A DNA stretch of 64,000 bases from positions 1,984,001-2,048,000 of the forward strand of contig NZ_CP034464.1 of NCBI RefSeq assembly GCF_003955735.1. The letters run 5' to 3'. The position numbers and the translations under genes are program-made. Below, piece after piece: positions 1-64,000 of this stretch. The notes under the pieces were generated by a model, which made no database searches, was not told where the DNA came from, and saw only the letters and a program-made list of their open reading frames with translations. This stretch comes from Undibacterium parvum (GTDB lineage Bacteria; Pseudomonadota; Gammaproteobacteria; Burkholderiales; Burkholderiaceae_D). Every line of letters starts with the position of its first letter. Position 1 is the stretch's first letter.

Positions 1-292
1 CGGCTAACTGGGTAGTGGCGCTGATTACTGGCGCTACCCATTCGGCCTCGGCTGTCAGGTCTAACCAGACATCGCCTTCTGAGTTGGTGTGTAAATAAAT
101 TTCGCCGCCGTGCGCCAGGCGCAAACAGATGCCCTGCCCCTGAGCGCCATACTGGGCTAGCTTGGGGTCCATCAGTTCTTGCAGCTCGCGGTTGTTCAGA
201 TCCATCCAGGCCTCGACATCTTGTATCGTTTCTAGCGAGATCCATGGGTGTTCAGGCGTTGTGTAGTCTTGGCCTGCTGAGTCAGATTGCAT
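1..292 (-). CDS. Hypothetical protein, N-terminal part (runs off the window)
   Basis: The ATG is at 292-290 and the frame stays open to base 1, giving the first 97 residues of a longer protein. It starts MQSDSAGQDYTTPEHPWISL and is acidic and hydrophilic, with no signal peptide or membrane segment. A stretch LRLAHGGEIYLHTNSEGDVW has a beta-strand-like pattern. I do not recognise the family. The gene lies upstream of the TraB/GumN-like gene on the same strand, with a spacer of under 40 bases, so the TraB/GumN-like gene is transcribed towards it and the two may be co-transcribed. Confidence 0.6.
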   Translation of the reverse strand, partial: MQSDSAGQDYTTPEHPWISLETIQDVEAWMDLNNRELQELMDPKLAQYGAQGQGICLRLAHGGEIYLHTNSEGDVWLDLTAEAEWVAPVISATTQLA

Positions 293-328
293 GTACTTCC
301 TTAACGATTTGTCTTTTGTCGCTGACGA

Positions 329-1240
329 CTATTGATGAATTTGTTTGACCTGCAAACCTTGTTTTTGCAAAATATCGGTAACGCTATTGAGTCCTGCAAG
401 ATGGCCGGCGCCGACCACAACGAACAGCTTATCCCCGCGCGCCAGCATGCTGCTGATTTTTTGCGCCATGCCGATATTTCTGTCGTCTAACAATAGCTTC
501 ATGATTTTTTTTGAACCCGCATCTTTACTGGCGGCATCACGCATGAGCTTGGCCAAGGCCTCGGCATCGCCCGACTTCCAGGTTTCTATCATGGCATCGG
601 TCTCGCGTTGCATCTCGCCACTCAGAAAACCATCCAGAGTTTGCTTGAGCAAGGCATCGCCATCTTTATCACTCAAACCACCCAAGACACGCGCCTGGAA
701 TTCTATGCTCTCTAGCTCGACCACCCGTTTTTTATCGGACTTGGCGCGCTTCAAAAAGTGCAGATCTATCCCATAGCCGGGATCATAGCCCTGCTTTTCA
801 AACGCAGCAATCGCCAAACCAGTTGCCACCATCGCGGGTTTATACACGAGAAATTGGTCGGCCGCATCGCCAACTACATTTTGCAGTGCCTTCCAGGTGC
901 TCTTGCTCAGATGTTTTTTTAGATTATCTGGCGCACGATAACTCAGCATAGGCATGGCTTTGGCGCTGGCGGCAGTATCGCTCGCATCGATTTCTAGCGC
1001 CAGAGTATCGGCCTGCAGATAAGCCGCTTGCACGCTGGCAGGCAAAGGATAAAAATCGGCTTTGGCGAGATGAATAGCACCAAACAAATAGGCCGTGTTG
1101 TTGGCCGATTTAATTTCCCATAGCAAGCCCTTGACCACACTAGTCTGCTGCGCCTGACTAGGCAATGTCGCCAGCAACAGGCAACTAAGCAATAGCGGTT
1201 TTAGAAGTTTCAGCAACTGATTTAATCCTGATCGCATCAT
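329..1240 (-). CDS. TraB/GumN family protein
   Basis: This is a protein of about 303 residues with an N-terminal signal peptide (hydrophobic core LLKPLLLSCLLLATLPSQAQQ), so it is probably periplasmic or membrane-tethered. Two family hallmarks are visible: FGAIHLAKADFYPLP near the N-terminus and VVVGAGHLAGLNSV near the C-terminus, the paired G-x-x-H motifs of the TraB/GumN (PF01963) fold, proposed to be a metal-dependent protease-like fold. The length fits the family. I chose ATG 1240 (a second ATG is at 1237); the frame extends to a TTG at 1252. The substrate is unknown. Confidence 0.8.
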   Translation of the reverse strand: MMRSGLNQLLKLLKPLLLSCLLLATLPSQAQQTSVVKGLLWEIKSANNTAYLFGAIHLAKADFYPLPASVQAAYLQADTLALEIDASDTAASAKAMPMLSYRAPDNLKKHLSKSTWKALQNVVGDAADQFLVYKPAMVATGLAIAAFEKQGYDPGYGIDLHFLKRAKSDKKRVVELESIEFQARVLGGLSDKDGDALLKQTLDGFLSGEMQRETDAMIETWKSGDAEALAKLMRDAASKDAGSKKIMKLLLDDRNIGMAQKISSMLARGDKLFVVVGAGHLAGLNSVTDILQKQGLQVKQIHQ

Positions 1241-1466
1241 GATGTGTAGCAAAGGCCTTTTTTAATGATTCACCATTCGAATACTGCTCGTCACGTTTTG
1301 TGGCAAGTCTGAGAGTATGCCAGCAAAGCGACAGCCAGCACTACGCTAAGGCAATTTGCTGGAATATTTGTAACTTAATTGCCGGGTCTTGGCTTATCTG
1401 GCAAATACCTTGCTACTATCGCGCTTCCGATTGATCTATCCGGCGCGATGCGCTTTTAAGTTAGCC

Positions 1467-2267
1467 ATGTTTTCGTACTCCATTGCCCGCCAGAAGCTCA
1501 GGCATACTGTGATTTTTGGCATAGTGATGCTAACTGCCTCGCTTGCCAGCATCAGCCACGCTGCGCCCGTGATCCCGAGATTGCCACTAATGTATCTGGA
1601 AGCGCGCGATCAACACGATCAATTGCGTCCTATCTCACCGCTTTATCAAGCCATGTTTGACTATTTTGAACAAGACATGGGCGTGAAATTTGAGATACGG
1701 CGTTATCCCTGGACGCGCTTATTACAGCATGCGGAAAATGGCGAAGGTTTGGTCTGGGCCATGACCAAGAATCAGGAAAGATTGCGCATCTTTCATTACT
1801 CACAGCCGATTTTTCGACGTTATGTCTGGATAGCTACCCGTAGCGACGCCAGTTTCAAGTTTTCTAGTCTGGCCGACCTGAAAGGAAAAACCCTAGGTTT
1901 AGTCAGAGGCGCCAGTTACGGCGATGATTTTGATCAGCAAAAGGGTAAATTATTTCAGGTAGAAGAAGACGTGGCGGCACCTGTCGCACGCATGAAAAAA
2001 CTGATCAACAAACGCATGGATGTGATGCTATTTAGCCATCGCTATGCCACCGCCACTGCGGTACAGGCGTATTTAAACGCCGAGGCAAAAAAATTAGGCC
2101 TAGACATGCCACCAGGTCTTAGCTTTAGCATACTCAACAAACCCTTGCTGGTCGACGACATGTATTTCGCGATACGTGCCGACCAGGACGATGGCATCAT
2201 CAACACCATCAATGCGTCTATCGCGCGCGGCAAGCGTTCTGGAGCAATTGCGCGTCTGGTCAAATAG
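1467..2267 (+). CDS. Periplasmic solute-binding protein, SBP_bac_3-like (copy 1)
   Basis: This is a secreted protein of about 266 residues. A hydrophobic leader (HTVIFGIVMLTASLASISHAA) is followed by a type-II periplasmic-binding fold, with EIRRYPWTRLLQHAENGEG and LADLKGKTLGLVRGASYGDD as the recognisable cores of the SBP_bac_3/PAAT group. No permease or ATPase gene is adjacent, so it is an orphan sensor or binding protein. I prefer ATG 1467, just before the leader; the frame is open upstream to 1389. The next gene is a paralogue with the same core order. The ligand cannot be inferred. Confidence 0.75.
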   Translation: MFSYSIARQKLRHTVIFGIVMLTASLASISHAAPVIPRLPLMYLEARDQHDQLRPISPLYQAMFDYFEQDMGVKFEIRRYPWTRLLQHAENGEGLVWAMTKNQERLRIFHYSQPIFRRYVWIATRSDASFKFSSLADLKGKTLGLVRGASYGDDFDQQKGKLFQVEEDVAAPVARMKKLINKRMDVMLFSHRYATATAVQAYLNAEAKKLGLDMPPGLSFSILNKPLLVDDMYFAIRADQDDGIINTINASIARGKRSGAIARLVK

Positions 2268-2434
2268 CAACATTGATCTGATCAGAAGCAGCTAAAACGC
2301 ACGCAATGTCTATGCGCGTTTGCCTCGAAAAGATGAACTGGCGCATAATCAACTCTGTATCGCCAGACAGGACAGAAGGTACAAAGCCAGTATGCCCGAC
2401 AGCGCTGCTAAACTGTATAAATAGGACTAGGACT

Positions 2435-3250
2435 ATGCCAAAACCAAGTAGTCAATTTTGCATGCGCCTAGGCCTGCTAGGCGTGCTGCTAGGCGCGCTT
2501 GTTCTGCCCCTGACTACACTGGCGCTGGGGTCTAGCGTCCCGCTCTATGTCAGCGAAGAGCTCGATGACAAATCAGCCCTTGTACCGCTTTCTCCGCAAA
2601 CCAAAGCGCTTTTCGACTACCTTGAAGGCGCCTTACAATTCCAATTTGAAATACGTAGAGTGCCATGGAAGCGCGCTGTGGAAAGTGCGCAAAACGGCGA
2701 GGGACTGATTTTTGGCATCTCTAAAACTCCGGAACGTTTACGCCAGTTGGCCTTCTCCGTGCCTATCTATTCTGAGCAAACCCTGCTCATTACACGCTGT
2801 GAGAGCCATTTTCGCTTTAACGCCCTATCCGATCTCAAGGGAAAAACTCTAGGCATAGTGCGTGGCACCAGCTACGGTGAAGAGTTTGATAAACAGAAAA
2901 ATATTTTGTTCATGGTAGAAGACGATACCGGTAACACGCCGGCACGTTTTAATAAACTCCGACTTGGGCGTATGGATGGCCTGTTGTGGTATAGCCAGAC
3001 GCGTGACTTAGGCAAGTTGGAACTATCTCTCAATGAGCTGTATTCAGGCTCACAGGACCAGCGCTCAGGCAAAGCCCCTCGCCAATTTTGCGTGCAGGCA
3101 AAACCGATATCGTCGGGAGAGATACATTTTGCGATACGTCCGGATCGTGATCAAGGCTTGCTAAGCCAAATCAATAAGGTGCTGGAACGCGCCAGAACCA
3201 AGGGCGATCTGGCACGCATCTTTAGCCCCGATAGCAAGCCGGGAAAATAA
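2435..3250 (+). CDS. Periplasmic solute-binding protein, SBP_bac_3-like (copy 2)
   Basis: This 271-residue protein is a tandem paralogue of the preceding gene. It shares the FEIRR-P-W-R, QNGEGL, PERLR and LSDLKGKTLGIVRGTSYGEEFDKQK blocks in the same order, showing an old local duplication. A signal peptide (LGLLGVLLGALVLPLTTLALG) predicts the periplasm. ATG 2435 directly precedes the leader; the frame is open upstream to 2306, but that part has no leader character. An insertion before the last strand (residues SGSQDQRSGKAPRQFC) distinguishes it from copy 1. No transporter partner is nearby. Confidence 0.75.
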   Translation: MPKPSSQFCMRLGLLGVLLGALVLPLTTLALGSSVPLYVSEELDDKSALVPLSPQTKALFDYLEGALQFQFEIRRVPWKRAVESAQNGEGLIFGISKTPERLRQLAFSVPIYSEQTLLITRCESHFRFNALSDLKGKTLGIVRGTSYGEEFDKQKNILFMVEDDTGNTPARFNKLRLGRMDGLLWYSQTRDLGKLELSLNELYSGSQDQRSGKAPRQFCVQAKPISSGEIHFAIRPDRDQGLLSQINKVLERARTKGDLARIFSPDSKPGK

Positions 3251-3274
3251 AAAGCCAGACGCGCAACTCAGGCA

Positions 3275-3895
3275 CTAATACAAACTAGCCTGTTGTCTGG
3301 CGCGCAGACCCTGGTCGTAAACTTCGGCCAGAATCTGCGCCTCACTCAGGGCTTCCAGTATCGTACCCGGGCTGGGTAAGGAAGCCGGTGGCGCCGTGTT
3401 TTGCCATAAACCCGAACGGTAAATCGCTCTGGCGCACTGAAAATACACAGTCTCTACGCTGATCACCAGTACGCATTTGGGTGCCTTGCCGTCAACCGCA
3501 CAACGCGCCAGCAAAGCCGGGTCTAGCGAAATTGCGGCACGTCCATTGACACGCAAAGTCTCACCCACACCAGGGATCAGAAACAGCAGCGCCATACGCG
3601 GATCGGCCAGCAGATTGCGCAGGCTATCGACGCGGTTATTTCCCTTGCGCTCGGGCAGCAGCAAAGTATGTTGATCCTGCACCAGCACAAAGCCAGCGGC
3701 ATCACCGCGCGGCGAGGCATCCAGACCATCCGGCCCGGACGTCGCCAGCACCGCAAACGGCGAGGCGGCGATCATGGCCTGATAATGCAGATGCAGATAA
3801 GCCACCTCTTTACGGAGAGAAGGCGCGGCAATTTCGCCAAACACGCTGGCAAGTTGCGCGGCTGTTGTGATTAGATGCTGGTTGGAGTTCGGCAT
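3275..3895 (-). CDS. Pyridoxamine 5'-phosphate oxidase-like FMN-binding protein
   Basis: This 206-residue cytosolic protein has the split-barrel PNPOx-like fold. It resembles the MSMEG_1061-type subgroup: a leading helix, then SPFAVLATSGPDGLDASPRGDAAGFV, the flavin-contact string LLLPERKGNNRVDSLRNLLADPRMALLFLIPG, and VYFQCARAIYRSGLW near the C-terminus. Members bind FMN or F420-like cofactors and are usually of unknown substrate. It converges with the solute-binding gene, leaving 24 bases between stops, and rep lies downstream on the same strand of transcription. Confidence 0.8.
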   Translation of the reverse strand: MPNSNQHLITTAAQLASVFGEIAAPSLRKEVAYLHLHYQAMIAASPFAVLATSGPDGLDASPRGDAAGFVLVQDQHTLLLPERKGNNRVDSLRNLLADPRMALLFLIPGVGETLRVNGRAAISLDPALLARCAVDGKAPKCVLVISVETVYFQCARAIYRSGLWQNTAPPASLPSPGTILEALSEAQILAEVYDQGLRARQQASLY

Positions 3896-3943
3896 TTAAT
3901 TTTCTCATTCAAATCAACAAAATTTGCTAAGCACGGACACCAG

Positions 3944-5974
3944 CTATTCCTTAGGCCGACTCAGCAAAGCCTTCAGATTGGCTAGCCTATTTTGCGGCGT
4001 GATAGTCTCCGCTTCAGTCGGTATCGCGATGCCTTCATCGAGCTTCATCTCTTTGATGAAACGCGAGACATCGCAATGCACCGGTGCGCCGGCGCGTTTG
4101 CGCTTTTTGCACCAGGTGATGTGCAGGCTGCGCTGAGCCCGTGTGATGCCTACGTACATCAGACGCCGCTCTTCTTCTATGCGGGCAGCGATGGTTTCTA
4201 CCGGCGCATCCGGATCGCCTTTATGCGGCAAGATACCTTCTTCTACGCCGACCAGAAACACATGCGGAAACTCTAGCCCTTTGGAGGCATGCAGGGTCGA
4301 CATGCGAACCGCATCGGGCTCTTCGTCCTTGCCTTCCATCATCGTCATCAAGGCCACCATCTGGGTCAGATCGAGCAGGCTGCGATGCTCATCGGTGCCC
4401 TCTTTGCCGCCGCTGCCCTTGGTTTTCAGCCATTGGGTAAAGTCGAGTACGTTTTGCCACTTGCCTTGCGCCGCTTTATCGTCAAAGCTGTCGTACAGAT
4501 AGCCTTCGTAATTGATTTCTTTCATCAAGTCATCGAGTAATTCAGAGGCATGGCCTTCACGATGGGCATGCGCCTCGACCTGATTGATGAAGGTGCAAAA
4601 TTCACGCAGCGGGCGCAATTGGCGCTCGGTCAGTTTGGCTTCTATACCGCCTTTAAACACGGCGGCAAACAGTGAGCACTGCCATTGCCCGGAAAACGCG
4701 CCCAGCACCTCTAGTGTGGCCTGACCGACCCCGCGCTTGGGCGTGGTAATGGCGCGGATGAAAGCCGGATCATCGTCTTCATTGGCGATCAGGCGCAGAT
4801 AAGAAATGATGTCCTTGATCTCGGCTTTATCAAAAAAACTCTGGCCGCCCGAGATGGTGTAAGAGATGCGCTCTTTGCGTAGCGCCTTCTCGATCACGCG
4901 CGCCTGATGATTGCCGCGATACAAAATCGCATAGTCCGACCACTTAGCCTGGCGCTCGAATCTGTGTGCAGAAATCATGATGGCGATCTGATCGGCTTCC
5001 TGCTCATCGTCTTGCATGCCCAGCACCTTGACCGGGTCGCCCAGGCCATGCTCGGACCAGAGTTTTTTATCGAATAACTTGGGGTTGTTGCCTATCACTG
5101 AATTGGCGGCTTGCAGGATGCGGGTACTAGACCTGTAATTTTGCTCCAGCTTAATCAGCTTCAGATCCGGGAAATCCACTCCCAGAGTTTTCAGATTCTC
5201 GATAGTCGCGCCACGCCAGGCATAGATCGCCTGATCATCGTCACCCACCGCGGTAAACATAGGCTTCTTGCCGATGCCGGTGACCAGCAGTTTGACCAGC
5301 TCGTACTGGCAGGTATTGGTATCCTGGTATTCATCCACCAGCAGATAGCGCAGGCGGCGCTGCCACTTATCGCGCACTTGCTCGTTGATGCGAAACAGCT
5401 CTACCGGCAAGCGTATCAGATCATCGAAATCGACCGCCTGATAGGCCGAAAGCGTTGCCACATAGCTGCGGTAAATGCGCGCTGCGATGGCCTCGTCTTC
5501 ATCCTTGGCTTGCGCCAGTGCCACATCGGGTTCGACCAGACCATTCTTCCAGAGCGACATCGCGCCCTGAATGCGGCGTATCAATTGTTTGTCGGTGGTG
5601 ATGGCCAGATCCTGCACCAGCGAAAAACAATCGTCGCTATCCATGATAGAGAAGCGGTCCTTCAAGCCCAGCGCACGCGCCTCTTGCCGCAAAATTTTCA
5701 CGCCCAGCGAATGGAAGGTAGAGACCGTCAGTTGCTTGGCCTGACGCGGCTCTTTGAGCAATTTGGCAATCCGCTCCTGCATCTCTAGCGCAGCCTTATT
5801 GGTAAAGGTCAGCGCCGCGATGTGCTTGGGCTCGTAACCATGGATTTCGATCAGATTAGCGATCTTTTGCGTGATCACGCGCGTCTTGCCCGAGCCAGCA
5901 CCGGCCAGCACCAGACAAGGGCCGTCCATATAATTGACTGCATCGCGTTGCGGCTGATTGAGACCGTGGGACAT
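3944..5974 (-). CDS. rep: ATP-dependent DNA helicase Rep
   Basis: This 676-residue superfamily-1A helicase is very close in length to E. coli Rep. Walker A is AGAGSGKT at residues 24-31. Further motifs seen are LLVDEYQDTN (motif II), VGDDDQAIYAWRGA (III), LEQNYRSS (IV), STLHASKGLEFPHVFLVG (V) and EERRLMYVGITRAQ (VI). Rep unwinds 3'-5' and helps forks past bound proteins. The N-terminal GPCLVLAGAGSGKTRVIT block favours Rep over UvrD. The gene stands alone, with a REP-like palindrome in the spacer upstream of its start. Confidence 0.9.
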   Translation of the reverse strand: MSHGLNQPQRDAVNYMDGPCLVLAGAGSGKTRVITQKIANLIEIHGYEPKHIAALTFTNKAALEMQERIAKLLKEPRQAKQLTVSTFHSLGVKILRQEARALGLKDRFSIMDSDDCFSLVQDLAITTDKQLIRRIQGAMSLWKNGLVEPDVALAQAKDEDEAIAARIYRSYVATLSAYQAVDFDDLIRLPVELFRINEQVRDKWQRRLRYLLVDEYQDTNTCQYELVKLLVTGIGKKPMFTAVGDDDQAIYAWRGATIENLKTLGVDFPDLKLIKLEQNYRSSTRILQAANSVIGNNPKLFDKKLWSEHGLGDPVKVLGMQDDEQEADQIAIMISAHRFERQAKWSDYAILYRGNHQARVIEKALRKERISYTISGGQSFFDKAEIKDIISYLRLIANEDDDPAFIRAITTPKRGVGQATLEVLGAFSGQWQCSLFAAVFKGGIEAKLTERQLRPLREFCTFINQVEAHAHREGHASELLDDLMKEINYEGYLYDSFDDKAAQGKWQNVLDFTQWLKTKGSGGKEGTDEHRSLLDLTQMVALMTMMEGKDEEPDAVRMSTLHASKGLEFPHVFLVGVEEGILPHKGDPDAPVETIAARIEEERRLMYVGITRAQRSLHITWCKKRKRAGAPVHCDVSRFIKEMKLDEGIAIPTEAETITPQNRLANLKALLSRPKE

Positions 5975-6075
5975 GAAGAGAGCGGAGTAAATCCGGAAAA
6001 AAGGCAGGACGTATTGTAACGTGCGCAGCCAGCCCAGGTCTGGCTAATCCAGATCAGATATGAAATTGACCACCC

Positions 6076-6146
6076 GCCAGCGCGCATATCCCATGCGGCC
6101 TGTAGGCCAGACCGGCTGGAAACCCGCATGGGCTATGCGCGCTGGC
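6076..6146. repeat. REP-like palindrome, copy A
   Basis: Arms at 6076-6098 and 6124-6146 are inverted repeats matching at 22 of 23 bases (left arm core GCGCATATCCCATGCGG), around a 25-base centre containing AGGCCAG and GGCTGGAAA. The same core and centre recur at 33.4, 34.8, 45.3/46.5 and 55.3 kb, so this belongs to a dispersed intergenic family. It sits between rep and the small HTH gene. Confidence 0.85.
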
Positions 6147-6223
6147 AGGGGCTGCTTTTAATTTCTGCGCTAATTTCTGCGCTAAGTGGCGGCGCGATGC
6201 CAGAGACTTAGCGCCAGCCGCGC

Positions 6224-6493
6224 TTAGCCTACAAAAAAACGTGGCCTGTGGTCGCCCATCAGAGCGCGCAGATCCTTGATGCTAATCTCGCTCACTTCGT
6301 GCATGCGTATCAAAAGCGTAGAACCGACCGGCAACAGCCGATTGCGGATCTTGCTGATCACCGGCGGTGCGATATCGAGTCGTTTAGACAGCGCCGCATC
6401 GTTTTTTAAATTTAACAGTTTAAGTAAAGCATCGAGCAACTGCTCTGGTTGATAGTTGATGTCTGCGGATGTGATTTGTAATAGATTTGCCAT
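6224..6493 (-). CDS. Small HTH-containing hypothetical protein
   Basis: This 89-residue protein has no signal peptide. Residues about 33-58 (KNDAALSKRLDIAPPVISKI) have the helix-turn-helix spacing of XRE/lambda-repressor-like proteins: a helix, then LDIAPPVISKIR as the turn and recognition helix. The C-terminal half (MHEVSEISIKDLRALMG) resembles the tail of small Burkholderiales transcriptional regulators that start with a similar HTH. The exact role is unknown; regulation of itself or a distant target is an inference. No partner gene is next to it. Confidence 0.6.
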   Translation of the reverse strand: MANLLQITSADINYQPEQLLDALLKLLNLKNDAALSKRLDIAPPVISKIRNRLLPVGSTLLIRMHEVSEISIKDLRALMGDHRPRFFVG

Positions 6494-6520
6494 GCTAGTT
6501 TCGTGTAGTGATTAAATTTT

Positions 6521-6560
6521 GTTGCTTGTTGCTTGTTGCTTGTTGCTTGTTGCTGTTGCT
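6521..6560. repeat. Heptanucleotide tandem repeat (GTTGCTT)n
   Basis: Four perfect GTTGCTT units (6521-6548) are followed by two GTTGCT hexamers (6549-6560). The tract lies about 28 bases upstream of the HTH gene start (transcribed the other way). Such tracts can change length by slippage and could alter promoter spacing. Confidence 0.9.
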
Positions 6561-6830
6561 TCTCTCATGCTTACTTAACGCTGATTCACAGGCGGCCTTC
6601 GTTTATCGGAAAGAGGTGGTAGTGCGCGCTATTGAGCTCTTTAATTTGTTGGACAATGCGGGAAAACATGACGATGTCATCACTGTCTTTAACACTCTTT
6701 TCTTACAAACGGAGCAATTGCTTAACACAGCTAGAAGGTTTTGAAGAATAGCGATGCCCATCTAAAATCGAGTAGCGGAGCTAGCCTCGCGCCAGCAAGG
6801 GCCATTGAATAAGTTTCATAACAATAAACA

Positions 6831-6933
6831 TAGGACTTATGCAAAACCGCCCCAGCATCGTTGTATCCGCCTTGCCGTACTGATTACTGTCTTCGGCGGC
6901 AAGCCTAACTGGGACAATTTTGCCTAAGTCCTA
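6831..6933. mobile_element. MITE-like element with 16-bp terminal inverted repeats
   Basis: The left end TAGGACTTATGCAAAA (6831-6846) and right end TTTTGCCTAAGTCCTA (6918-6933) are inverted repeats with one mismatch, bounding a 103-base non-coding element. A similar end, TAGGACTCACGCAAAA at 34431-34446, lies beside a transposase fragment, so the element may be mobilised by that IS type. The rest of the 700-base spacer between the HTH gene and the deacetylase holds the heptamer repeat and a degenerate REP-like copy; I see no gene in it. Confidence 0.6.
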
Positions 6934-7081
6934 AAACACCGATAAAAGTTATTTATTTAATCATTTAGCCATGGCAAATGCAAGCTTTGATACATCTGCT
7001 TACACCGCTACTAATAGATGGGGCATTTGTTGGCGCTGTTTCTCTTTGCGGCTCGCGGTGTTTTTTCGGCGAACACCGGTT

Positions 7082-7138
7082 CACGCATATCCCATGTGGA
7101 TCCGCAGCTTAGACAGGCTGAGCCAGCCGCATGCAGGT
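7082..7138. repeat. Degenerate REP-like copy
   Basis: ACGCATATCCCATGTGG, then an AGACAGGCTG centre, then GCCGCATGCAGG, follows the layout of the family with several mismatches. It lies just upstream of the preferred deacetylase start, which argues that this stretch is not coding even though the frame is open. Confidence 0.4.
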
Positions 7139-7198
7139 ACAATAGTGATCTGCGGCAAATGCCGCTATCCCGAATTTCTTACCGCTTATTGCTCGATT

Positions 7199-8137
7199 GT
7201 GTCTGTCCTACTACCCTCATTTCGTTTTACCTTGCTGCGCCAACTCTGCTTGTTGTGTGGCCTGGTGCTTGCGCTGAACGTTCAGGCTGAAGATCTGGCA
7301 GCTGCCACGCCAACTGTCGCCTCAACTGCAACGCACAATGCAGCATCAACAGCAGCACCAATACGGTTTTTACTCACTTTTGATGATGGCCCTAGCGGTT
7401 CTGATTTCGCCAATCCTAGCGCGCGGGTGCTCGATGTTTTGGCCCGCAACAGTGTGCAAAGCGGTATCAAGGCGATTTTTTTTGTGCAGACCCGCGCCTA
7501 TCGCAGTGGCGCCACCGAGATCGGCAAAGCATTGCTGCAACGCGAACACGATGAGGGGCATATTTTAGCTTTTCATACAGCCACCACTAGTCACGCAAAT
7601 CATCGTTTTCTGGAGCCTGCCGAACTTGAGCTGGCACTCAGTGAAGGTTGTGCCGATTTGCAGGGCTATACCGGGTCAGCACCAAAATTGGTAAGGCCGC
7701 CATTTTGGAGCTACGATGCCCGCACGTTCGCCGCCTATCAGGCGCATGGCCTGTCTTTATTGTTGACCGATCTAAGCGCCAACGATGGCAAAATCTGGGG
7801 CGTCAATTTTAGTCTGAGCAAGCGCCGCAACATGTTGAAACAGCTTAGCGTGGTGCGCGAACTTTGGCGCAAGGATGAGATGCCGGTGGTCGATGGCAGC
7901 ACTCCTGTGGTGGTCGCCTTCCATGACCTGAATCGCTACACGGCGAGCGTCTTGGATGATTATTTACAAATCTTGCTTGAGGTCGCCAAAGAGCTGGAAA
8001 TGCCCACGGCGAGTAAGGCGTTTTACCACGAGACCGATGCGCTGGAGCGCGCCGCCTTGGCGCGCAGCGTACGCGATGCAAGCATTAAGCCACGATTACC
8101 GGGATTGTGGAATTGGCTGTGGCAGTCCGACAATTAA
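7199..8137 (+). CDS. NodB-type polysaccharide deacetylase family protein, secreted
   Basis: This is a protein of about 312 residues with a leader (RFTLLRQLCLLCGLVLALNVQAED) and the deacetylase motifs: FLLTFDDGPSG (metal-binding Asp pair), a His-rich AFHTATTSHANH, VRPPFWSYDAR, and a late VVVAFHDLN. NodB-fold enzymes remove N- or O-acetyl groups from glycans; the substrate is unknown. The start is uncertain: GTG 7199 sits just before the leader, while the frame is open from 6971 and that upstream part overlaps a degenerate REP-like sequence. The last 24 codons are duplicated at 14903-14977, and in that second copy the stop overlaps the PPTase stop. Confidence 0.75.
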   Translation: MSVLLPSFRFTLLRQLCLLCGLVLALNVQAEDLAAATPTVASTATHNAASTAAPIRFLLTFDDGPSGSDFANPSARVLDVLARNSVQSGIKAIFFVQTRAYRSGATEIGKALLQREHDEGHILAFHTATTSHANHRFLEPAELELALSEGCADLQGYTGSAPKLVRPPFWSYDARTFAAYQAHGLSLLLTDLSANDGKIWGVNFSLSKRRNMLKQLSVVRELWRKDEMPVVDGSTPVVVAFHDLNRYTASVLDDYLQILLEVAKELEMPTASKAFYHETDALERAALARSVRDASIKPRLPGLWNWLWQSDN

Positions 8138-8352
8138 GCCGTACACTGCGGCACGGCGATCTGAGGCGCGGCCGCTAAGGGCAAGGCAGTGCACAAGACG
8201 ATAGACAAGCTAGTATGGTTTAACTGAAATTGCTGCGCTGCTGGTGCTGCCGCGTTACAGCGCAGCTTGTAGTGCGCCTCTTTACTACTCCATGCCTGAT
8301 AAAAATTGAGGCGTTTTTCAGCTTCTGGTAAGGCCTTAAAAGAGGCTAATTC
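8063..8352. repeat. Direct repeat DR-L flanking the pilus cluster
   Basis: This 290-base block aligns without gaps to 14903-15192 (constant offset 6840), with 24 mismatches by hand count (about 92% identity). It contains the deacetylase 3' end and, on the other strand, the 3' third of a PPTase gene. Homology stops abruptly on both sides. Confidence 0.95.
8134..8352 (-). pseudogene. PPTase C-terminal fragment (truncated)
   Basis: The minus strand reads ELASFKALPEAEKRLNFYQA, then WSSKEAHYKLR and on to a TAA overlapping the deacetylase stop. This equals the last ~72 residues of the intact PPTase at 14974-15633 with mostly conservative replacements and no stop or frameshift. The N-terminal two thirds, including the GxDxE metal site, are absent. 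An open frame with conservative changes points to a recently truncated functional allele rather than a long-decayed copy. The remaining spacer to pilY1 (8353-8586) shows no gene and presumably holds the pilus promoter. Confidence 0.85.
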
Positions 8353-8586
8353 TCATTGCCTGATATTGAGAGGATGTAATAAGTACACTGGCTCTTAATT
8401 TTTAGAAAACACAAGTTCCAATGGAAGTCTCGCGCATTGTTAGCACAGGCCGGCAAGCGTAGGCGCACTAAATGTAAGTCAAATGTTACAGTTGCAACTG
8501 TCTGCGTGTTCCCTAGCATTCGAAGATATTTTCCCCAATATTTCCTGATAGAATGCGAAACTAGTGTCAAACCCTTGGAGATAGCC

Positions 8587-11500
8587 ATGAGCCAGCAACG
8601 TTTCAACTTAAATCAAATCAGTGTGGCGATCTGCCTCGCTTTTCCTGCGTTAACGTTGTCGGCTTTTGCCGCTGATTATTATCCTGCCTTGCCGCCTACG
8701 CTGTCGACTTCGGTTACACCGAACGTAATGTTGCACATTGACAACTCTGGTAGTATGCGGAATAACGGCGCAGATGGGCTGGAAAAAATGGCTTCCGCTC
8801 GGGGGGCTGCTAGGGATTTAATCGACAGAAATCCCACCCTTCGTTGGGGTCTTTTTTCATTCGACAAAAATGCAACTCAAGCAGGCGGGCGACTCGTGGC
8901 ACCAGTTGGTTCTACGGTAGCGGATCTTAAGAGTGCAATTGATACACTAAATCCTGATACATGGACTCCATTGGGGGAGGCATTGTATGAAATTACTCGC
9001 TATTTTGGTGGGCAAACCTCATATTTTTCGAAAATAGCTGGAAATTATACAAGCCCAATTCAATATCGCTGTCAGAAGAATTTTGTGATTGTGGTTACTG
9101 ATGGTGTCGCAACTTATGATGATACTCTTCCTGGGATAAATAATAAACCTGCTGAAACTTACACGTCTTACAATGCGTCAAATGTTGCGGAGAGCAGGAC
9201 ATTTAAAATTTGCAAAGACACGTCAAATGTTTCCTCGTATTTGACATGTCCGGCAAAAGTGGAAGGATCAACGGTTAATAATCCCTTCACCGGTACCGCC
9301 GATGATGCATCTAGCACCAATTACGGTCGCAGTATTAGGGATGTGGCAATGTATGCCTATGATGCGGATTTTCGGGTTGGTGGCAATGATAAAGATGGTA
9401 AGTCTTTTGATGATCCGAAATTTAGAAAACAAAATATCTCTACTTATACCGTCGGTTTTAATAACAATGATCCAATTTTGGTGGCCACCGCTACTGTTGG
9501 GCACGGAAGTTATTCTATGGCGAGCACAAAAGATGCGTTGGTCGCCTCCCTGCAAAATGCGATTGATAGTATCGTTGCGTCCACCTCGAACGCCGGTGGT
9601 GTGGCGACCCAAAGCGAAACCACGGCTGCCGGCAACCGGGTGTTCCAACCTGTGTTTAACCCCAATGGTTGGTATGGGGAATTACGTTGTTTCCTATTGA
9701 ATGCTGATGGTACAGTCGGGGCAGGATGTACTCCTAATCCTAAGGCGGTTATCCCCGCAGCGGCTAGTCGTAAAGTATATTCTTCTAAAGTGGCGGGAAC
9801 CACGCCCACTACGACTGCGTTTGATTTTGTCATCAATAGTTCGTTTATGACACCAGCCCAAAAATTATTGTTGGGTGCAGATGCAACAGCGCAGAATAAT
9901 ACGATAAATTTTGTCCGTGGTGACGAGACCAACACAAGCTTTCGTTCACGCGCAGGCATATTCTTGGGCGATATCGTTGACGGACAGCCTGTGGTGGTGA
10001 CAAAACCCAGCGGCTCGACAAACGACGGCGCTTACAGCAGTTTTATCTCCAGTAATGCCGCGCGTAATATGGTCTTGGTGGGCGCTAACGACGGCATGAT
10101 GCATGCATTTGACATCGACAAAATGACAGAGTTGATGGGCTATATCCCTTCAACGGTATACCCAAATTTGAAAGCATTGACGGCGAAAGATTATGGAGTC
10201 AGCGCGGGCACGCCACACGCTTACCACGTGAACGGCAGTATGCGTCAGCAAGATATTAAAGCAGGTGGCGCCTGGAAGACCATCGTTGCCGGTGGTCTAG
10301 GTCAGGGCGGACGCGGATATTATGCAGTCGATGCCACTAGTGCAACACAAATAACTGGCCTCCCGTCTTCAGTTGTGAAATGGGAATGGAATAACGTCAA
10401 TGACACCGGCATGGGCTATGCATTCGGAGTTCCGGTGATCTACAACGTCAGAAATGGTGACAAAGCAGTAGTGCCTGCCGTGATACTCTCGAATGGTTAT
10501 CAGAATAAATGGGTTGATGGCGCTACGACACAAGTGGCCAATGAGTCCGTGTTGTATATACTTAAAGCCGACGATGGAACTCTACTCAAAAAAATAGTGG
10601 TGCCGAATAGCACCGGGCTATCGTCACCGGCGGGTCTGGATTTTGGTCAGGATGGTGTGCTTGATTACGTTTATGCCGGTGATGTTGATGGCAAGCTGTG
10701 GCGCTTTGATTTGACATCTACTGACGCCGTCAATTTTAAAGTAGTTACCACGCCGATCTTTGATGCCGGTGCTGGTCACCCTATCGTCATGCGTCCGGGT
10801 ATCATGGCTGCGAATAAAGCATCGGATGGCACCTCCTTAGGCAATGTTATATTTTTTGGCACTGGTCAGTTATTGACCAATCTTGATCGCTCCGATATCA
10901 CGACGCAAACCTTATACGGCGTCCTCGATAAAATGGAGGCATCTCCGACTACCGTGACCCTTGCTAATTTACAGCAGCAGGCTTTTGCGACGCCTACTAT
11001 TAGTTTAACTTCCAAGCGGGTGGGTACCTATCGCAAAATGGACACGACGACTGCTGCCGCTAAAGCCTTTGATTTGGCTTCCGCCGCAAACTGGGCTGCG
11101 GCTACACCGAAACTTGGTTGGTATTTGGATCTCCCTGACTCCAGTGAACGCTTGGTCACTTCGCCTATGGTGTTTGATGACAAAGTTTTGTTTGGTACAG
11201 GTGTGCCCGTGAGTACCGAAAAATGCCTGCCAGGCGGTAAGGGCTGGATCATAGGCTTAAATCCTATGAGTGGCTCGGTAACCCGCAAGGCAAACAAGGG
11301 AACAGCTTCGGCTTTTAGTTTTATTGACATCGATGGCGATGGCAAATCGTCAGCAGCTGACAAAATCGGGACCGGTATTGATGATTATCTGAGTGCCTAT
11401 CAAAAAGATGGTATTCCTACCGAAATGAGTTATGTTGCAACCACAGCAAAGCTGACTGGCCCGATAAATCAGAACACTGATGGCTGGGATGATATCGGTA

Positions 11501-11721
11501 GTGTGATCGCTCTTAGGGAGGCAAATTCCATGGCGGTGTACACCGGGAATGCTCCGGCAGGAACTAAGCGCGGCAAGACTATCTTACGGCCGCCATCGGA
11601 AGGAAAAGGCTCTATCTATGGTGGCACGGTAGGTAATGACGACTTAGGAAAAGACTCTTTGACCGGGCCGGGTGCGGATAAAATACGCATCGAAACTACC
11701 CTCTGGCGCGAGATTAAATAA
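8587..11721 (+). CDS. pilY1: Type IV pilus tip adhesin / assembly protein PilY1
   Basis: This 1044-residue secreted protein starts at ATG 8587 with GGAG 6 bases upstream. After the signal peptide (ICLAFPALTLSAFAA) comes a von Willebrand A-like domain with the MIDAS motif DNSGS at residues 52-56 and a later VVTDGVATYDD. The C-terminal half is the PilY1/PilC beta-propeller, with a Ca-binding loop (DFGQDGVLDYVYAGDVDGK) near residues 680-700. A second acidic loop, DIDGDGKSSAADKIG, is near residue 913. PilY1 works with the minor pilins at the pilus tip in adhesion, twitching and surface sensing. It is first in its operon, and its TAA overlaps the next ATG by one base. Confidence 0.92.
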   Translation: MSQQRFNLNQISVAICLAFPALTLSAFAADYYPALPPTLSTSVTPNVMLHIDNSGSMRNNGADGLEKMASARGAARDLIDRNPTLRWGLFSFDKNATQAGGRLVAPVGSTVADLKSAIDTLNPDTWTPLGEALYEITRYFGGQTSYFSKIAGNYTSPIQYRCQKNFVIVVTDGVATYDDTLPGINNKPAETYTSYNASNVAESRTFKICKDTSNVSSYLTCPAKVEGSTVNNPFTGTADDASSTNYGRSIRDVAMYAYDADFRVGGNDKDGKSFDDPKFRKQNISTYTVGFNNNDPILVATATVGHGSYSMASTKDALVASLQNAIDSIVASTSNAGGVATQSETTAAGNRVFQPVFNPNGWYGELRCFLLNADGTVGAGCTPNPKAVIPAAASRKVYSSKVAGTTPTTTAFDFVINSSFMTPAQKLLLGADATAQNNTINFVRGDETNTSFRSRAGIFLGDIVDGQPVVVTKPSGSTNDGAYSSFISSNAARNMVLVGANDGMMHAFDIDKMTELMGYIPSTVYPNLKALTAKDYGVSAGTPHAYHVNGSMRQQDIKAGGAWKTIVAGGLGQGGRGYYAVDATSATQITGLPSSVVKWEWNNVNDTGMGYAFGVPVIYNVRNGDKAVVPAVILSNGYQNKWVDGATTQVANESVLYILKADDGTLLKKIVVPNSTGLSSPAGLDFGQDGVLDYVYAGDVDGKLWRFDLTSTDAVNFKVVTTPIFDAGAGHPIVMRPGIMAANKASDGTSLGNVIFFGTGQLLTNLDRSDITTQTLYGVLDKMEASPTTVTLANLQQQAFATPTISLTSKRVGTYRKMDTTTAAAKAFDLASAANWAAATPKLGWYLDLPDSSERLVTSPMVFDDKVLFGTGVPVSTEKCLPGGKGWIIGLNPMSGSVTRKANKGTASAFSFIDIDGDGKSSAADKIGTGIDDYLSAYQKDGIPTEMSYVATTAKLTGPINQNTDGWDDIGSVIALREANSMAVYTGNAPAGTKRGKTILRPPSEGKGSIYGGTVGNDDLGKDSLTGPGADKIRIETTLWREIK

Positions 11722-12236
11722 TGAAGAATTCAGGTCAAAAGGCTGGGTCCCATCAATATACTGCAGGTTTTACCTTAATTGAATTGATGATGACATTAAG
11801 TATTGCGGCGGTGTTAATGGCCATAGGGGTGCCTAGTATGCGAGATCTGATACGTGATGCGCGCTTATCCTCTCAGTCAGACTTGCTAGTGCGGACTATT
11901 AGTGCAGCACGTATGGATGCGATTAAACAGCGTAGCAATTTTAAGGTCTGCCCGGCAGCAACGCCCAATTCAGCCACGGCTTGCTCTACCCTTGCGACTG
12001 ATTGGACGAAAGGTTGGGTTCTTATTAACGGTACTACGATCAGCCAGCGTTTGCTTGGCAAGTCCGGCGTTACGATTACTAGCGCTGCGAGCGCTGTAGA
12101 GTTTGGTGCGACCTTAGGCACACCCACTGCAGCCAGCAGTTTTGTCCTTTGCGTGTCAGGAAGAAAACAACAAACGGTTAACGTAAGTGCCTCCGGGCAT
12201 GTCGATAAACGAATTGATAGCACGGTATGCCCATGA
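11721..12236 (+). CDS. fimT: Type IV minor pilin, GspH/FimT-like
   Basis: This 171-residue prepilin has a type III signal: a short basic leader ending in G, then FTLIELMMTLSIAAVLMAIG with the conserved Glu at +5, cleaved by PilD. The GspH/FimT family is indicated by the RDARLSSQSDLLVRTISAARMDAIKQ region. The C-terminal body has Cys pairs (CPAAT, CSTLA, CVSG, CP) likely forming disulphides. It is coupled to pilY1 by a TAATG overlap and to pilV by an overlap at its stop. Its role is priming of pilus assembly at the tip complex. Confidence 0.88.
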   Translation: MKNSGQKAGSHQYTAGFTLIELMMTLSIAAVLMAIGVPSMRDLIRDARLSSQSDLLVRTISAARMDAIKQRSNFKVCPAATPNSATACSTLATDWTKGWVLINGTTISQRLLGKSGVTITSAASAVEFGATLGTPTAASSFVLCVSGRKQQTVNVSASGHVDKRIDSTVCP

Positions 12237-12757
12237 AACGAATGAAAAAGCAAAGTGTGATGTGTGACGCTAAGGTGCAAAGTGGTATGACTCTATTGGA
12301 AGTCATGATCGCGATCTTGCTACTTGCATTCGGTTTGATAGGTCTGGGTGCGACCCAGTCTAAAAGCATAGTCATGAACCAGAGTGTGTTTTATCGCAGC
12401 ATTGCGGTTGATCTTGGGAATGACTTGGCCGATAGAATTCGCGCGCTTCGCACGCCTTTTGTTGCCAGTGCCGATGCCACCCCAGCACCAGGAAAGCCAG
12501 CTGATTTTTCTAAATGTAGCCCGAACCCGGCAAGTTGTAGCAATCAGGATGCGGATAGAAATACCTATCAGGCTTTGGTGAATGCGGAAATGCTCGAGTG
12601 GAACACTGTTCTGAAATCTCAATTGCCCGCTGCAAGTTTTACACTGAGTGCGGTAGCCGCTGCTAACCCCGATTATTTTCGCTATACCTTGACGATTACC
12701 TGGTTGGATAATCGTAAAGATAATTCCAATTCTAGCTATAGCGTGGTAATCGAATGA
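12227..12757 (+). CDS. pilV: Type IV minor pilin PilV
   Basis: This is a prepilin of 174-176 residues: the leader ends SG, then MTLLEVMIAILLLAFGLIGLGATQ with Glu at +5, the PilV/MSHA-like pattern in which a Leu-rich helix is followed by GATQSKSI. Two in-frame ATGs (12227 and 12233) are possible; 12233 gives the typical ATGA overlap with the fimT stop. The downstream gene starts inside its stop (ATGA). It belongs to the minor-pilin tip complex with FimT, PilW and PilX. Confidence 0.88.
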   Translation: MPMKRMKKQSVMCDAKVQSGMTLLEVMIAILLLAFGLIGLGATQSKSIVMNQSVFYRSIAVDLGNDLADRIRALRTPFVASADATPAPGKPADFSKCSPNPASCSNQDADRNTYQALVNAEMLEWNTVLKSQLPAASFTLSAVAAANPDYFRYTLTITWLDNRKDNSNSSYSVVIE

Positions 12758-13512
12758 TGAATATGCGCAAAAATGGTTTTTCTTTAGTGGAGCTCCTAGT
12801 GGCGATCACTATTTCCATGGTGGCCTTGGTGGCGGTGAGCGCCTCCTATGTGTCGTCACGGCAAACTAACAAAGTTCAGGGCATGCAGAATCCGCTAACT
12901 GAAGAGGGACGTTATGCAATTTCCATGATACAGCGTATCGTCTCTCAGGCTGGTTTTCGGCAGACACCAGTGAGTGCCATGCCAGCAGATCGTATCGAAG
13001 TTGCAGCCAACGTCCTCACCGCCAGATTTGAGGCCGATGGCAGTAATCTGATTGCTTGTGATGGATCGGTGCCGCTAGCCGGTGCGGCCCAGACACTGGT
13101 GATACAAAAGACCAATACCGGCAAGTTGCAATGCGGTACGGTTGACTGGATCGCTCCGGCAATATCCGGGACCGGAAATAGTAGTGAAGTGGTGGATTTT
13201 TTAGTCAAGTTTGGAATTGATACCGGCCCGGCCTTAACCCCTGAAAATTTTGGTTGCGGAATAGCCAACGCTGGTACTAAGCCGCGCGACTGCATCGCGG
13301 ATTCTTATGTTAGCACTTTGCCTTCAGGAGTAAGCGCTGATCAAATAGTGTCGGTGAAAGTTTGCTTGCTACTACGCTCAGAGGCACTTGATTCATCGGT
13401 AGTGAAGCCAGCCTTGGTCAAAGATTGCTCTGGTACAGATATCGCGAACACACAAAATGACAGAAAATTATATCGTGCTTTTTGGACCACTGTTTTGCTC
13501 AAGAATCGTTAG
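12754..13512 (+). CDS. pilW: Type IV minor pilin PilW
   Basis: This 252-residue prepilin has the leader NMRKNG followed by FSLVELLVAITISMVALVAVSASYVSSR. The length and the segment EEGRYAISMIQRIVSQAGFRQ fit PilW, the longest of the minor pilins. It starts in an ATGA overlap with pilV and ends eight bases before the pilX start. Internal Cys residues (CDG, CGT, CGI, CIAD) suggest disulphide-stabilised loops. It is expected to help bring PilY1 to the pilus tip. Confidence 0.88.
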   Translation: MMNMRKNGFSLVELLVAITISMVALVAVSASYVSSRQTNKVQGMQNPLTEEGRYAISMIQRIVSQAGFRQTPVSAMPADRIEVAANVLTARFEADGSNLIACDGSVPLAGAAQTLVIQKTNTGKLQCGTVDWIAPAISGTGNSSEVVDFLVKFGIDTGPALTPENFGCGIANAGTKPRDCIADSYVSTLPSGVSADQIVSVKVCLLLRSEALDSSVVKPALVKDCSGTDIANTQNDRKLYRAFWTTVLLKNR

Positions 13513-13520
13513 GAATTTTT

Positions 13521-14033
13521 ATGAATAAAAAGCAAAAACATCAAAAAGGCTTTGTCTTAATCGTATCCTTGATAATGTTGGTGGCAGTAACGCTATTTGT
13601 CATGGCAGGTATGAGATCCTCCACTGTTAGTGAACGTATGGCAGGTAGCCACATGGATAGAGGTCGCGCCAAAATGGCGGCAGAGCAGGCTTTGGTTCAA
13701 GGTTTGGCCGCGCTAAAGACTGGCGGCACAATTTGTGTTGAAGATGGTTGTACGACGGCCAATCTTGCCACTACCGGAGCGGCAGTTACTACGACAGTCA
13801 TGCCTAGCGTCTGGAGTGATACTAATGCCGTGGATGTGACAATCGCCACCGGGCAGTTAACTAGCGCGAAGTTTTTGATTAACTGGCTAAATAATTCTGT
13901 CTTCACCACGTCGACGCCATCAACCGGCAAAGAAGCTTGCAAAGCTTATAGCATTATGGGACGTGGCGTGGGTCTGGCAAGTACTTCTGTGGTTGTACTG
14001 CAAACCATCGCTTATGTCTGCCCTACCGATTAA
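13521..14033 (+). CDS. pilX: Type IV pilus assembly protein PilX
   Basis: This 170-residue protein starts at ATG 13521 with AGGA 6 bases upstream; the frame is open from 13482 inside pilW, but that part is not leader-like. The N-terminus KGFVLIVSLIMLVAVTLFVM has the PilX pattern, lacking the canonical Glu5 of other pilins, followed by MRSSTVSERMAGSHMDRGRAKMAAEQAL, the typical PilX_N block. It belongs to the minor-pilin tip complex and is translated from its own ribosome-binding site. Confidence 0.87.
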   Translation: MNKKQKHQKGFVLIVSLIMLVAVTLFVMAGMRSSTVSERMAGSHMDRGRAKMAAEQALVQGLAALKTGGTICVEDGCTTANLATTGAAVTTTVMPSVWSDTNAVDVTIATGQLTSAKFLINWLNNSVFTTSTPSTGKEACKAYSIMGRGVGLASTSVVVLQTIAYVCPTD

Positions 14034-14048
14034 TGATTGGAGTTTTAA

Positions 14049-14453
14049 ATGAGAAATTGGCGTATGTCTAAATGGTCTGTGGAAAAAGGTTTTAGCCTGA
14101 TTGAACTAATGATAGCCTTGGCGATTCTGGGTATTATTTTAGCGGTCGCTTTGCCGTCTTATCGAGGAAATGTGATCAAGGCGAGGCGCGGCGATGCACA
14201 GCAAATTTTAAGCAGCCATGCGCAGGCGCTCGAGCGTTATTTCACGACTAATGGCAGATATGTGACGGCTGCGGCTGGGACTACATGTGGTGTTGCCGCA
14301 CAGGCAGCAACCGCAAGTTACACTTTTTCGGCAACCTGCACCGAAAATACCTTCACGGTTACCGCTACGCCGGTTAGCGGTTCAGGGCAAGCTAGTGATG
14401 GTACTCAAACGCTAACAAATACTGGCGTAACTACCGGTACTTGGGCATCGTAA
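14049..14453 (+). CDS. pilE: Type IV pilin PilE-like
   Basis: This 134-residue prepilin starts at ATG 14049 with GGAG 6 bases upstream. The leader ends KG, then FSLIELMIALAILGIILAVALPSY, a classical pilin helix with Glu at +5, and a small globular body with two Cys (CGVAA and CTEN) that can form the D-region disulphide. As the last gene of a pilY1 cluster it is most likely the PilE-type minor pilin rather than the major pilin. A strong terminator follows. Confidence 0.87.
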   Translation: MRNWRMSKWSVEKGFSLIELMIALAILGIILAVALPSYRGNVIKARRGDAQQILSSHAQALERYFTTNGRYVTAAAGTTCGVAAQAATASYTFSATCTENTFTVTATPVSGSGQASDGTQTLTNTGVTTGTWAS

Positions 14454-14507
14454 ACAGGTTTCCCACTGTCTATTTTACTGATGTTAGTGCGCGGTATAAG
14501 TGGACCG

Positions 14508-14546
14508 AAAAAAGCGTAATTCCAGCAAAAGGAGTTGCGCTTTTTT
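14508..14546 (+). terminator. Rho-independent terminator after pilE
   Basis: The arms 14508-14523 and 14531-14546 pair along 16 bases (two G-U pairs) around a short CAGCAAA-like loop, followed by a T-run (14541-14547). It lies 55 bases past the pilE stop and closes the pilus operon. Confidence 0.85.
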
Positions 14547-14549
14547 TGT

Positions 14550-14902
14550 TTAACGATCCTTGAGTAAGGTTTTACTTTCAGGCGATTTAATCCTAGATCC
14601 ATCCACCATCATCTTCTTCTTGCAATGCGGGCAGGAATTTCCGGCTACCTACCAAGCGGATATTTGTTCGCGTGGTCTGTCTACGGCACGACGGACCTGG
14701 CATTGGCTGGTATCGGTGGCTTCCAACTCAGAATACAAGCGTAAGCGCTTTGATAGCGACCGCCCCCATGCTCACTCGCAGCTTGGGGAAATGTGCTCAG
14801 ACAGATGCGCTACCGCCTCGACCATGCGTCTCGTATTGCACGATGGGCAAACTCCGTGCCCTTTGCATGAAAAGGCCGCCAGAAAATCATAAGCACAAGC
14901 AT
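14550..14902 (-). pseudogene. IS91-like transposase remnant
   Basis: On the minus strand, 14902-14772 reads FLAAFSCKGHGVCPSCNTRR followed by MVEAVAHLSEHISPSC and a stop. This matches the N-terminal zinc-binding block of IS91-family (Y2/HUH) transposases. Its 5' end is cut exactly where the direct repeat begins (14903). Further along, minus-strand 14640-14550 carries another Cys-rich segment (CPHCKKKMMVDGSRIKS) ending in a stop, whose relation to the first is uncertain. There is no intact transposase. This is the only content I see between the pilE terminator and the repeat. Confidence 0.6.
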
Positions 14903-15192
14903 CGCAGCGTACGCGATGCAAGCAGTAAGCCAAAATTGCCGGGACTCTGGAATTGGCTGTGGCAGTCCGACAATTAAGCCGCCCACTGCGGCACGGAGAT
15001 CTGAGGCACGGCCGCTAAGGGCATGGCACTGCACAAGACGATAGACAAGCTAGTATGGCTTAACTGAAATTGCTGCGCTGCTGGTGCAGCCGCATTGCAG
15101 CGCAGCTTGTAGTGCGCCTCTTTGCTACTCCATGTCTGATAAAAACTGAGGCGCTTTTCAGCTTCCGGCAAGGCCGTAAAAGACGCTAATTC
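14903..15192. repeat. Direct repeat DR-R flanking the pilus cluster
   Basis: This is the partner of 8063-8352, same orientation and gap-free. It holds the 3' end of the intact PPTase and a 24-codon remnant of the deacetylase C-terminus (SVRDASSKPKLPGLWNWLWQ, positions 14906-14977), still in frame to the same stop. Confidence 0.95.
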
Positions 15193-15633
15193 GCTGCTGT
15201 CAAAAATCTGTTCCGCCAATCCTGCCAGATCGCGCTGGCCATCGAGCAACTCGATATCCAAGCCCAAGGCGCTTTGCATGCTCAGTGCACAAGCGATCCA
15301 GGGACCGCTGTGCGAGAGGCTGAAATGCGGCAGTGGCAGGCCTGTATCAAGGAGTAGTAACGGCGCATTATGTGGGCGCTCACGCAGCACTATCTGCGAC
15401 GGCGTGAGCGCCAAAGATTCGGCTAGCACGCGGCGCAATAGCCAGCGCCCCAACAGAAACTGACGCTGACGCTCTGGCCTTATAAAACGCGCATAACGTT
15501 GCTGCTCATCGACATTGAGCCACGCCAAACTGGCGACCAACACCGCCTCATTGACGCAGCGACCGTCTAACAGCCAGATGGTGGCGCTGTTGGTGCTATT
15601 AGCATTATTTGTCGGCGGCGCTGCTTCATTCAT
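14974..15633 (-). CDS. 4'-phosphopantetheinyl transferase
   Basis: This 219-residue Sfp/AcpT-type enzyme transfers phosphopantetheine from CoA to the serine of ACPs, here presumably the two ACPs of the aryl-polyene operon. The metal-binding motif LGLDIE and the catalytic WSSKEAHYK (W-x-x-K-E-x-x-x-K) are both intact. It is the last gene of the APE operon, 10 bases after the KS gene, and matches the PPTase present in other ape loci (apeB by position and function, name uncertain). Its last third is duplicated at 8134-8352. Its stop overlaps the remnant of the deacetylase stop (TTAA). Confidence 0.88.
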   Translation of the reverse strand: MNEAAPPTNNANSTNSATIWLLDGRCVNEAVLVASLAWLNVDEQQRYARFIRPERQRQFLLGRWLLRRVLAESLALTPSQIVLRERPHNAPLLLLDTGLPLPHFSLSHSGPWIACALSMQSALGLDIELLDGQRDLAGLAEQIFDSSELASFTALPEAEKRLSFYQTWSSKEAHYKLRCNAAAPAAQQFQLSHTSLSIVLCSAMPLAAVPQISVPQWAA

Positions 15634-15643
15634 GCTTGCGCTG

Positions 15644-16882
15644 CTAAGCAGAGTAGCGTTTAAAAATCAAAGAAGTATTGATACCGCCAAAGGCGAAATT
15701 ATTCGACATCACATAATCGGTTTGTAAAGACCGGCCTTCCTGCATGATGTAATCCAAGGGGGCGCATAGGCTATCGACCTGCTGCAGATTGATGGTAGGG
15801 GCAAACCAGCCCTCACGCATCATTTGTATACTGATCCAGGCCTCCAGCGCACCACAGGCGCCCAAGGTGTGGCCCATATAGCTTTTCAAGGAACTGATAG
15901 GGGTGTGCTCACCGAATAGCCGCGCAGTGGCTTGCGATTCGGCGATATCGCCTTGTTGGGTACCGGTGCCATGCGCATTGATGTAACCGATATCGGATGG
16001 CTGCAAAGCGGCGTCAGCGAGCGCCAGTTGCATGGCTGTTTGCATGGTCGTCGCGTTGGGTTGCGTGACGTGGCAGCCATCGCTATTGGTGCCAAAACCG
16101 ACTAGCTCAGCGTAGATAGTGGCGCCGCGCGCCTGTGCATGCACCATGTCTTCGAGTATCAGGCAACCGGCACCCTCGCCGATCACCAGGCCATCGCGCT
16201 TGGCATCAAACGGGCTAGGGGTAGTGGCGGGCGCATCATTCTTAACGCTGGTAGCAAACAGCGTATCGAATACCGCCGCTTCGGTCGCGCATAATTCTTC
16301 GGCACCGCCGGCAATCATGGCAAGCTGCTTGCCGGCGCGTATCGCCTCATACGCATAGCCTATGCCCTGACTGCCCGAAGTACAGGCGCTCGAGGTCGTA
16401 ATCACACGTCCGGTTACACCAAAAAATACACCTATATTCACCGGTGCGGTATGCGCCATCATCTTGATATAGGTGGTGGCGTTAATCCCCTTGGTGCTGC
16501 GGTCTTCCATCATGCGGCCAAAATCGCCGATGGCACTCGGGGTGCCGGCGGAGGAGCCGAACGCCACGCCCATCTGTCCGCTTTTCAGCAGTGCATGGTC
16601 CAGCAACCCAGCATCGAGTAAGGCTAATTCACTGGCACGGGTAGCCATCAGAGCGACCCGGCCCATGCTGCGCATCGTTTTACGCGTGTATTTATCCGAC
16701 AAGGCAAACTCGGATGCCGGCGCTCCTAGCTTGGTGTTCAGACCATCGTAATCGGCCCACTCTGCCATAGGTACGATGGCATTGCGATACTCGCCCAGAC
16801 GCGCACGTATGCTACTCCAGTCATTGCCTAAAGGACTAATACCAGCCATGCCGGTCACGGCGACGCGACGCATATTTTCCAT
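15644..16882 (-). CDS. apeR: Beta-ketoacyl-ACP synthase, ApeR-like
   Basis: This 412-residue FabF/KAS-II-type ketosynthase has a complete Cys-His-His triad: Cys167 in TSSACTSGSQ, His304 in INAHGTGTQQGD and His338 in SYMGHTLGACGA. In APE systems ApeR is an accessory ketosynthase, separate from the ApeO-ApeC elongating pair, and is thought to act early in chain formation. It lies between the ketoreductase and the PPTase, as expected from the colinear apeO-P-Q-R order. Its start is 40 bases after the apeQ stop. Confidence 0.85.
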   Translation of the reverse strand: MENMRRVAVTGMAGISPLGNDWSSIRARLGEYRNAIVPMAEWADYDGLNTKLGAPASEFALSDKYTRKTMRSMGRVALMATRASELALLDAGLLDHALLKSGQMGVAFGSSAGTPSAIGDFGRMMEDRSTKGINATTYIKMMAHTAPVNIGVFFGVTGRVITTSSACTSGSQGIGYAYEAIRAGKQLAMIAGGAEELCATEAAVFDTLFATSVKNDAPATTPSPFDAKRDGLVIGEGAGCLILEDMVHAQARGATIYAELVGFGTNSDGCHVTQPNATTMQTAMQLALADAALQPSDIGYINAHGTGTQQGDIAESQATARLFGEHTPISSLKSYMGHTLGACGALEAWISIQMMREGWFAPTINLQQVDSLCAPLDYIMQEGRSLQTDYVMSNNFAFGGINTSLIFKRYSA

Positions 16883-16922
16883 CTATATTTCCATTCTTAT
16901 TTCGAAACGTCTTGCAACTCGT

Positions 16923-17672
16923 TCAAGCCATGCCACCATTCACCGAGATCACTTGTCGGGTCACATAGGCAGCATCCTTACTCATTAAAAAACTCACTAC
17001 GGCAGCCACTTCTTCGGGTTTGCCGACGCGCCTTGCCGGTATCAGCTTGAGCGCCTCTTCCATAGGCACATCACTGATCATATCGGTCTCTATCAAACCT
17101 GGTGCCACGCAATTGACGGTAATCTCACGTTTTGCCAACTCCAGCGCCAAAGCCTTGCTGGCACCGATGATACCTGCCTTAGCAGCGCTGTAATTGACCT
17201 GACCACGGTTACCGATCAAGCCCGAGACTGACGCCAAGGTGACGATACGGCCAGGCTTGCGACGCCGCACCAAAGGCATGGTGAGCGGATTAAGCACATT
17301 GAAAAAGCCATCCAGATTAGTCTGCAACACAATATCCCAATCCTCGCCCGACATCGCTGGAAACGCATTGTCACGCGCCACGCCGGCATTACAGACCACC
17401 CCGTAATAACAGCCATGCTGTTCGACGTCCGCCAATAAAATGGCGGCAGTCTCTTCACGCTGACTAATATCAAATTGTAATACGCGCACACTGCGCCCCA
17501 GCGCCACGATACTGTCCGCTACCGCATCGGCCTCAGCGCGCTGGCTGCGGCAATGCAAGACGATGTCATAGCCATCGCGTGCCAGCCGCAAAGCAATTGC
17601 CTTGCCTATGCCGCGTGAAGAACCGGTGACCAGGACGCTATTGCCGCTGTTTTGCTGATTTTCATTACTCAT
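16923..17672 (-). CDS. apeQ: 3-ketoacyl-ACP reductase, ApeQ-like (FabG family)
   Basis: This 249-residue short-chain dehydrogenase has the NADPH motif TGSSRGIGKA at the N-terminus, NAG in the middle, and a Ser...Tyr-x-x-x-Lys centre (SVSGLIGNRGQVNYSAAKAG). It also has the FabG-like NCVAPGLIETDM. It reduces the beta-keto group on each round of polyene synthesis before dehydration. It follows the dehydratase gene by nine bases, consistent with tight co-translation. It is a dedicated paralogue, not the housekeeping FabG, judged by context. Confidence 0.87.
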   Translation of the reverse strand: MSNENQQNSGNSVLVTGSSRGIGKAIALRLARDGYDIVLHCRSQRAEADAVADSIVALGRSVRVLQFDISQREETAAILLADVEQHGCYYGVVCNAGVARDNAFPAMSGEDWDIVLQTNLDGFFNVLNPLTMPLVRRRKPGRIVTLASVSGLIGNRGQVNYSAAKAGIIGASKALALELAKREITVNCVAPGLIETDMISDVPMEEALKLIPARRVGKPEEVAAVVSFLMSKDAAYVTRQVISVNGGMA

Positions 17673-17681
17673 AAAAAGACC

Positions 17682-18140
17682 CTACATTTCCTGTATAAAT
17701 TCTGCGACATCATCCGGTTGAAACACGGTGATGGTGGCATGCGCCAGCGCGACGCCATCGAGCATCGCACTGTCATGGATACTACATTCAAATGCCGCCA
17801 AACCATTCTCGCCTTGCAGCAAGCGCGTGATCCTCACCACTAAGACGCTGTCTAGCGTAAACAGCGCCGTGCTGGCCTGGTAACGTCGCGCGCCAAGCAA
17901 GAAACCCACTTTGACTGCATCACCGCGCTGTCTGGCCAAAAACCCGGCGTGCGCGGCAATCGCCTGCGCCATATATTCGACACCGACCCAAGCCGCCACA
18001 CCAGAGCCATCGCAGAACATACTGCTGGCCCGTATTGTGACTTCGGCACTCAAACTCTCTTCATCTGCCAGCAGCACTTTATCCAGCAAGACCATAGGCC
18101 CTGAATGCGGTACCAGCTCGCGTAGATCGGGATAGCTCAT
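17682..18140 (-). CDS. apeP: Hotdog-fold 3-hydroxyacyl-ACP dehydratase, ApeP-like
   Basis: This 152-residue hotdog protein is related to FabZ/FabA-type dehydratases. The N-terminal LVPHSGPMVLLDKV provides the His typical of the ApeP subgroup, and VAAWVGVEYMAQAIAAHAG is the central helix motif. ApeP works with ApeI to dehydrate the hydroxyacyl chain and leave conjugated double bonds. Its ATG overlaps the apeO stop (ATGA). The first half of the partner pair is the fused C-terminal domain at 28841. Confidence 0.83.
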   Translation of the reverse strand: MSYPDLRELVPHSGPMVLLDKVLLADEESLSAEVTIRASSMFCDGSGVAAWVGVEYMAQAIAAHAGFLARQRGDAVKVGFLLGARRYQASTALFTLDSVLVVRITRLLQGENGLAAFECSIHDSAMLDGVALAHATITVFQPDDVAEFIQEM

Positions 18141-19324
18141 GCCACTCTCCCAAACAAGAGGCTTGCGTTAGAGCCGCCAAAAGCAAAAGAATTACTCATC
18201 GCCCAGCGCAAGGTTCGCCCCAGACGACTACTCGGCAGCGCCAGCTTGAGAGCTGGTAAAGCCGGATCAGGAATGCCATCCCAGAGGTGCGGGGGTAAAT
18301 AGCCCTCAGGATTATCCTCTTGCAGCGCCAGCCAACACAAACCAGCCTCAAGTGCCGCAGCAGCACCCAAGGCATGCCCGGTTAAAGGTTTGGTCGAGCT
18401 AGTCCACACCGTGCTGCCAAAAATATCGGCGATCACGCGTGACTCCATCGCGTCGTTCTGTAGTGTGGCAGTGCCGTGCAGATTGATGTAATCGATATCC
18501 TCTGGTTGTAAGCCAGCGCGCTGTAAGGCCTGCGTCATGGCCAGACGCGCACCGCCACCGGCCGGATCGGGTGCCGACATATGATGACCATCTGAGGATT
18601 CGCCCCAGCCGCACAGTGCCACCGCAGCCGGCGCGCGACTCATCAAAAATAAGGCAGCACCTTCGCCTATATTGATGCCATTACGATTCGCGCTGAGCGG
18701 ATTACAGACTTGGCTACTCACCGATTCTAGCGCTGAGAATCCGGCGATGGTAAATGCGCATAAACTATCAACGCCGCCCGTCAGCACCACGTCGCACAGG
18801 CCCATCTTGATCAAACGCGCAGCGCTGGCCATCGCTTTGGCGCTCGATGAACAAGCACTGGAATGCACATAGGCCGGGCCGCTGATACCTAATTCTGCTG
18901 CCAGCATGGCCGCTGGCGAGCCCATCTCTTGCTGCGCATAATGAAAATCTGCGGGCAGAGTTTGCTCTAAAGCATATTGCCGTAATGCTGATTCTGTACC
19001 TGCAACACCAGAGGTACTGGTGCCAATCACAATACCGATACGGTCTGCGCCGTAACGCGCAATTGCAGCATCGAGCGCCGGACGGATCTGTGCCAGCGCG
19101 GCCAGCGCCAGCTGATTATTCCGGCTGCGTTGGGTAATCGGCAAGGCGGTCATAGACGGCAATGTGCCAGCGACACAACCCAGCGCTAAGACCCGGCCAG
19201 GCGAATAGGCATCGCTGAATGTCAGACTAGTGCCACTCGTGCCGCTATCAAACAGACGCAGTTTGACCTGCTCGGTGCTGTTACCGAGTGCGCAGACAAT
19301 TCCACAGTGATTTAAATACAGCAT
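18137..19324 (-). CDS. apeO: Beta-ketoacyl-ACP synthase, ApeO-like (elongating KS)
   Basis: This 395-residue ketosynthase has an intact triad: Cys158 in HSSACSSSAKA, His283 in NLHGTATLQND and His317 in PLTGHALGAAAA. In aryl-polyene type II PKS systems ApeO pairs with the chain-length factor ApeC, and the pair extends the aryl starter with malonyl-ACP. The candidate ApeC is at the 5' end of this same operon, 13 kb upstream. The gene begins 14 bases after the DUF3261 lipoprotein gene. Confidence 0.85.
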   Translation of the reverse strand: MLYLNHCGIVCALGNSTEQVKLRLFDSGTSGTSLTFSDAYSPGRVLALGCVAGTLPSMTALPITQRSRNNQLALAALAQIRPALDAAIARYGADRIGIVIGTSTSGVAGTESALRQYALEQTLPADFHYAQQEMGSPAAMLAAELGISGPAYVHSSACSSSAKAMASAARLIKMGLCDVVLTGGVDSLCAFTIAGFSALESVSSQVCNPLSANRNGINIGEGAALFLMSRAPAAVALCGWGESSDGHHMSAPDPAGGGARLAMTQALQRAGLQPEDIDYINLHGTATLQNDAMESRVIADIFGSTVWTSSTKPLTGHALGAAAALEAGLCWLALQEDNPEGYLPPHLWDGIPDPALPALKLALPSSRLGRTLRWAMSNSFAFGGSNASLLFGRVA

Positions 19325-19338
19325 AGTGTGTTTCTGGC

Positions 19339-19905
19339 TTAAGGTTCGCTGGCTACAGACTGTATGCTGAGCCTGTATTGGTAACGCAAATTATTCAAAA
19401 TAATACTACCGCTCCAGCGTGGCATACCGCTGTAGTCTATGGTCGCGACGATGGTATCGGAAAAATACAGGCTACGTCGCAAACCCTGGTCCTGCACCCG
19501 CCAACCAGCCGGTAAGGCAGCGCTGATGGCATCCGCAGGCCACAGACAGAGTTGCAAGTCTTCCAAGACGTCTTCAGCACGCACTTGCGCCGGTAGCATC
19601 ACGTGTCGCCATGAGCTCAAATTATTGCCATCATAATGCAGGCTCAGCACGCGTTGACCGAAGGCCAGACCGACCAGCTCCAGATGCTCAGCATCTACTT
19701 CCAGCGCCGCATCGAGTTCATCGATACGGCCATTGCGCTCCACCTTCAGGTGCTGCTGCAAAGAGATAGCTTGCCCCAGCAGCGCCGGACTCAATTGTAA
19801 GCCCAGTCTGGCATTTGGCTGGCTAGTCAGGCTAGTGCAAGCACTCAATGCCAGCAAGGCTGGCAGCGCAAGCAGCCGCAGCCAGCGTCTTATACTGGCG
19901 TACAT
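19339..19905 (-). CDS. apeN: DUF3261 lipoprotein, ApeN-like
   Basis: This is a 188-residue lipoprotein with signal peptide and lipobox (LLALPALLALSAC). The remainder shows the DUF3261 pattern (LVGLAFGQRVLSLHYDG, and LNNLRYQYRLSIQSV at the end). DUF3261 proteins occur in APE loci and are presumed to help place the finished pigment in the outer membrane, alongside the LolA-like and MMPL proteins. The start overlaps the end of the FAD-enzyme gene by 16 bases. Confidence 0.8.
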   Translation of the reverse strand: MYASIRRWLRLLALPALLALSACTSLTSQPNARLGLQLSPALLGQAISLQQHLKVERNGRIDELDAALEVDAEHLELVGLAFGQRVLSLHYDGNNLSSWRHVMLPAQVRAEDVLEDLQLCLWPADAISAALPAGWRVQDQGLRRSLYFSDTIVATIDYSGMPRWSGSIILNNLRYQYRLSIQSVASEP

Positions 19906-21137
19906 AGGACTTCCAACGCGGCCAGACGGCGCACTGTTTCTTTGACAAAGGGGTTACTCTGATCCCAAGCGTAGCCGGCCAGAATAGAGGAAATCATGCG
20001 ACGAATTTCTGGCTGTTGCGCTTCATGAAAAATGATATTTTGAAAGCCGCCTGCATACCAGGATTCTACGAAGGCACGGAAAGTATCGACGCCTTTTCGT
20101 AGCGGAATGCCGTACTCGTTTTGCCAATCGACCTGCTCACCGGCGAACTGGCGCTGCAATACTGCCGCCGCCAGAGCGGCCGATTTGACCGCGATGGTCA
20201 CGCCCGAAGAAAACACCGGATCAAGAAATTCACCGGCATTGCCTAGCAGCGCATAACCCTTACCCCAGAGCGAGGCGACATTGGCAGAATAGCCCACGAT
20301 TTGGCGTGCCGGCGTATCCCATTTGGCATTGGCCAAAAGTTCTCGCAAGGATGGTTCTTCGGCCACGATGGCTTGCAGTCTTTCGGTATCACTACCTTGA
20401 TAGCGCTCCAGAAAACTAGTCTCAGCCACGACACCGAGAGAACAACGACCACCTGCAAAGGGAATCGTCCAGAACCAGACATTGCAATGCTGAGGATGTA
20501 CCGTGACCCGGATTTTATTCCGGTCAAAACCCGCTGTGATGCCATCTTCTATGTGCGTAAAAATAGCGCCACGTACTGGGAAATTGGACGGTGTTTCCAG
20601 CTTCAGCAGGCGCGGAAGTACGCGGCCGAAACCGCTTGCATCGAGAATAAATTCGGCCTTTACCTGATAAATTTTTCCATCAGGGTCTTGCACTGTCACC
20701 AGCGGTTTATCATTTAAATCCACCGTCTTTACTTCATGCCGATAGCGGATCTCGGCACCGAAACGTTCAGCTTCTTTTGCGAGAATATGGTCAAACTGGC
20801 CGCGTTGCACCTGGTAAGTGGTGCCCCAGCCCGCACTATGTTTATCGCGAAAATCGAAATCGGTGTAGCGCCCATTATGCACAAAAGCAGCGCCGTTCTT
20901 GAACTGGAAACCGGCCTCGACTACCGCACGCAACATGCCGGCCTGTTCCAGATATTCCATGCTCTGGGGCAGTAGGCTTTCGCCTATAGAGAAACGTGGA
21001 AATTCTTCCCGTTCTAACACCAGCACTGCGCGCCCTTGCTGACGCAATAATGCTGCCGCTACGGCACCGGAGGGACCTGCGCCTATGATTAAGACATCAG
21101 TAGTTTCAATTTTTTGCATCTGTCTTTTCTTTTCCAA
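19890..21137 (-). CDS. FAD-dependent oxidoreductase with halogenase-type motifs
   Basis: This 415-residue protein (or 409 from ATG 21119) has the Rossmann FAD motif IGAGPSG near residue 18. It carries PRFSIGESLLP, a Lys in QFKNGAAF (Lys80), WFWTIP at 221-226 (the W-x-W-x-I-P signature of flavin halogenases) and FLDPVFSSG at 304-312 (F-x-x-P-x-x-S-x-G). Non-halogenating relatives can share part of this set, so activity is unproven. Its place inside the APE operon, between apeM and apeN, suggests it tailors the aryl head or polyene, for example by halogenation as in brominated xanthomonadins or chlorinated flexirubins. It needs a reduced flavin partner, which is not seen nearby. Confidence 0.8.
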   Translation of the reverse strand: MEKKRQMQKIETTDVLIIGAGPSGAVAAALLRQQGRAVLVLEREEFPRFSIGESLLPQSMEYLEQAGMLRAVVEAGFQFKNGAAFVHNGRYTDFDFRDKHSAGWGTTYQVQRGQFDHILAKEAERFGAEIRYRHEVKTVDLNDKPLVTVQDPDGKIYQVKAEFILDASGFGRVLPRLLKLETPSNFPVRGAIFTHIEDGITAGFDRNKIRVTVHPQHCNVWFWTIPFAGGRCSLGVVAETSFLERYQGSDTERLQAIVAEEPSLRELLANAKWDTPARQIVGYSANVASLWGKGYALLGNAGEFLDPVFSSGVTIAVKSAALAAAVLQRQFAGEQVDWQNEYGIPLRKGVDTFRAFVESWYAGGFQNIIFHEAQQPEIRRMISSILAGYAWDQSNPFVKETVRRLAALEVLCTPV

Positions 21138-23463
21138 AAATCGGTACGATCAGCCATACCATGGCAGTTCCTATTAGCATGGTCAGGCCGAAGGCCTGCA
21201 ATGCGGGGGTTTTACTCAGACCCAATAAACCGAAAGAGAGTATGGTGCTGGCTGCCGACAAGCCGACCGTCGTCCAGGAAGTCGCATCGCGTCGATCGGG
21301 CTGCTCTTGCATAAAGATGCCATAGTCCACCCCGACCCCGAGTAATAGCATCAAGGCGAGCACATGAAATAACTGCAGATTTTGCCCCGCATAGCCAAAG
21401 ATTGCCAACGTGGCTAAACTCGCCAAAGCGGTGGGCAAAAGCACGCGCCAGGTATTGCGCCGGTAGCGCGGATACATCAAGCCATACACCAGTAGATACG
21501 AGGCCAACACCACCCAGCCCATATACGCGCGATAACGTCCCAGCACCGAAGAAATTTCGGCAACCTTATCGACCCACTGCACGCCATCTAGCCCGCTGCC
21601 TGCCCGCGCCAGCACAGGCAGATCAGCATACGACAAACCACGTAAGGCAACGATGCTGGCATATTCACCCTTGCCCTGGTTTTGCCCCAGCCACAAATGC
21701 CGCCATGGCTCGCTGGCAGGCGTTTGCAGAAAGGCCTCAGGCGTGAGTAACTGACTTGCGCCTAACAAGTGGCTGCGGGTAGCGCTGACCCAACTAGCGT
21801 CTTCACCGATTTGTGTCGCCAATTGACTCAACACCATGCCTTCACCCAGCAGTTTTTGTTCCAGTAAACTGCGGCGTGTGGCCTGCGTCTGTGCCGACGG
21901 CACCCAATTCGAGATGGCCTGATAGCCGCTGATCGTGTGCTGTGCAATCAAAGGATCTAGCTTGCGACGCAAGCTTTCTTCACGCTGTAATACGCCTTCA
22001 GCAGTGTCGGCGCGCACCAGAAAGAATTGCACCGGGGTCGGCGCATCGAGTAACTTACTTAGTTTAAGTTGGTCACTGATCAAATGCGCCGGTGAATTTT
22101 GCAGTAGCCGAATATCATCGTTGGCACCGAGACGGGCGCAACCGTATGCCACTACCAGCGCAAACAGCGCAAAACCTAAGCCGCTAGCCCGATTCCAACG
22201 CAGCAAGGGCCAATGACGCAAGAGCGCCGCATTGCTACGCAGCAGAGCGCCGCTCTTAAGTGCAGCGGCATTGATCAATACCGGGAACCAGCAGACCACG
22301 GTCAGCCAGGCAAACACCAGACCTAGTCCCGAGAACAGTGCCATCTGACGCAGGCCGGGAAATGGTGTCAGCGCCAATCCCAGATAACCGATCACCGTCG
22401 TGAGCAGGGTTAGCAATAAGCCCGGCATTAAACTTTTTAGTAGTTGCGAGGAATCTAACTTAGGATCGGCGGTGAGGCGGTTACACAAAAAATACAGACC
22501 ATAGTCTTGCGCCACCCCGATCAGACTGGCACCAAAAACCAGGGTCAGCAAATGGATGCGTTCAAAAAATAGCCAACACAAGGAGATAGAACCGAGACAA
22601 CCGATGGCGATAGAGAGCATCACCAAGACGATAGGCTTAAACGAGCGAAAGCTGAACCACATCAGAACGATGATGCCTAACAGCGAGCCCAGACCGATAG
22701 TTGAAACCTCGCCGCTGGCCTGTTCACCCGCCGCCGCCGCATGCAAAATCACGCCAGCACTAATCACCTCGGTGGCGGGCACAGTAAGTAAGGCGCTCGC
22801 TTTGGCTTGCGCCAGCAGCGGTAACAAGGCCTGTTGTGCGCTAATCGAAAATGCCGGCACCTGCAAAGTTAAGGGCAGTAAGACATACTGTTTTTCGGCA
22901 TTGGCTACAAACAGATGTCCGTCACGTGGACGTACTGGGGTCTCTTGCGCCCGCTCTTGCATCCAGCCGGCAAATAGGCCGAAGGGATCGTCGCGCCAGG
23001 CACCTAATTTTGGTCCGGCGAAAGGACTGTAAAGCTTACTCAGAGCGGCATCCAACCAAAACTGCGCTGGCTTACTATGCAATTGCGCCTCTTGTTCGGA
23101 ACTCATCAATATCAGGCTGTGCTGCTGGAATTTACTCAACCAGTCGGCCTGATTTTGCTCGTTGAGTTGCATGGTCGCGATTAAATCAGGACGAGTACGC
23201 AGCACCGCTGCATAGGCATCAGCAGCACGTTTGGCATCGGCCCAATCCTTTGCTCCTACCAGTACCACGACACGCTGCTGCGCCGCATCGACCATCTGGG
23301 TAAATGATTTTTGCAAGATAGGATCGCGTTCCTGCACCGGTAACAAGGCCAGAATATCGGTGTCCGGAGCAATGCGCTGGCCCAGCCACAGAGAGGCGTT
23401 ATGTGCCAATAACAGCGCCACCACCAAGGCCCAAATTACGGCAAGAGCGCGCGGCTTCGTCAA
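21106..23463 (-). CDS. apeM: MMPL/RND-family exporter, ApeM-like
   Basis: This 785-residue inner-membrane transporter consists of two similar halves. Each half has one helix, a large periplasmic loop and a five-helix block. The proton-relay Asp motifs are visible as GVAQDYGLYFLCNRL and GVGVDYGIFMQEQ. The first loop carries VVLVGAKDWADAKRA and the second LVRADTAEGVLQREESLRRKL. In APE loci this protein, with the LolA-like carrier, is thought to move the product from the inner membrane. Its start overlaps the LolA-like stop by four bases (ATGA). Confidence 0.88.
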   Translation of the reverse strand: MTKPRALAVIWALVVALLLAHNASLWLGQRIAPDTDILALLPVQERDPILQKSFTQMVDAAQQRVVVLVGAKDWADAKRAADAYAAVLRTRPDLIATMQLNEQNQADWLSKFQQHSLILMSSEQEAQLHSKPAQFWLDAALSKLYSPFAGPKLGAWRDDPFGLFAGWMQERAQETPVRPRDGHLFVANAEKQYVLLPLTLQVPAFSISAQQALLPLLAQAKASALLTVPATEVISAGVILHAAAAGEQASGEVSTIGLGSLLGIIVLMWFSFRSFKPIVLVMLSIAIGCLGSISLCWLFFERIHLLTLVFGASLIGVAQDYGLYFLCNRLTADPKLDSSQLLKSLMPGLLLTLLTTVIGYLGLALTPFPGLRQMALFSGLGLVFAWLTVVCWFPVLINAAALKSGALLRSNAALLRHWPLLRWNRASGLGFALFALVVAYGCARLGANDDIRLLQNSPAHLISDQLKLSKLLDAPTPVQFFLVRADTAEGVLQREESLRRKLDPLIAQHTISGYQAISNWVPSAQTQATRRSLLEQKLLGEGMVLSQLATQIGEDASWVSATRSHLLGASQLLTPEAFLQTPASEPWRHLWLGQNQGKGEYASIVALRGLSYADLPVLARAGSGLDGVQWVDKVAEISSVLGRYRAYMGWVVLASYLLVYGLMYPRYRRNTWRVLLPTALASLATLAIFGYAGQNLQLFHVLALMLLLGVGVDYGIFMQEQPDRRDATSWTTVGLSAASTILSFGLLGLSKTPALQAFGLTMLIGTAMVWLIVPIFGKEKTDAKN

Positions 23464-24068
23464 AATAGCGCCGCTTCTTCTGCCAACATGGCAGTCTCGC
23501 CAGTTTGTATCGCAGAAAACACGATGTGACTACGGTCGCCGCTAGCCTCATTGATAGAGATATTTTTAACGTAAGCAGCACCATCCAGGCTGATGGCACC
23601 AATCGCCTTAGCCAGGGCAGGCTCGCGTGCCTTGAGCGCAACCTTCCAACTATGTTGATCGGCACTGCCTTCTACTTCAAACAAATTCTCCAGTTGCGCC
23701 AGATCACCCGACAACAGCGAGAACAGCACGCTATTGATCATACGCACGGTTGGTTCTTGTTTGGCATCCAGACGCATGGCGACTCGGTCACCCTGAAAAT
23801 GCACGATCTCTTCCCGCGTCAGACGCAGAGTATTCGGGAACGGTTGCAGCGTGCGCCACAAGACGCCCTTACCTGCCACCACACAAAAACGCCCATTCGA
23901 TGCCAGCGGTTTTTTAATACCGGTGAGTTGTTTGCTCTGATCAAATCTTCCGCATAAAATCGCCGGCTTCGCCAACATAGACTGTATCTTGGCCACTGGT
24001 GCCGCAGCAAACGTAGGCAGTGCGGCGCTCATCACGGCCATACTAATAAACAGCTGTTTGAGTGTCAT
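23460..24068 (-). CDS. apeL: LolA-like periplasmic lipid carrier, ApeL-like
   Basis: This 202-residue secreted protein has a leader (LFISMAVMSAALPTFAAAPV) and a LolA-type beta-barrel pattern. The KGVLWRTLQPFPNTLRLTREEIVHF segment corresponds to the LolA region that gates the lipid cavity. It probably chaperones the aryl-polyene lipid across the periplasm to the outer membrane. Its start overlaps the thioesterase stop by four bases, and it is followed by the MMPL gene, the order seen in other ape clusters. Confidence 0.83.
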   Translation of the reverse strand: MTLKQLFISMAVMSAALPTFAAAPVAKIQSMLAKPAILCGRFDQSKQLTGIKKPLASNGRFCVVAGKGVLWRTLQPFPNTLRLTREEIVHFQGDRVAMRLDAKQEPTVRMINSVLFSLLSGDLAQLENLFEVEGSADQHSWKVALKAREPALAKAIGAISLDGAAYVKNISINEASGDRSHIVFSAIQTGETAMLAEEAALF

Positions 24069-24499
24069 TGCAACTTAACTCCTAATTTTTCAAACAAGAC
24101 CGGCGGCGAAACAAAGCACATTTCGCCACTATCGATCGCTACCGCAACCTGAGTAGTGCTGGCGCGTGTCAGTCGCTTGCCGCTCGCCTTATCGCTGATC
24201 AGATAGTCTATCTTCAAGCGGTTTTCCCATTCGACCAGGTCGGCTCGCAGAGTCAAAATCTGACCAAATTTGGCCGGTCCTACATAGCGCAACTGCAGGT
24301 CTATCACTGGCCAGGCGTATCCAGAATTTTTCATTTCCAGATAGTTGTAAGCGATCTTATCCAGCAAAGCACAACGCACTACTTCCAAATACTTAACGTA
24401 ATTGCCGTGCCAAACTATCTCCATAGGGTCGAGATCAAAGAACTGCACCTGCATCTCGATTTCTGCCCACCAGCGACTAGAGGTTGCCGGCTTACGCAT
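24065..24499 (-). CDS. apeK: Hotdog acyl-CoA/ACP thioesterase, ApeK-like
   Basis: This 144-residue protein is of the 4-hydroxybenzoyl-CoA thioesterase type. It shows QVQFFDLDPMEIVWHGNYVKYLEVVRCALLDKI, where the Asp before PMEIVWHGNY matches the catalytic Asp region. In APE systems ApeK is assigned a thioesterase role in chain release or proofreading. The start overlaps the ammonia-lyase stop by eight bases. Confidence 0.82.
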   Translation of the reverse strand: MRKPATSSRWWAEIEMQVQFFDLDPMEIVWHGNYVKYLEVVRCALLDKIAYNYLEMKNSGYAWPVIDLQLRYVGPAKFGQILTLRADLVEWENRLKIDYLISDKASGKRLTRASTTQVAVAIDSGEMCFVSPPVLFEKLGVKLQ

Positions 24500-26048
24500 A
24501 CAGGCTCCAGGCTTGCTGACGTATCCGCTCTAATAGCAAACGCAAATCCGGTTCCAGTCTGCGGTCTTCCTCGACGGCCGCAATATCCTCGCTCAAGGCC
24601 TGCATCATTTGCTGCAAAGGCGCTTCCGGCGCAATTGATGGATTGAGGCGGCAACGCAACCAGACGCCTTGACGCACCGTGATCAATAAGGCTGCCACCA
24701 CTTGTTCGGTGAGCTCCAACACCCGCAAACAATCGCGTGCCGCGATGGTGCCCATACTGACTTTGTCTTGATTATGGCACTCCGTAGAACGCGAAAAAAC
24801 CGAGGCCGGCATGGTGAGTTTGAGTGCTTCTGCAGTCCATGCCGAGGCGCTGATTTGCAGCGCCTTGAGGCCATGATTAATCGCGGCGCGCGGACCTTCG
24901 GCGCCCGACAAATTGGCTGGCAAGCCGTGGTTATAACGACTATCGACCAGCAAGGCCATTTGCCGGTCCAGCAAATCGGCCAGATTGGCCACCGCGTTTT
25001 TCATGCCATCCATCGCGAAGGCAATATGACCACCATAAAAATGGCCGCCATGCAGCACCCGCTCGCCCTCGGCGTCAATGATGGGATTATCGTTCGCGCT
25101 ATTGAGTTCATTCTCGATAGACTGGCGGAAAAACGGCAGGGCATCGGCCAACACACCGATCACATGCGGCGCGCAGCGGATTGAATAGCGGTCTTGCAGG
25201 CGTTTGCCGTTACGCTCTAGCTGTTCGCACGGCAGATCCTGGCGCAACCAACTTGCCACTGTCTGCATACCGGGATGCGGTTTAACCGAAAATAGAGTCT
25301 CATCGAAATGATGGGCATTGCCATCCAAAGCAAACGATGCCATCGCGGTAATGCGGGTCGTCAATTGCGTCAGATAGGCGGCTCTGTCATACGCCAGGCA
25401 AGCCAGTGCCGTCATCACGGCCGTACCATTCATGATGGCCAGACCTTCTTTTGGTCGTAAGCGCAAGGGCGTAATGCCCGCTTCGCGTAGCGCCTGTGCT
25501 GCTGGCACTTGCTGGCCCGCGCGCAAGACTTCGCGCTCGCCACACAAGGCGGCCGCCAAATACGACAGTGGGGTTAAATCGCCACTCGCGCCTACCGATC
25601 CTTCTGAAGGAATTAAGGGCAGTAAATCCGCATCCAGCAGGGCTACGATCTGCTCCAGCAAGGCCACCGAGACACCCGAAAAACCCTTGCTCAGCGAGGC
25701 AAGCCTGACCGCCATCACGGCACGCGTTTGCGCAGGCGTGAAATACTCGCCCAGACCGCAACCGTGGTAAGTGTATAAATGATGCGGCAATTCGGCGATC
25801 AATTCCGCTGGCACTGTCACCGTACAGGAATCGCCATAACCTGTGGTAACGCCGTAGATAGTGCCATCTTCGCGCAATAAGCGGTCCAAAAAATCCGCAC
25901 CACGAGTGATCGCGGCACGGAACTCCGGTGCCGCCGAAAGGTTGGCGCGTGCGCTAGCCTTGGCGATCTCCACAATATCTTCTATACAAAGGCGGCTTTG
26001 GTCAAAGCGCACCGCACGCAGTGGCGGCTTATGTTCAGCGGACTGCAT
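24492..26048 (-). CDS. MIO-type aromatic amino acid ammonia-lyase (HAL/TAL/PAL superfamily)
   Basis: This 518-residue enzyme has the Ala-Ser-Gly triad (residues 154-156, in GSVGASGDLTPLSYLAA) that self-cyclises to MIO. The catalytic Tyr is in IYGVTTGYGD (Tyr65). The selectivity pair before G-C-G-L-G reads Tyr94-His95 (TYHGCGLG); bacterial histidine lyases have Ser-His here and R. sphaeroides TAL has His-Leu. It is therefore not a plain histidine lyase; tyrosine or phenylalanine are plausible substrates, giving 4-coumarate or cinnamate as the aryl starter. Frames open to 26141, but ATG 26048 (MQSAEHKPPLRAV) is the first homologous-looking start and overlaps the upstream acyltransferase stop by 14 bases. 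Confidence 0.86.
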   Translation of the reverse strand: MQSAEHKPPLRAVRFDQSRLCIEDIVEIAKASARANLSAAPEFRAAITRGADFLDRLLREDGTIYGVTTGYGDSCTVTVPAELIAELPHHLYTYHGCGLGEYFTPAQTRAVMAVRLASLSKGFSGVSVALLEQIVALLDADLLPLIPSEGSVGASGDLTPLSYLAAALCGEREVLRAGQQVPAAQALREAGITPLRLRPKEGLAIMNGTAVMTALACLAYDRAAYLTQLTTRITAMASFALDGNAHHFDETLFSVKPHPGMQTVASWLRQDLPCEQLERNGKRLQDRYSIRCAPHVIGVLADALPFFRQSIENELNSANDNPIIDAEGERVLHGGHFYGGHIAFAMDGMKNAVANLADLLDRQMALLVDSRYNHGLPANLSGAEGPRAAINHGLKALQISASAWTAEALKLTMPASVFSRSTECHNQDKVSMGTIAARDCLRVLELTEQVVAALLITVRQGVWLRCRLNPSIAPEAPLQQMMQALSEDIAAVEEDRRLEPDLRLLLERIRQQAWSLYA

Positions 26049-26994
26049 CAGTAGTATCCAATTCGGGTAAATGCCAAAAATCGTAAAAATTAAACCATTG
26101 CAGTGGAACGCGCTGGCAATGATATTCCAGGCGGTTGGCATACGAGCCGGCTAAATCTGCCAAGACCTGTTCGCGTCCTTCGCGCGGCAAACGAGGTGCC
26201 GCATGCAAGAGCTCGAAATGTATCTCTGCATGCTTACCAGCTTGATGCGAGAACAACATATAAATCGGGCAATGCAAAATACTCGCCAGGACATAAGGTC
26301 CGACCGGGAACGCCGCCTGTGCGCCAAAAAAATTAACCAGCGCAACGCGCGGTGACTGCGCTAACGGCACTCTATCGCCGGCGATCACTATAAATTCGCC
26401 TTGCTCGACTTTTTCGGCCAGTATCATCGCGGTAGCCGGGGTGATCTCGCTCACTTGCATCAAATTGAGCTGGCTGGCGGGATTGAGCGCCGCCAGTAAT
26501 TGATTAAAGGCCTTTGCATGCTTGGTATGCACCAGGATAGTCAGGCGCAAACCCGGCCGCTTTAAAGACAAGACCCGGCACAGCTCCAGGTTACCGAGAT
26601 GGGAACACACCAGCACAGCACCACGTCGCTCGCGGATTAATTGCTCCATCTTTGCCACACCATGAAACTGCACATCCTCGGTCTTATACAGCCCTCCCCA
26701 TAACAACATTTTATCCAAAATGTTTTCGGCAAAAGCGGCAAAGTGTAGGATCACACCAGGGATACCAGTAGGCACCGCAACGTAGCCGCTGATACGTCGC
26801 AAATAATCTTTGGAAGCTGCCCGAGGTCGCGGCTTAGTCATCACATACCAAAGCAGCACCGGGTAAAGCACGACTCGAAATGGCCAGCGTCCGAACAACC
26901 GGAATATCCAGAACAGCACACGCATGCCAGTGATGAAACTGAGTTCATTCAGCGATGCCCAATGCTGATTTTTTTCTTTCATCATCTCACTCAT
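26035..26994 (-). CDS. LpxL/HtrB-like acyltransferase (ApeJ C-terminal-like)
   Basis: This 319-residue acyltransferase has VLVCSHLGNLELCRV (the H-x4-E catalytic motif of lauroyl-transferase-like proteins) and VIAGDRVPLAQSPR. A hydrophobic N-terminal region (MRVLFWIFRLFGRWPFRVVLYPVLLWYV) predicts inner-membrane association. ATG 26994 overlaps the glycosyltransferase stop (ATGA), so translation is coupled; the frame is open to 27036. In several ape clusters the equivalent ApeJ protein joins a glycosyltransferase and an acyltransferase; here they are two genes. It probably attaches the aryl polyene or a fatty acid to a sugar/glycerolipid acceptor. Confidence 0.78.
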   Translation of the reverse strand: MSEMMKEKNQHWASLNELSFITGMRVLFWIFRLFGRWPFRVVLYPVLLWYVMTKPRPRAASKDYLRRISGYVAVPTGIPGVILHFAAFAENILDKMLLWGGLYKTEDVQFHGVAKMEQLIRERRGAVLVCSHLGNLELCRVLSLKRPGLRLTILVHTKHAKAFNQLLAALNPASQLNLMQVSEITPATAMILAEKVEQGEFIVIAGDRVPLAQSPRVALVNFFGAQAAFPVGPYVLASILHCPIYMLFSHQAGKHAEIHFELLHAAPRLPREGREQVLADLAGSYANRLEYHCQRVPLQWFNFYDFWHLPELDTTDAVR

Positions 26995-27737
26995 CGCGTC
27001 CGCCATTTGCGCCAGAGCAAGCGCGGCGATCGCCATAACATACCGAAAAATAGACTGGTATGCATACGCGTAATCAGCACATTATCTAGCCACACACGGA
27101 AATGCGAAACCCCATCTAAAGGGTAACTGACGCGGGTAGGCAAATTAATGATTTGCACAGCGTCCCAATGCAAACGCACCAAAACCTCGGTATCAAAATT
27201 CATACGCGAACCTAGCTTTTGATGTGCAGCCAGCGCTGTGACGCAAGCCAGCGGATACACCCGAAAACCGCACATGGAATCTTTGATCTGGAACGACAGC
27301 GTATTAATCCAGACCCAGACATGCGTCAGGTAGCGTGCATACAAACGCAGCGCTGGCACAGTTTCATCATAAATCGGGCAACCGGCAATCACTGCTGCCG
27401 GATATCTGGCAGCCAATGCCAGAAACGCCGGAAAATCACTGACGTTGTGCTGTCCATCAGCGTCTACCTGCAGTGCATGACTATAGCCGCTAGCGTAGGC
27501 ATACCGCATGCCAGTCAGCACCGCAGCACCCTTGCCGCAATTACTGGCATGGCGCAGTAAAATCAAGCGCTGCGGGGCACTGGCGGCCAAGGCATCGAGC
27601 ACAGCTGCGCACGCTGCGTTACTGCCATCGTCCACCAAAATACACAGAAGATCATGTGCCAATACCTGAGCCACCACCACAGCAATCGCTTGCTCATGGT
27701 TGTACACAGGGATGACTACACAAGCTTTAAACATCAT
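26991..27737 (-). CDS. Family 2 glycosyltransferase (ApeJ N-terminal-like)
   Basis: This 248-residue GT-A protein starts at MMFKACVVIPVYNHEQ; the frame is open upstream to 27785. It has the nucleotide-sugar motif LLCILVDDGSN, the DxD-like QVDADGQHN and GFRVYPL. GT2 members include dolichol-phosphate mannosyl-like enzymes and lipid glycosyltransferases. In this operon it likely adds a sugar to the polyene carrier lipid. The start overlaps the methyltransferase stop by about 10 bases. Confidence 0.8.
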   Translation of the reverse strand: MMFKACVVIPVYNHEQAIAVVVAQVLAHDLLCILVDDGSNAACAAVLDALAASAPQRLILLRHASNCGKGAAVLTGMRYAYASGYSHALQVDADGQHNVSDFPAFLALAARYPAAVIAGCPIYDETVPALRLYARYLTHVWVWINTLSFQIKDSMCGFRVYPLACVTALAAHQKLGSRMNFDTEVLVRLHWDAVQIINLPTRVSYPLDGVSHFRVWLDNVLITRMHTSLFFGMLWRSPRLLWRKWRTR

Positions 27738-28818
27738 CACCCCCGTCGATCGCGGCAAATCGCAACAGGCTATGGCAGTAAGCAATCTCGTCGCGTACCG
27801 TCACCAATTGCAAGCCGGCCAGGCCAGCCAGGCGTATGTAATCGCTACTCTCATAAATCTTGCTATTTCCACTCGCCATCGCAGTAAAGTAAGGCGAAGT
27901 ATTGATCAGACAATACGCAGCGATATCATACTGTTGTCTGTCCCAGAAGGTATCCATGATCAATAATTGTCCGCGCGGTGCCAGCGCTGCCGCAGCGCGT
28001 TGCAAAATACTGGCAATTGCGGCTTCACTAAAGCAGCTTAGAAATTGACTCATCCAGATCACATCCATACCAGCAGGCAGCGTCGCAGCGGGGTCTAACA
28101 AATCACGCGCATGCAAATGCGCACGCTGCTGCACTCCAGCGTTTTGTAAAGTGACTGCGGCTACCGCCAGTTGCTGTGGCAAATCCACCAAATGTAACTC
28201 TACCGTCGGCTTATACGCCAACGCCGCGCAACTAAACTTGCCGGTATTGGCACCGATATCCATTACTTTGCGCGGTGCCGTGGCAAACACATCCGGTAAT
28301 ATTTCCGGGAAGGAGCTATCGGAATAGAAATGATCAAAGGCAAACCAACTGCTCTTGGCAGGCTCAGGCAACTCTGATAAACCCTGATACAAGGTATCCC
28401 AGTCACCCAAACTAGGCAAACCTAGGGGCTGCTGCTGATCCAGCGACGCATCCAGTTTAAACAGACCCTGATAACAAACATCGTGATTGAAATCAAAATT
28501 TATCTGCGTCATTTTGTCGGTCAGTATGCAGTAACCGGTTTTATCCAGCACATAGCTACCATCGCGCAGATACACCACGCCAGCGGCCAGACTAGTCTCT
28601 AGCGCCACTTTGAGGGCATACTCGCTCCAGCGTCCACTAGCCACCAAGGCGCTCAGGCTTACACCACTCGCACCGGCGTCAGCCAAGGCTTGCAACATGC
28701 CGCGCTTCCAGGCGTAACGCACGGCCTGAAACACCACCGGAGCGTAGGCGATTTTTTGTGCCTCATAACGTGCTGCAAAAGCGCTTTGCGCCTCGGGAGA
28801 AAACTTCTTATCTAGCAT
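27727..28818 (-). CDS. SAM-dependent O-methyltransferase-like protein
   Basis: This 363-residue protein has an N-terminal dimerisation/winged-helix-like region. The class I SAM fold begins at VMDIGANTGKFS (about residue 190), followed by HLVDLPQQL, MDVIWMSQFL and GQLLIMDTFW. The architecture is that of small-molecule O-methyltransferases (PF00891 type). In APE biosynthesis the aryl head is often methylated (ring C- or O-methyl); this gene is the likely methylase. The first residues MLDKKFSPEAQSAFAARYEAQKIAYAP are the likely N-terminus. It lies between the fused ApeH-ApeI and the glycosyltransferase. Confidence 0.8.
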   Translation of the reverse strand: MLDKKFSPEAQSAFAARYEAQKIAYAPVVFQAVRYAWKRGMLQALADAGASGVSLSALVASGRWSEYALKVALETSLAAGVVYLRDGSYVLDKTGYCILTDKMTQINFDFNHDVCYQGLFKLDASLDQQQPLGLPSLGDWDTLYQGLSELPEPAKSSWFAFDHFYSDSSFPEILPDVFATAPRKVMDIGANTGKFSCAALAYKPTVELHLVDLPQQLAVAAVTLQNAGVQQRAHLHARDLLDPAATLPAGMDVIWMSQFLSCFSEAAIASILQRAAAALAPRGQLLIMDTFWDRQQYDIAAYCLINTSPYFTAMASGNSKIYESSDYIRLAGLAGLQLVTVRDEIAYCHSLLRFAAIDGGDDV

Positions 28819-28840
28819 GCTGTCTTAAAAAAAGGCCTAC

Positions 28841-30607
28841 TTAAATTGCGTCTGCAGCGCGAAACAAAATGCGCCCGCTGGAATGCGCATGCAGCGCAGA
28901 AAAATATCGAAAATTTAAACTGTTTTTTTGTACGTCAAAAATCAATTCCAAAGTGACCGGCGTATCGGCGCGTATCAGTTGTTGAAACTTCAGAGCATGC
29001 ACCGCCTCAAAACATGAGGGCAAGGCAAAATATTCGCGCCCATAGTGGATCGCCCAGTCTAATTGCACCACCCCGGGCAAAATCGCCACTTGCGAAAAAT
29101 GCCCATCAAAATACAATAAATCAGCCGGTGCAATCACTTCCAATGCGACCCGCTTGGCATCACGCTCCAGCAGTCGCTTATGCGGCAGGCGTGGCCTGGG
29201 ATCGGCCTTGATAGGCGCTGCGGCTTCAGAAGATAAGGACTCCAGCAATAGCGCCTGGGTGGTTTTACCCTGAGCATTGAGTGGCATCTGTTCCAGATAA
29301 CGCCAGCGGCGCGGTAAGGCAACCGCTTCGACTGCGCCGCTCAGACTGGCCAAGAGGCTACGGTTGACGGCCAATTTACCATGCTGCGCCAAGTAGCTCT
29401 TACCGGCATCCGACAAGACCACAAAGGCGATCAAGCCCTCCCGCTGTGTGGCATAGAGTTGCTGTGCCACCAGGCGCACCTCAGCCACCAGCGAACTGGC
29501 CGACAACAGACTTTCAATGGCATCCAGCGACACCCTTTTTTCTTCTATCTTGACGATACGGTCGCTACGTCCCAACAGCAAAAAATGCTGTTCACCACAG
29601 GCCTGGGCGCGATCGGCCAGGCGTAACCAGCCATCCTCAAGCAGATGGGAAGAACGCACTTCCAGCAAATTTTCTTGCGGCTCCAGCCGCCAATTGACGC
29701 CTGGCAAAGCCTGCCAGGCTGCATCCTCACTATTTGACTGCAGATCACGCTGACGCCAGGCGATACCTCCGGTTTCGGAACTGCCATACACCTCACGCGG
29801 AATCTGGCCGAGTAGGGCCGCGCTATGCTGCGCTGCCGCCAAAGACAAAGGCCCGCCCGAGGAAAATACCGCCCGCAGGTTTTGCCGCGCCGCCGACCAA
29901 TCCAAATGCGCAGGCAGACGTTTCAGATGTGCAGGACTAGCGATCAGGGCGCACGGTGCGTGCCCCAGTAAAACTGCCAAGGCTTCCGGGAAATTTTGAC
30001 TGTGTGCGTGGATCGCACGGCCAACGCAGAGCGGCCACAACAACTTAAACAATAAACCGTAAATGTGCTGATGCGACACCGTAGCGACGATCGCACATCG
30101 CCCTAAAGCGGCACCAAACTGGGCCTCCAGTGTCGCCACTTCACTGGCTAGCTGCGACATGCGTTTGGGGCATGCTTGCGCCACGCCGGTGCTGCCTGAA
30201 GTATGTACCACTAAGGCCAGAAAATCAGACTCCAAAGCCGGATAAGCAGTGACCTGAAATGGTACCTCTACAGTAGGCTGAACGGGGGCGTATTCAGATG
30301 GAAATTCACCTAAAAATCCATCGACCTGTAAGGCCAGAGCTGTGCAACTACTAGTCAGGGTATCGGCGCTGAGCCACAGGGTTTTACCAGCATGCCAGCC
30401 GCCCAGTAAAGCAGCAGCAAATTCCAGGCTGTCTTCCAGATACAGGGCGAAATTTTGCCCTGCTTGTGCGCTTAACAAATTGCGCCAACGCGCTACGCTG
30501 GCTAGAAAATCCGCTGCGTCTACTGCTTGCTGATGGCGCCAGCCCAGCACCGAGCTGGACGGCCGCGCCGCCAGCACTTGAACCAGATTAAGCAGACTAT
30601 CAGACAT
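28841..30607 (-). CDS. Acyl-ACP synthetase fused to a hotdog dehydratase (ApeH-ApeI)
   Basis: This 588-residue protein has two domains. Residues 1-450 are an ANL-superfamily adenylating enzyme: HTSGSTG at about 135-141 (P-loop), YGSSETGGIAWR and the later RSDRIVKIEEKRVSL. In APE pathways ApeH activates the aryl acid (such as 4-hydroxybenzoate) and loads the ACP. Residues 464-588 form a hotdog dehydratase: DLLYFDGHFSQVAILPGVVQ with the predicted catalytic His503, like ApeI. In E. coli and Xenorhabdus these are separate genes, so this fusion is unusual. It follows the membrane-protein gene with an eight-base overlap. Confidence 0.84.
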   Translation of the reverse strand: MSDSLLNLVQVLAARPSSSVLGWRHQQAVDAADFLASVARWRNLLSAQAGQNFALYLEDSLEFAAALLGGWHAGKTLWLSADTLTSSCTALALQVDGFLGEFPSEYAPVQPTVEVPFQVTAYPALESDFLALVVHTSGSTGVAQACPKRMSQLASEVATLEAQFGAALGRCAIVATVSHQHIYGLLFKLLWPLCVGRAIHAHSQNFPEALAVLLGHAPCALIASPAHLKRLPAHLDWSAARQNLRAVFSSGGPLSLAAAQHSAALLGQIPREVYGSSETGGIAWRQRDLQSNSEDAAWQALPGVNWRLEPQENLLEVRSSHLLEDGWLRLADRAQACGEQHFLLLGRSDRIVKIEEKRVSLDAIESLLSASSLVAEVRLVAQQLYATQREGLIAFVVLSDAGKSYLAQHGKLAVNRSLLASLSGAVEAVALPRRWRYLEQMPLNAQGKTTQALLLESLSSEAAAPIKADPRPRLPHKRLLERDAKRVALEVIAPADLLYFDGHFSQVAILPGVVQLDWAIHYGREYFALPSCFEAVHALKFQQLIRADTPVTLELIFDVQKNSLNFRYFSALHAHSSGRILFRAADAI

Positions 30608-31145
30608 GATGTAGACGCTTAAAACGCAGGCGCAGCAAAAATTCTATGCCGAACAGAGCACCCATCAACAGATAGGAAATCACACCTGTGTACAAAGACC
30701 AGAGCGCTTCAGATGCCCATAAGGCAGTAGCGAATGCCAGCGCGCCATTGAGTATGAAAAAACCGCACCAGACCTGGGTCACACGCCGCGTATATCCGAC
30801 AGCAACCGCAGGCAAGTCGGGCTCACGCATGCGTGCCAGCCGCTCCACCATAGACGGCGGTGCCAGCAAACTGTAGCCGAATGCAGCCAACAAGCCGGCA
30901 TTGACCAGCACCGGATATAGTTTCAGCGGCAACAGGGCATTATTCCATACGGCCAGCAGCACCAAGAGCATGCCCGCCAACACCGACCAGCGTGCTACCC
31001 GACTGATCGCCAGCGTCGGCAAACGGGTTGCCACTGCCAGCAATAACAGTAGTGCCAGCCAACGTGGTTGTACCTGTCCGTGTCCAAACCAGATCGCCAG
31101 TGGATAGATCAGCGTGATGATTACCGCCAACACGCTCATCATCAC
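30600..31145 (-). CDS. apeG: Inner-membrane protein of APE loci, ApeG-like
   Basis: This 181-residue protein consists almost entirely of hydrophobic segments, about five to six helices (AVIITLIYPLAIWFGHG, LLLLLAVATRLPT, WSVLAGMLLVLLAVW, and others). It resembles COG4648-type membrane proteins that sit between the ACPs and the ApeH ligase in ape operons. No catalytic residues are obvious. Its role could be assembly or anchoring of the polyene synthase at the membrane, but this is not established. It is followed by the fused ligase with an overlap of eight bases. Confidence 0.72.
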   Translation of the reverse strand: MMMSVLAVIITLIYPLAIWFGHGQVQPRWLALLLLLAVATRLPTLAISRVARWSVLAGMLLVLLAVWNNALLPLKLYPVLVNAGLLAAFGYSLLAPPSMVERLARMREPDLPAVAVGYTRRVTQVWCGFFILNGALAFATALWASEALWSLYTGVISYLLMGALFGIEFLLRLRFKRLHHV

Positions 31146-31171
31146 GCTCAGTAAGTTGCGTTTGATGGCGT

Positions 31172-31435
31172 TTACTCCGGTGCCAAAGCGCTTAATGCAT
31201 CGACCACATCGCTGATAGTGCGTATGGTCTTGAACACTTCCGGTTGCAGACGTTTGCCAGTCATTTGTTTTAATTTCACCGCCAGATCGACCGCATCGAT
31301 GCTGTCGATATCGAGATCGGCATATAGGTTAGACTCTGGCCGCATATCCGCCTTATCCAGCTCAAACATTTCAGCCAGCAAATCCACCACCCAAGCATAC
31401 AGCTCTTCTTTACTCATTGCGCTTACCACTACCAT
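31172..31435 (-). CDS. apeF: Acyl carrier protein, ApeF-like
   Basis: This is a single-domain ACP of up to 87 residues, with the phosphopantetheine site Ser45 in DLDIDSIDAVDLAVKLKQM. An SD-like AAGAGGA lies about nine bases before the first ATG; a second ATG (MSKEELYA) is internal. It carries the growing aryl-polyene chain or starter. It is the second of two consecutive ACPs, which fits the two-ACP design of APE synthases. Confidence 0.88.
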   Translation of the reverse strand: MVVVSAMSKEELYAWVVDLLAEMFELDKADMRPESNLYADLDIDSIDAVDLAVKLKQMTGKRLQPEVFKTIRTISDVVDALSALAPE

Positions 31436-31447
31436 GACACGGTCCTC

Positions 31448-31702
31448 TTATTTCTTTCTGCTGGTTTCTATCAATGCCGTCAGTGCGCGCACCGAGGCGA
31501 AATGGCGACGCGTATCTTCCGAATCGGCAGACAGCGAAATGCCATAACGTTTTTGCAGCGCCACACCCAGCTCCAGCGCATCGATAGAATCCAAACCCAG
31601 GCCCTCGACAAACAAGGCTGCATCGCTGTCAATATCGGCGACGCTCATGTCTTCCAATTGCAGCGCATCGATAATCAATTGTTTCACTTCTTGTTCAAGC
31701 AT
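31448..31702 (-). CDS. apeE: Acyl carrier protein, ApeE-like
   Basis: This is an 84-residue ACP: the modified Ser39 lies in LGLDSIDALELGVAL, and the helix LFVEGLGL precedes it. Its ATG overlaps the upstream acyltransferase stop by eight bases. It differs in sequence from the neighbouring ApeF-like ACP, which suggests specialised starter and extender carriers. Both are candidates for modification by the PPTase at the end of the operon. Confidence 0.88.
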   Translation of the reverse strand: MLEQEVKQLIIDALQLEDMSVADIDSDAALFVEGLGLDSIDALELGVALQKRYGISLSADSEDTRRHFASVRALTALIETSRKK

Positions 31703-32468
31703 GACGTTGGTATTCCTGAGTAAAATAACTTTGTAAATAATCTGTTAAACGACGTGCCGCCATGACTTCGCTGGCTGCCGCGTCGATAAAACCAGCAATT
31801 GGAATATCGTCCAACACTTCTATCCGAAACTGCGCTCTACGCGGCGGTATCTGCCACCACTTCTCGCCCTTGCCCAAGGTCATCGGTGCGCAATGTATCA
31901 ACACTGGCGTGATATTGCGCGCACCGCGTACTGCAATGTTTGCAGCACCGCGTTTCATGCAAATCGCCGCATTTTTTTCCGTCCTCGTGCCTTCCGGAAA
32001 AATGATGAGGTTATTTCCGTCTTGCAAAGAACGAATACAATCTGCTACCAGTTGCTGACCCTGATCGTTATTGATATAGCCTGCCGCCCGCACCGGACCG
32101 CGCATGTAGGGGTTGTTCCACAAGCCTGCTTTGACAATACAATCGGCACGCTTCACCAACGCCATCAAGAACACGGTGTCTATCAGAGTAGGATGATTTG
32201 CCAGTATCAGCAAGCCTTGCCGCTGCAGCTTTTCTAGACCGATGATTTCATAGCGCAATACGCCAAGGGCATGCATCATACCAACGAAGGCGCGAAAAGT
32301 AACGCGTAATACGGCACGCGCGCAGCGTATGCGCGGCTGCCGCTGCCTGAGCATGATGTTAATCAAGGGAAACACCAGCACACCTAAGAATAGCCCACCG
32401 ATTCCAAAGCTAACAAAACAGAGCCCTGTGGCAAACACCCGCCAATAATATTCCAGGCGATCAGGCAT
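31695..32468 (-). CDS. apeD: PlsC-like 1-acyl-glycerol acyltransferase, ApeD-like
   Basis: This 257-residue membrane-associated acyltransferase has the catalytic H-x4-D in ILANHPTLIDTVFL and FPEGTRTEKNAAIC as the second motif. Hydrophobic helices at the N-terminus (YYWRVFATGLCFVSFGIGGLFLGVLVFPLI) predict inner-membrane location. It probably loads the polyene or a fatty acid onto a glycerolipid. ATG 32468 overlaps the CLF stop; the frame is open to 32495. Confidence 0.82.
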   Translation of the reverse strand: MPDRLEYYWRVFATGLCFVSFGIGGLFLGVLVFPLINIMLRQRQPRIRCARAVLRVTFRAFVGMMHALGVLRYEIIGLEKLQRQGLLILANHPTLIDTVFLMALVKRADCIVKAGLWNNPYMRGPVRAAGYINNDQGQQLVADCIRSLQDGNNLIIFPEGTRTEKNAAICMKRGAANIAVRGARNITPVLIHCAPMTLGKGEKWWQIPPRRAQFRIEVLDDIPIAGFIDAAASEVMAARRLTDYLQSYFTQEYQRHA

Positions 32469-33201
32469 CCCGGCTCCAGCGCCAGCATCGTCCATCGAGC
32501 TGGCGCTCTAAGCTGGCGGCACCGGATAACTGAAATTGCAAAATTGCCAAACTCACCGGCAGCCCCTGTGTAACGGCCAATGGCGCGCTGCTGCAGGCGC
32601 TCCACTCTAGGTGCACAGGCTGTTCGGCGGCCGCCACCATCAACCAGGCCCAGGCATGCGGCTGTTCCTGGCAGTCCTGAAATTCCGAGAATATGGCTGG
32701 CAAAGAATCATCATAGACCACCAGCAAGACCTCAGTATTGCCGTCTGCCAACAGGCTGCAAGCCTCTAGCACCGCATGTTCGACACTGCTGGCACCCGCC
32801 GCCAGCGCCAGAGTATTGGCCTGATCAGCGCGCGCTATCGAAAATAGCCCGGCACTAGCGTTATGCACCGCCAAACCAAAAGCGGTCGGCGAGAGCGGCT
32901 CAGCGCGCACTAAAGCATCGATCAACTCCACCGCACGCGCCACTTCGCCGTGTCGCGAACAAAATACCGTAGGCAGATCACGCCGCCCATCGCTACATTG
33001 ATACGCCACTTGTAGCGCCATCTTGCCTAAAAAACCGGCACGCCGGCGCAACATAGGCGGCATCTCGGCCAGCTTAGGCTCGCCTTGCGCCGCGAACGGA
33101 TGCGGTGCCTGCGCCCAAGCCTGCCAGGCCGCAGCACTCTCCACTCCAGGAGCCCAAGCGGCATGGCTAGCGATAGAGAAACTCAGCCGCGCTGTGCTCA
33201 T
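32461..33201 (-). CDS. apeC: Ketosynthase-like chain length factor, ApeC-like
   Basis: This 246-residue protein has the ketosynthase-like fold of the Ketoacyl-synt_2 type. Where a ketosynthase nucleophile would lie, the sequence is FGLAVHNASAGLFSIARAD, with Asn-Ala-Ser in place of the Cys, so it cannot be an active condensing enzyme. Such inactive partners set chain length and pair with ApeO. ATG 33201 (MSTARLSFSIASHAAWAPG) begins the operon; the frame is open to 33255 but is AT-rich and not coding-like there. The promoter region lies within the next 100 bases upstream. Confidence 0.84.
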   Translation of the reverse strand: MSTARLSFSIASHAAWAPGVESAAAWQAWAQAPHPFAAQGEPKLAEMPPMLRRRAGFLGKMALQVAYQCSDGRRDLPTVFCSRHGEVARAVELIDALVRAEPLSPTAFGLAVHNASAGLFSIARADQANTLALAAGASSVEHAVLEACSLLADGNTEVLLVVYDDSLPAIFSEFQDCQEQPHAWAWLMVAAAEQPVHLEWSACSSAPLAVTQGLPVSLAILQFQLSGAASLERQLDGRCWRWSRDA

Positions 33202-33392
33202 GTAAAAACGCCTTATTTTTGTTAAAAATACATTATTTATTCGGTTCCAAAGCAATTATTTGGAGGTCGTGCAGTATGACGTCAAAATCAATAATAATCA
33301 ATTAAATCAAGGGCTTTCACAAAGAAATGACGCCGATCTTAGTCTCGCTGCCGTCCAGAATACGGGGGGCTGCGATTGTTTAAAGCCAGCTG

Positions 33393-33464
33393 CCCGCAGG
33401 CGCATATTCCATGCGGCTCGCAGGCCAGGCAGGCTGGAAAGCCGCATGGATTATGCGCGCTGGG
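33393..33464. repeat. REP-like palindrome, copy B
   Basis: The left arm holds GCGCATATTCCATGCGGC at 33400-33417 and the right arm is GCCGCATGGATTATGCGCGC at 33441-33460, around TCGCAGGCCAGGCAGGCTGG. It lies in the 630-base gene-free stretch between apeC and the lipoprotein gene. Apart from the AT-rich apeC upstream region at 33210-33330, I see no gene there; short open frames across 33260-33694 are not coding-like. Confidence 0.85.
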
Positions 33465-33832
33465 CTTGCCTCGTTTCCAACATCATTCGAGCCTACTATC
33501 GATGTGCGTCCACCTTATCCGCTTATGCACCTAAGTGCAGGTCTGAAATATCAGCGGCGTCAAGCCAAGTCGATCAACAACTTCCAAGGCTTTACCCCAT
33601 ACCAGCGCTTGCCCTCAGTCCATCATCAGCAGAAAGCCCCGCGCCTTTTCTGTGGGGCATAAGGCAAGAGTGTCCGATTAAAAAGTTTTTATAACATTTT
33701 TAGCTTTTGGCTCGCACACCTTCATAGCAAAAGGGAGCGGGCAATATTGGCGACATCGAAAAAGCGCATAATCAATCGAGTCTGACTACACTGATCTTGC
33801 TTGGAAATCAAAGCACGCTCGAACTTAAATAA

Positions 33833-34330
33833 TCATTGATAACCATTTGCAGTTGGATCAGCTGTGATACGAAATAATTTTGTGCCCTGTTTCGCATAAA
33901 CAAGTTGCCCCTCTCCCTTGTAAAAAGTTTCAACTCTATAGGTATCTTTACTAAAGATACCTCCGAATGGAATCCAAGCCTTTCCTGTTTGATAGGCTTT
34001 AAAATCGCTTGGCTGACCAATTAAATCTTCTACCTGTCGTTTAGACATGCCAATAATGAGTTTAGAGAATTTGCTGGAAGGTTTAGGCACACCAACAATT
34101 TCACCTTCAAAATCCCCATCTTTTGACATTACTTTTCGTGTGCCTGGCACATCTTGATTTTTTTCTTTATTTTTTGTTGCCTGAACTGCTTGCGTCTGCG
34201 GTGTTGAGTTAGTTGGGATATCAGATGATTTGGTAGATTGATTATTTGAACTTGCACACCCAGCCACTGCCAAAGAAATTATAAAAAACAGCAGAGTATT
34301 GGGTATTCGTAAATTATTATGGTGAATCAT
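33833..34330 (-). CDS. Lipoprotein with SmpA/OmlA-like motif
   Basis: ATG 34330 gives 165 residues: a signal peptide with lipobox (LLFFIISLAVAGC), a Ser/Thr/Gln-rich linker, then LIIGMSKRQVEDLIGQPSDFKAYQTGK. The linker-plus-G-M-x-x-x-Q-V-x-x-L-x-G-x-P string is typical of SmpA/OmlA (BamE-like) outer-membrane lipoproteins. The frame is open to 34450, but that extension has no leader. The DNA around it is AT-richer than the neighbours, and it lies next to an IS fragment, so foreign origin is possible. No specific role is assigned. Confidence 0.68.
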   Translation of the reverse strand: MIHHNNLRIPNTLLFFIISLAVAGCASSNNQSTKSSDIPTNSTPQTQAVQATKNKEKNQDVPGTRKVMSKDGDFEGEIVGVPKPSSKFSKLIIGMSKRQVEDLIGQPSDFKAYQTGKAWIPFGGIFSKDTYRVETFYKGEGQLVYAKQGTKLFRITADPTANGYQ

Positions 34331-34430
34331 ATTTTTATCCAGTCGTTCAATAGTGATATTAAAAAATTGCTTTTCTTCGCAAATCAAAAATCTGTAGCCA
34401 AATAATATAGCTTTGCAAATATACAATAAA

Positions 34431-34446
34431 TAGGACTCACGCAAAA
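34431..34446 (+). mobile_element. IS terminal inverted repeat (single end)
   Basis: TAGGACTCACGCAAAA matches 14 of 16 bases with the end of the MITE-like element at 6831. A transposase-like fragment begins about 75 bases further on, as expected for the left end of an IS. I see no right end. Confidence 0.5.
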
Positions 34447-34519
34447 ACAAAAGATGTGTAACAAGGTGTAAAAGAGAAAACGGATCTGTGCCGTTCTGGA
34501 CCTGTCGAAACGTCCAGGC

Positions 34520-34640
34520 CGCTTAGATTATTGCCAGTATTTATTGGTAAATCCGATCAATCACACGATCACCAATTTTGCCAATCACGTGGAGAATATG
34601 AGTCACGATGGCATCAATCGCTTTTTGGGAAGTGAGAAGA
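34520..34640 (+). pseudogene. Transposase N-terminal fragment
   Basis: The plus frame reads DYCQYLLVNPINHTITNFAN, then HVENMSHDGINRFLGSEKMT before it loses similarity. The pattern Y-L-L/I...T-N-x-A-x-H-V-E-x-M/I-S-H-D-x-I-N-R-x-L is typical of the start of IS4/IS701-type transposases. The rest of the gene is missing. The short remaining stretch to 34919 contains only REP-like copy C and the ribosome-binding site of the next gene. Confidence 0.55.
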
Positions 34641-34777
34641 TGACTCCCCCCCAACATTTTCAAATTACGTCTCCACAGCAGATACTGCGCAGCTTTCCAT
34701 CAAATAAGCCAGCAAGGCGAAATAACTGGCACATTACCTCAAATGGAAAAATATTCCGCCCCTCTCCCAGGCCGGAC

Positions 34778-34836
34778 GCGCATATTCCATGCGGCTCGCA
34801 GGCCAGGCAGGCTGGAAAGCCGCATGGAATATGCGC
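34778..34836. repeat. REP-like palindrome, copy C (perfect arms)
   Basis: GCGCATATTCCATGCGGC (34778-34795) and GCCGCATGGAATATGCGC (34819-34836) are a perfect 18-base inverted repeat around TCGCAGGCCAGGCAGGCTGGAAA. This is the cleanest member and can serve as the reference for the family. Confidence 0.9.
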
Positions 34837-34919
34837 GCTGGCGGCATGCTGGGTAGATTTTGTATTTCCGTGGCGGATTAAGCGGAGTAAACTAGCCAGC
34901 TTGAACAAGGAAACCGGCT

Positions 34920-35402
34920 ATGAAATTCGAACATTTAGTAGAAATCAATGAACTGCACAACCCGCTGACCGAGGTGATTACGCGTGCACAGCTGTGGCGC
35001 GGTCTGGTGCTGCGGGCCGAGTCGCCACAATTGTTTGTGACCTATATCGATGAAGCCAACGTGACTGAGCGCACCGAAGTGAGCATGGCGCGCAGTCTGC
35101 GCTATGGCGAACTGATCATCGTCGATACCGTCAGCCTGGTGCATCTGGAGCATGTGCATTACGCGGTCGCTGAGCAAAAAGATATTCCGCAATCATCTTT
35201 GCGTATGAGCATAGAAGAACCGACGCCAGATGCGCTATTCGTGCGTTTCGCCTACGATGATGGCCACAGTGCCGCCGAAGATTTAGCCAATGAGGTCTAC
35301 AACGAGTATCGCCGCTCGGCCTATCAGGAAGCCGACATCGACACAGTGCGTCTGATACGCGAAATGGCTGAGTACGGCAGATTGAACGGGGCTTTGTCTT
35401 AA
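34920..35402 (+). CDS. SRPBCC/DUF1857-like protein
   Basis: This 160-residue soluble protein has no signal peptide. The start MKFEHLVEINELHNPLTEVITRAQLWRGLVLRAE resembles the DUF1857 (AtaL-like) subgroup of the SRPBCC fold, which has a deep hydrophobic pocket that binds small ligands. A SD-like AAGGAA lies about eight bases before the ATG. It converges on the TDT transporter gene, 17 bases apart. The ligand is unknown. Confidence 0.68.
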   Translation: MKFEHLVEINELHNPLTEVITRAQLWRGLVLRAESPQLFVTYIDEANVTERTEVSMARSLRYGELIIVDTVSLVHLEHVHYAVAEQKDIPQSSLRMSIEEPTPDALFVRFAYDDGHSAAEDLANEVYNEYRRSAYQEADIDTVRLIREMAEYGRLNGALS

Positions 35403-35419
35403 GCCCTCAAAAGCCAGGC

Positions 35420-36457
35420 TTAGTGCTGCGACAGCAAGCGCCCCTGTAACAGCTGTATCAAGGTGCGTATGGCTAAAAACAGCACTAGCGCACTGGCCAG
35501 CAACACCGCTGCTAGCGCCACCTCGGGTGGCCAGCCGCCGCGTCGTACCGCCTCCACGATGCAAGAGGCAAGCGCTGCCACCGGAAAAGAAAACGACCAG
35601 AAACTGAAGGAAAACGGGGTCTGGCTCCACCAGCGCCAGCGCGTCAGCACCGCAAACACTGGTCCGCTGGCGATCCCCAGACCTATCATAATGAAGTCGG
35701 CCGACAGTTCTGGCCACACCGTAGCGACTGCCAGGGTGCCGACCGCTGCCGGCGCGATTTCTATCCCCAGAGTAGGTCGCAGGCCGATCGGTAGCGGCCC
35801 GGCAAACAAACGATTCAAGATCCGCACCTCAAGCAAGGCCCAGCCGCCTAGGCCCATCCCCATGAGCAACATGGCAAACCCGGGCAAGCCTATGGCCATC
35901 AAGGCCATGGCACCGACAAAACCGCCGGGTACGATGGGTACGTACAAGGCGGGACTGAGTAATTCTGAAGGCATCTGGCCGGTCGCCAGTTGCGCCACGA
36001 TATGCCAGGCGATGAGTGCCTGCAACATCAGGCACAGGGCAATAACCAGATTGACCGCGGCCTGCCAATCAGGATGGGTGGGCCGCAATAACACCACCGC
36101 CAATAAGCAGGTAACCGGCATCAAAGCCAATAAAGCGCCCTGTACCGGATGCCTAAATTCTTGCCTGAACACCCCATGATGCAAGACTAATTTGGCGGCA
36201 GACAAAAGCAATAACAGCGCCAACAATCCTAGTCCCAGCCATAACAAGCTCAGCGTCAGCGCTGGCACGATAGCCCAGCCAAAACTGGCGAGCCGCTGCC
36301 AGCTGCCAGCTAAGGCCAATAATCCTAAAGGTATGCTGAACAAGCCGGGATGCAGGCGCGCCAACCAGGGACGTGCCAGAGGATGTACAGATGCGCTGGC
36401 GACAGAGGTATCAGGAATGGCGCGCACAGGCGGCTCCGTGGAGAGGGGGTCTGTCAT
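35420..36457 (-). CDS. TDT-family (SLAC1/TehA-like) membrane transporter
   Basis: This 345-residue integral-membrane protein has about ten helices (ALVLFLAIRTLIQLL at the end; LFSIPLGLLALAGSWQRL and VPIVPGGFVGAMALMAIGLPGFAML inside), matching the tellurite-resistance/dicarboxylate (TDT) family. Members export or import dicarboxylates, sulfite or anions, and the substrate here is unknown. It is the last gene of the Fur-controlled operon, 37 bases after the membrane cytochrome-like gene, so its co-transcription is likely but not certain. Confidence 0.75.
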   Translation of the reverse strand: MTDPLSTEPPVRAIPDTSVASASVHPLARPWLARLHPGLFSIPLGLLALAGSWQRLASFGWAIVPALTLSLLWLGLGLLALLLLLSAAKLVLHHGVFRQEFRHPVQGALLALMPVTCLLAVVLLRPTHPDWQAAVNLVIALCLMLQALIAWHIVAQLATGQMPSELLSPALYVPIVPGGFVGAMALMAIGLPGFAMLLMGMGLGGWALLEVRILNRLFAGPLPIGLRPTLGIEIAPAAVGTLAVATVWPELSADFIMIGLGIASGPVFAVLTRWRWWSQTPFSFSFWSFSFPVAALASCIVEAVRRGGWPPEVALAAVLLASALVLFLAIRTLIQLLQGRLLSQH

Positions 36458-36494
36458 GATGCGGCCAACAAATTCTTGCTTGCAAGCGCAGTCT

Positions 36495-36992
36495 TCAAAA
36501 ATTGTGGATTGTCTTGCGCCCGATCAAGATATGCAGGATCAGCAGCAGCGGCAAGCCCAGGCCGAGCACACTATGCGCGCCCGACCACCAGATCCGACTC
36601 TGTTCCGAGGCCAGATAATACAGGGCATAGCCGCTCATGCTGAGACTGGCAAAGAGTGCAATCATGCTCCAGCCAGTCGCGCGATTGCGCTGTGCGCGGT
36701 GGGCACGGCGCATATGTAATTGCAGCAGTGCGCCAAGCAAAAACAGGCACAGCATGGCCAAGCCACCATGCACTTGTATCGCGGGATGTTCCCAGGGATG
36801 CAGGCTCTCGCCAAACTCACCCACCTGGCGTAAAAAATAGCGCGCGATCAGCCAGACCGCGCCGCTCAATGTCAAACCACTCAGCACCGCATACAGAGAC
36901 CAGCGATGCCAGCGCTCCAGGCGAAAATGCTGATGACGATGTGCGGCTAAAGCTTGTGAGGGATGATGCAGGCTAGGTTTAGCGTGACGCAT
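36495..36992 (-). CDS. Four-helix membrane protein, DUF4405/b-type-cytochrome-like
   Basis: ATG 36992 (MRHAKPSLHH...) with GGAAGA upstream gives 165 residues; the frame is open to a TTG at 37031. Four predicted helices carry His at helix-embedded positions: ERWHRWSLYAVLSGL, HPAIQVHGGLAMLCLFLLGALLQLHMRRAH, and GAHSVLGLGLPLLLILHILIG. Paired intramembrane His residues suggest two haem b groups that could pass electrons across the membrane to the FMN-binding partner encoded just upstream. The haem assignment is inferred. Confidence 0.68.
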   Translation of the reverse strand: MRHAKPSLHHPSQALAAHRHQHFRLERWHRWSLYAVLSGLTLSGAVWLIARYFLRQVGEFGESLHPWEHPAIQVHGGLAMLCLFLLGALLQLHMRRAHRAQRNRATGWSMIALFASLSMSGYALYYLASEQSRIWWSGAHSVLGLGLPLLLILHILIGRKTIHNF

Positions 36993-37020
36993 GGGCGAAT
37001 TCTTCCGGCAAAAATCAAGA

Positions 37021-37860
37021 TCAAGCCTCAATTATAAAAGCATCGGCGGCAAAATTGGTCAAACTTGGATGCTGCGCGTCGCTACTGGCCGCCACCACCT
37101 TGGTCAAGGCATCGGCCCAGATGCACAGGGGCGCACGCACACTGACACTGCCGACTGCGATTAAAGGCGCACCGGTCCTGCCATGCACCAAGGCACTGAC
37201 CTGCTGCTGCGCATGCATGCGCGCCGAGAAGTAACTACCCGAGGTCGCCATCGCCTGATTTTTTAATAGTATCGTCTGTGCCATTTTGGCAGGGGCATGC
37301 GGGTCGCGGATCGCAACCTCTATCGCCTCATCACCGATCACGCGCAGATCGCCACCGGCATTCACGCAGGCGTTTTGCACGCCAGCTTGCTGCAAGGCGA
37401 GCATCGCCTGATCGACCGCGTAACCTTTCGCGATGCCGCCCAAATCGAGCAAGTCTAGCCGCAGTTTTTCGATGCGATTATTGCTCATCAAGCGCCAGGC
37501 CTGCTGCTGTGCCTGATACGTCAGCGCGGGCTGGCTATCGAGCCGGTGCGGCAGATACTCCCAAGCGACCAAATTGGCAGCGACCCGGATATCAAACAAG
37601 CCCGCACTCAGCTGGGCCAGCTGTAGCGCAGCCTTGATCACCTGATAGGTATGCGGATGTATCACCAATCGCGCACCAACTGGCGCATCATTGATATGGC
37701 TGACGTCGCTATCATGGTACTGATAACTCATCAGCATATGGATCTGCGCCAGCACCGAGAAAGCCGCCTGAAACGCCCGGTTCAAGGCCGCCTCAGAAAG
37801 CTCATCGCCTATACTGATTTCTACCAGTGTACCCAGCCAGGGTTGCGCTCTGCGCTTCAC
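37021..37860 (-). CDS. apbE: FAD:protein FMN transferase (ApbE)
   Basis: This 279-residue ApbE-family protein has LDLGGIAKGYAVDQAMLAL, VNAGGDLRV and ADALTKVVAAS, the conserved blocks for FAD binding and Mg2+-dependent FMN transfer onto Thr. It has no obvious signal peptide from the chosen ATG, whereas many ApbE proteins are lipoproteins, so the location is not settled. The start overlaps the FMN-binding gene stop (ATGA), the classic enzyme/substrate pairing. The likely substrate is the Thr155 motif of that protein. Confidence 0.88.
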   Translation of the reverse strand: MKRRAQPWLGTLVEISIGDELSEAALNRAFQAAFSVLAQIHMLMSYQYHDSDVSHINDAPVGARLVIHPHTYQVIKAALQLAQLSAGLFDIRVAANLVAWEYLPHRLDSQPALTYQAQQQAWRLMSNNRIEKLRLDLLDLGGIAKGYAVDQAMLALQQAGVQNACVNAGGDLRVIGDEAIEVAIRDPHAPAKMAQTILLKNQAMATSGSYFSARMHAQQQVSALVHGRTGAPLIAVGSVSVRAPLCIWADALTKVVAASSDAQHPSLTNFAADAFIIEA

Positions 37861-38393
37861 TTTTTAAGTGCTACCTGGGCGATTGCCGCAATCCGCCGCA
37901 CCCCGTCAGTCACATGGCTGCAAGACAAAGTGGCACCGCTGATATTCGCGATGCCCTCGCCTACACTCAGACCAGCGCCAGCGCTCTTGCCAACAAACTG
38001 CTTGCGCCAGTTGGCATTTTTGATCTCTAAGCCGTGGCTTTCCCGATATGTCAGAATTTCTACCTGGCGCACGCTGGCGTCCGGCTGCAAACCGACCGCA
38101 TAAGAGATGAGCTCGAATTTGCCGATCACATCATCCAGCACGATATAACCCAAGAGTTTTTCATCTTTGTAGGCAGCAATCACACGCCAGGCCACAGAAC
38201 GCGCCGGCAAGCCCGCGAGTTTCTCGACCTGATGCATTTGCTCTAGCGTTAATTGCAAAGTGCTGGCCTTAAACGCATTGGCCTCAGCAAAGATCACTTG
38301 CTGGGCCTGCTCTACGCTTAAATACTGGGTCGCAAAAGCGCTGCTACTAGCCAGCGCCAGCGTCGATAAAATAAGCGGGGAAAGCTGCTTCAT
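37857..38393 (-). CDS. Secreted FMN-binding domain protein (flavinylation target)
   Basis: This 178-residue protein has a signal peptide (LILSTLALASSSAFA) and a C-terminal FMN_bind region. The flavinylation motif is SGAT at residues 152-155 in ISGATLSCSHVTDGVRR, as in NqrC/RnfG; Thr155 is the likely covalent FMN site. Upstream lies an NqrC-like fold (EKLLGYIVLDDVIGKFELISYAVGL). It would be a periplasmic or membrane-facing one-electron flavoprotein carrying electrons between the b-type protein and an acceptor such as the di-haem cytochrome. Together with the downstream apbE it forms a minimal transfer module. Confidence 0.84.
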   Translation of the reverse strand: MKQLSPLILSTLALASSSAFATQYLSVEQAQQVIFAEANAFKASTLQLTLEQMHQVEKLAGLPARSVAWRVIAAYKDEKLLGYIVLDDVIGKFELISYAVGLQPDASVRQVEILTYRESHGLEIKNANWRKQFVGKSAGAGLSVGEGIANISGATLSCSHVTDGVRRIAAIAQVALKK

Positions 38394-38401
38394 TGAGCCA
38401 A

Positions 38402-39706
38402 TTAGAACGAGTAACCGACGCCAAGATTGAATCTATCCATGCCGCTGTCACGTTTAAATTTCTGGAAATCGGCTTTCAAGACCACGCCTTCGCCAATTCT
38501 GAAACTGGCACCCAAAGTGGTGACTTTCTCAGCATCGCTAGCGGCCACGCCCAGACCTTGCGGCACTGCGCTATAACTGGAGGCGGTGTTAAATTCTTCG
38601 TAGCGCAGGAAGGGGGTCAGACTGTAATCGGTATTGCTCCAGACCTTGTAAGCGCCCTGCAGATACCAGCCAAAAAAGGCGGATGGCACGGGAGTCACCT
38701 GACCGACAAAAGTCAGATTAAGTGCTTCGGTATTGCTAATGGTGCCGCGAGCATACAATGCCGACAGATCCCAGTTGCCTGGGGTGTAACGCGCATGCGC
38801 ATCCCACAAGGTGACGCGGGCATCGTTAGCTGCAAAATCGGTGGTGCCATGACCAGCCTTGCCGCTAAACACAGAAGCGCCTAGCAGTAAGCCCGGGATG
38901 CCACGCCAGTTCAAGGCACCATGCACACTCAGGTCACGCGATTTGGCCAATTGTCCTTCTTGGTGGATACTTGCCAACGGTTTTTCACGGCCGTCGGTTT
39001 TGGCAGCATCCCACTTACTCAAATCGAAACCAGTGGTCAGTCCAGCATCCCAGCTAAGTCCATTTTCATAGTTGCCGGAAACCCCAAAACCGGCTTCACG
39101 CCAGGTAGTTGGAATGATCGCGGTTTCGATAAAATTACGATGCACGCCAAAATACGCAGTCGGCTCATGGCTGGTATTGAGCAAACCTACCGGCATCAGG
39201 AACAGACCGGCCTTGGCGCGCAAACCATTTTCAAATTCACGCTCTACATACAATTGCTCGACTTCGACTTCGCCGTTGTCGTCTTTCGAGGCGATCGCAT
39301 GTTCCCACTCAAACTCACCGACCATCTTGGTTTTACTATCGAAGCGATGCGTGATACCGATCACGGCGCGTGCCACATCGGTCTGGGCTTGATTGCTGGC
39401 ATCACGTGGGCGCGTGTAAGCGATCTCGCCATAGCTGCTGATGACGGTGGCTGCGGCAGCTTGGCCTGGTGACGCGCTGGCAGTAGCGGCACTGCTGGCT
39501 ACGGTGCTCGCCAGTGCCTCTTGTTTTTGTTCGACCTTGGCGGTCTGCTGGCGATTGGCTGCCAGTTCGGCCTTGATGGATTCTAATTCAGCGGCCAGTT
39601 TCTCGATTTTTTGCATCAACTCGGCTTCACCCGCAAATGCGGGCACGACTAAGGAAGTGCTTAAAAAGGAGGCGCACAGCGCTTGTGCTAAGAGAGTTTT
39701 TTTCAT
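38402..39706 (-). CDS. Outer-membrane porin with N-terminal coiled coil
   Basis: This 434-residue protein has a signal peptide (LLAQALCASFLSTSLVVPAFA), then a heptad-rich segment (residues about 30-70: LMQKIEKLAAELESIKAELA) and a beta-barrel-like body of alternating polar/aromatic strands ending ...FNLGVGYSF (C-terminal Phe as in porins). The organisation resembles phosphate-selective OprP/OprO-type porins, whose N-terminus forms a trimeric coiled coil, but the ligand is unknown. It is the second gene of the Fur-controlled operon, between the di-haem protein (41 bases upstream) and the FMN-binding protein (8 bases downstream). Confidence 0.75.
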   Translation of the reverse strand: MKKTLLAQALCASFLSTSLVVPAFAGEAELMQKIEKLAAELESIKAELAANRQQTAKVEQKQEALASTVASSAATASASPGQAAAATVISSYGEIAYTRPRDASNQAQTDVARAVIGITHRFDSKTKMVGEFEWEHAIASKDDNGEVEVEQLYVEREFENGLRAKAGLFLMPVGLLNTSHEPTAYFGVHRNFIETAIIPTTWREAGFGVSGNYENGLSWDAGLTTGFDLSKWDAAKTDGREKPLASIHQEGQLAKSRDLSVHGALNWRGIPGLLLGASVFSGKAGHGTTDFAANDARVTLWDAHARYTPGNWDLSALYARGTISNTEALNLTFVGQVTPVPSAFFGWYLQGAYKVWSNTDYSLTPFLRYEEFNTASSYSAVPQGLGVAASDAEKVTTLGASFRIGEGVVLKADFQKFKRDSGMDRFNLGVGYSF

Positions 39707-39747
39707 GATGATGGGTCGCCTAAGCTAAAGGATATATGTGGAGAGAT

Positions 39748-41001
39748 TTAATTTTTGTAGCCGTCGTTCAGGGTGCCGAGAAACTTCACCACATCGTCGA
39801 CTTCTGCCGGGCTTAATGCAGCCGCCATGCCAGGCTGGCGGTTATACGGCACTTCTTTAGTATTCACATTACCGATATTCGCGGCAGGCAAATCATTAAA
39901 TTTCAATACTGAACCATCGCTGCCACTTGGATACCATTCCTCAGGATTGGTGTCGCGCCTCACGTAGAAGCTGACCGCCTCTTTCAAGCTAGTGAAACGC
40001 CCATTATGGAAAAACACTTTGCGGGTCGCGACATTGCGTAAGGTCGGGACTTTAAAGGCCCCACACAGCTCGGTGCGGTTGGTCAAATCAGTGCGATCCG
40101 GGCCGCACAGGCCAAGATCGAAATAAGCAGGATCGGCAGTGGCGGGAATCGCAAAATTGCGCGGCACGCCCAGATTATCGTAACTAAAATCGGTGAATAA
40201 AGGCGCAGCACCATTCGCGCCTTTGGCACTACTGTGGCAGCCTATGCAATTGCCCTTAGTTGGATTATTGAACAAGGCCAGCCCGCGTAATTCGGCCGCA
40301 TCGAGCATGGCTTTACCGGCTAAGAATTGATCGTACTTAGAATCGTAAGGATGAAAGTCCTTATCTTCCAACTGATATTGCTGCAAAGAGAATTGCACAC
40401 GCTCAAACGCCGTATCGGCGTTATCGAAAATGGCGCTGCCAAAGGCCTTTTGAAATTCTAAGGCATACGCGGTGCGGCGTAATTTCGCGACCACATCGGC
40501 CTTGTCCAGATTGGCCATCTCATGCGGAGCTAAAAATGGGCGCTCGGCCTGGATCGCTAAAGTTTGCGCACGACCATCATGGGTAAAACCACCGCCGGCC
40601 TTACCATCCTTACCAAACGAAAATCCCGGTGTCAGATTTAAGTAACGCAAAGAAGGCACGGCCCGAAAGCCCGGCACATTCAGATTGGCGCCACCCAATT
40701 GCACGCTCAGATTATTGCTAGGCGCATGCGCATTGGCTGGATCATGGCAAGTTGCGCAAGACATTTTGCCTGAAGCAGAAAGGCTGACATCCTTAAAGAT
40801 TTTTTCGCCCAAGGCGGCAGGCGCGCTCAGCTGCGCTTCGGCCGGCGGCGTGGCCGTGGAACTGGAACTGGAACTGGAGCTAGCGCCACCACCGCAGGCG
40901 CTCAGCATCAAGCTCAAGGCGGCACTCAGTAACAGTGGGGATTTTTGAAACAAACCTGTCCTGGCAGTCGCTCGCGGTGCCAATGTTTTTATGAAACGCA
41001 T
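39748..41001 (-). CDS. Di-haem cytochrome c peroxidase/MauG-like lipoprotein
   Basis: This 417-residue protein starts at ATG 41001 with signal and lipobox (LLLSAALSLMLSAC), followed by a Ser-rich linker (residues SSSSSSSSTATPP) built from a short tandem repeat. Two CxxCH haem sites are visible: CATCH (in MSCATCHDPANAH) and CIGCH (in GNCIGCHSS). The pattern VPTLRNVATRKVFFHNGRF is typical of the CcpA/MauG fold. It could be a peroxidase or a catalytic oxidase. It is the first gene of the operon, with the Fur-box 65-83 bases upstream of the start. The lipid anchor would hold it at the membrane facing the periplasm. Confidence 0.82.
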   Translation of the reverse strand: MRFIKTLAPRATARTGLFQKSPLLLSAALSLMLSACGGGASSSSSSSSTATPPAEAQLSAPAALGEKIFKDVSLSASGKMSCATCHDPANAHAPSNNLSVQLGGANLNVPGFRAVPSLRYLNLTPGFSFGKDGKAGGGFTHDGRAQTLAIQAERPFLAPHEMANLDKADVVAKLRRTAYALEFQKAFGSAIFDNADTAFERVQFSLQQYQLEDKDFHPYDSKYDQFLAGKAMLDAAELRGLALFNNPTKGNCIGCHSSAKGANGAAPLFTDFSYDNLGVPRNFAIPATADPAYFDLGLCGPDRTDLTNRTELCGAFKVPTLRNVATRKVFFHNGRFTSLKEAVSFYVRRDTNPEEWYPSGSDGSVLKFNDLPAANIGNVNTKEVPYNRQPGMAAALSPAEVDDVVKFLGTLNDGYKN

Positions 41002-41065
41002 AATAATTTCCGTTGCGATGGGCCGAATTTTAGCCAACATCTTAAAATGTCATTCAAATACAAAT

Positions 41066-41084
41066 GAGAATGATTGTCATTATA
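41066..41084 (-). promoter_or_regulatory. Fur box overlapping the operon promoter
   Basis: GAGAATGATTGTCATTATA matches the classical 19-base Fur consensus at 15 of 19 positions. On the minus strand a TATAAT (-10, plus positions 41079-41084) with a TTGATC-like -35 (41103-41108) and an 18-base spacer overlaps it, so Fur would block polymerase under iron-replete conditions. It lies 65-83 bases before the ATG at 41001. Confidence 0.75.
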
Positions 41085-41223
41085 TTGTCAAATCCACCCC
41101 GCGATCAAGAACTAAGCGCAGCGTATTCTTGCGCAAGCACAAGAAACAACGAATGAACAAGGAAATTAGGCTTTTTGAAAAGCCACAAATAGAATGCAAT
41201 GGCTTAGTTATTTTAGCCAAATG

Positions 41224-41255
41224 AAAAAGCCCCTGGCATCAACCAGGGGCTTTTT
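41224..41255. terminator. Bidirectional terminator near cheZ
   Basis: AAAAAGCCCCTGG (41224-41236) pairs with CCAGGGGCTTTTT (41243-41255) around a six-base loop. It closes the cheZ transcript (minus strand) and shields it from the divergent Fur operon promoter side. The preceding 41086-41223 has no gene. Confidence 0.85.
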
Positions 41256-41293
41256 GTAATTCGTCTGGCACGCCAGCAAAAATCAAGACATGC

Positions 41294-41932
41294 TCAGAAA
41301 CCTAAATCGGCCAACAGGTCATCGACATTCTCCTGATCCATCAAGACCCCACCCACCGCGCCTGGGCCAGCCAGCATTTCTTCTTGTTTGATCGAGCTGA
41401 TCATGCCGGCTGGGGCACCGCTGACCAAGAGTTGTAGCAAATCGGTTTCGGTGCGTGCCAGTAGCGACACCACTTTTTTGATCAACTGCCCGGTCAGATC
41501 CTGAAAATCTTGCGCCATCATGATGTCAGACAAAACTTGCTGCATCAGATCGCCGCTGTTATGGGTAAAACTAATGAACTCTTTGGTTTGTTTGCCCAGC
41601 GCGAGTAGCTCTTCCTTACTCAGAGTTTCCAGGTCTTGCGCGTTCCACAGGCGCTCCATCTCGGCCGCGCCTTCTGAAATTTTCTTTTGTATAGGCAGAG
41701 TTTCTTCGACCTTGCCCAAGACCGTGTTGGCCGCGTTTTCTGTCAGGGTAGCGACATGGTGCAGTCGTTCACGGGCCGAAGGGAACTCATTGCTGGCCTC
41801 GGCCACAATGCCATCAGCGCCTACCGTGGTCAGGGCATCGTACAAGGCGCGTACCACATGACCCAGACCTTTGAACATCATGTCGGGATTATCGGCTGCC
41901 GCATTGCTCACTGCTGTAGCTGCATCACTCAT
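41294..41932 (-). CDS. cheZ: CheZ-like protein phosphatase
   Basis: This 212-residue protein starts at ATG 41932 (MSDAATAVSN) with AAGAGAG upstream; the frame is open to 42037. It has the CheZ catalytic helix SDIMMAQDFQDLTGQLIKKV, with the Asp and Gln that activate CheY-P hydrolysis, and the CheY-binding C-terminal tail QENVDDLLADLGF. It dephosphorylates CheY-P at the flagellar motor. No cheA, cheY or receptor gene is in this window, so it is separated from the main chemotaxis cluster. Confidence 0.88.
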   Translation of the reverse strand: MSDAATAVSNAAADNPDMMFKGLGHVVRALYDALTTVGADGIVAEASNEFPSARERLHHVATLTENAANTVLGKVEETLPIQKKISEGAAEMERLWNAQDLETLSKEELLALGKQTKEFISFTHNSGDLMQQVLSDIMMAQDFQDLTGQLIKKVVSLLARTETDLLQLLVSGAPAGMISSIKQEEMLAGPGAVGGVLMDQENVDDLLADLGF

Positions 41933-42218
41933 AGTCGCGCTCTCTTTTTGATGACGAATAGTCAAACTGTCTAGAACTGCAAGATAACGTATTCTGCACC
42001 TAAAACGAAGCGAAATATCATTATTCTTGTTATGCAATTCTAGGAAATTTCTTCAGGCTTTGCTGAAATACTAGCAAAAGTGTGCAACTCCTTCGACAGC
42101 CAGCCGATAATCTTGGATAATGCCGCCATACGCGCACTGTATTTTCGTCGCAAAGTAATCAAGAATTTCCGCGCAAACTAGCCGCAAACTACCGCCTACA
42201 CTCACCCAGAAAGCCATC

Positions 42219-43277
42219 ATGCCTACTCTAGCCAGCCCTCCAGAACCGGTACAAGCGAAACAACTGAAACGCAAACAATTTGCCAGCAATGGCGATGTCC
42301 ACATCTTAGGTGATGTACAGATTAGCACCCAGATGCTGGTCGGTGGCGATCTGCTGGTAGATGGCGATTTGCAAGCCGAAGAAGTGTTTTGCCTGGGTAA
42401 GCTGACAGTGACCGGGAATATCCAGGTGCAATCCCTGTACGTCGGTCAGGCCTTGGATTGCGGTGGCGATATCGAAGTCGAGTTTTTGCTCAAAACCGGT
42501 TGCAGCGCCGATTGGATGGCGCGCATGCTAGAACTCGATCAAGCCAAACCGGCCAAAGACGGCAGTCCCTACATGGATAAACTGGTGCATCCGGCGATTT
42601 TGCAACGCAATAGCCATCAAGAAGTGTTCGGCGGCTATGGCGATATTCAGGCGCTCGGTTATCTGGCTTGCGATGTCTTAGATTGCCACGGCGATGTACA
42701 ACTCGATGGCGTGTTTGATGTGGTCGAAGTGCAATATCTGGGCGGCCACCTGACAGCGAGCGAAATAGAAGTCGCCGGTGACTGCAATTGCAAAGGCGAG
42801 CTATTCAGCGAAACCGACATCACGGTAGCCGGTAGCCTGTTCGCCGCGACGGTGACCAGCGAAGGCAATATTGACTGCGGTGCGCTGCATAGCTTGGGCG
42901 ACATCAGTTGCTGGGGTTACTTGCGCGCCAGCAATGAAATCAGCAGCTTGAATGGTGAAATCCATTGCGGCCGCTGGATCGCCACCAAGGGCAGCGTGTT
43001 TGCCGCCAAATACATCAAGGCTGGCGAATCTGTGGTGGCTGAAAAAGGCATCAACTGCGGTGACGACTACGGCATCCTGGCCGCCACTTCCTTGCGCCGT
43101 TCACGCTGGGAAAAACTCGGTATGGTGTCGGCACCCAAGCAACCCGAGCACCTCTTGTCTGGTCAGTTTGTTGCGGGCAAAAAACGCAGCCACATCGATG
43201 CTCTGGAAAAGAAACGTGATTGGGAACTCGATTGGGAAATCCCACGCCGCTTGAAACGCGAAGCCGAACTAGGCTAA
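42219..43277 (+). CDS. Beta-solenoid, bactofilin-like protein
   Basis: This 352-residue protein has repeated G-D-V/L/I turns: GDVHILGDVQI, GGDLLVDGDLQ, TGNIQVQSLYVG, GGDIEVEF, HGDVQLDGVFDV, AGDCNCKGELFSETDI, GNIDCGAL, GDISCWGYLRAS, GEIHCGRW. This is the periodic pattern of a beta-helix as in bactofilin/polymer-forming cytoskeletal proteins, but it is longer and is broken by a segment around 97-135 (MARMLELDQAKPAKDGSPYM). No signal peptide is seen, so it is probably cytosolic. It starts 286 bases from cheZ, divergently, and is followed by a terminator. Confidence 0.65.
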   Translation: MPTLASPPEPVQAKQLKRKQFASNGDVHILGDVQISTQMLVGGDLLVDGDLQAEEVFCLGKLTVTGNIQVQSLYVGQALDCGGDIEVEFLLKTGCSADWMARMLELDQAKPAKDGSPYMDKLVHPAILQRNSHQEVFGGYGDIQALGYLACDVLDCHGDVQLDGVFDVVEVQYLGGHLTASEIEVAGDCNCKGELFSETDITVAGSLFAATVTSEGNIDCGALHSLGDISCWGYLRASNEISSLNGEIHCGRWIATKGSVFAAKYIKAGESVVAEKGINCGDDYGILAATSLRRSRWEKLGMVSAPKQPEHLLSGQFVAGKKRSHIDALEKKRDWELDWEIPRRLKREAELG

Positions 43278-43295
43278 ACGCGGCGATTTAAAATG

Positions 43296-43325
43296 GGGCG
43301 AGTCGGGTACTCGCCCTTTTTTTAT
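43296..43325 (+). terminator. Terminator after the beta-solenoid gene
   Basis: GGGCGAGT (43296-43303) and ACTCGCCC (43309-43316) form a perfect eight-base stem, followed by a T-run at 43317-43325. Confidence 0.85.
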
Positions 43326-43423
43326 TTACCAGCCAGTCACAACAAAGTGCGGGTCCAAAGACACTTTGCTTTTCTTGCATTTAATGTCACTATATGTAGA
43401 CAACATCCAAGCAAAGGCTGTCC

Positions 43424-44674
43424 ATGCCAGGCTATCTTGATACTGCCAAACGCTGGTGGCGCAGAACACGAAGACAGAATAAAGTCGTGCAAGCGGAGGC
43501 AGCACTAGAAACCTTGCGCCGTTTTCGCACGATTTCCCCTTTGCTGCTACTCATCAACCTGGTCTTTATTCTGAGCTTCTGGCAGTTTGGCTATGATGTC
43601 AGAGCTGGTTTTCTAGCGCCACATACGCTCGCCATCATCCAGATCCATAGTGTGATGGCCTTGTGTAATCTGCTGCTGGGTACGCTGAGCCACTACCTGT
43701 GTCGTCACAGCGCCGCCTTACCTGCCAAGCCGCTGTATACGCGACTGCTGCAACTACTGATCTGCCTCAGCTACCTGCTGTTTGCCGTCAGTATTGCCGT
43801 GGCAGATCAGTTAGTTACCACTAGCCTTACCCCGTTTGTCTTGATTTGCCTGTTGGTAGCGATGCTTTCACTGATGCCGCCCGGTAGCAGCATCGCGTTA
43901 TTCTCACTCACCTATTTGATCTATTTTTATGCTATCGCCAGCACCCAAGATCAAGCCGAGATTTTGTTTAGATTGCGCGGCAATGGTCGGGACGTTTTGC
44001 TGATGTGTGCGGTAGTCTCTAGCATAGTCTGGCGCCAATACGTGGTAGCCATTTTATTGAAACGTGAAATCCTGCGGGCGCACCAGACGCTGGCACGTAA
44101 ACAAAGCGAATTAGAATTTCTGGCCATGCATGATCCGCTCACCGATCTGTACAACCGGCGCGAATTCATGCGTCTGGCCGAGATGGAATTAGCCAGGGCG
44201 CGCCGCTTCCCTACCGACAGCAATCTGATCGTGCTTGACCTCGATCATTTCAAGCGCATCAACGATGAATATGGGCATCCGCAAGGCGATTTAGTATTGA
44301 AAAAAATCGCACATGTGCTCATCAGTAGCATGCGGGAAACCGATGTGGTAGCGCGTCTGGGCGGAGAAGAATTTGTTATTTTACTGCCCAAAACCGGGCA
44401 AGCCGATGCCATCGCGGTAGCCGAAAAAATCCGCCTGCGGATCGCCGCCGAATCTTGCCAGGATGGCGAAAAATCGCTGCCCTTGAGTGCCAGTTTTGGT
44501 GTCAGTGGTTTGCAAGTGGGGCAAACCGCGACCCTAGAAGACCTATACCTGGCGGCTGACCGTGCCCTGTATCGCGCCAAACAAACTGGCCGCAACTGCG
44601 TCCACTACGCAGCCCCAGGCCTGGTCGCCAGCCCAGCACCGCTCAGCTTACGCGGTCATGCGGGCGACAGCTAG
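43424..44674 (+). CDS. Membrane diguanylate cyclase (GGDEF)
   Basis: This 416-residue protein has an N-terminal basic stretch followed by about six hydrophobic helices (FRTISPLLLLINLVFILSFW onwards). A C-terminal GGDEF domain begins near residue 230 (FLAMHDPLTDLYNRREFMRL). The catalytic loop is RLGGEEFVIL; the upstream RETD is the R-x-x-D inhibitory (I) site, so product feedback is likely. It makes c-di-GMP, relevant to the pilus and motility genes nearby, though no direct link is shown. It converges on the GNAT gene with two bases between the stops. Confidence 0.9.
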   Translation: MPGYLDTAKRWWRRTRRQNKVVQAEAALETLRRFRTISPLLLLINLVFILSFWQFGYDVRAGFLAPHTLAIIQIHSVMALCNLLLGTLSHYLCRHSAALPAKPLYTRLLQLLICLSYLLFAVSIAVADQLVTTSLTPFVLICLLVAMLSLMPPGSSIALFSLTYLIYFYAIASTQDQAEILFRLRGNGRDVLLMCAVVSSIVWRQYVVAILLKREILRAHQTLARKQSELEFLAMHDPLTDLYNRREFMRLAEMELARARRFPTDSNLIVLDLDHFKRINDEYGHPQGDLVLKKIAHVLISSMRETDVVARLGGEEFVILLPKTGQADAIAVAEKIRLRIAAESCQDGEKSLPLSASFGVSGLQVGQTATLEDLYLAADRALYRAKQTGRNCVHYAAPGLVASPAPLSLRGHAGDS

Positions 44675-44676
44675 TT

Positions 44677-45234
44677 TTAAGTTCTCGCCTGCCATTCGCT
44701 GGCCAGCAAACCATACATGGCTGAATCGGATTTGACGCCACCGACGATCCAGCGTTCGCGCAATAAACCTTCCAGCGTAAAACCCATGCGTGTCAGCACT
44801 TTGGCCGAAGCCAGATTGGCCGGATCAATATCGGCCTCGATACGATTGAGTGCTAACTCCTTAAAGCCATACCCCAGCAAAACCTGCATGGCTTCCTGCA
44901 TATAGCCCTGGCCCCAGGCCTCAAACGCCAGACCATAGCCCACTTCGCCGCGCCGGCATTGCTGATCCAGATGAAACAGATCGCAAGTACCCAGCAAGTG
45001 CTCATCCTCACAGCGAAACAGCCCAAAACCGATACTGCCGCCCGTCTCCATGCCGAGCCGGTTGCGACTGATTTTTTCTTCAGCGCTGGCGATACTAGTC
45101 CATGGCGGCGAACTCCAAAACTCCATAATGCGCGGATCGGAATAAATCGCAAACAAGGCACTGGCATCGGCCTCAAGTAAAGGACGCAAAATCAGGCGGC
45201 TAGTGCGAAGGCGGATCTGGTCGAAGGCGGGCAT
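44677..45234 (-). CDS. GNAT N-acetyltransferase (RimJ/RimL-like)
   Basis: This 185-residue acetyltransferase has the N-terminal strand RTSRLILRPLLEADASALFAIYSDPRIMEFW, CoA-binding region RRGEVGYGLAFEAWGQGYMQEAMQVLLGYGF, then LNRIEADIDPANLASAKVLTRMGFTLEGLLRE. This order is the RimJ/RimL group, which acetylates protein N-termini or small molecules; the substrate is unknown. It lies 3 bases from the diguanylate cyclase stop, convergently, and next to the IS30 insertion site on the other side. Confidence 0.82.
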   Translation of the reverse strand: MPAFDQIRLRTSRLILRPLLEADASALFAIYSDPRIMEFWSSPPWTSIASAEEKISRNRLGMETGGSIGFGLFRCEDEHLLGTCDLFHLDQQCRRGEVGYGLAFEAWGQGYMQEAMQVLLGYGFKELALNRIEADIDPANLASAKVLTRMGFTLEGLLRERWIVGGVKSDSAMYGLLASEWQART

Positions 45235-45316
45235 AAGGATAATTTACTTGGGACAGAGAGCAGGCAGTGTAGCATCCACCCGAGTCCGATTTTCGATTTA
45301 TCCAAAAACGATGCGC

Positions 45317-45348
45317 CGCTTGCGCATAGTCCATGCGGCTTTCCAGCC
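45317..45348. repeat. REP-like palindrome, copy D, left arm (split by IS30)
   Basis: CGCTTGCGCATAGTCCATGC begins this 32-base arm (45317-45348), which is complementary at 30 of 32 bases to 46459-46490. A third half-site (ACGCATAACCCATGCGGCTG) follows at 45362-45381. The IS30 element lies between the arms, so this was one composite palindrome before insertion. Confidence 0.85.
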
Positions 45349-45400
45349 ACCCTGCCCGCTCACGCATAACCCATGCGGCTGTCCAGCATGCCATGCGAAT

Positions 45401-46351
45401 TCAAGTTCGAAATGCGACGGAATTAGGTGTTAAATTAAATAGTACTTCATGTGGCGTTTTGTAGCCTAAAGTTTTTCTGGGGCGATGATTCAGGCGGTCT
45501 TCAATGTGTTGAATGCGCGCCCTGGAAAGTGTCTTCAGACGCATTCTTTTTGGTATGTATTGACGGATCAAACCATTGGTATTTTCATTGCGGGAGCGCT
45601 GCCGAGGGCGACCAGGATCGGCAAAGAAGACCGGTAAGCCCATGTCTTTGAAGTGCGCAAATTCACAGCCATTATCTAAGGTCAGTGAAAGGCCGGGTAA
45701 TCCATTGAGTTCCTTACCAACCGCAGCGGCAACAGTGATGGCCGTCTTTTGCAAGACGGGAGAGATTTTGGTGTACAAGCTTTTGCGTTCGACCAAAGTG
45801 AGTAGGCAGTGATGATGTGACTGTCCGCGGATGGTGTCGCCTTCCCAGTGACCAGCAATCTCTCTTGTCAACGCGCCTTTGGGACGCTGTCGAATACTCT
45901 TGCGACCGGCCGGATAGCTAGATTTGGCGGGCTTCCAGACGTTGGCAAGCTGATAGCGACGTAATTTTTTATTCAATGCACTCTTGGTACGCCGTATCCA
46001 GTTGTAGATCGTTTGGTGACTGATAGACCAATTCTCTTCACTGCCCGCAATGCGCAAACGTGCGCTGATTTCGTCTGGAGACCATTCTTGATTTAATAAA
46101 TGTCGCACCAGCGGCCAGATTTCTTTCGGTTTGGTTGGATGATTGGCCGCGCTTTTGGCAATGCGTTTAAGCGCTCTTTCATTGGACGCGAGGGCGTTGT
46201 ATTTTTGATTTACTTTGCCTCGCTTGATCTCACGATAAATGGTCGAACGATCTACCCCAACTGCTATAGCAATCTCACTTACGCTGGTTTTTGATCCCAA
46301 CAGACGTTCAATCTGGGAACGCTGTTTAGCTTTGAGATGAGTAAATTCCAT
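45401..46351 (-). CDS. IS30-family transposase
   Basis: This 316-residue DDE transposase has an N-terminal HTH (SQIERLLGSKTSVSEIAIAVGVDRSTIYREIKRG) followed by an rve-type core. The catalytic acids appear in HWEGDTIRG (first D), LTLDNGCEF (second D) and NENTNGLIRQYIP (E). The length is usual for IS30. The last base of its TGA stop (plus position 45401) lies in the flanking AATT, so the stop is completed by target DNA. No frameshift is seen, so it may be active. Confidence 0.9.
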   Translation of the reverse strand: MEFTHLKAKQRSQIERLLGSKTSVSEIAIAVGVDRSTIYREIKRGKVNQKYNALASNERALKRIAKSAANHPTKPKEIWPLVRHLLNQEWSPDEISARLRIAGSEENWSISHQTIYNWIRRTKSALNKKLRRYQLANVWKPAKSSYPAGRKSIRQRPKGALTREIAGHWEGDTIRGQSHHHCLLTLVERKSLYTKISPVLQKTAITVAAAVGKELNGLPGLSLTLDNGCEFAHFKDMGLPVFFADPGRPRQRSRNENTNGLIRQYIPKRMRLKTLSRARIQHIEDRLNHRPRKTLGYKTPHEVLFNLTPNSVAFRT

Positions 46352-46445
46352 TGCGATTTCCCTCGGTTAAGAACAACACAAAGGTACTCCTGTAACGAGA
46401 AAAACCTTTGTATTTTTATCCTTTTACCGTCGCAATTCGAACTTT
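45402..46445. mobile_element. IS30-family insertion sequence, complete
   Basis: The 1044-base element has ends CAAGTTCGAAATGCGACGG (45402-45420) and CCGTCGCAATTCGAACTTT (46427-46445), inverted repeats with 17 of 19 matches. It is flanked by AATT on both sides (45398-45401 and 46446-46449), consistent with a short target duplication. It encodes one intact transposase and appears recent, because both flanks rejoin into a REP-like palindrome. Confidence 0.88.
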
Positions 46446-46458
46446 AATTCGCAAGATA

Positions 46459-46490
46459 GGCTGGAAACCCGCATGGGCTATGCGCAAGCG
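46459..46490. repeat. REP-like palindrome, copy D, right arm
   Basis: GGCTGGAAACCCGCATGGGC begins the 32-base arm that pairs with 45317-45348. It lies just beyond the IS30 element, upstream of the M28 peptidase 3' end. Confidence 0.85.
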
Positions 46491-46557
46491 CCATGCCGTC
46501 TTTGTCGTCGCTCGCCCTGAGTCGCAACAGTGAGCGATAGATTTTCTGGTTTTTAAT

Positions 46558-47994
46558 TTACTTGCCTAAGCTTAGCGCTCTGCCTATAGGCGTATCGATA
46601 TTTGCCAGGAACCAGGCGGTAGTGGTCAATAGCGCGACCTGGCGGCGTAGGTTTTCCGGATCGACTTTATCGAGTGTGTCGGCGCTGGTGTGGTGGTAGT
46701 GAAAATAATCATGGGTATCGACCAGCGGCTCAAAGCTTGGCACCCCGGCTTCTTCCAGGCCGCTCAGGTCGCCGGTATCTAAGGCATCGGCGCGCTTGAA
46801 AACGCCGGCACCGATAGGCTGCAAGGCTGCCATCAACGGTGCAAACAAAGCTTCGGACTTAGCCGGGACGCTCGCCAGTAAGCCGAACGGGCGGCCAGCG
46901 CCGGAGTCGCTTTCTATCGCCGCGATGTGTTTATCGAGCTTGGGCGGCTGATTTTTTTGGTAGGCCAGCGCGCCGCGGCCGCCGTTCTCTTCATTCATCC
47001 AGGCGATCATGCGTATGGTACGGCGTGGTTTTAGTGCTAGCCGTTTCAAGGTCTCGATCACGCCCATGGCACCGGCGACTCCGGCACCATCGTCTATCGC
47101 CCCGGTGCCCAGATCCCAGGAATCAAGATGGCCGGAGACAATCACGATTTCATCGGCTTTGTCGCTACCCGGCCAGTCGGCTATCACGTTAAAACTATCG
47201 GCATCGGCCAGGATTTGCGGCGTCAGAGTGAGGTGCATAGACACCGCCCCGCGTGCCGCCAGCCGGCTGATGAGCATGGCGTCTTCGGCAGTCACTGCCG
47301 CTGCGGGAATACGATTGGTCGGATCCAGACTGGTGGCGCCGGTGTGCGCCAGACGGAAATTAGCGCCACCGACAGCACGCACCAGCGCCGCCACCGCACC
47401 CAGTTTGGCCGCTGCTTTGGGGCCTTTGCTGCGGTATTGCGCGCCCTCGCCATATGCCGGGCCGGCCAGACCGCGATCAGCCATAGCTTGGTTAAACGGC
47501 ACATCAAACAGCACAATACGTCCCTTGACCTCAGCAGCGCGCGCTTGTAGTTCTTCAAAATTATGTACCACGATAATTTCTGCGGTAAGCCCGGTGTCGG
47601 CGGTCGCGCCAGATCCGCCTAGCGCGGTCAATATCACCCTTTGCGACAAGCCGGCAGGCCGGCCTGCATATTCAATCAACTCCGCAGTTTCTGCGCCACG
47701 TACCCAGTGCGGCACTTTGACCGGTTCTAAGCTGACGCGCGCGCCGAGCTGACGCATGGCCTCGGCCACTTGCGTGACTGCCGCCGCGGCACCGGGCGAG
47801 CCGCTTAAACGTGGGCCGATCAGGTCTGTCATATCGGCCAGCCTTTGGTAGGCATAATCGCTGTCCATGGCGGCAGTGCGGATTTTCTGCAAGTGCGCGG
47901 CATCATTGCCGGAGGTGGCTGCCAGCGCATTGACGCTTAGGCTGGCGCTCAACAACAAAGAAATACTGCATAAGGCTTGAAGCTTGAAACGCAT
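46558..47994 (-). CDS. M28-family metallopeptidase (carboxypeptidase Q-like), secreted
   Basis: This 478-residue enzyme starts at ATG 47994 with a signal peptide (LCSISLLLSASLSVNALA). A PA-like insert is seen at VVHNFEELQARAAEVKGRIVLFDVP. The M28 zinc sites are in VSGHLDSWDLGTGAIDDGAG (His, Asp), MNEENGG (Glu) and HYHHTSADTLDKV (His). It is predicted to be a periplasmic or exported peptidase releasing single residues. The frame is open to 48051, but the leader starts at 47994. It lies 31 bases beyond the end of the SDR operon. Confidence 0.85.
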   Translation of the reverse strand: MRFKLQALCSISLLLSASLSVNALAATSGNDAAHLQKIRTAAMDSDYAYQRLADMTDLIGPRLSGSPGAAAAVTQVAEAMRQLGARVSLEPVKVPHWVRGAETAELIEYAGRPAGLSQRVILTALGGSGATADTGLTAEIIVVHNFEELQARAAEVKGRIVLFDVPFNQAMADRGLAGPAYGEGAQYRSKGPKAAAKLGAVAALVRAVGGANFRLAHTGATSLDPTNRIPAAAVTAEDAMLISRLAARGAVSMHLTLTPQILADADSFNVIADWPGSDKADEIVIVSGHLDSWDLGTGAIDDGAGVAGAMGVIETLKRLALKPRRTIRMIAWMNEENGGRGALAYQKNQPPKLDKHIAAIESDSGAGRPFGLLASVPAKSEALFAPLMAALQPIGAGVFKRADALDTGDLSGLEEAGVPSFEPLVDTHDYFHYHHTSADTLDKVDPENLRRQVALLTTTAWFLANIDTPIGRALSLGK

Positions 47995-48085
47995 GTCTAT
48001 CCCCGGGCTTGAAAGAGCAAGCGGCAGACCCGCTTGCGGAGCCAAGAACATAACGCATCTAGTTACTATTTGCTAGAGCTGAGGC

Positions 48086-48841
48086 TTATATTTGCGTATA
48101 TCCGCCATCGACACAGAGCTCGACGCCGTTGACAAAACTAGCCGCGTCTGAGGATAAAAAGAGTACGGCAGCGGCGATTTCTTTGACATCCGCCAAGCGC
48201 CCGGCGGGCACCGCGTCTTTCAAATAGTGGGCGAGTTCAGCGATCTGCGGCGCCGTCATTTTCAGACCTGTTTCTAAAATTGGCGTCAAAGTGACACCCG
48301 GGCTGACCGTATTGACGCGGATTTTTTGCGCCTTTAAGTCGTTACACCAGGTACGTGCAAAAGAGCGCACCGCCGCTTTCGAGGCGCTGTACAGACTGAG
48401 GTTTTGCATGCCCTTATTTGCCGCCACCGATGCATTTAATACGATGCTGCTACCCGGATTCATGAGCGGCAATACACTTTGTACGGTGAAGAAGACGCCT
48501 TTCACATTGGTATCAAAAGTCGCGTCAAAAGCGGCCTCAGTGGTGCTACCGACGAGGTTGTTTTCTGCGATACCGGCATTGGCAAACAGCACGTCCAGAG
48601 TGTCTCCGTTGTGGCGGATTTTGCCGGCCATTTGTTCCAGTTGCGCCAGATTGCCAACGTCGGCCACCAGAGCGACCGCGCGCTCACCTAATTGCGCTTG
48701 CGCTAACTCGAGTTTTTGCGCATTACGGCCTATGATGTACACGCGTTTCGCACCTTGTTCCAGATAGGCTTGTGCTGCGGCAAAGCCTATACCGGAAGAC
48801 GCGCCGGTGACCAAAATGGTTTTGTTATTAAAATCTGACAT
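48086..48841 (-). CDS. SDR-family oxidoreductase
   Basis: This 251-residue short-chain dehydrogenase has TGASSGIGFA (cofactor Gly motif), NAGIAENN and the catalytic Ser...Tyr-x-x-x-Lys (LNASVAANKGMQNLSLYSASKAA). ATG 48841 (MSDFNNKTILVTG) is chosen; the frame is open to 48853. It is divergent from the LysR-type regulator at 48970, which probably controls it. The substrate is unknown. Confidence 0.85.
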   Translation of the reverse strand: MSDFNNKTILVTGASSGIGFAAAQAYLEQGAKRVYIIGRNAQKLELAQAQLGERAVALVADVGNLAQLEQMAGKIRHNGDTLDVLFANAGIAENNLVGSTTEAAFDATFDTNVKGVFFTVQSVLPLMNPGSSIVLNASVAANKGMQNLSLYSASKAAVRSFARTWCNDLKAQKIRVNTVSPGVTLTPILETGLKMTAPQIAELAHYLKDAVPAGRLADVKEIAAAVLFLSSDAASFVNGVELCVDGGYTQI

Positions 48842-48969
48842 GCCTGACTCCAAAGATATTTGAAAATTTCAGTCGCCGCCAAGCGGCGATACAGATGAAC
48901 AGTGTAGAAGCTAAGCTTTTAGCGAACAATCCGTATAATGCTCAGTAGATTAATGAATATGGCTCAACA

Positions 48970-49848
48970 ATGAACTCTGACCTCAATGCGCTTTCCGCCT
49001 TTGCCCGTGTCGCCTATTGGCGCAGTTTCCGGCGTGCCGCGCAGGAGCTGCAAGTGTCGCCTTCGGCCTTAAGTCACACCGTCAGTAAACTGGAGCAAAC
49101 TTTGGGCTTGCGTCTGCTCAATCGCAGCACGCGCAGCGTGAGTCTGAGTGATGCCGGTGCGCGTTTGTTTGCACAGCTTAATCCCGCCCTGGATCAAATT
49201 AGCCAGGCGCTGGATGTCTTGAACGAAGTACGCTTGCGTCCCATGGGTAAGCTCAAACTGAATGTGCCGCGGGTGGCGGCGCAATTGGTGCTGGCACCTA
49301 AATTAGGACAATTTTTAGCTGCATTTCCTGATGTGCAATTGGATCTAGTGACTAACGACGCTCTGGTCGATATCGTCGAGCAAGGCTGCGATGCCGGCAT
49401 ACGTTTTGGCGAAAGCCTGCAGCAAGATATGATCGCCGTAGCTATAGGCCAGCCTTTGCAATTTTCTGTGTGTGCTTCGCCCGAATATCTGCGGTTGCAC
49501 GGCATCCCGAAAAAACCCAAAGACTTACTCAAGCATGCATGTCTGCAGTATCGCTTTCCTAGTGATTTACATTACGTATGGCAGTTTTTAGCGAATGGAA
49601 AAGCGCTGGATGTCGCCACCAATGGCGCGTTTGCCTCGGACGATTTTACGACCATTATCCAGGCGGCAGTAGATGGCGCAGGGATCTGCTACACCTATCA
49701 GGCGCACGTCGCAGCCCTGATAAAACAGGGCAAGCTGCAAGCTATTTTGCAAGAAGCGATACCGCCTGCTGAGCGTATGTATCTGTATTACCCCAGCCGC
49801 AGCAACCTATCGCTAAGTCTGCGTGCCTTCATTGATTTTTATAAATAG
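48970..49848 (+). CDS. LysR-family transcriptional regulator
   Basis: This 292-residue LTTR has an N-terminal winged HTH (residues 2-60: LNALSAFARVAYWRSFRRAAQELQVSPSALSHTVSKLEQTLGLRLLNRSTRSVSLS) followed by a periplasmic-binding-like effector domain. The 128-base gap to the divergent SDR gene should hold its operator. Regulation of the SDR is inferred from that arrangement. The effector is unknown. Confidence 0.88.
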   Translation: MNSDLNALSAFARVAYWRSFRRAAQELQVSPSALSHTVSKLEQTLGLRLLNRSTRSVSLSDAGARLFAQLNPALDQISQALDVLNEVRLRPMGKLKLNVPRVAAQLVLAPKLGQFLAAFPDVQLDLVTNDALVDIVEQGCDAGIRFGESLQQDMIAVAIGQPLQFSVCASPEYLRLHGIPKKPKDLLKHACLQYRFPSDLHYVWQFLANGKALDVATNGAFASDDFTTIIQAAVDGAGICYTYQAHVAALIKQGKLQAILQEAIPPAERMYLYYPSRSNLSLSLRAFIDFYK

Positions 49849-49928
49849 GTTGAGCATTAAAGCGTGTTCGACATTATCCGGATCCTAAGCTAGGTACAAA
49901 ATCTGCCTATTTATTTTGCACATGCCGC

Positions 49929-49976
49929 TTGACAAAGGTAATTTGCCAGCCTAAGATACCTACCAACTAGTCGGCA
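49929..49976 (+). promoter_or_regulatory. Sigma-70 promoter with TetR-type operator before the cupin gene
   Basis: TTGACA (49929-49934), a 17-base spacer and TAAGAT (49952-49957) form a near-consensus promoter. TACCAACTAGTCGGCA (49961-49976) lies just downstream of the -10, over the predicted start site, so it would block initiation. The same operator type occurs at 51335. Confidence 0.7.
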
Positions 49977-49999
49977 CATAAACGATAAGAAGGTAAGTC

Positions 50000-50674
50000 A
50001 TGAAACTCAATACAGATTTTTCACAGCGTGTGGTGCTACAGACTGGCGATTTGCCTTGGGTAGATGCGCCGGTCGCGGGCATACAACGTCAGTTGCTGGA
50101 AAGAGATGGCGCCGAAGTGGCACGTGCCACGTCGGTGGTGCGTTATGCGCCGGGCTCGCAGTTTCCGAATCATGTGCATGAACTGGGCGAAGAGATTTTT
50201 GTTCTGGATGGGGTTTTCAGCGATGAGTCTGGCAGTTTTGGCGCAGGAACTTATCTCAAAAATCCACCCGGTTCGTCGCACGCACCTGGCTCTGCGAGCG
50301 GCTGCACCCTGTTGGTAAAATTGCGCCATCTTGACCCAGATGACCAGCAGGCTGTGATGATTGATACTCGCAACGCCGCGTGGTTTCCCGGCATGGTGCC
50401 GGGCTTATCGGTGATGCCCTTGTCTGAATTCGGCGGCCAACATACGGCCTTGGTGCGCTGGGCACCGGGTACCCAATTTAATCCGCATAGACACTATGGT
50501 GGCGAGGAAATCTACGTGCTGGAAGGGGTGTTTGAAGACGAGTTCGGCCGCTATCCGGCGGGTACCTGGATGCGCAGTCCGCATTTGAGCGCGCATTGTC
50601 CGTTTAGCAGCGAAGGCTGTACTATTCTGGTCAAAACTGGTCACTTGCCATTATCCAATCTCAAACAGGCATAA
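50000..50674 (+). CDS. Two-cupin protein, ChrR-like
   Basis: This 224-residue protein has two cupin repeats. The first contains YAPGSQFPNHVHELGEEIFVLDGVFSDE and the second WAPGTQFNPHRHYGGEEIYVLEGVFEDE, both with G-x5-H-x-H-x4-E metal-binding patterns; each ends with a cold region (CTLLVKLRHL, CTILVKTGHL). The layout matches the C-terminal cupin of ChrR anti-sigma factors, without the Zn-binding N-terminal part. It is co-transcribed with the TetR-family gene two bases downstream. Confidence 0.83.
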   Translation: MKLNTDFSQRVVLQTGDLPWVDAPVAGIQRQLLERDGAEVARATSVVRYAPGSQFPNHVHELGEEIFVLDGVFSDESGSFGAGTYLKNPPGSSHAPGSASGCTLLVKLRHLDPDDQQAVMIDTRNAAWFPGMVPGLSVMPLSEFGGQHTALVRWAPGTQFNPHRHYGGEEIYVLEGVFEDEFGRYPAGTWMRSPHLSAHCPFSSEGCTILVKTGHLPLSNLKQA

Positions 50675-50676
50675 GC

Positions 50677-51264
50677 ATGAAGCATTTTTCCGAAATTTCT
50701 AGCAGTGCCGAACGCGTGGTGGACGCCGCCGAAGGCTTGATACAGCAGCACGGCTACAACGGTTTTTCCTATGATGACGTGGCGCAACTGGTGGGGATTA
50801 AAAAGCCTAGCATTCATCATCACTTCCCCAAAAAAGAAGAGTTGGTGGCGGTGGTGGCGCAGCGTTACACCCATCGCTTCCGTAGCGAATTATTGAATAT
50901 CGAAGGCCAGCATGCCAAGGCTCCGGATCGGCTGAGCGCCTACGCGGCACTGTTCCAGCATACCTTCGCTCTCGACCGTCGCTTGTGCGTATGCGGCATG
51001 CTGGGCGCCGAAACCGATTCACTGCCGGAACTGGTCGCCAGCGAAGTGGCGCACTTCTTTAAAGTCAATCTGGATTGGCTGTGCCTGGTGATAGGCGAGG
51101 GACAAAGCGCCGGGCTGATCAATGCACGCATCAGTGCAGCGGCGCTGGCCGAACAGTTTTTGTGCGCGATGGAGGGTGCCATGATGGTCGGCCGCGGTAT
51201 GCGATCAGCACGCGGACCGGCAGCCGTTGGGCAAACTTTTATCGCGACGGTGACTATCGCTTGA
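50677..51264 (+). CDS. TetR-family regulator
   Basis: This 195-residue regulator has an N-terminal HTH (DAAEGLIQQHGYNGFSYDDVAQLVGIKKPSIHHHFPKKEEL), as in AcrR/TetR repressors, and a helical ligand-binding domain with CVCGMLGAETDSLPEL. ATG 50677 follows the cupin stop by two bases. Two copies of a palindromic operator (49961 and 51335) flank its operon and the next gene, consistent with autorepression and control of the SDR. The inducer is unknown. Confidence 0.88.
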   Translation: MKHFSEISSSAERVVDAAEGLIQQHGYNGFSYDDVAQLVGIKKPSIHHHFPKKEELVAVVAQRYTHRFRSELLNIEGQHAKAPDRLSAYAALFQHTFALDRRLCVCGMLGAETDSLPELVASEVAHFFKVNLDWLCLVIGEGQSAGLINARISAAALAEQFLCAMEGAMMVGRGMRSARGPAAVGQTFIATVTIA

Positions 51265-51334
51265 TGCCGCTAGTTTAATCTTGAGTTTCCCAAAGTGCTG
51301 GCATAGAACCGGCACTTTTTTTCAGTAGTAAACC

Positions 51335-51350
51335 TACCGACTAGTCGGTA
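51335..51350 (+). promoter_or_regulatory. TetR-type operator before the SDR gene
   Basis: TACCGACTAGTCGGTA is a perfect 16-base palindrome, 30 bases before the SDR ATG. It shares its core (CTAGTCGG) with the operator at 49961. Confidence 0.78.
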
Positions 51351-51379
51351 TTTAATTTAATCATTTTTGGAGAAATAAT

Positions 51380-52147
51380 ATGTCTGCAGAATCTATCGCC
51401 TTAATCATTGGTGGCTCATCCGGTATGGGTAAAGAGAGCGCCAAACGCCTGCTGCAAGCAGGTGTCGTGGTTAAAATTTTATCGCATGATGAGCAAAATC
51501 TGGCTGCCGCAAAACTCGATCTGGAGAGCATGACTGGTGGCCAGGTAGAAACAGTGAAGGTGGATTTATACGATACCCGGCAAGTGCAGGCTTTCATTGC
51601 GCAGATCGCACAAGAGCAAAGACATATTCGTTATCTGGTCAACGCCGCTGGATTTTTCAAGCCAGTCAGCTTTCTAGAGCACAGTACGCAAGATTATGAT
51701 TTGCAGATGGATCTGAACAAGGCATTTTTCTTCATCACCCAGGCGGTGGCGCAAAATATGAAACAGCATCAGGGTGGTGCGATTGTGAATATCGGCTCAA
51801 TGTGGGCGCACCAGGCCGTTAAGGCTACCCCTTCATCAGCCTATTCCATGCAAAAAGCCGCGCTGCATGCACTGACCAAAAATCTTGCGATGGAATTGGG
51901 CGAATACGGCATCCGCGCCAATGCGGTGGCTCCGGCGGTGGTATTGTCCAGCATCTATAAATCTTTTATCGCTGAAGATCAGATCAAAGAATCCTTGCAA
52001 GGGTTTAATAGCTTCCATCCTATCGGTCGCATCGGTGCGCCGGAAGATATCGCCGATGCGATAGAGTTCCTGCTCTCGGACAAGGCAAGTTGGATCACCG
52101 GTACCGTGCTTGATGTGGATGGCGGCGTCATGGCAGGGCGCAATTAA
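51380..52147 (+). CDS. SDR-family oxidoreductase, TetR-controlled
   Basis: This 255-residue short-chain dehydrogenase has the nucleotide motif [16 protein letters not shown] and the catalytic [27 protein letters not shown] is found 9 bases before the ATG. Its operator-bearing promoter region suggests induction together with the cupin-TetR genes, perhaps by an aldehyde, quinone or similar reactive compound, but the substrate is not evident. Confidence 0.86.
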
Positions 52148-52258
52148 TCCTTGTCGAACAGAACGAACGGGACCAACAGAGTGAGCGTAAATCCAATGCT
52201 GGCCTAGCCTCACTCGGTATCTATTGGTATCTATCCGCAGCAGTATAGAAAGCGCTCC

Positions 52259-52801
52259 ATGCACAATTCAGATTTTCAAATTGAACTAGTCACGCACTTT
52301 AATCAGATCCGTCACCAGTTGACTGACCCCGGCCAGATCACGGTCCTGCACTTGGCGGCTGAACTGGTTGGCATTGCCAGCGGGTCGGGTATGGGCCCGC
52401 CTGAGACGCAGATTCTGGCCTTAGGTGCGCAACGCAGCGCGCGCGAATATTTTAGGTTAACACCACCCGGTAGGCAGGAGTTTGAGTTAGCGATAGAGCG
52501 CGTTGAGGATGAAATTATTCGTGCCAGTAAGCTGTTGCCGCTGCACGCTAAACTTTATTCCAGCGACCAGCTGGTGCGCCAGATCGCTTTGCTCGCAGGC
52601 GTCCCCGACAGCGCGTTCATGTTGCTTGACCTTGAGACGATGGAGCGCTGCTTTAGCCGCCTGGCGGCCGTGATACAAGGTCAGCCCGCCACGCATGAGG
52701 GCATACCGCTCGACAATAACTTCGCTGCCACTTTACTGATACTGCGCGAGTTCATGCATCACTTAAGTTTTTCCAGTATCTGCATACTGCGCGGGGTTTA
52801 G
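52259..52801 (+). CDS. Hypothetical protein
   Basis: This 180-residue protein has no leader or membrane helix. It is mostly helical (VTHFNQIRHQLTDPGQITVLHLAAELVG, AIERVEDEIIRASKLLPLHAKLY, LDLETMERCFSRLAAVIQG). I do not recognise a family. It follows the SDR by 111 bases, so it may belong to the same regulated unit, but no ribosome-binding site of note decides the start. The 163 bases after it hold a degenerate REP-like element. Confidence 0.5.
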   Translation: MHNSDFQIELVTHFNQIRHQLTDPGQITVLHLAAELVGIASGSGMGPPETQILALGAQRSAREYFRLTPPGRQEFELAIERVEDEIIRASKLLPLHAKLYSSDQLVRQIALLAGVPDSAFMLLDLETMERCFSRLAAVIQGQPATHEGIPLDNNFAATLLILREFMHHLSFSSICILRGV

Positions 52802-52851
52802 CTAAGTCTTAATAAATCGCGGCACAAACTATAAGCTCAAGCAGGCCCCAA

Positions 52852-52900
52852 CTCGCATATTCCATGCGCCTTTGCGCACATCTGCCCTGAGAGCCGCATC
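52852..52900. repeat. Degenerate REP-like copy
   Basis: CTCGCATATTCCATGCGCC and a downstream GAGAGCCGCATCCTGC retain only parts of both arms. Confidence 0.45.
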
Positions 52901-52964
52901 CTGCTTAGCTATTGGCGGGGGTGCTTGAAAAAACTAAGCAAACCAAGCAAATTTATCGGCCAGC

Positions 52965-53843
52965 TTATTTTCTGGCATCGTACTGCAGCAGATGGCTGGC
53001 GCTACGTTGTGCGCTGATGCTGCTGTTCTTGGACAGCGCGCTGGCGCTCTGGCCGCTTTGACTCAGGGTCCAGATCAGCTCCAGATCACAACTACGCACT
53101 AGGGATAAATTCGGGTTGGCTGAATTGAGCGCCCTGCTGGCGTCGTTCAGAGCTTGATCCAACTCCAGGGTGTCGATACGATAGACGGCACCGCCAGCAG
53201 CGCTGGGCTCATACACGGATTTAAGCGCCGTTGTGGCTTCAAACACGCTAGTGTCAGCACGCTGACAGAGCATCTTAGTACTGGCCGAGATCGCGGCATC
53301 ACTCGCTACATCGAGTTGCACATACAAGCTGCCAGCCGAACGCCCGAGCGCAATCTGCTCGCTCGGTGAGACGATGGCAAATTGCTTGGGCATGCTCACG
53401 CTACTGACAAAGGCCTCGCTGCCACGATTAAAACTCACGCTAACACTCGCTTGTGGGCTGGCATCAGCTAGATTTGCCACATATTTGGTGCCACTGCCAT
53501 CGATATCGTTCAAGCTGCTGCTCTGACTGCCGATGCTGGCGCTCAGCTTGTCCTTGCCATTGAGGGAAACCAGCGTTGCCGAATTTGTGCTGAGGCTGAA
53601 ACTAGCTTCTACTTTGACGCTACCAGCGTTTTGGCTAATCAGATAGTTGGCCCGAATTTCATCGGGACGCAAGGAGCTGGAATCCTTGCAGTCTTTGCCG
53701 CCACAGCTAGTCACTTCGCCCAAGCGCTTGATGAGATCGTCGGCGCCACCACCGCAACTGCTCAGCATGAAGCTGCTGGCCAAAGCCACCATCAGTAAGC
53801 GATATGGCCGCGGAGAAAAACTGTTGCTTGGGTGTGATGTCAT
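52965..53843 (-). CDS. Putative lipoprotein of unknown function
   Basis: This 292-residue protein has a signal peptide with lipobox (LLMVALASSFMLSSC) followed by GGGADDLIKRLGEVTSCGGKDCKDS (a Cys-rich patch). The body is Ser/Ala-rich and looks beta-rich (VKVEASFSLSTNSATLVSLNG). No recognisable domain was identified. It stands alone between a spacer and the isomerase gene. It is probably an outer-membrane surface lipoprotein. Confidence 0.6.
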   Translation of the reverse strand: MTSHPSNSFSPRPYRLLMVALASSFMLSSCGGGADDLIKRLGEVTSCGGKDCKDSSSLRPDEIRANYLISQNAGSVKVEASFSLSTNSATLVSLNGKDKLSASIGSQSSSLNDIDGSGTKYVANLADASPQASVSVSFNRGSEAFVSSVSMPKQFAIVSPSEQIALGRSAGSLYVQLDVASDAAISASTKMLCQRADTSVFEATTALKSVYEPSAAGGAVYRIDTLELDQALNDASRALNSANPNLSLVRSCDLELIWTLSQSGQSASALSKNSSISAQRSASHLLQYDARK

Positions 53844-53966
53844 ATTGAATCTAAAAATTGGAATTTGAACTAGGGCAAAACTGCGCAGGGATGTAAATAC
53901 TGATATATTTTACAACGATAGCCTTTGCGGACCGGCAAATTGTTAGCGATTTAGGCGCCTTAGAAA

Positions 53967-54329
53967 CTAGTTACTGATGGTAACTTTGCTGTAACTTGCG
54001 CGCTCTATCTCGATGATCTCTACGCACAGTTGAACCTGGATGGCGGGCGGCCAAACGCAAGTTTGCTGCAGCGCCTGTAACAGTTGCTCAGAAAGCTGAT
54101 GCTTGATGGCAGCACTGCGGCCACTGAGCAAGGCAAGCTTGAGGTGCACGAAGGCGTGGCCCTGAGTCTGGGTGCCGATCAGATAACTGGAAAAGGCGAT
54201 GGCACGGCTTTTGATGTCTAATTCTTCAAACTCGCCAGAGGCCAGCAAGACGCGATTGAGTGTCAGTAATGCGGCGGCGGCATCAAAGCCGCTGAGTTGA
54301 TCGCTGTACTCTAAACTCAGGTGGGGCAT
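53967..54329 (-). CDS. 5-carboxymethyl-2-hydroxymuconate delta-isomerase (CHMI)
   Basis: This 120-residue protein starts MPHLSLEYSDQL, where the N-terminal Pro (after Met removal) is the catalytic base of the tautomerase/CHMI family. The later segments GTQTQGHAFVHLKLALLSGRS and VEIIEIERASYSK fit CHMI. In the homoprotocatechuate pathway it isomerises CHM to an open form. No other genes of that pathway lie nearby, so it is an orphan and may act on another substrate. Confidence 0.78.
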   Translation of the reverse strand: MPHLSLEYSDQLSGFDAAAALLTLNRVLLASGEFEELDIKSRAIAFSSYLIGTQTQGHAFVHLKLALLSGRSAAIKHQLSEQLLQALQQTCVWPPAIQVQLCVEIIEIERASYSKVTISN

Positions 54330-54464
54330 GGTAAATCCTTATGCTAGCGCGATGGCGCTATGGCGTCGACATAGCAAAAGCCACATTATAGCGACTAAGT
54401 AGCGCAGCACCTGAGTAGCAAGCCGACAGCGGGCTGACACGCAATGCGCCAGCCCGCCTTAAAA

Positions 54465-54914
54465 TTACAGCGAGACGTGCATATCGTAACGCGCACCGCC
54501 AGAGAACAGACAGCTACCGGTGCCCAAAGAAGTACTGCTCATGGTGTAATCGCATTTTACAAAACCGCCGCGATTACCACTGGCATTAGCACGCCCCTTC
54601 GATGAGCCCGGCTCGCGGGTAGCCTCGCCAGAAAAGCTTTCACTGCCGACAGTAAAACTAAATTCACCATGACCACGCTCGGGATTGCTGATGGTGCCGG
54701 TAACCCTACCCAAGGCGGCCGCAGCCTCGTTGACCGGATACAGGCGCGCCGTGTAGACCGGGCGCGGCAGCGGCGGCAGTATGGCAACGGCCGAGGCATT
54801 TGCGGAGTTCAGACTATTATTGCTATTAGAATACGATTGCATAGGCACCACGTAGCAACCGGACAATCCTGCACACAGGGCGCTCAGTGTCAGGCCAGCT
54901 TTGAGTTTCAACAT
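54465..54914 (-). CDS. Small lipoprotein of unknown function
   Basis: ATG 54914 gives 149 residues with leader and lipobox (LTLSALCAGLSGC), then YVVPMQSYSN, a Ser/Asn-rich linker (NSNNSLNSANASAVAIL) and a proline-rich stretch. The C-terminal half contains GTISNPERGHGEFSFTVGSESFSGEATREPG. The family is unrecognised. The frame is open to 55013, but it lacks leader character before 54914. Confidence 0.55.
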   Translation of the reverse strand: MLKLKAGLTLSALCAGLSGCYVVPMQSYSNSNNSLNSANASAVAILPPLPRPVYTARLYPVNEAAAALGRVTGTISNPERGHGEFSFTVGSESFSGEATREPGSSKGRANASGNRGGFVKCDYTMSSTSLGTGSCLFSGGARYDMHVSL

Positions 54915-55300
54915 TGCGTTTATTCCTATTAAGAGTGTGTCTGAAAGCACGCAGCACCTGCGAAGCTTGCCCTGCGTCCATTGCCATTTAGGCAGCGCCA
55001 GTGTAGAGGGCAAGTATCAAATTTCGCTAGCGACAAATATCAAGTATTAGTAATCGATACTTAATGTAGCCTTAATCTAGTCTTAAGCTGAAGACAGAAG
55101 GTCTAGCGCAGACCGGGTATTTGCTGAGTCACCCAAAGTTTGGCGCTAGCATAGTCTTCAAAGAATTCAAACGGGCATAGGTCGTGATACATATGGCGGA
55201 ACGAGCGAAACCGCCGCTAAGCCGCGCCGGGCTTGCTTGTTACGCAGGCATAGCCCAACAATGAGCATCTATGCGGTGTACCAGCCATGCACCGCCAACA

Positions 55301-55323
55301 GCCGCATGGAATATGCGCAAGCG
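55301..55323. repeat. REP-like half copy
   Basis: GCCGCATGGAATATGCGCAA starts here and equals the right arm of copy C, with a GCGGG end like copy D. The left arm is missing or degenerate. The region 54915-55335 otherwise holds only short unpaired sequence and no gene. Confidence 0.6.
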
Positions 55324-55335
55324 GGCTGCCTTATT

Positions 55336-57387
55336 TTAAATATCCACGGGGTCTATTTCTACGCCCCATTTCAGGCGGCTTTTCAAACCCCGTAAAGTCG
55401 CTATCCACTCCTTCAAAAACGCCTGCAAGGCTGGGCGTGAGACTGACTCTACCAATAATTGCGCCCTATCCACATTTGCCACCCGCGTCATACTCATAGG
55501 TATAGGCTCATGGATGGTGATGCCGACATGAGCACAACAATTGGCGGCCTGATGTAGGAAGTCCAGAGCGCTTTGCAGCTCCTTGGCTTCGGCCCGCAAT
55601 AGCGCCTGATACATAAACGGCGGCATGCAGGCCTGCTGACGCTCGTCCAGCAAATCATTGGCAAAGCGATCGTAATCGTGCGCCATCAGGGCGTGGTACA
55701 GAGGATGGTCGGGATAACGGGTCTGTATCAACACTTCGCTGATATTCCCGCCCTGCTTTTGCGCGGCGCGCCCGGCACGGCCTGCCACCTGCATCAATTG
55801 CGCGAACAATCGCTCGCTGGCGCGGTAATCTTGTGAGAACAGGGCGCTGTCGGGATTGAGCGCGCCGACCAGGGTCAAGTTTTTAAAATCATGCCCTTTG
55901 GCAACCATTTGAGTGCCGATCAAAATATCCACCTCGCCCCTGTGCACGGTATCGAAGGCGGCGGCAGCGCTGCCTTTTAAGCGGGTGGAATCGGCATCGA
56001 TACGAAAAACCCTGGCCTCAGGAAAAATTAATTTCAGGCCCTCTTCCAATCTTTGAGTGCCACGCCCCAGAGGTTGCAGATCAATATTGCCGCAAGTGGG
56101 GCAATGACGCGGTATCCTTTGCTCGTAACCGCAATGGTGGCAGCGCAACTTATTTTCCAACTTATGCATCACCAGATGCGCGGTGCAGCGCGTGCAATCA
56201 CTGATCCAGCCACAGGCATCGCAGGCGATCACGGGCGAGTATCCACGCCGATTCAGAAACAGGAGTGACTGCTCACCCTTCTCAAGACGACGGTGTATCG
56301 CGTTGATGAGCGGCGTGGTCAAACCATCTTTGGGTTTTTCATGCTCTTGATTGATGACGCGCACCACGGGTAAAACTGCATCCTTGACGGCCCGTTCACG
56401 TAATTCCAGCTTACGGTAACGCCCCACTTTGGCATGCTGCCAGCTTTCCAGCGAAGGAGTGGCCGAGCCCAGCACGACCGGTATCGCCAATTGATGAGCA
56501 CGCCAGACAGCCAGATCACGCGCCGAATAGCGCAGTCCTTCTTGTTGCTTATAAGAAGGATCGTGCTCTTCATCGATCACGATCATTTTTAAATGGGGTA
56601 GCGAGGCAAGTATCGCTAGGCGGGTGCCGAGTATGATGCGGGCCTGCCCCAGATGCGCGGCCAGCCAATGCTGCAGCCGCTCACCTTCTGCCATGCCGCT
56701 GTGCAAAGTGGCAATCTGTATGCCAGAAAACCGCTTGCGGATATTGTTTTCCAACTGCGGGGTGAGATTGATTTCTGGTACCAAAATAAGTACTTGAGCC
56801 TGCGCCGCCTGCGCCAAAATCTTCGCCGCGGCCTGCAAGTAGACTTCGGTCTTGCCGCTGCCGGTCACTCCGTACAAAAGACTAGGTGCAAAACCTGGCG
56901 CGCCCGCAATGGCATCGACCGCCGCTTGTTGCGCCGGATTGAGCGGCGGTTCTGGATTTGGATTGGCATCGAGGGCCGGTACCAGCTTGGCAAGTTTTTT
57001 AAGATTGCGCTCCAGCGTGCCCGCTTTGCCTACCCGCAAATTGCGTGGCAGAGCAGGCAAGGCGACTTCACCCAAGGGCCGTTGATAGTAATCCGCAGCG
57101 AAACGGCACAGCGCTATCCATTCTTCGCTCAAGCCTGGCAATTGGCTGCGCAATTCCAGTGCATCTTTCAGTTTGGCCTCAGGCACGTCGGTGTGATCAC
57201 TGATCGCGACGATCAAACCCATTAATTGCTGACTGCCAAACGGCAATAGCACCAATTGCCCAATTTGCGGTAAAGCTGGGACGACTTGTTCGCCCTCTGC
57301 ATTCGTAATTGCGCTAGTCGGCCAGCGGTAGTCAAAAAAGCGATCTAACGGTGTGTCAAGTGCGACTTTGAGTATGCAATGTTCCAC
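55336..57387 (-). CDS. priA: Primosomal protein N' (PriA helicase)
   Basis: This 683-residue SF2 helicase restarts stalled forks. Walker A is YGVTGSGKTEVY (about residues 172-183) and motif II is VIDEEHDPSYKQ. The zinc cluster is seen as CDACGWISDCTRC with RCHHCGYEQ and RHCPTCGNIDLQ. It is shorter than E. coli PriA (732). Its start lies 448 bases from hemE, and the DnaA-box spacer is between them. Loading of replicative helicase via PriB/DnaT or directly is the known role. Confidence 0.92.
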   Translation of the reverse strand: MEHCILKVALDTPLDRFFDYRWPTSAITNAEGEQVVPALPQIGQLVLLPFGSQQLMGLIVAISDHTDVPEAKLKDALELRSQLPGLSEEWIALCRFAADYYQRPLGEVALPALPRNLRVGKAGTLERNLKKLAKLVPALDANPNPEPPLNPAQQAAVDAIAGAPGFAPSLLYGVTGSGKTEVYLQAAAKILAQAAQAQVLILVPEINLTPQLENNIRKRFSGIQIATLHSGMAEGERLQHWLAAHLGQARIILGTRLAILASLPHLKMIVIDEEHDPSYKQQEGLRYSARDLAVWRAHQLAIPVVLGSATPSLESWQHAKVGRYRKLELRERAVKDAVLPVVRVINQEHEKPKDGLTTPLINAIHRRLEKGEQSLLFLNRRGYSPVIACDACGWISDCTRCTAHLVMHKLENKLRCHHCGYEQRIPRHCPTCGNIDLQPLGRGTQRLEEGLKLIFPEARVFRIDADSTRLKGSAAAAFDTVHRGEVDILIGTQMVAKGHDFKNLTLVGALNPDSALFSQDYRASERLFAQLMQVAGRAGRAAQKQGGNISEVLIQTRYPDHPLYHALMAHDYDRFANDLLDERQQACMPPFMYQALLRAEAKELQSALDFLHQAANCCAHVGITIHEPIPMSMTRVANVDRAQLLVESVSRPALQAFLKEWIATLRGLKSRLKWGVEIDPVDI

Positions 57388-57835
57388 GAACTTAATGTAG
57401 ACCTTGAAGAAGTGAGCTAACTATCGGTTTTATAAGGGTTTTTTGACATATCCACATATTCTGTGGATAACTTTGTGGAGAACTATCTATTGCCCCCCCT
57501 TTATGCTAGGTTTTATGCGGGTCTCAACAGAATGCTCAATCTAAAAGCAAAAAATATTTCGTTTAAAAACAATGACTTGCAAAAAAACAAAAATACTGAA
57601 AATAAATTTTCTGGTGGATTTTTGTTTCCCCAAATTTGTGCATAAGTAACAGAATGAAGGCCAAAATGCAGCAAATTTGATATGGCTAATTCATTCACTT
57701 TCCCAGCCATTTTGCCTTGAGATCCGCATGGCTGCTACGTTGTGCAGAGCAACATGACGAATCTACTGGGCTGGGCGGCGATATGCCTTCGTTAAATCTT
57801 AAGCATGCCAATTATTTACTATTTTGTAGTGCACA
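57388..57835. other. AT-rich spacer with DnaA-box-like sites between priA and hemE
   Basis: It contains TGTGGATAA (57462-57470; perfect DnaA-box consensus) in an inverted pair with TATCCACA (57449-57456). The exact string CTGTGGATAACTTTGTGGA at 57461-57479 and TTGTGCATAAGTAA (about 57637-57650) recur in the spacer on the other side of hemE. The rest is AT-rich with no convincing gene; a 60-codon open frame at 57463-57645 has no coding character. A run of C (TGCCCCCCC) lies at about 57490. Confidence 0.6.
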
Positions 57836-58927
57836 TTACGCCGCATTCTGGCGCATTTTACGACTCACTTCGTGCACGGTATCAACCATCACACTGACCG
57901 CATCGGGTGAAGTGAATTGAGAAATTCCATGACCTAAATTAAACACATGGCCGTGCCCTGCGCTCGGTGTTCCATAGGATTGCAAAGCGGCAGTAACTTG
58001 TTCACGGATCTGGGCCGGATCGGCAAATAAGACGGCAGGATCAAGATTGCCTTGTAAAGCGACCTTATCGCCGACTCTGGCGCGTGCTTGCGCAAGGTTA
58101 ACTGTCCAATCCAAACCCAGCGCGTCGGCACCGATATCGGCGATCTGCTCTAACCACAGGCCTCCACCTTTGGTGAAGACGATCACGGGGATACGCTGAC
58201 CGTCTTTCTCGCGCTGCAATTTATTCACCACGTCTTGCATATAGCGCAGCGAGAAGCGCTGATAAGCACCATCTGCCAAGGCCCCACCCCAACTATCAAA
58301 AATCATCACGGCTTGGGCTCCGGCATCGATCTGCGAGTTCAAATAGGCGGCAACCGCATCGGCATTGGTGCGCAGGATGTGTTCCATCAAATCAGGACGC
58401 TTGTACATCATGGTTTTTACCGCATGAAACTCACGTGAGCCCTGACCCTCTACCATGTAACAAGCCAGGGTCCATGGGCTGCCAGCAAAACCGATCAGCG
58501 GTACACGGCCATTGAGCGTAGTGCGGATTTGTGTGACGGCATCGAACACATATTGCAAACTGCCCTCTTCCGGCACTTTAAGTGCCAAAACCTCAGCTTC
58601 AGTCTTCAAGGGACGTTCAAATTTCGGTCCTTCACCTTCTTCAAAATACAGGCCCAAACCCATGGCGTCCGGCACGGTCAGAATATCCGAAAACAAGATC
58701 GCGGCATCGAGCGCGAAGCGGTCCAAAGGTTGTATCGTCACCTCGGTCGCAAAATCCGGATTTTTCGCCAAGCTCATGAAAGAACCCGCACCTTTACGCG
58801 TCGCTTTATATTCCGGTAAATAACGACCTGCCTGGCGCATCAGCCACAAAGGGGTGTAATCGGTTTCCTGACGTAATAAGGCGCGCAGGAAAGTGTCATT
58901 TTTGAGCGGAGCAAAGCGGGTGGACAT
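57836..58927 (-). CDS. hemE: Uroporphyrinogen decarboxylase
   Basis: This 363-residue enzyme has the signatures [14 protein letters not shown] (residues 27-40), [26 protein letters not shown] and GNLDPAVLF. It converts uroporphyrinogen III to coproporphyrinogen III in haem synthesis. It is preceded by a spacer containing the second DnaA-box cluster and followed by another, toward priA. The gene has a normal length and shows no lesion. Confidence 0.95.
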
Positions 58928-59328
58928 AAGTGACTTTCAAAAACACGGTGATTTTGGTGATATACAAGGGCAAGGCGCTATTATCGCCTAAGCAGCCTAA
59001 GCAGGTATCTGATCTGGCTCAATTTGGCGTATCTAAGCTAAAAATTAACCATAAGAAACTGTGGATAACTTTGTGGATATAATTCCAGTAATTTATTTCT
59101 AACAGGAATATTTTCCCATTAAATTTGAAATTAATTCATAAGTCTTTGATTTTATTTAATTTAATTTCTATATGCATGAAACTTAGGTAACTGCAGTACA
59201 GCTGCGTTTTTTGTGCATAAGTAAGTTTTTTGATTTGACATTTGCACTCAATTTGCTTCAAAAATGAGTAGCGGCTAAATACGCCAAACTTTAACTGAAG
59301 TTAGCGATAAATCGCACAAGCGAGTACT
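58928..59328. other. AT-rich spacer with DnaA-box-like sites between ppk2 and hemE
   Basis: CTGTGGATAACTTTGTGGA at 59059-59077 contains TGTGGATAA (59060-59068), followed by TGTGGATAT (59072-59080). TTGTGCATAAGTAA recurs at about 59211. The stretch 59081-59330 is strongly AT-rich and lacks a gene. Confidence 0.6.
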
Positions 59329-60159
59329 TTAAAGCACCTTAATCTTGCTAAGTTCTGGATTAGCAGGTGGATAAGCTAATTTCATACTTTCTAATTTCTC
59401 GGCAACTATATGGGCGATGGCTAAATTTCTTTGGGTCTTAGAGTTGGCCGGGATAATGTACCAAGGCGCATGTTGACTATCAGTTGCCATCATAACCTCG
59501 GAGTAAGCAGTCTGAAATTCATCCCAATGCTGGCGGTCAATCAGATCACTAGGATCGAATTTCCAATTTTTATCCGGATCGGACAAGCGCTCCTCCAACC
59601 TTTGTTTTTGTTCGTCCTTAGAAATATGCAGAAAAAATTTCAAAATTACGGTGCCAGTCTCGCTCAAGATACGTTCAAAATCACGTATATGCGCAAGGCG
59701 GCGCTCGCACTCAGCTTGATCTATCCAGCCACGCACCTGAGTAATCAAAACGTCTTCATAATGGCTGCGATTAAAGATCACCAGCTCACCTTTGGCCGGA
59801 ACTTTTTGATGAACTCGCCATAGATAATCGTGCGCCAACTCAAGAGTATTCGGCGCGGCAAATGCGACCGTATGCGCCCCCAGAGGATTAATCTGTCCAA
59901 ACACGCCACGTATGGTGCCGTCTTTACCCGAGGTATCCATGCCCTGCAGGATGATCAGCAATTTATGTTGCTTTTGACCATACAATATGTTTTGGTAATC
60001 CGAAATTTTTTCGGCTAAAGCCAGGGTGCTGAGCTTATCGGCGGCTTTGGCTTCTGCCTTATTTTCATTTTGCGAGATGAAAACACGCAGGCTGGCATCG
60101 CTATCCTTCAATTGCAAATGAGCTGGTGCACGAAATTTTTCGGCGATGTGGTTGATCAC
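59329..60159 (-). CDS. Polyphosphate kinase 2 family protein
   Basis: GTG 60159 (preceded by AGGA nine bases upstream) gives 276 residues; the frame is open to 60207. The Walker A motif is GMDTSGKDGT (about residue 73), followed by HDYLWRVHQKVPAKGELVIFNRSHYEDVLI and a lid-like Arg-rich segment (QAECERRLAHIRDFE). It transfers phosphate between polyphosphate and nucleotides, either way depending on class. It follows the CoA-binding gene with a short gap, so these two are probably co-transcribed. Confidence 0.85.
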   Translation of the reverse strand: MINHIAEKFRAPAHLQLKDSDASLRVFISQNENKAEAKAADKLSTLALAEKISDYQNILYGQKQHKLLIILQGMDTSGKDGTIRGVFGQINPLGAHTVAFAAPNTLELAHDYLWRVHQKVPAKGELVIFNRSHYEDVLITQVRGWIDQAECERRLAHIRDFERILSETGTVILKFFLHISKDEQKQRLEERLSDPDKNWKFDPSDLIDRQHWDEFQTAYSEVMMATDSQHAPWYIIPANSKTQRNLAIAHIVAEKLESMKLAYPPANPELSKIKVL

Positions 60160-60176
60160 GGGGAAATCCTCACTTA

Positions 60177-60614
60177 TCAAATATGGCGAGTATGCGCAGC
60201 CAAGCACATTGCATGCTCAATTTTCAGGCACTTATCCATCACCACGTTCATGCCTTCATGTTCGGCACGGATAGCACATGCTTCATTGTGGATATCTAGT
60301 TGCATCCACAAGCAAGCCGCGTTAACCACGATGGCTTGCTCAAGAATCTCGGGAATATCCTCCGATTTACGAAAACACACCACAATGTCGATTGCCAAAC
60401 CACTCGCTTTGGTAGCCTCAGGCAAACTGGCGTAGCAGTATTCATTGAGAATACGATTGCCAACTTGATTGGGGTTAATTGGCAGGATACGATAGCCATT
60501 TTGTTGCAGATAACTAGCCACTTCATAACTAGCACGATGCGGTTTTGCTGATAAACCAAAGACTGCGATGGTTTTTGCATTTTTCAGCAATTTTGGTATA
60601 TCGACATGCTTCAT
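60177..60614 (-). CDS. CoA-binding domain protein (YccU-like)
   Basis: This 145-residue Rossmann protein has KTIAVFGLSAKPHRASYEVASYLQQNGYRILPINP and LAIDIVVCFRKSEDIPEILEQA, the CoA-binding pattern of the succinyl-CoA synthetase alpha type. The YccU/small CoA-binding group is of unknown physiological role. It ends 17 bases before the polyphosphate kinase start and begins 40 bases after the atp terminator. Confidence 0.8.
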   Translation of the reverse strand: MKHVDIPKLLKNAKTIAVFGLSAKPHRASYEVASYLQQNGYRILPINPNQVGNRILNEYCYASLPEATKASGLAIDIVVCFRKSEDIPEILEQAIVVNAACLWMQLDIHNEACAIRAEHEGMNVVMDKCLKIEHAMCLAAHTRHI

Positions 60615-60651
60615 GACCGCCCCTTTAATGACTCATTTCAGAAAAATCATA

Positions 60652-60682
60652 GAAAAAAAAGGCAGCCTAAGCTGCCTCTTTT
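60652..60682 (-). terminator. Terminator of the atp operon
   Basis: GGCAGC (60661-60666) pairs with GCTGCC (60671-60676) around CTAA, with an A-run at 60652-60660 (U-run on the minus transcript). It lies 60-80 bases past the atpC stop. Confidence 0.8.
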
Positions 60683-60736
60683 CTAATGCTAATATTTCCA
60701 ACGCGGCGTATGCCTGACAGTATCAAGTCTTACTTC

Positions 60737-61156
60737 CTACTTCTTACGTAAGCGCTGAATTGCTGCTAGTTGCGCGACCGCGATACTCAATTCAGCTTGT
60801 GCTTTCGCATAGTCAAATTTTGATTCGCGATTGACTAAGGATTCTTCTGCCAATTTTTTAGCATCAGCGGCCTTAGCTTCGTCCAGATCTTTACCGCGTA
60901 TCGCTGTATCTGCCAGAACTGTAACGGTATCAGGTTGCACTTCAAGCAAACCACCGGCGACGAATACGAATTCATCTTCCGCCTGGCCTGGAACCTTGAT
61001 GCGCACTGCGCCCGGCTTGATGCGCGTGATCAGCGGAGTGTGTTTTGGGTAGATACCCAACTCACCAGCTTCACCCGGCAACGCCACGAACTCAGCTTCA
61101 CCGGAGAAGATCAACTCTTCTGCAGAAACCACGTTAACGTGAATAGTATGTGCCAT
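60737..61156 (-). CDS. atpC: F-type ATP synthase epsilon subunit
   Basis: This 139-residue epsilon subunit has [28 protein letters not shown] at the start and a helical C-terminal region ([23 protein letters not shown]). It inhibits and couples rotation in the F1 stalk. The ATG at 61156 is the usual start; the frame reaches an ATG at 61162. It is the last gene of the operon. Confidence 0.95.
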
Positions 61157-61255
61157 ATTCAAACTTTCTGATTCGTCAAAGGTTCAAAAAATGCACTGCT
61201 TGGTATTTGATTACCTCTGCAAACGACTATGATCATCTGCAGAAGTCACATCAAA

Positions 61256-62677
<1,422 letters not shown>

Positions 62678-62688
62678 TTAAATTCAGT

Positions 62689-63558
62689 TTAGACCGCTGC
62701 CGCGCCGGCGACGATCTCGGAAAGCTCTTTGGTAATTGCAGCTTGGCGTGTTTTGTTGTAAATCAACTTCAACTCACCAATTACGCTGACTGCGTTATCG
62801 CTAGCTGATTTCATCGCCACCATACGTGCCGACTGTTCAGATGCCATGTTTTCAGCGACAGCCTGATAAATCAGAGCTTCAACATAACGCACCAACAATT
62901 CGTCAATCACCGTTTTCGCATCTGGCTCGTAAATGTAATCCCATGAATGGGAAGACTTATTTACTTCGAGTTGATCAGCCTGCAGGGGCAATAACGGCTC
63001 CAACACTGGCTGTTGCTTCATGGTGTTAACAAACTTGTTGTAGCAAACGTAGACTGCATCCAGTCTACCTTCCTGATAGGCGTCCAACATCACCTTCACT
63101 GGACCAATCAACTTATCCAGATGAGGCGTATCGCCGAGTTGCACTGCGTGCCCCACGACTCGTGCGCCCATCCGGTTCAGGAAGCCTAAACCTTTATTAC
63201 CAATTGCGACCGCTTCAAATGTAGCGCCCGACCCATCAAGCTCGCGTAGTTTGTTGGTGACCAAACGCAATACGTTGGTATTCAAGCCACCACACAAACC
63301 CTTGTCAGTAGTAACAAGTATCAGTCCAATTTTCTTGGACTGAGTTTGCTGAACCATGAAAGGATGCGAGTACTCTGGGTTTGCCTGTGCCAAGTTAGCC
63401 GTGATAGTACGAATTTTTTCACTGTACGGACGAGCCGCACGCATTCTATCCTGCGCTTTACGCATTTTAGAAGCAGCGACCATTTCCATCGCTTTAGTGA
63501 TCTTCTTCGTATTTTCTACGCTTTTGATCTTGCCACGTATCTCTTTACCTACAGCCAT
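62689..63558 (-). CDS. atpG: F-type ATP synthase gamma subunit
   Basis: This 289-residue central stalk subunit starts [39 protein letters not shown] and ends with [40 protein letters not shown]. The long coiled-coil N- and C-terminal helices rotate in the F1 core. Spacing to atpD (30 bases) and atpA (29 bases) is operon-like. Confidence 0.97.
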
Positions 63559-63587
63559 GAGTATTGACTCCTTCTAGCTATAGTAAA

Positions 63588-64000
63588 TTAATAGGCGCCG
63601 GATTTTTTGAAATCAGCAATAGCGGCAGACATGGCAGCTTCGCCATCTTTGTCCAGTTGCTTGGTTTCTTCTATCTTTTGCAGCAAAGCAGCATGACTAG
63701 TTTTCATGAAATTATGTATGCCAGCTTCGAAAGCCAAAACCTTCGTGACAGGTACATCATCCAGGAAGCCCTTGTTCGCTGAGAACAAAGTAACTGCCAT
63801 CAGGGAAATCGACAATGGAGCGTACTGAGCTTGTTTCAACAGTTCTGTAACGCGTGCACCACGATCCAACTGCTTACGTGTTGCGGCATCCAGATCCGAA
63901 GCGAACTGCGCAAACGCAGCCAATTCACGATACTGAGCCAAATCGGTACGGATACCGCCGGACAGGTTTTTAATAACCTTAGTCTGAGCAGCACCACCAA
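63588..64000 (-). CDS. atpA: F-type ATP synthase alpha subunit, C-terminal part (runs off the window)
   Basis: The frame ends with the stop at 63588 and remains open to base 64000, giving about 137 C-terminal residues. Visible parts are [20 protein letters not shown] and [24 protein letters not shown], ending [33 protein letters not shown]. The 5' part lies beyond the window, so the start cannot be seen. Confidence 0.95.

Follow-up and report, generated by a model that had tools for sequence, protein, structure and literature searches.

Direct repeats of a deacetylase–phosphopantetheinyl transferase gene junction around a second pilus tip cluster of Undibacterium parvum: a possible recombination scar within a genomic island

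In complex class 1 integrons, the 3'-CS is duplicated around ISCR1: direct repeats of a resident segment enclose foreign genes, and an ISCR-type transposase gene lies beside one of the repeats, with its 5' side turned toward it. The locus described here, in a 64-kb window (the whole stretch of DNA analyzed) of the U. parvum genome G000, has a comparable layout with the same orientation of the transposase sequence. Unlike in complex integrons, the transposase is present only as an internal scrap, the repeat is a junction of chromosomal genes, the arms have diverged by 8%, and the cargo consists of pilus genes; the likeness appears to be one of layout, and membership of the class is not claimed. 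The accessible text of PMC7707992 explains complex class 1 integrons by ISCR1 circles that entered through homologous recombination, and the accessible part of PMC13393415 supplied the features of IS91/ISCR elements used as the basis of comparison. The locus also resembles single-crossover duplications and homology-facilitated illegitimate recombination, in which homology is one-sided and duplications of a few hundred base pairs follow a single crossover (PMC3240628, accessible part). Those were laboratory events, whereas here diverged sequences supplied the arms, and the event has to be reconstructed. Between the repeats, the genes have the order and domains of PilY1-FimT-PilV-PilW-PilX-PilE operons, but the cluster is the second such set of its genome. 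The locus is instructive, but it is not a new kind of element. Its features are as follows, in window coordinates.

3944..5974, minus strand: uvrD/rep-type helicase gene, the left border gene (PF00580, 1.6e-83)
6076..6145, no strand: REP-like 70-nt palindrome at the left border, with others at 33394-33463 and 34772-34841 (repeat search)
6971..8137, plus strand: intact polysaccharide deacetylase gene (PF01522, 3.9e-16), which in relatives lies at the outer end of the polyene locus
8063..8352, no strand: left repeat (L), in which the 3' end of the deacetylase gene meets a 3' remnant of the PPTase gene (alignment, independent repeat search, genome search)
8134..8352, minus strand: PPTase 3' fragment, 72 residues and stop (last 73 codons), no internal stops (codon alignment)
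8353..8586, no strand: left joint and pilY1 upstream region
8587..11721, plus strand: pilY1, with VWA and PilY1 propeller domains (PF05567, 5.6e-41; PF13519, 1.7e-8); the start is the ATG before MSQQRF in an ORF from 8437
11721..12236, plus strand: fimT-like minor pilin gene (ORF; co-linear homologs)
12227..12757, plus strand: pilV-like minor pilin gene (ORF; co-linear homologs)
12754..13512, plus strand: pilW minor pilin gene (87 homologs, several named PilW; co-linear homologs)
13482..14033, plus strand: pilX-like minor pilin gene (ORF, likely start about 13521; co-linear homologs)
14049..14453, plus strand: pilE-like pilin gene with a ComP_DUS family match (PF16732, 1.6e-18; PF07963, 1.4e-9)
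14595..14723, minus strand: 3' scrap of a trhO-like sulfurtransferase (rhodanese) gene, stop inside (72% to a 44-aa fragment of G014)
14738..14902, minus strand: internal scrap of an ISCR/IS91-type transposase gene, stop inside (DNA match to own-genome copies; NF052416)
14903..15192, no strand: right repeat (R), in which a 3' remnant of the deacetylase gene (14903-14977) meets the 3' end of the PPTase gene (alignment, searches)
14974..15633, minus strand: intact 4'-phosphopantetheinyl transferase (PPTase) gene (PF01648, 2.5e-10; PF22624, 5.3e-9)
15644..31145, minus strand: gene cluster that we take to be of the aryl-polyene/flexirubin type, with ketosynthases, FabG, dehydratase, FAD enzyme, MMPL-type exporter, aromatic ammonia-lyase, and others (four members profile-tested; co-linear homologs in relatives)
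34920..35402, plus strand: AtaL-like gene, the right border gene (PF08982, 2.9e-30; matched in 41 of 43 genus genomes)

The initial annotation, made from the sequence alone, had described gap-free 290-bp direct repeats with 24 mismatches, and a pairwise alignment returned the same coordinates and counts (91.7% identity). The ends are sharp, with identity falling to ~25% beyond L and R, and the same ends were recovered by an independent repeat search. In the complete 4,910,324-bp (4.91-Mb) G000 genome, the repeat occurs at these two places and no more (second copy, E 8e-117). The ORFs agree with the annotated content of the arms. Each carries the 3' ends of the convergent deacetylase and PPTase genes, the deacetylase being intact at L and the PPTase at R, where the deacetylase is reduced to its last 25 codons. 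The overlapping stops (TTAA) had been pointed out for the right copy and are present there, but they are equally present in L. Inside the repeats the gene remnants have no frameshift and no internal stop, in keeping with the conserved frames annotated. The mismatches are scattered along the whole repeat, and the longest perfect run is 34 bp. They affect 18 codons of the PPTase gene, 10 of them nonsynonymously and 8 synonymously, and 4 codons of the deacetylase gene, 2 in each class. Judged from P0208, a homolog at 93% identity, the true start of the deacetylase probably lies further inside its ORF. Upstream of this gene, a 104-bp stretch at about 6830-6933 recurs at L095 18092-18195 (89%) and partly in L080 and L087.

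Deacetylase matches were found in 14 of the 78 genomes searched: G000, 12 other genomes of the genus, and, weakly, G049. In nine of these 12 Undibacterium genomes (G004, G008, G020, G023, G025, G030, G031, G034, and G039), the PPTase gene follows tail-to-tail and uninterrupted, the stops ranging from a 42-bp overlap to a 48-bp spacing. The annotation had called the junction once contiguous, and its undisturbed state in these relatives confirms this. As to the three exceptions, G009 and G024 reach a contig edge, and the deacetylase of G040 has a different neighbor. Polyene genes lie beyond the PPTase in all nine junction-bearing relatives, recognized in G008 by ketosynthase matches only. In Ren11W, the deacetylase P0210 and the PPTase P0091 are each on a 105,185-bp contig, presumably the same one, with PilW P0006 on a 274,926-bp contig; P0092 and P0209 are each on a 2,032-bp contig, again presumably one. 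The distance from PPTase to ketosynthase is 10 bp here (15634-15643) and ~0.5–1.2 kb between matches in relatives where both genes are present, which suggests that relatives may have one or two extra genes in between. A literature search of limited reach found no paper combining Undibacterium with aryl polyene.

Between L and R, dS is 0.18 and dN is 0.06 (dN/dS 0.34). Codons with amino acid changes numbered 12, against 16.8–17.0 expected when neutral change was simulated from each arm (5,000 draws apiece; P 0.025 and 0.019). The PPTase homologs P0088 and P0089 match at 89%. Over the 72 PPTase residues, the nearest full-length homolog, P0088, differs from L at 5 and from R at 7, whereas L and R differ from each other at 10; at these 10 residues, P0088 equals L at 6 and R at 4. 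A tree groups L with P0088 (support 89/77, branch not starred). On the other side, P0089, P0091, and P0092 show fewer differences to R than to L (8 versus 10, 17 versus 20, and 22 versus 25, respectively), and R is also altered at otherwise constant residues. The dN/dS ratio, the deficit of amino acid changes, and the closeness of L to P0088 moderately support the reading that L and R are two alleles and not a fresh local copy. The comparison of synonymous and nonsynonymous changes, named as a check in the initial annotation, thus speaks for two alleles through dN/dS, but a single duplication giving L and R as sisters stays unrejected in the AU test (p 0.246).

The annotated order pilY1-fimT-pilV-pilW-pilX-pilE between the repeats is upheld by the ORFs, by eight co-linear outside loci, and by family matches of PilY1, PilW, and PilE; genes with the prepilin N-terminal motif and the PilY1 propeller stand in one row. 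PilY1 was matched in 39 of 43 genus genomes. The window type is limited to G000 and G014 (88% over residues 327-1047), the other matches in the genus being partial at 24–47%, and PilW homologs at 96% and 70% occur in other Undibacterium, the closer one being P0002 of an Undibacterium sp. on a 385,854-bp contig. G000 holds another PilY1 at G000:C1:1056571, 33% identical to that of the window, which makes the cluster a divergent second set of minor-pilin and pilY1 genes. The cluster probably gives type IV pili an alternative set of tip adhesin and minor pilins. In a collection of named genomes, which may omit near relatives, near-full-length PilY1 matches (47–58%) were found at eight loci, in Chitinilyticum, Dechloromonas (two), Deefgea, Craterilacuibacter, Azonexus, Jeongeupia, and Uliginosibacterium. 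Each of these loci repeats the six pilus genes in the order seen here; deacetylase, PPTase, and polyene genes were not found on the retrieved stretches of these loci, setting aside p43424 and isolated weak matches to other genes of the window. The G+C content of the cluster is 48.1%, against 52.5–54.4% for the left flank, deacetylase, polyene genes, and right flank. A plasmid origin was rejected: among 72,556 plasmid records, 4 gave weak and partial matches to PilY1, none of them over 80% of its length.

Everything between uvrD and the ataL-like gene (about 5975-34919) is a genomic island at a variable site, the same flanks being empty or otherwise filled in relatives. A full or nearly full uvrD ortholog is present in 42 of 43 genus genomes; none was found in G021, and that of G014 is truncated at the 5' end. 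By gene coordinates, the uvrD–ataL spacing is 28,945 bp (28.9 kb) in G000, 102–277 bp in 11 of the 43 genomes, 1,363–5,887 bp in 15 (G035 via a partial ataL match), and long in G014 (22,664 bp, 22.7 kb) and G038 (46,395 bp, 46.4 kb). The remaining 14 have the two genes on separate contigs or hundreds of kilobases apart, or one gene was not found. DNA alignment places the empty site between window positions 6020 and 34880 in G007, joined with 160 bases between, and between 5982 and 34919 in G020, with 93 bases between. G025 has a 1.3-kb filling with a presumably dioxygenase-like ORF, and the interval of G038 lies at 4301972-4348366. The REP-like palindromes were rejected as island ends, being unspecific with at least 40 genomic sites among 349 candidates; the copy at 34772 forms a strong hairpin (z -6.45), and the palindrome also adjoins uvrD in G006. 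A tRNA-linked integration was rejected as well, with no tRNA within the 64-kb window.

Between G000 and G014, dS is 0.73 for the six pilus genes and 0.72 for uvrD; this equality is only suggestive, given a wide spread from gene to gene (ataL, 1.14; the genes at 35420, 38402, 55336, and 62689, 0.96, 1.33, 1.32, and 0.23, respectively). The pilus cluster adjoins uvrD in G014 too, a genome without L or R, the deacetylase, or a PPTase of this type. The cluster seems to have diverged along with uvrD, well before L and R parted. Since its dS far exceeds that of the repeats, it is probably older than the repeat pair, unless conversion has homogenized the latter. The initial annotation had the cluster inserted into the junction, probably by homologous recombination, an interpretation that is partly supported: the contiguous junction and the two-allele signal agree with it, whereas the apparently greater age of the cluster suggests that the order may have been reversed. 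The G014 assembly is doubtful here, with its uvrD cut at the front. Although G014 is another genome at the species level, one of its blocks has 0 mismatches over 16 kb to window 18000-34047 (14 bases absent), and a second has 2 to window 45591-53845 (8.3 kb), which fall within the final 846 bases. The edges of these blocks are patchwork, with surroundings at 75–88%. They may represent a chimeric assembly or a very recent transfer. Because of the patchwork edges, G014 was set aside as proof of an old polyene locus at the site.

Two scraps lie between the pilE-like gene and R. The 44-aa fragment of G014 that resembles the first matches NF003703 at residues 242-276 of 280 (E 8e-8), and the scrap gives sub-threshold zinc-ribbon matches alone in Pfam. 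TrhO was not found beside pilE in the outside loci L097-L105, and Rhodanese_C detected no intact trhO in 43 genus genomes; this model was positive in 5 of 14 controls and is blind to the scrap as well. The second scrap, an inner piece of the transposase gene cut on both sides, is 77–78% identical at the DNA level to two copies in the same genome (E 3e-40 and 2e-43) and matches NF052416 at positions 87-122 of 509 (E 1.5e-8), with PF14319 below the cut-off (1.1e-4). The similarity to the transposase extends to 14936-14939, that is, 34–37 bp into R. This overlap places the right joint where transposase and deacetylase resemble each other, as expected for a short-homology join. At the left joint (8352/8353), there is no recognizable homology, and 8353-8580 matches nothing in the retrieved loci except G000's own.

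Here, we tentatively propose that the arrangement is a recombination scar within the genomic island, joining DNA of related strains, and not a mobile element bounded by ends of its own; we consider this reading plausible, if short of probable. The variable uvrD–ataL site would have held the foreign pilus tip cluster, already resident beside uvrD, and to its right the polyene locus, which ends outward in the deacetylase–PPTase junction and whose deacetylase would have been cut at the transposase scrap. In a later step, a related strain would have contributed DNA comprising uvrD, the deacetylase, the junction, and part of the PPTase gene, which would have crossed over in uvrD. Its other end would have been joined end-on before pilY1, illegitimately, by one-sided recombination. 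The outcome would be one intact gene and one remnant per arm, the 290-bp overlap appearing as a direct repeat. Several facts stand against this proposal: L and R as sisters are unrejected, R is the closer arm to P0089, P0091, and P0092, gene conversion could make the repeats appear young, and the left joint is devoid of recognizable homology. In addition, the experimental duplications of this size in the accessible part of PMC3240628 arose by single crossover of circles, not by one-sided linear events.

If the scar reading is right, the locus is a readable case of a bacterium acquiring an additional set of pilus tip genes with no mobile element involved, via a variable site, a foreign cluster, and recombination between strains that stitched a neighboring locus around it. 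It also carries a caution, as direct repeats flanking a cluster need not signal insertion at that spot. Excision of the cluster through the repeats is conceivable, the longest perfect run being 34 bp; direct repeats could permit its loss, and the alternative tip would then be a switchable trait.

A Campbell-type single crossover is the reading closest to the initial annotation and is possible, though doubtful. A circle bearing the pilus genes, both scraps, and part of the junction from another allele would have recombined with the resident junction. Such an event yields precisely two arms, each with a single intact gene, and accounts for the two-allele signal; in the accessible part of PMC3240628, circles gave 109–950-bp duplications in Escherichia coli. 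A recent insertion confined to the G000 lineage does not predict the pilus genes beside uvrD in G014, at the same dS as uvrD, and PilY1 was not found at 80% of its length or more in the plasmid records. Rather unlikely is an old insertion or duplication common to G014, with the arms then kept alike by gene conversion. Repeats within one genome can convert, the dS of the repeats is far under that of the pilus genes, and the pilus genes occupy the same site in G014; nevertheless, mismatches occur throughout the repeat without a long perfect tract, P0088 is closer to L than to R, and G014 (assembly doubtful) has neither the arms nor the deacetylase nor this PPTase.

Capture of the pilus tip cluster and a junction piece by an ISCR/IS91-type rolling-circle element, with entry of the circle into another strain's junction by homologous recombination, seems improbable; if true, the architecture would be that of a complex class 1 integron in chromosomal form, carrying adhesion genes and no resistance gene. 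Slighter still are the chances of a local tandem duplication covering both junction and pilus genes, of which later deletions would have left two partial copies. The AU test leaves room for it, but two or three deletions are required, and the dN/dS and the deficit of amino acid changes are ill-suited to long neutral decay. We give very little credence to an assembly artifact fusing loci of two strains in G000. The zero-mismatch blocks of the related G014, with their patchwork edges, indicate that mixed samples occur in the group, but G000 consists of one contig, the genes at the joints are intact, patchwork is absent, and a misjoin would be expected to merge, not double, an alike stretch. A transposon target-site duplication was rejected, as the arms are 290 bp long and 8% diverged, and the ORFs between them are pilus genes, with no intact recombinase gene and, of a transposase, only the scrap with its stop. 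Elsewhere in G000, two ISCR/IS91-type transposase genes (L188 and L189, at G000:C1:2278004 and 2282689) lie 4.7 kb apart and possibly enclose cargo.
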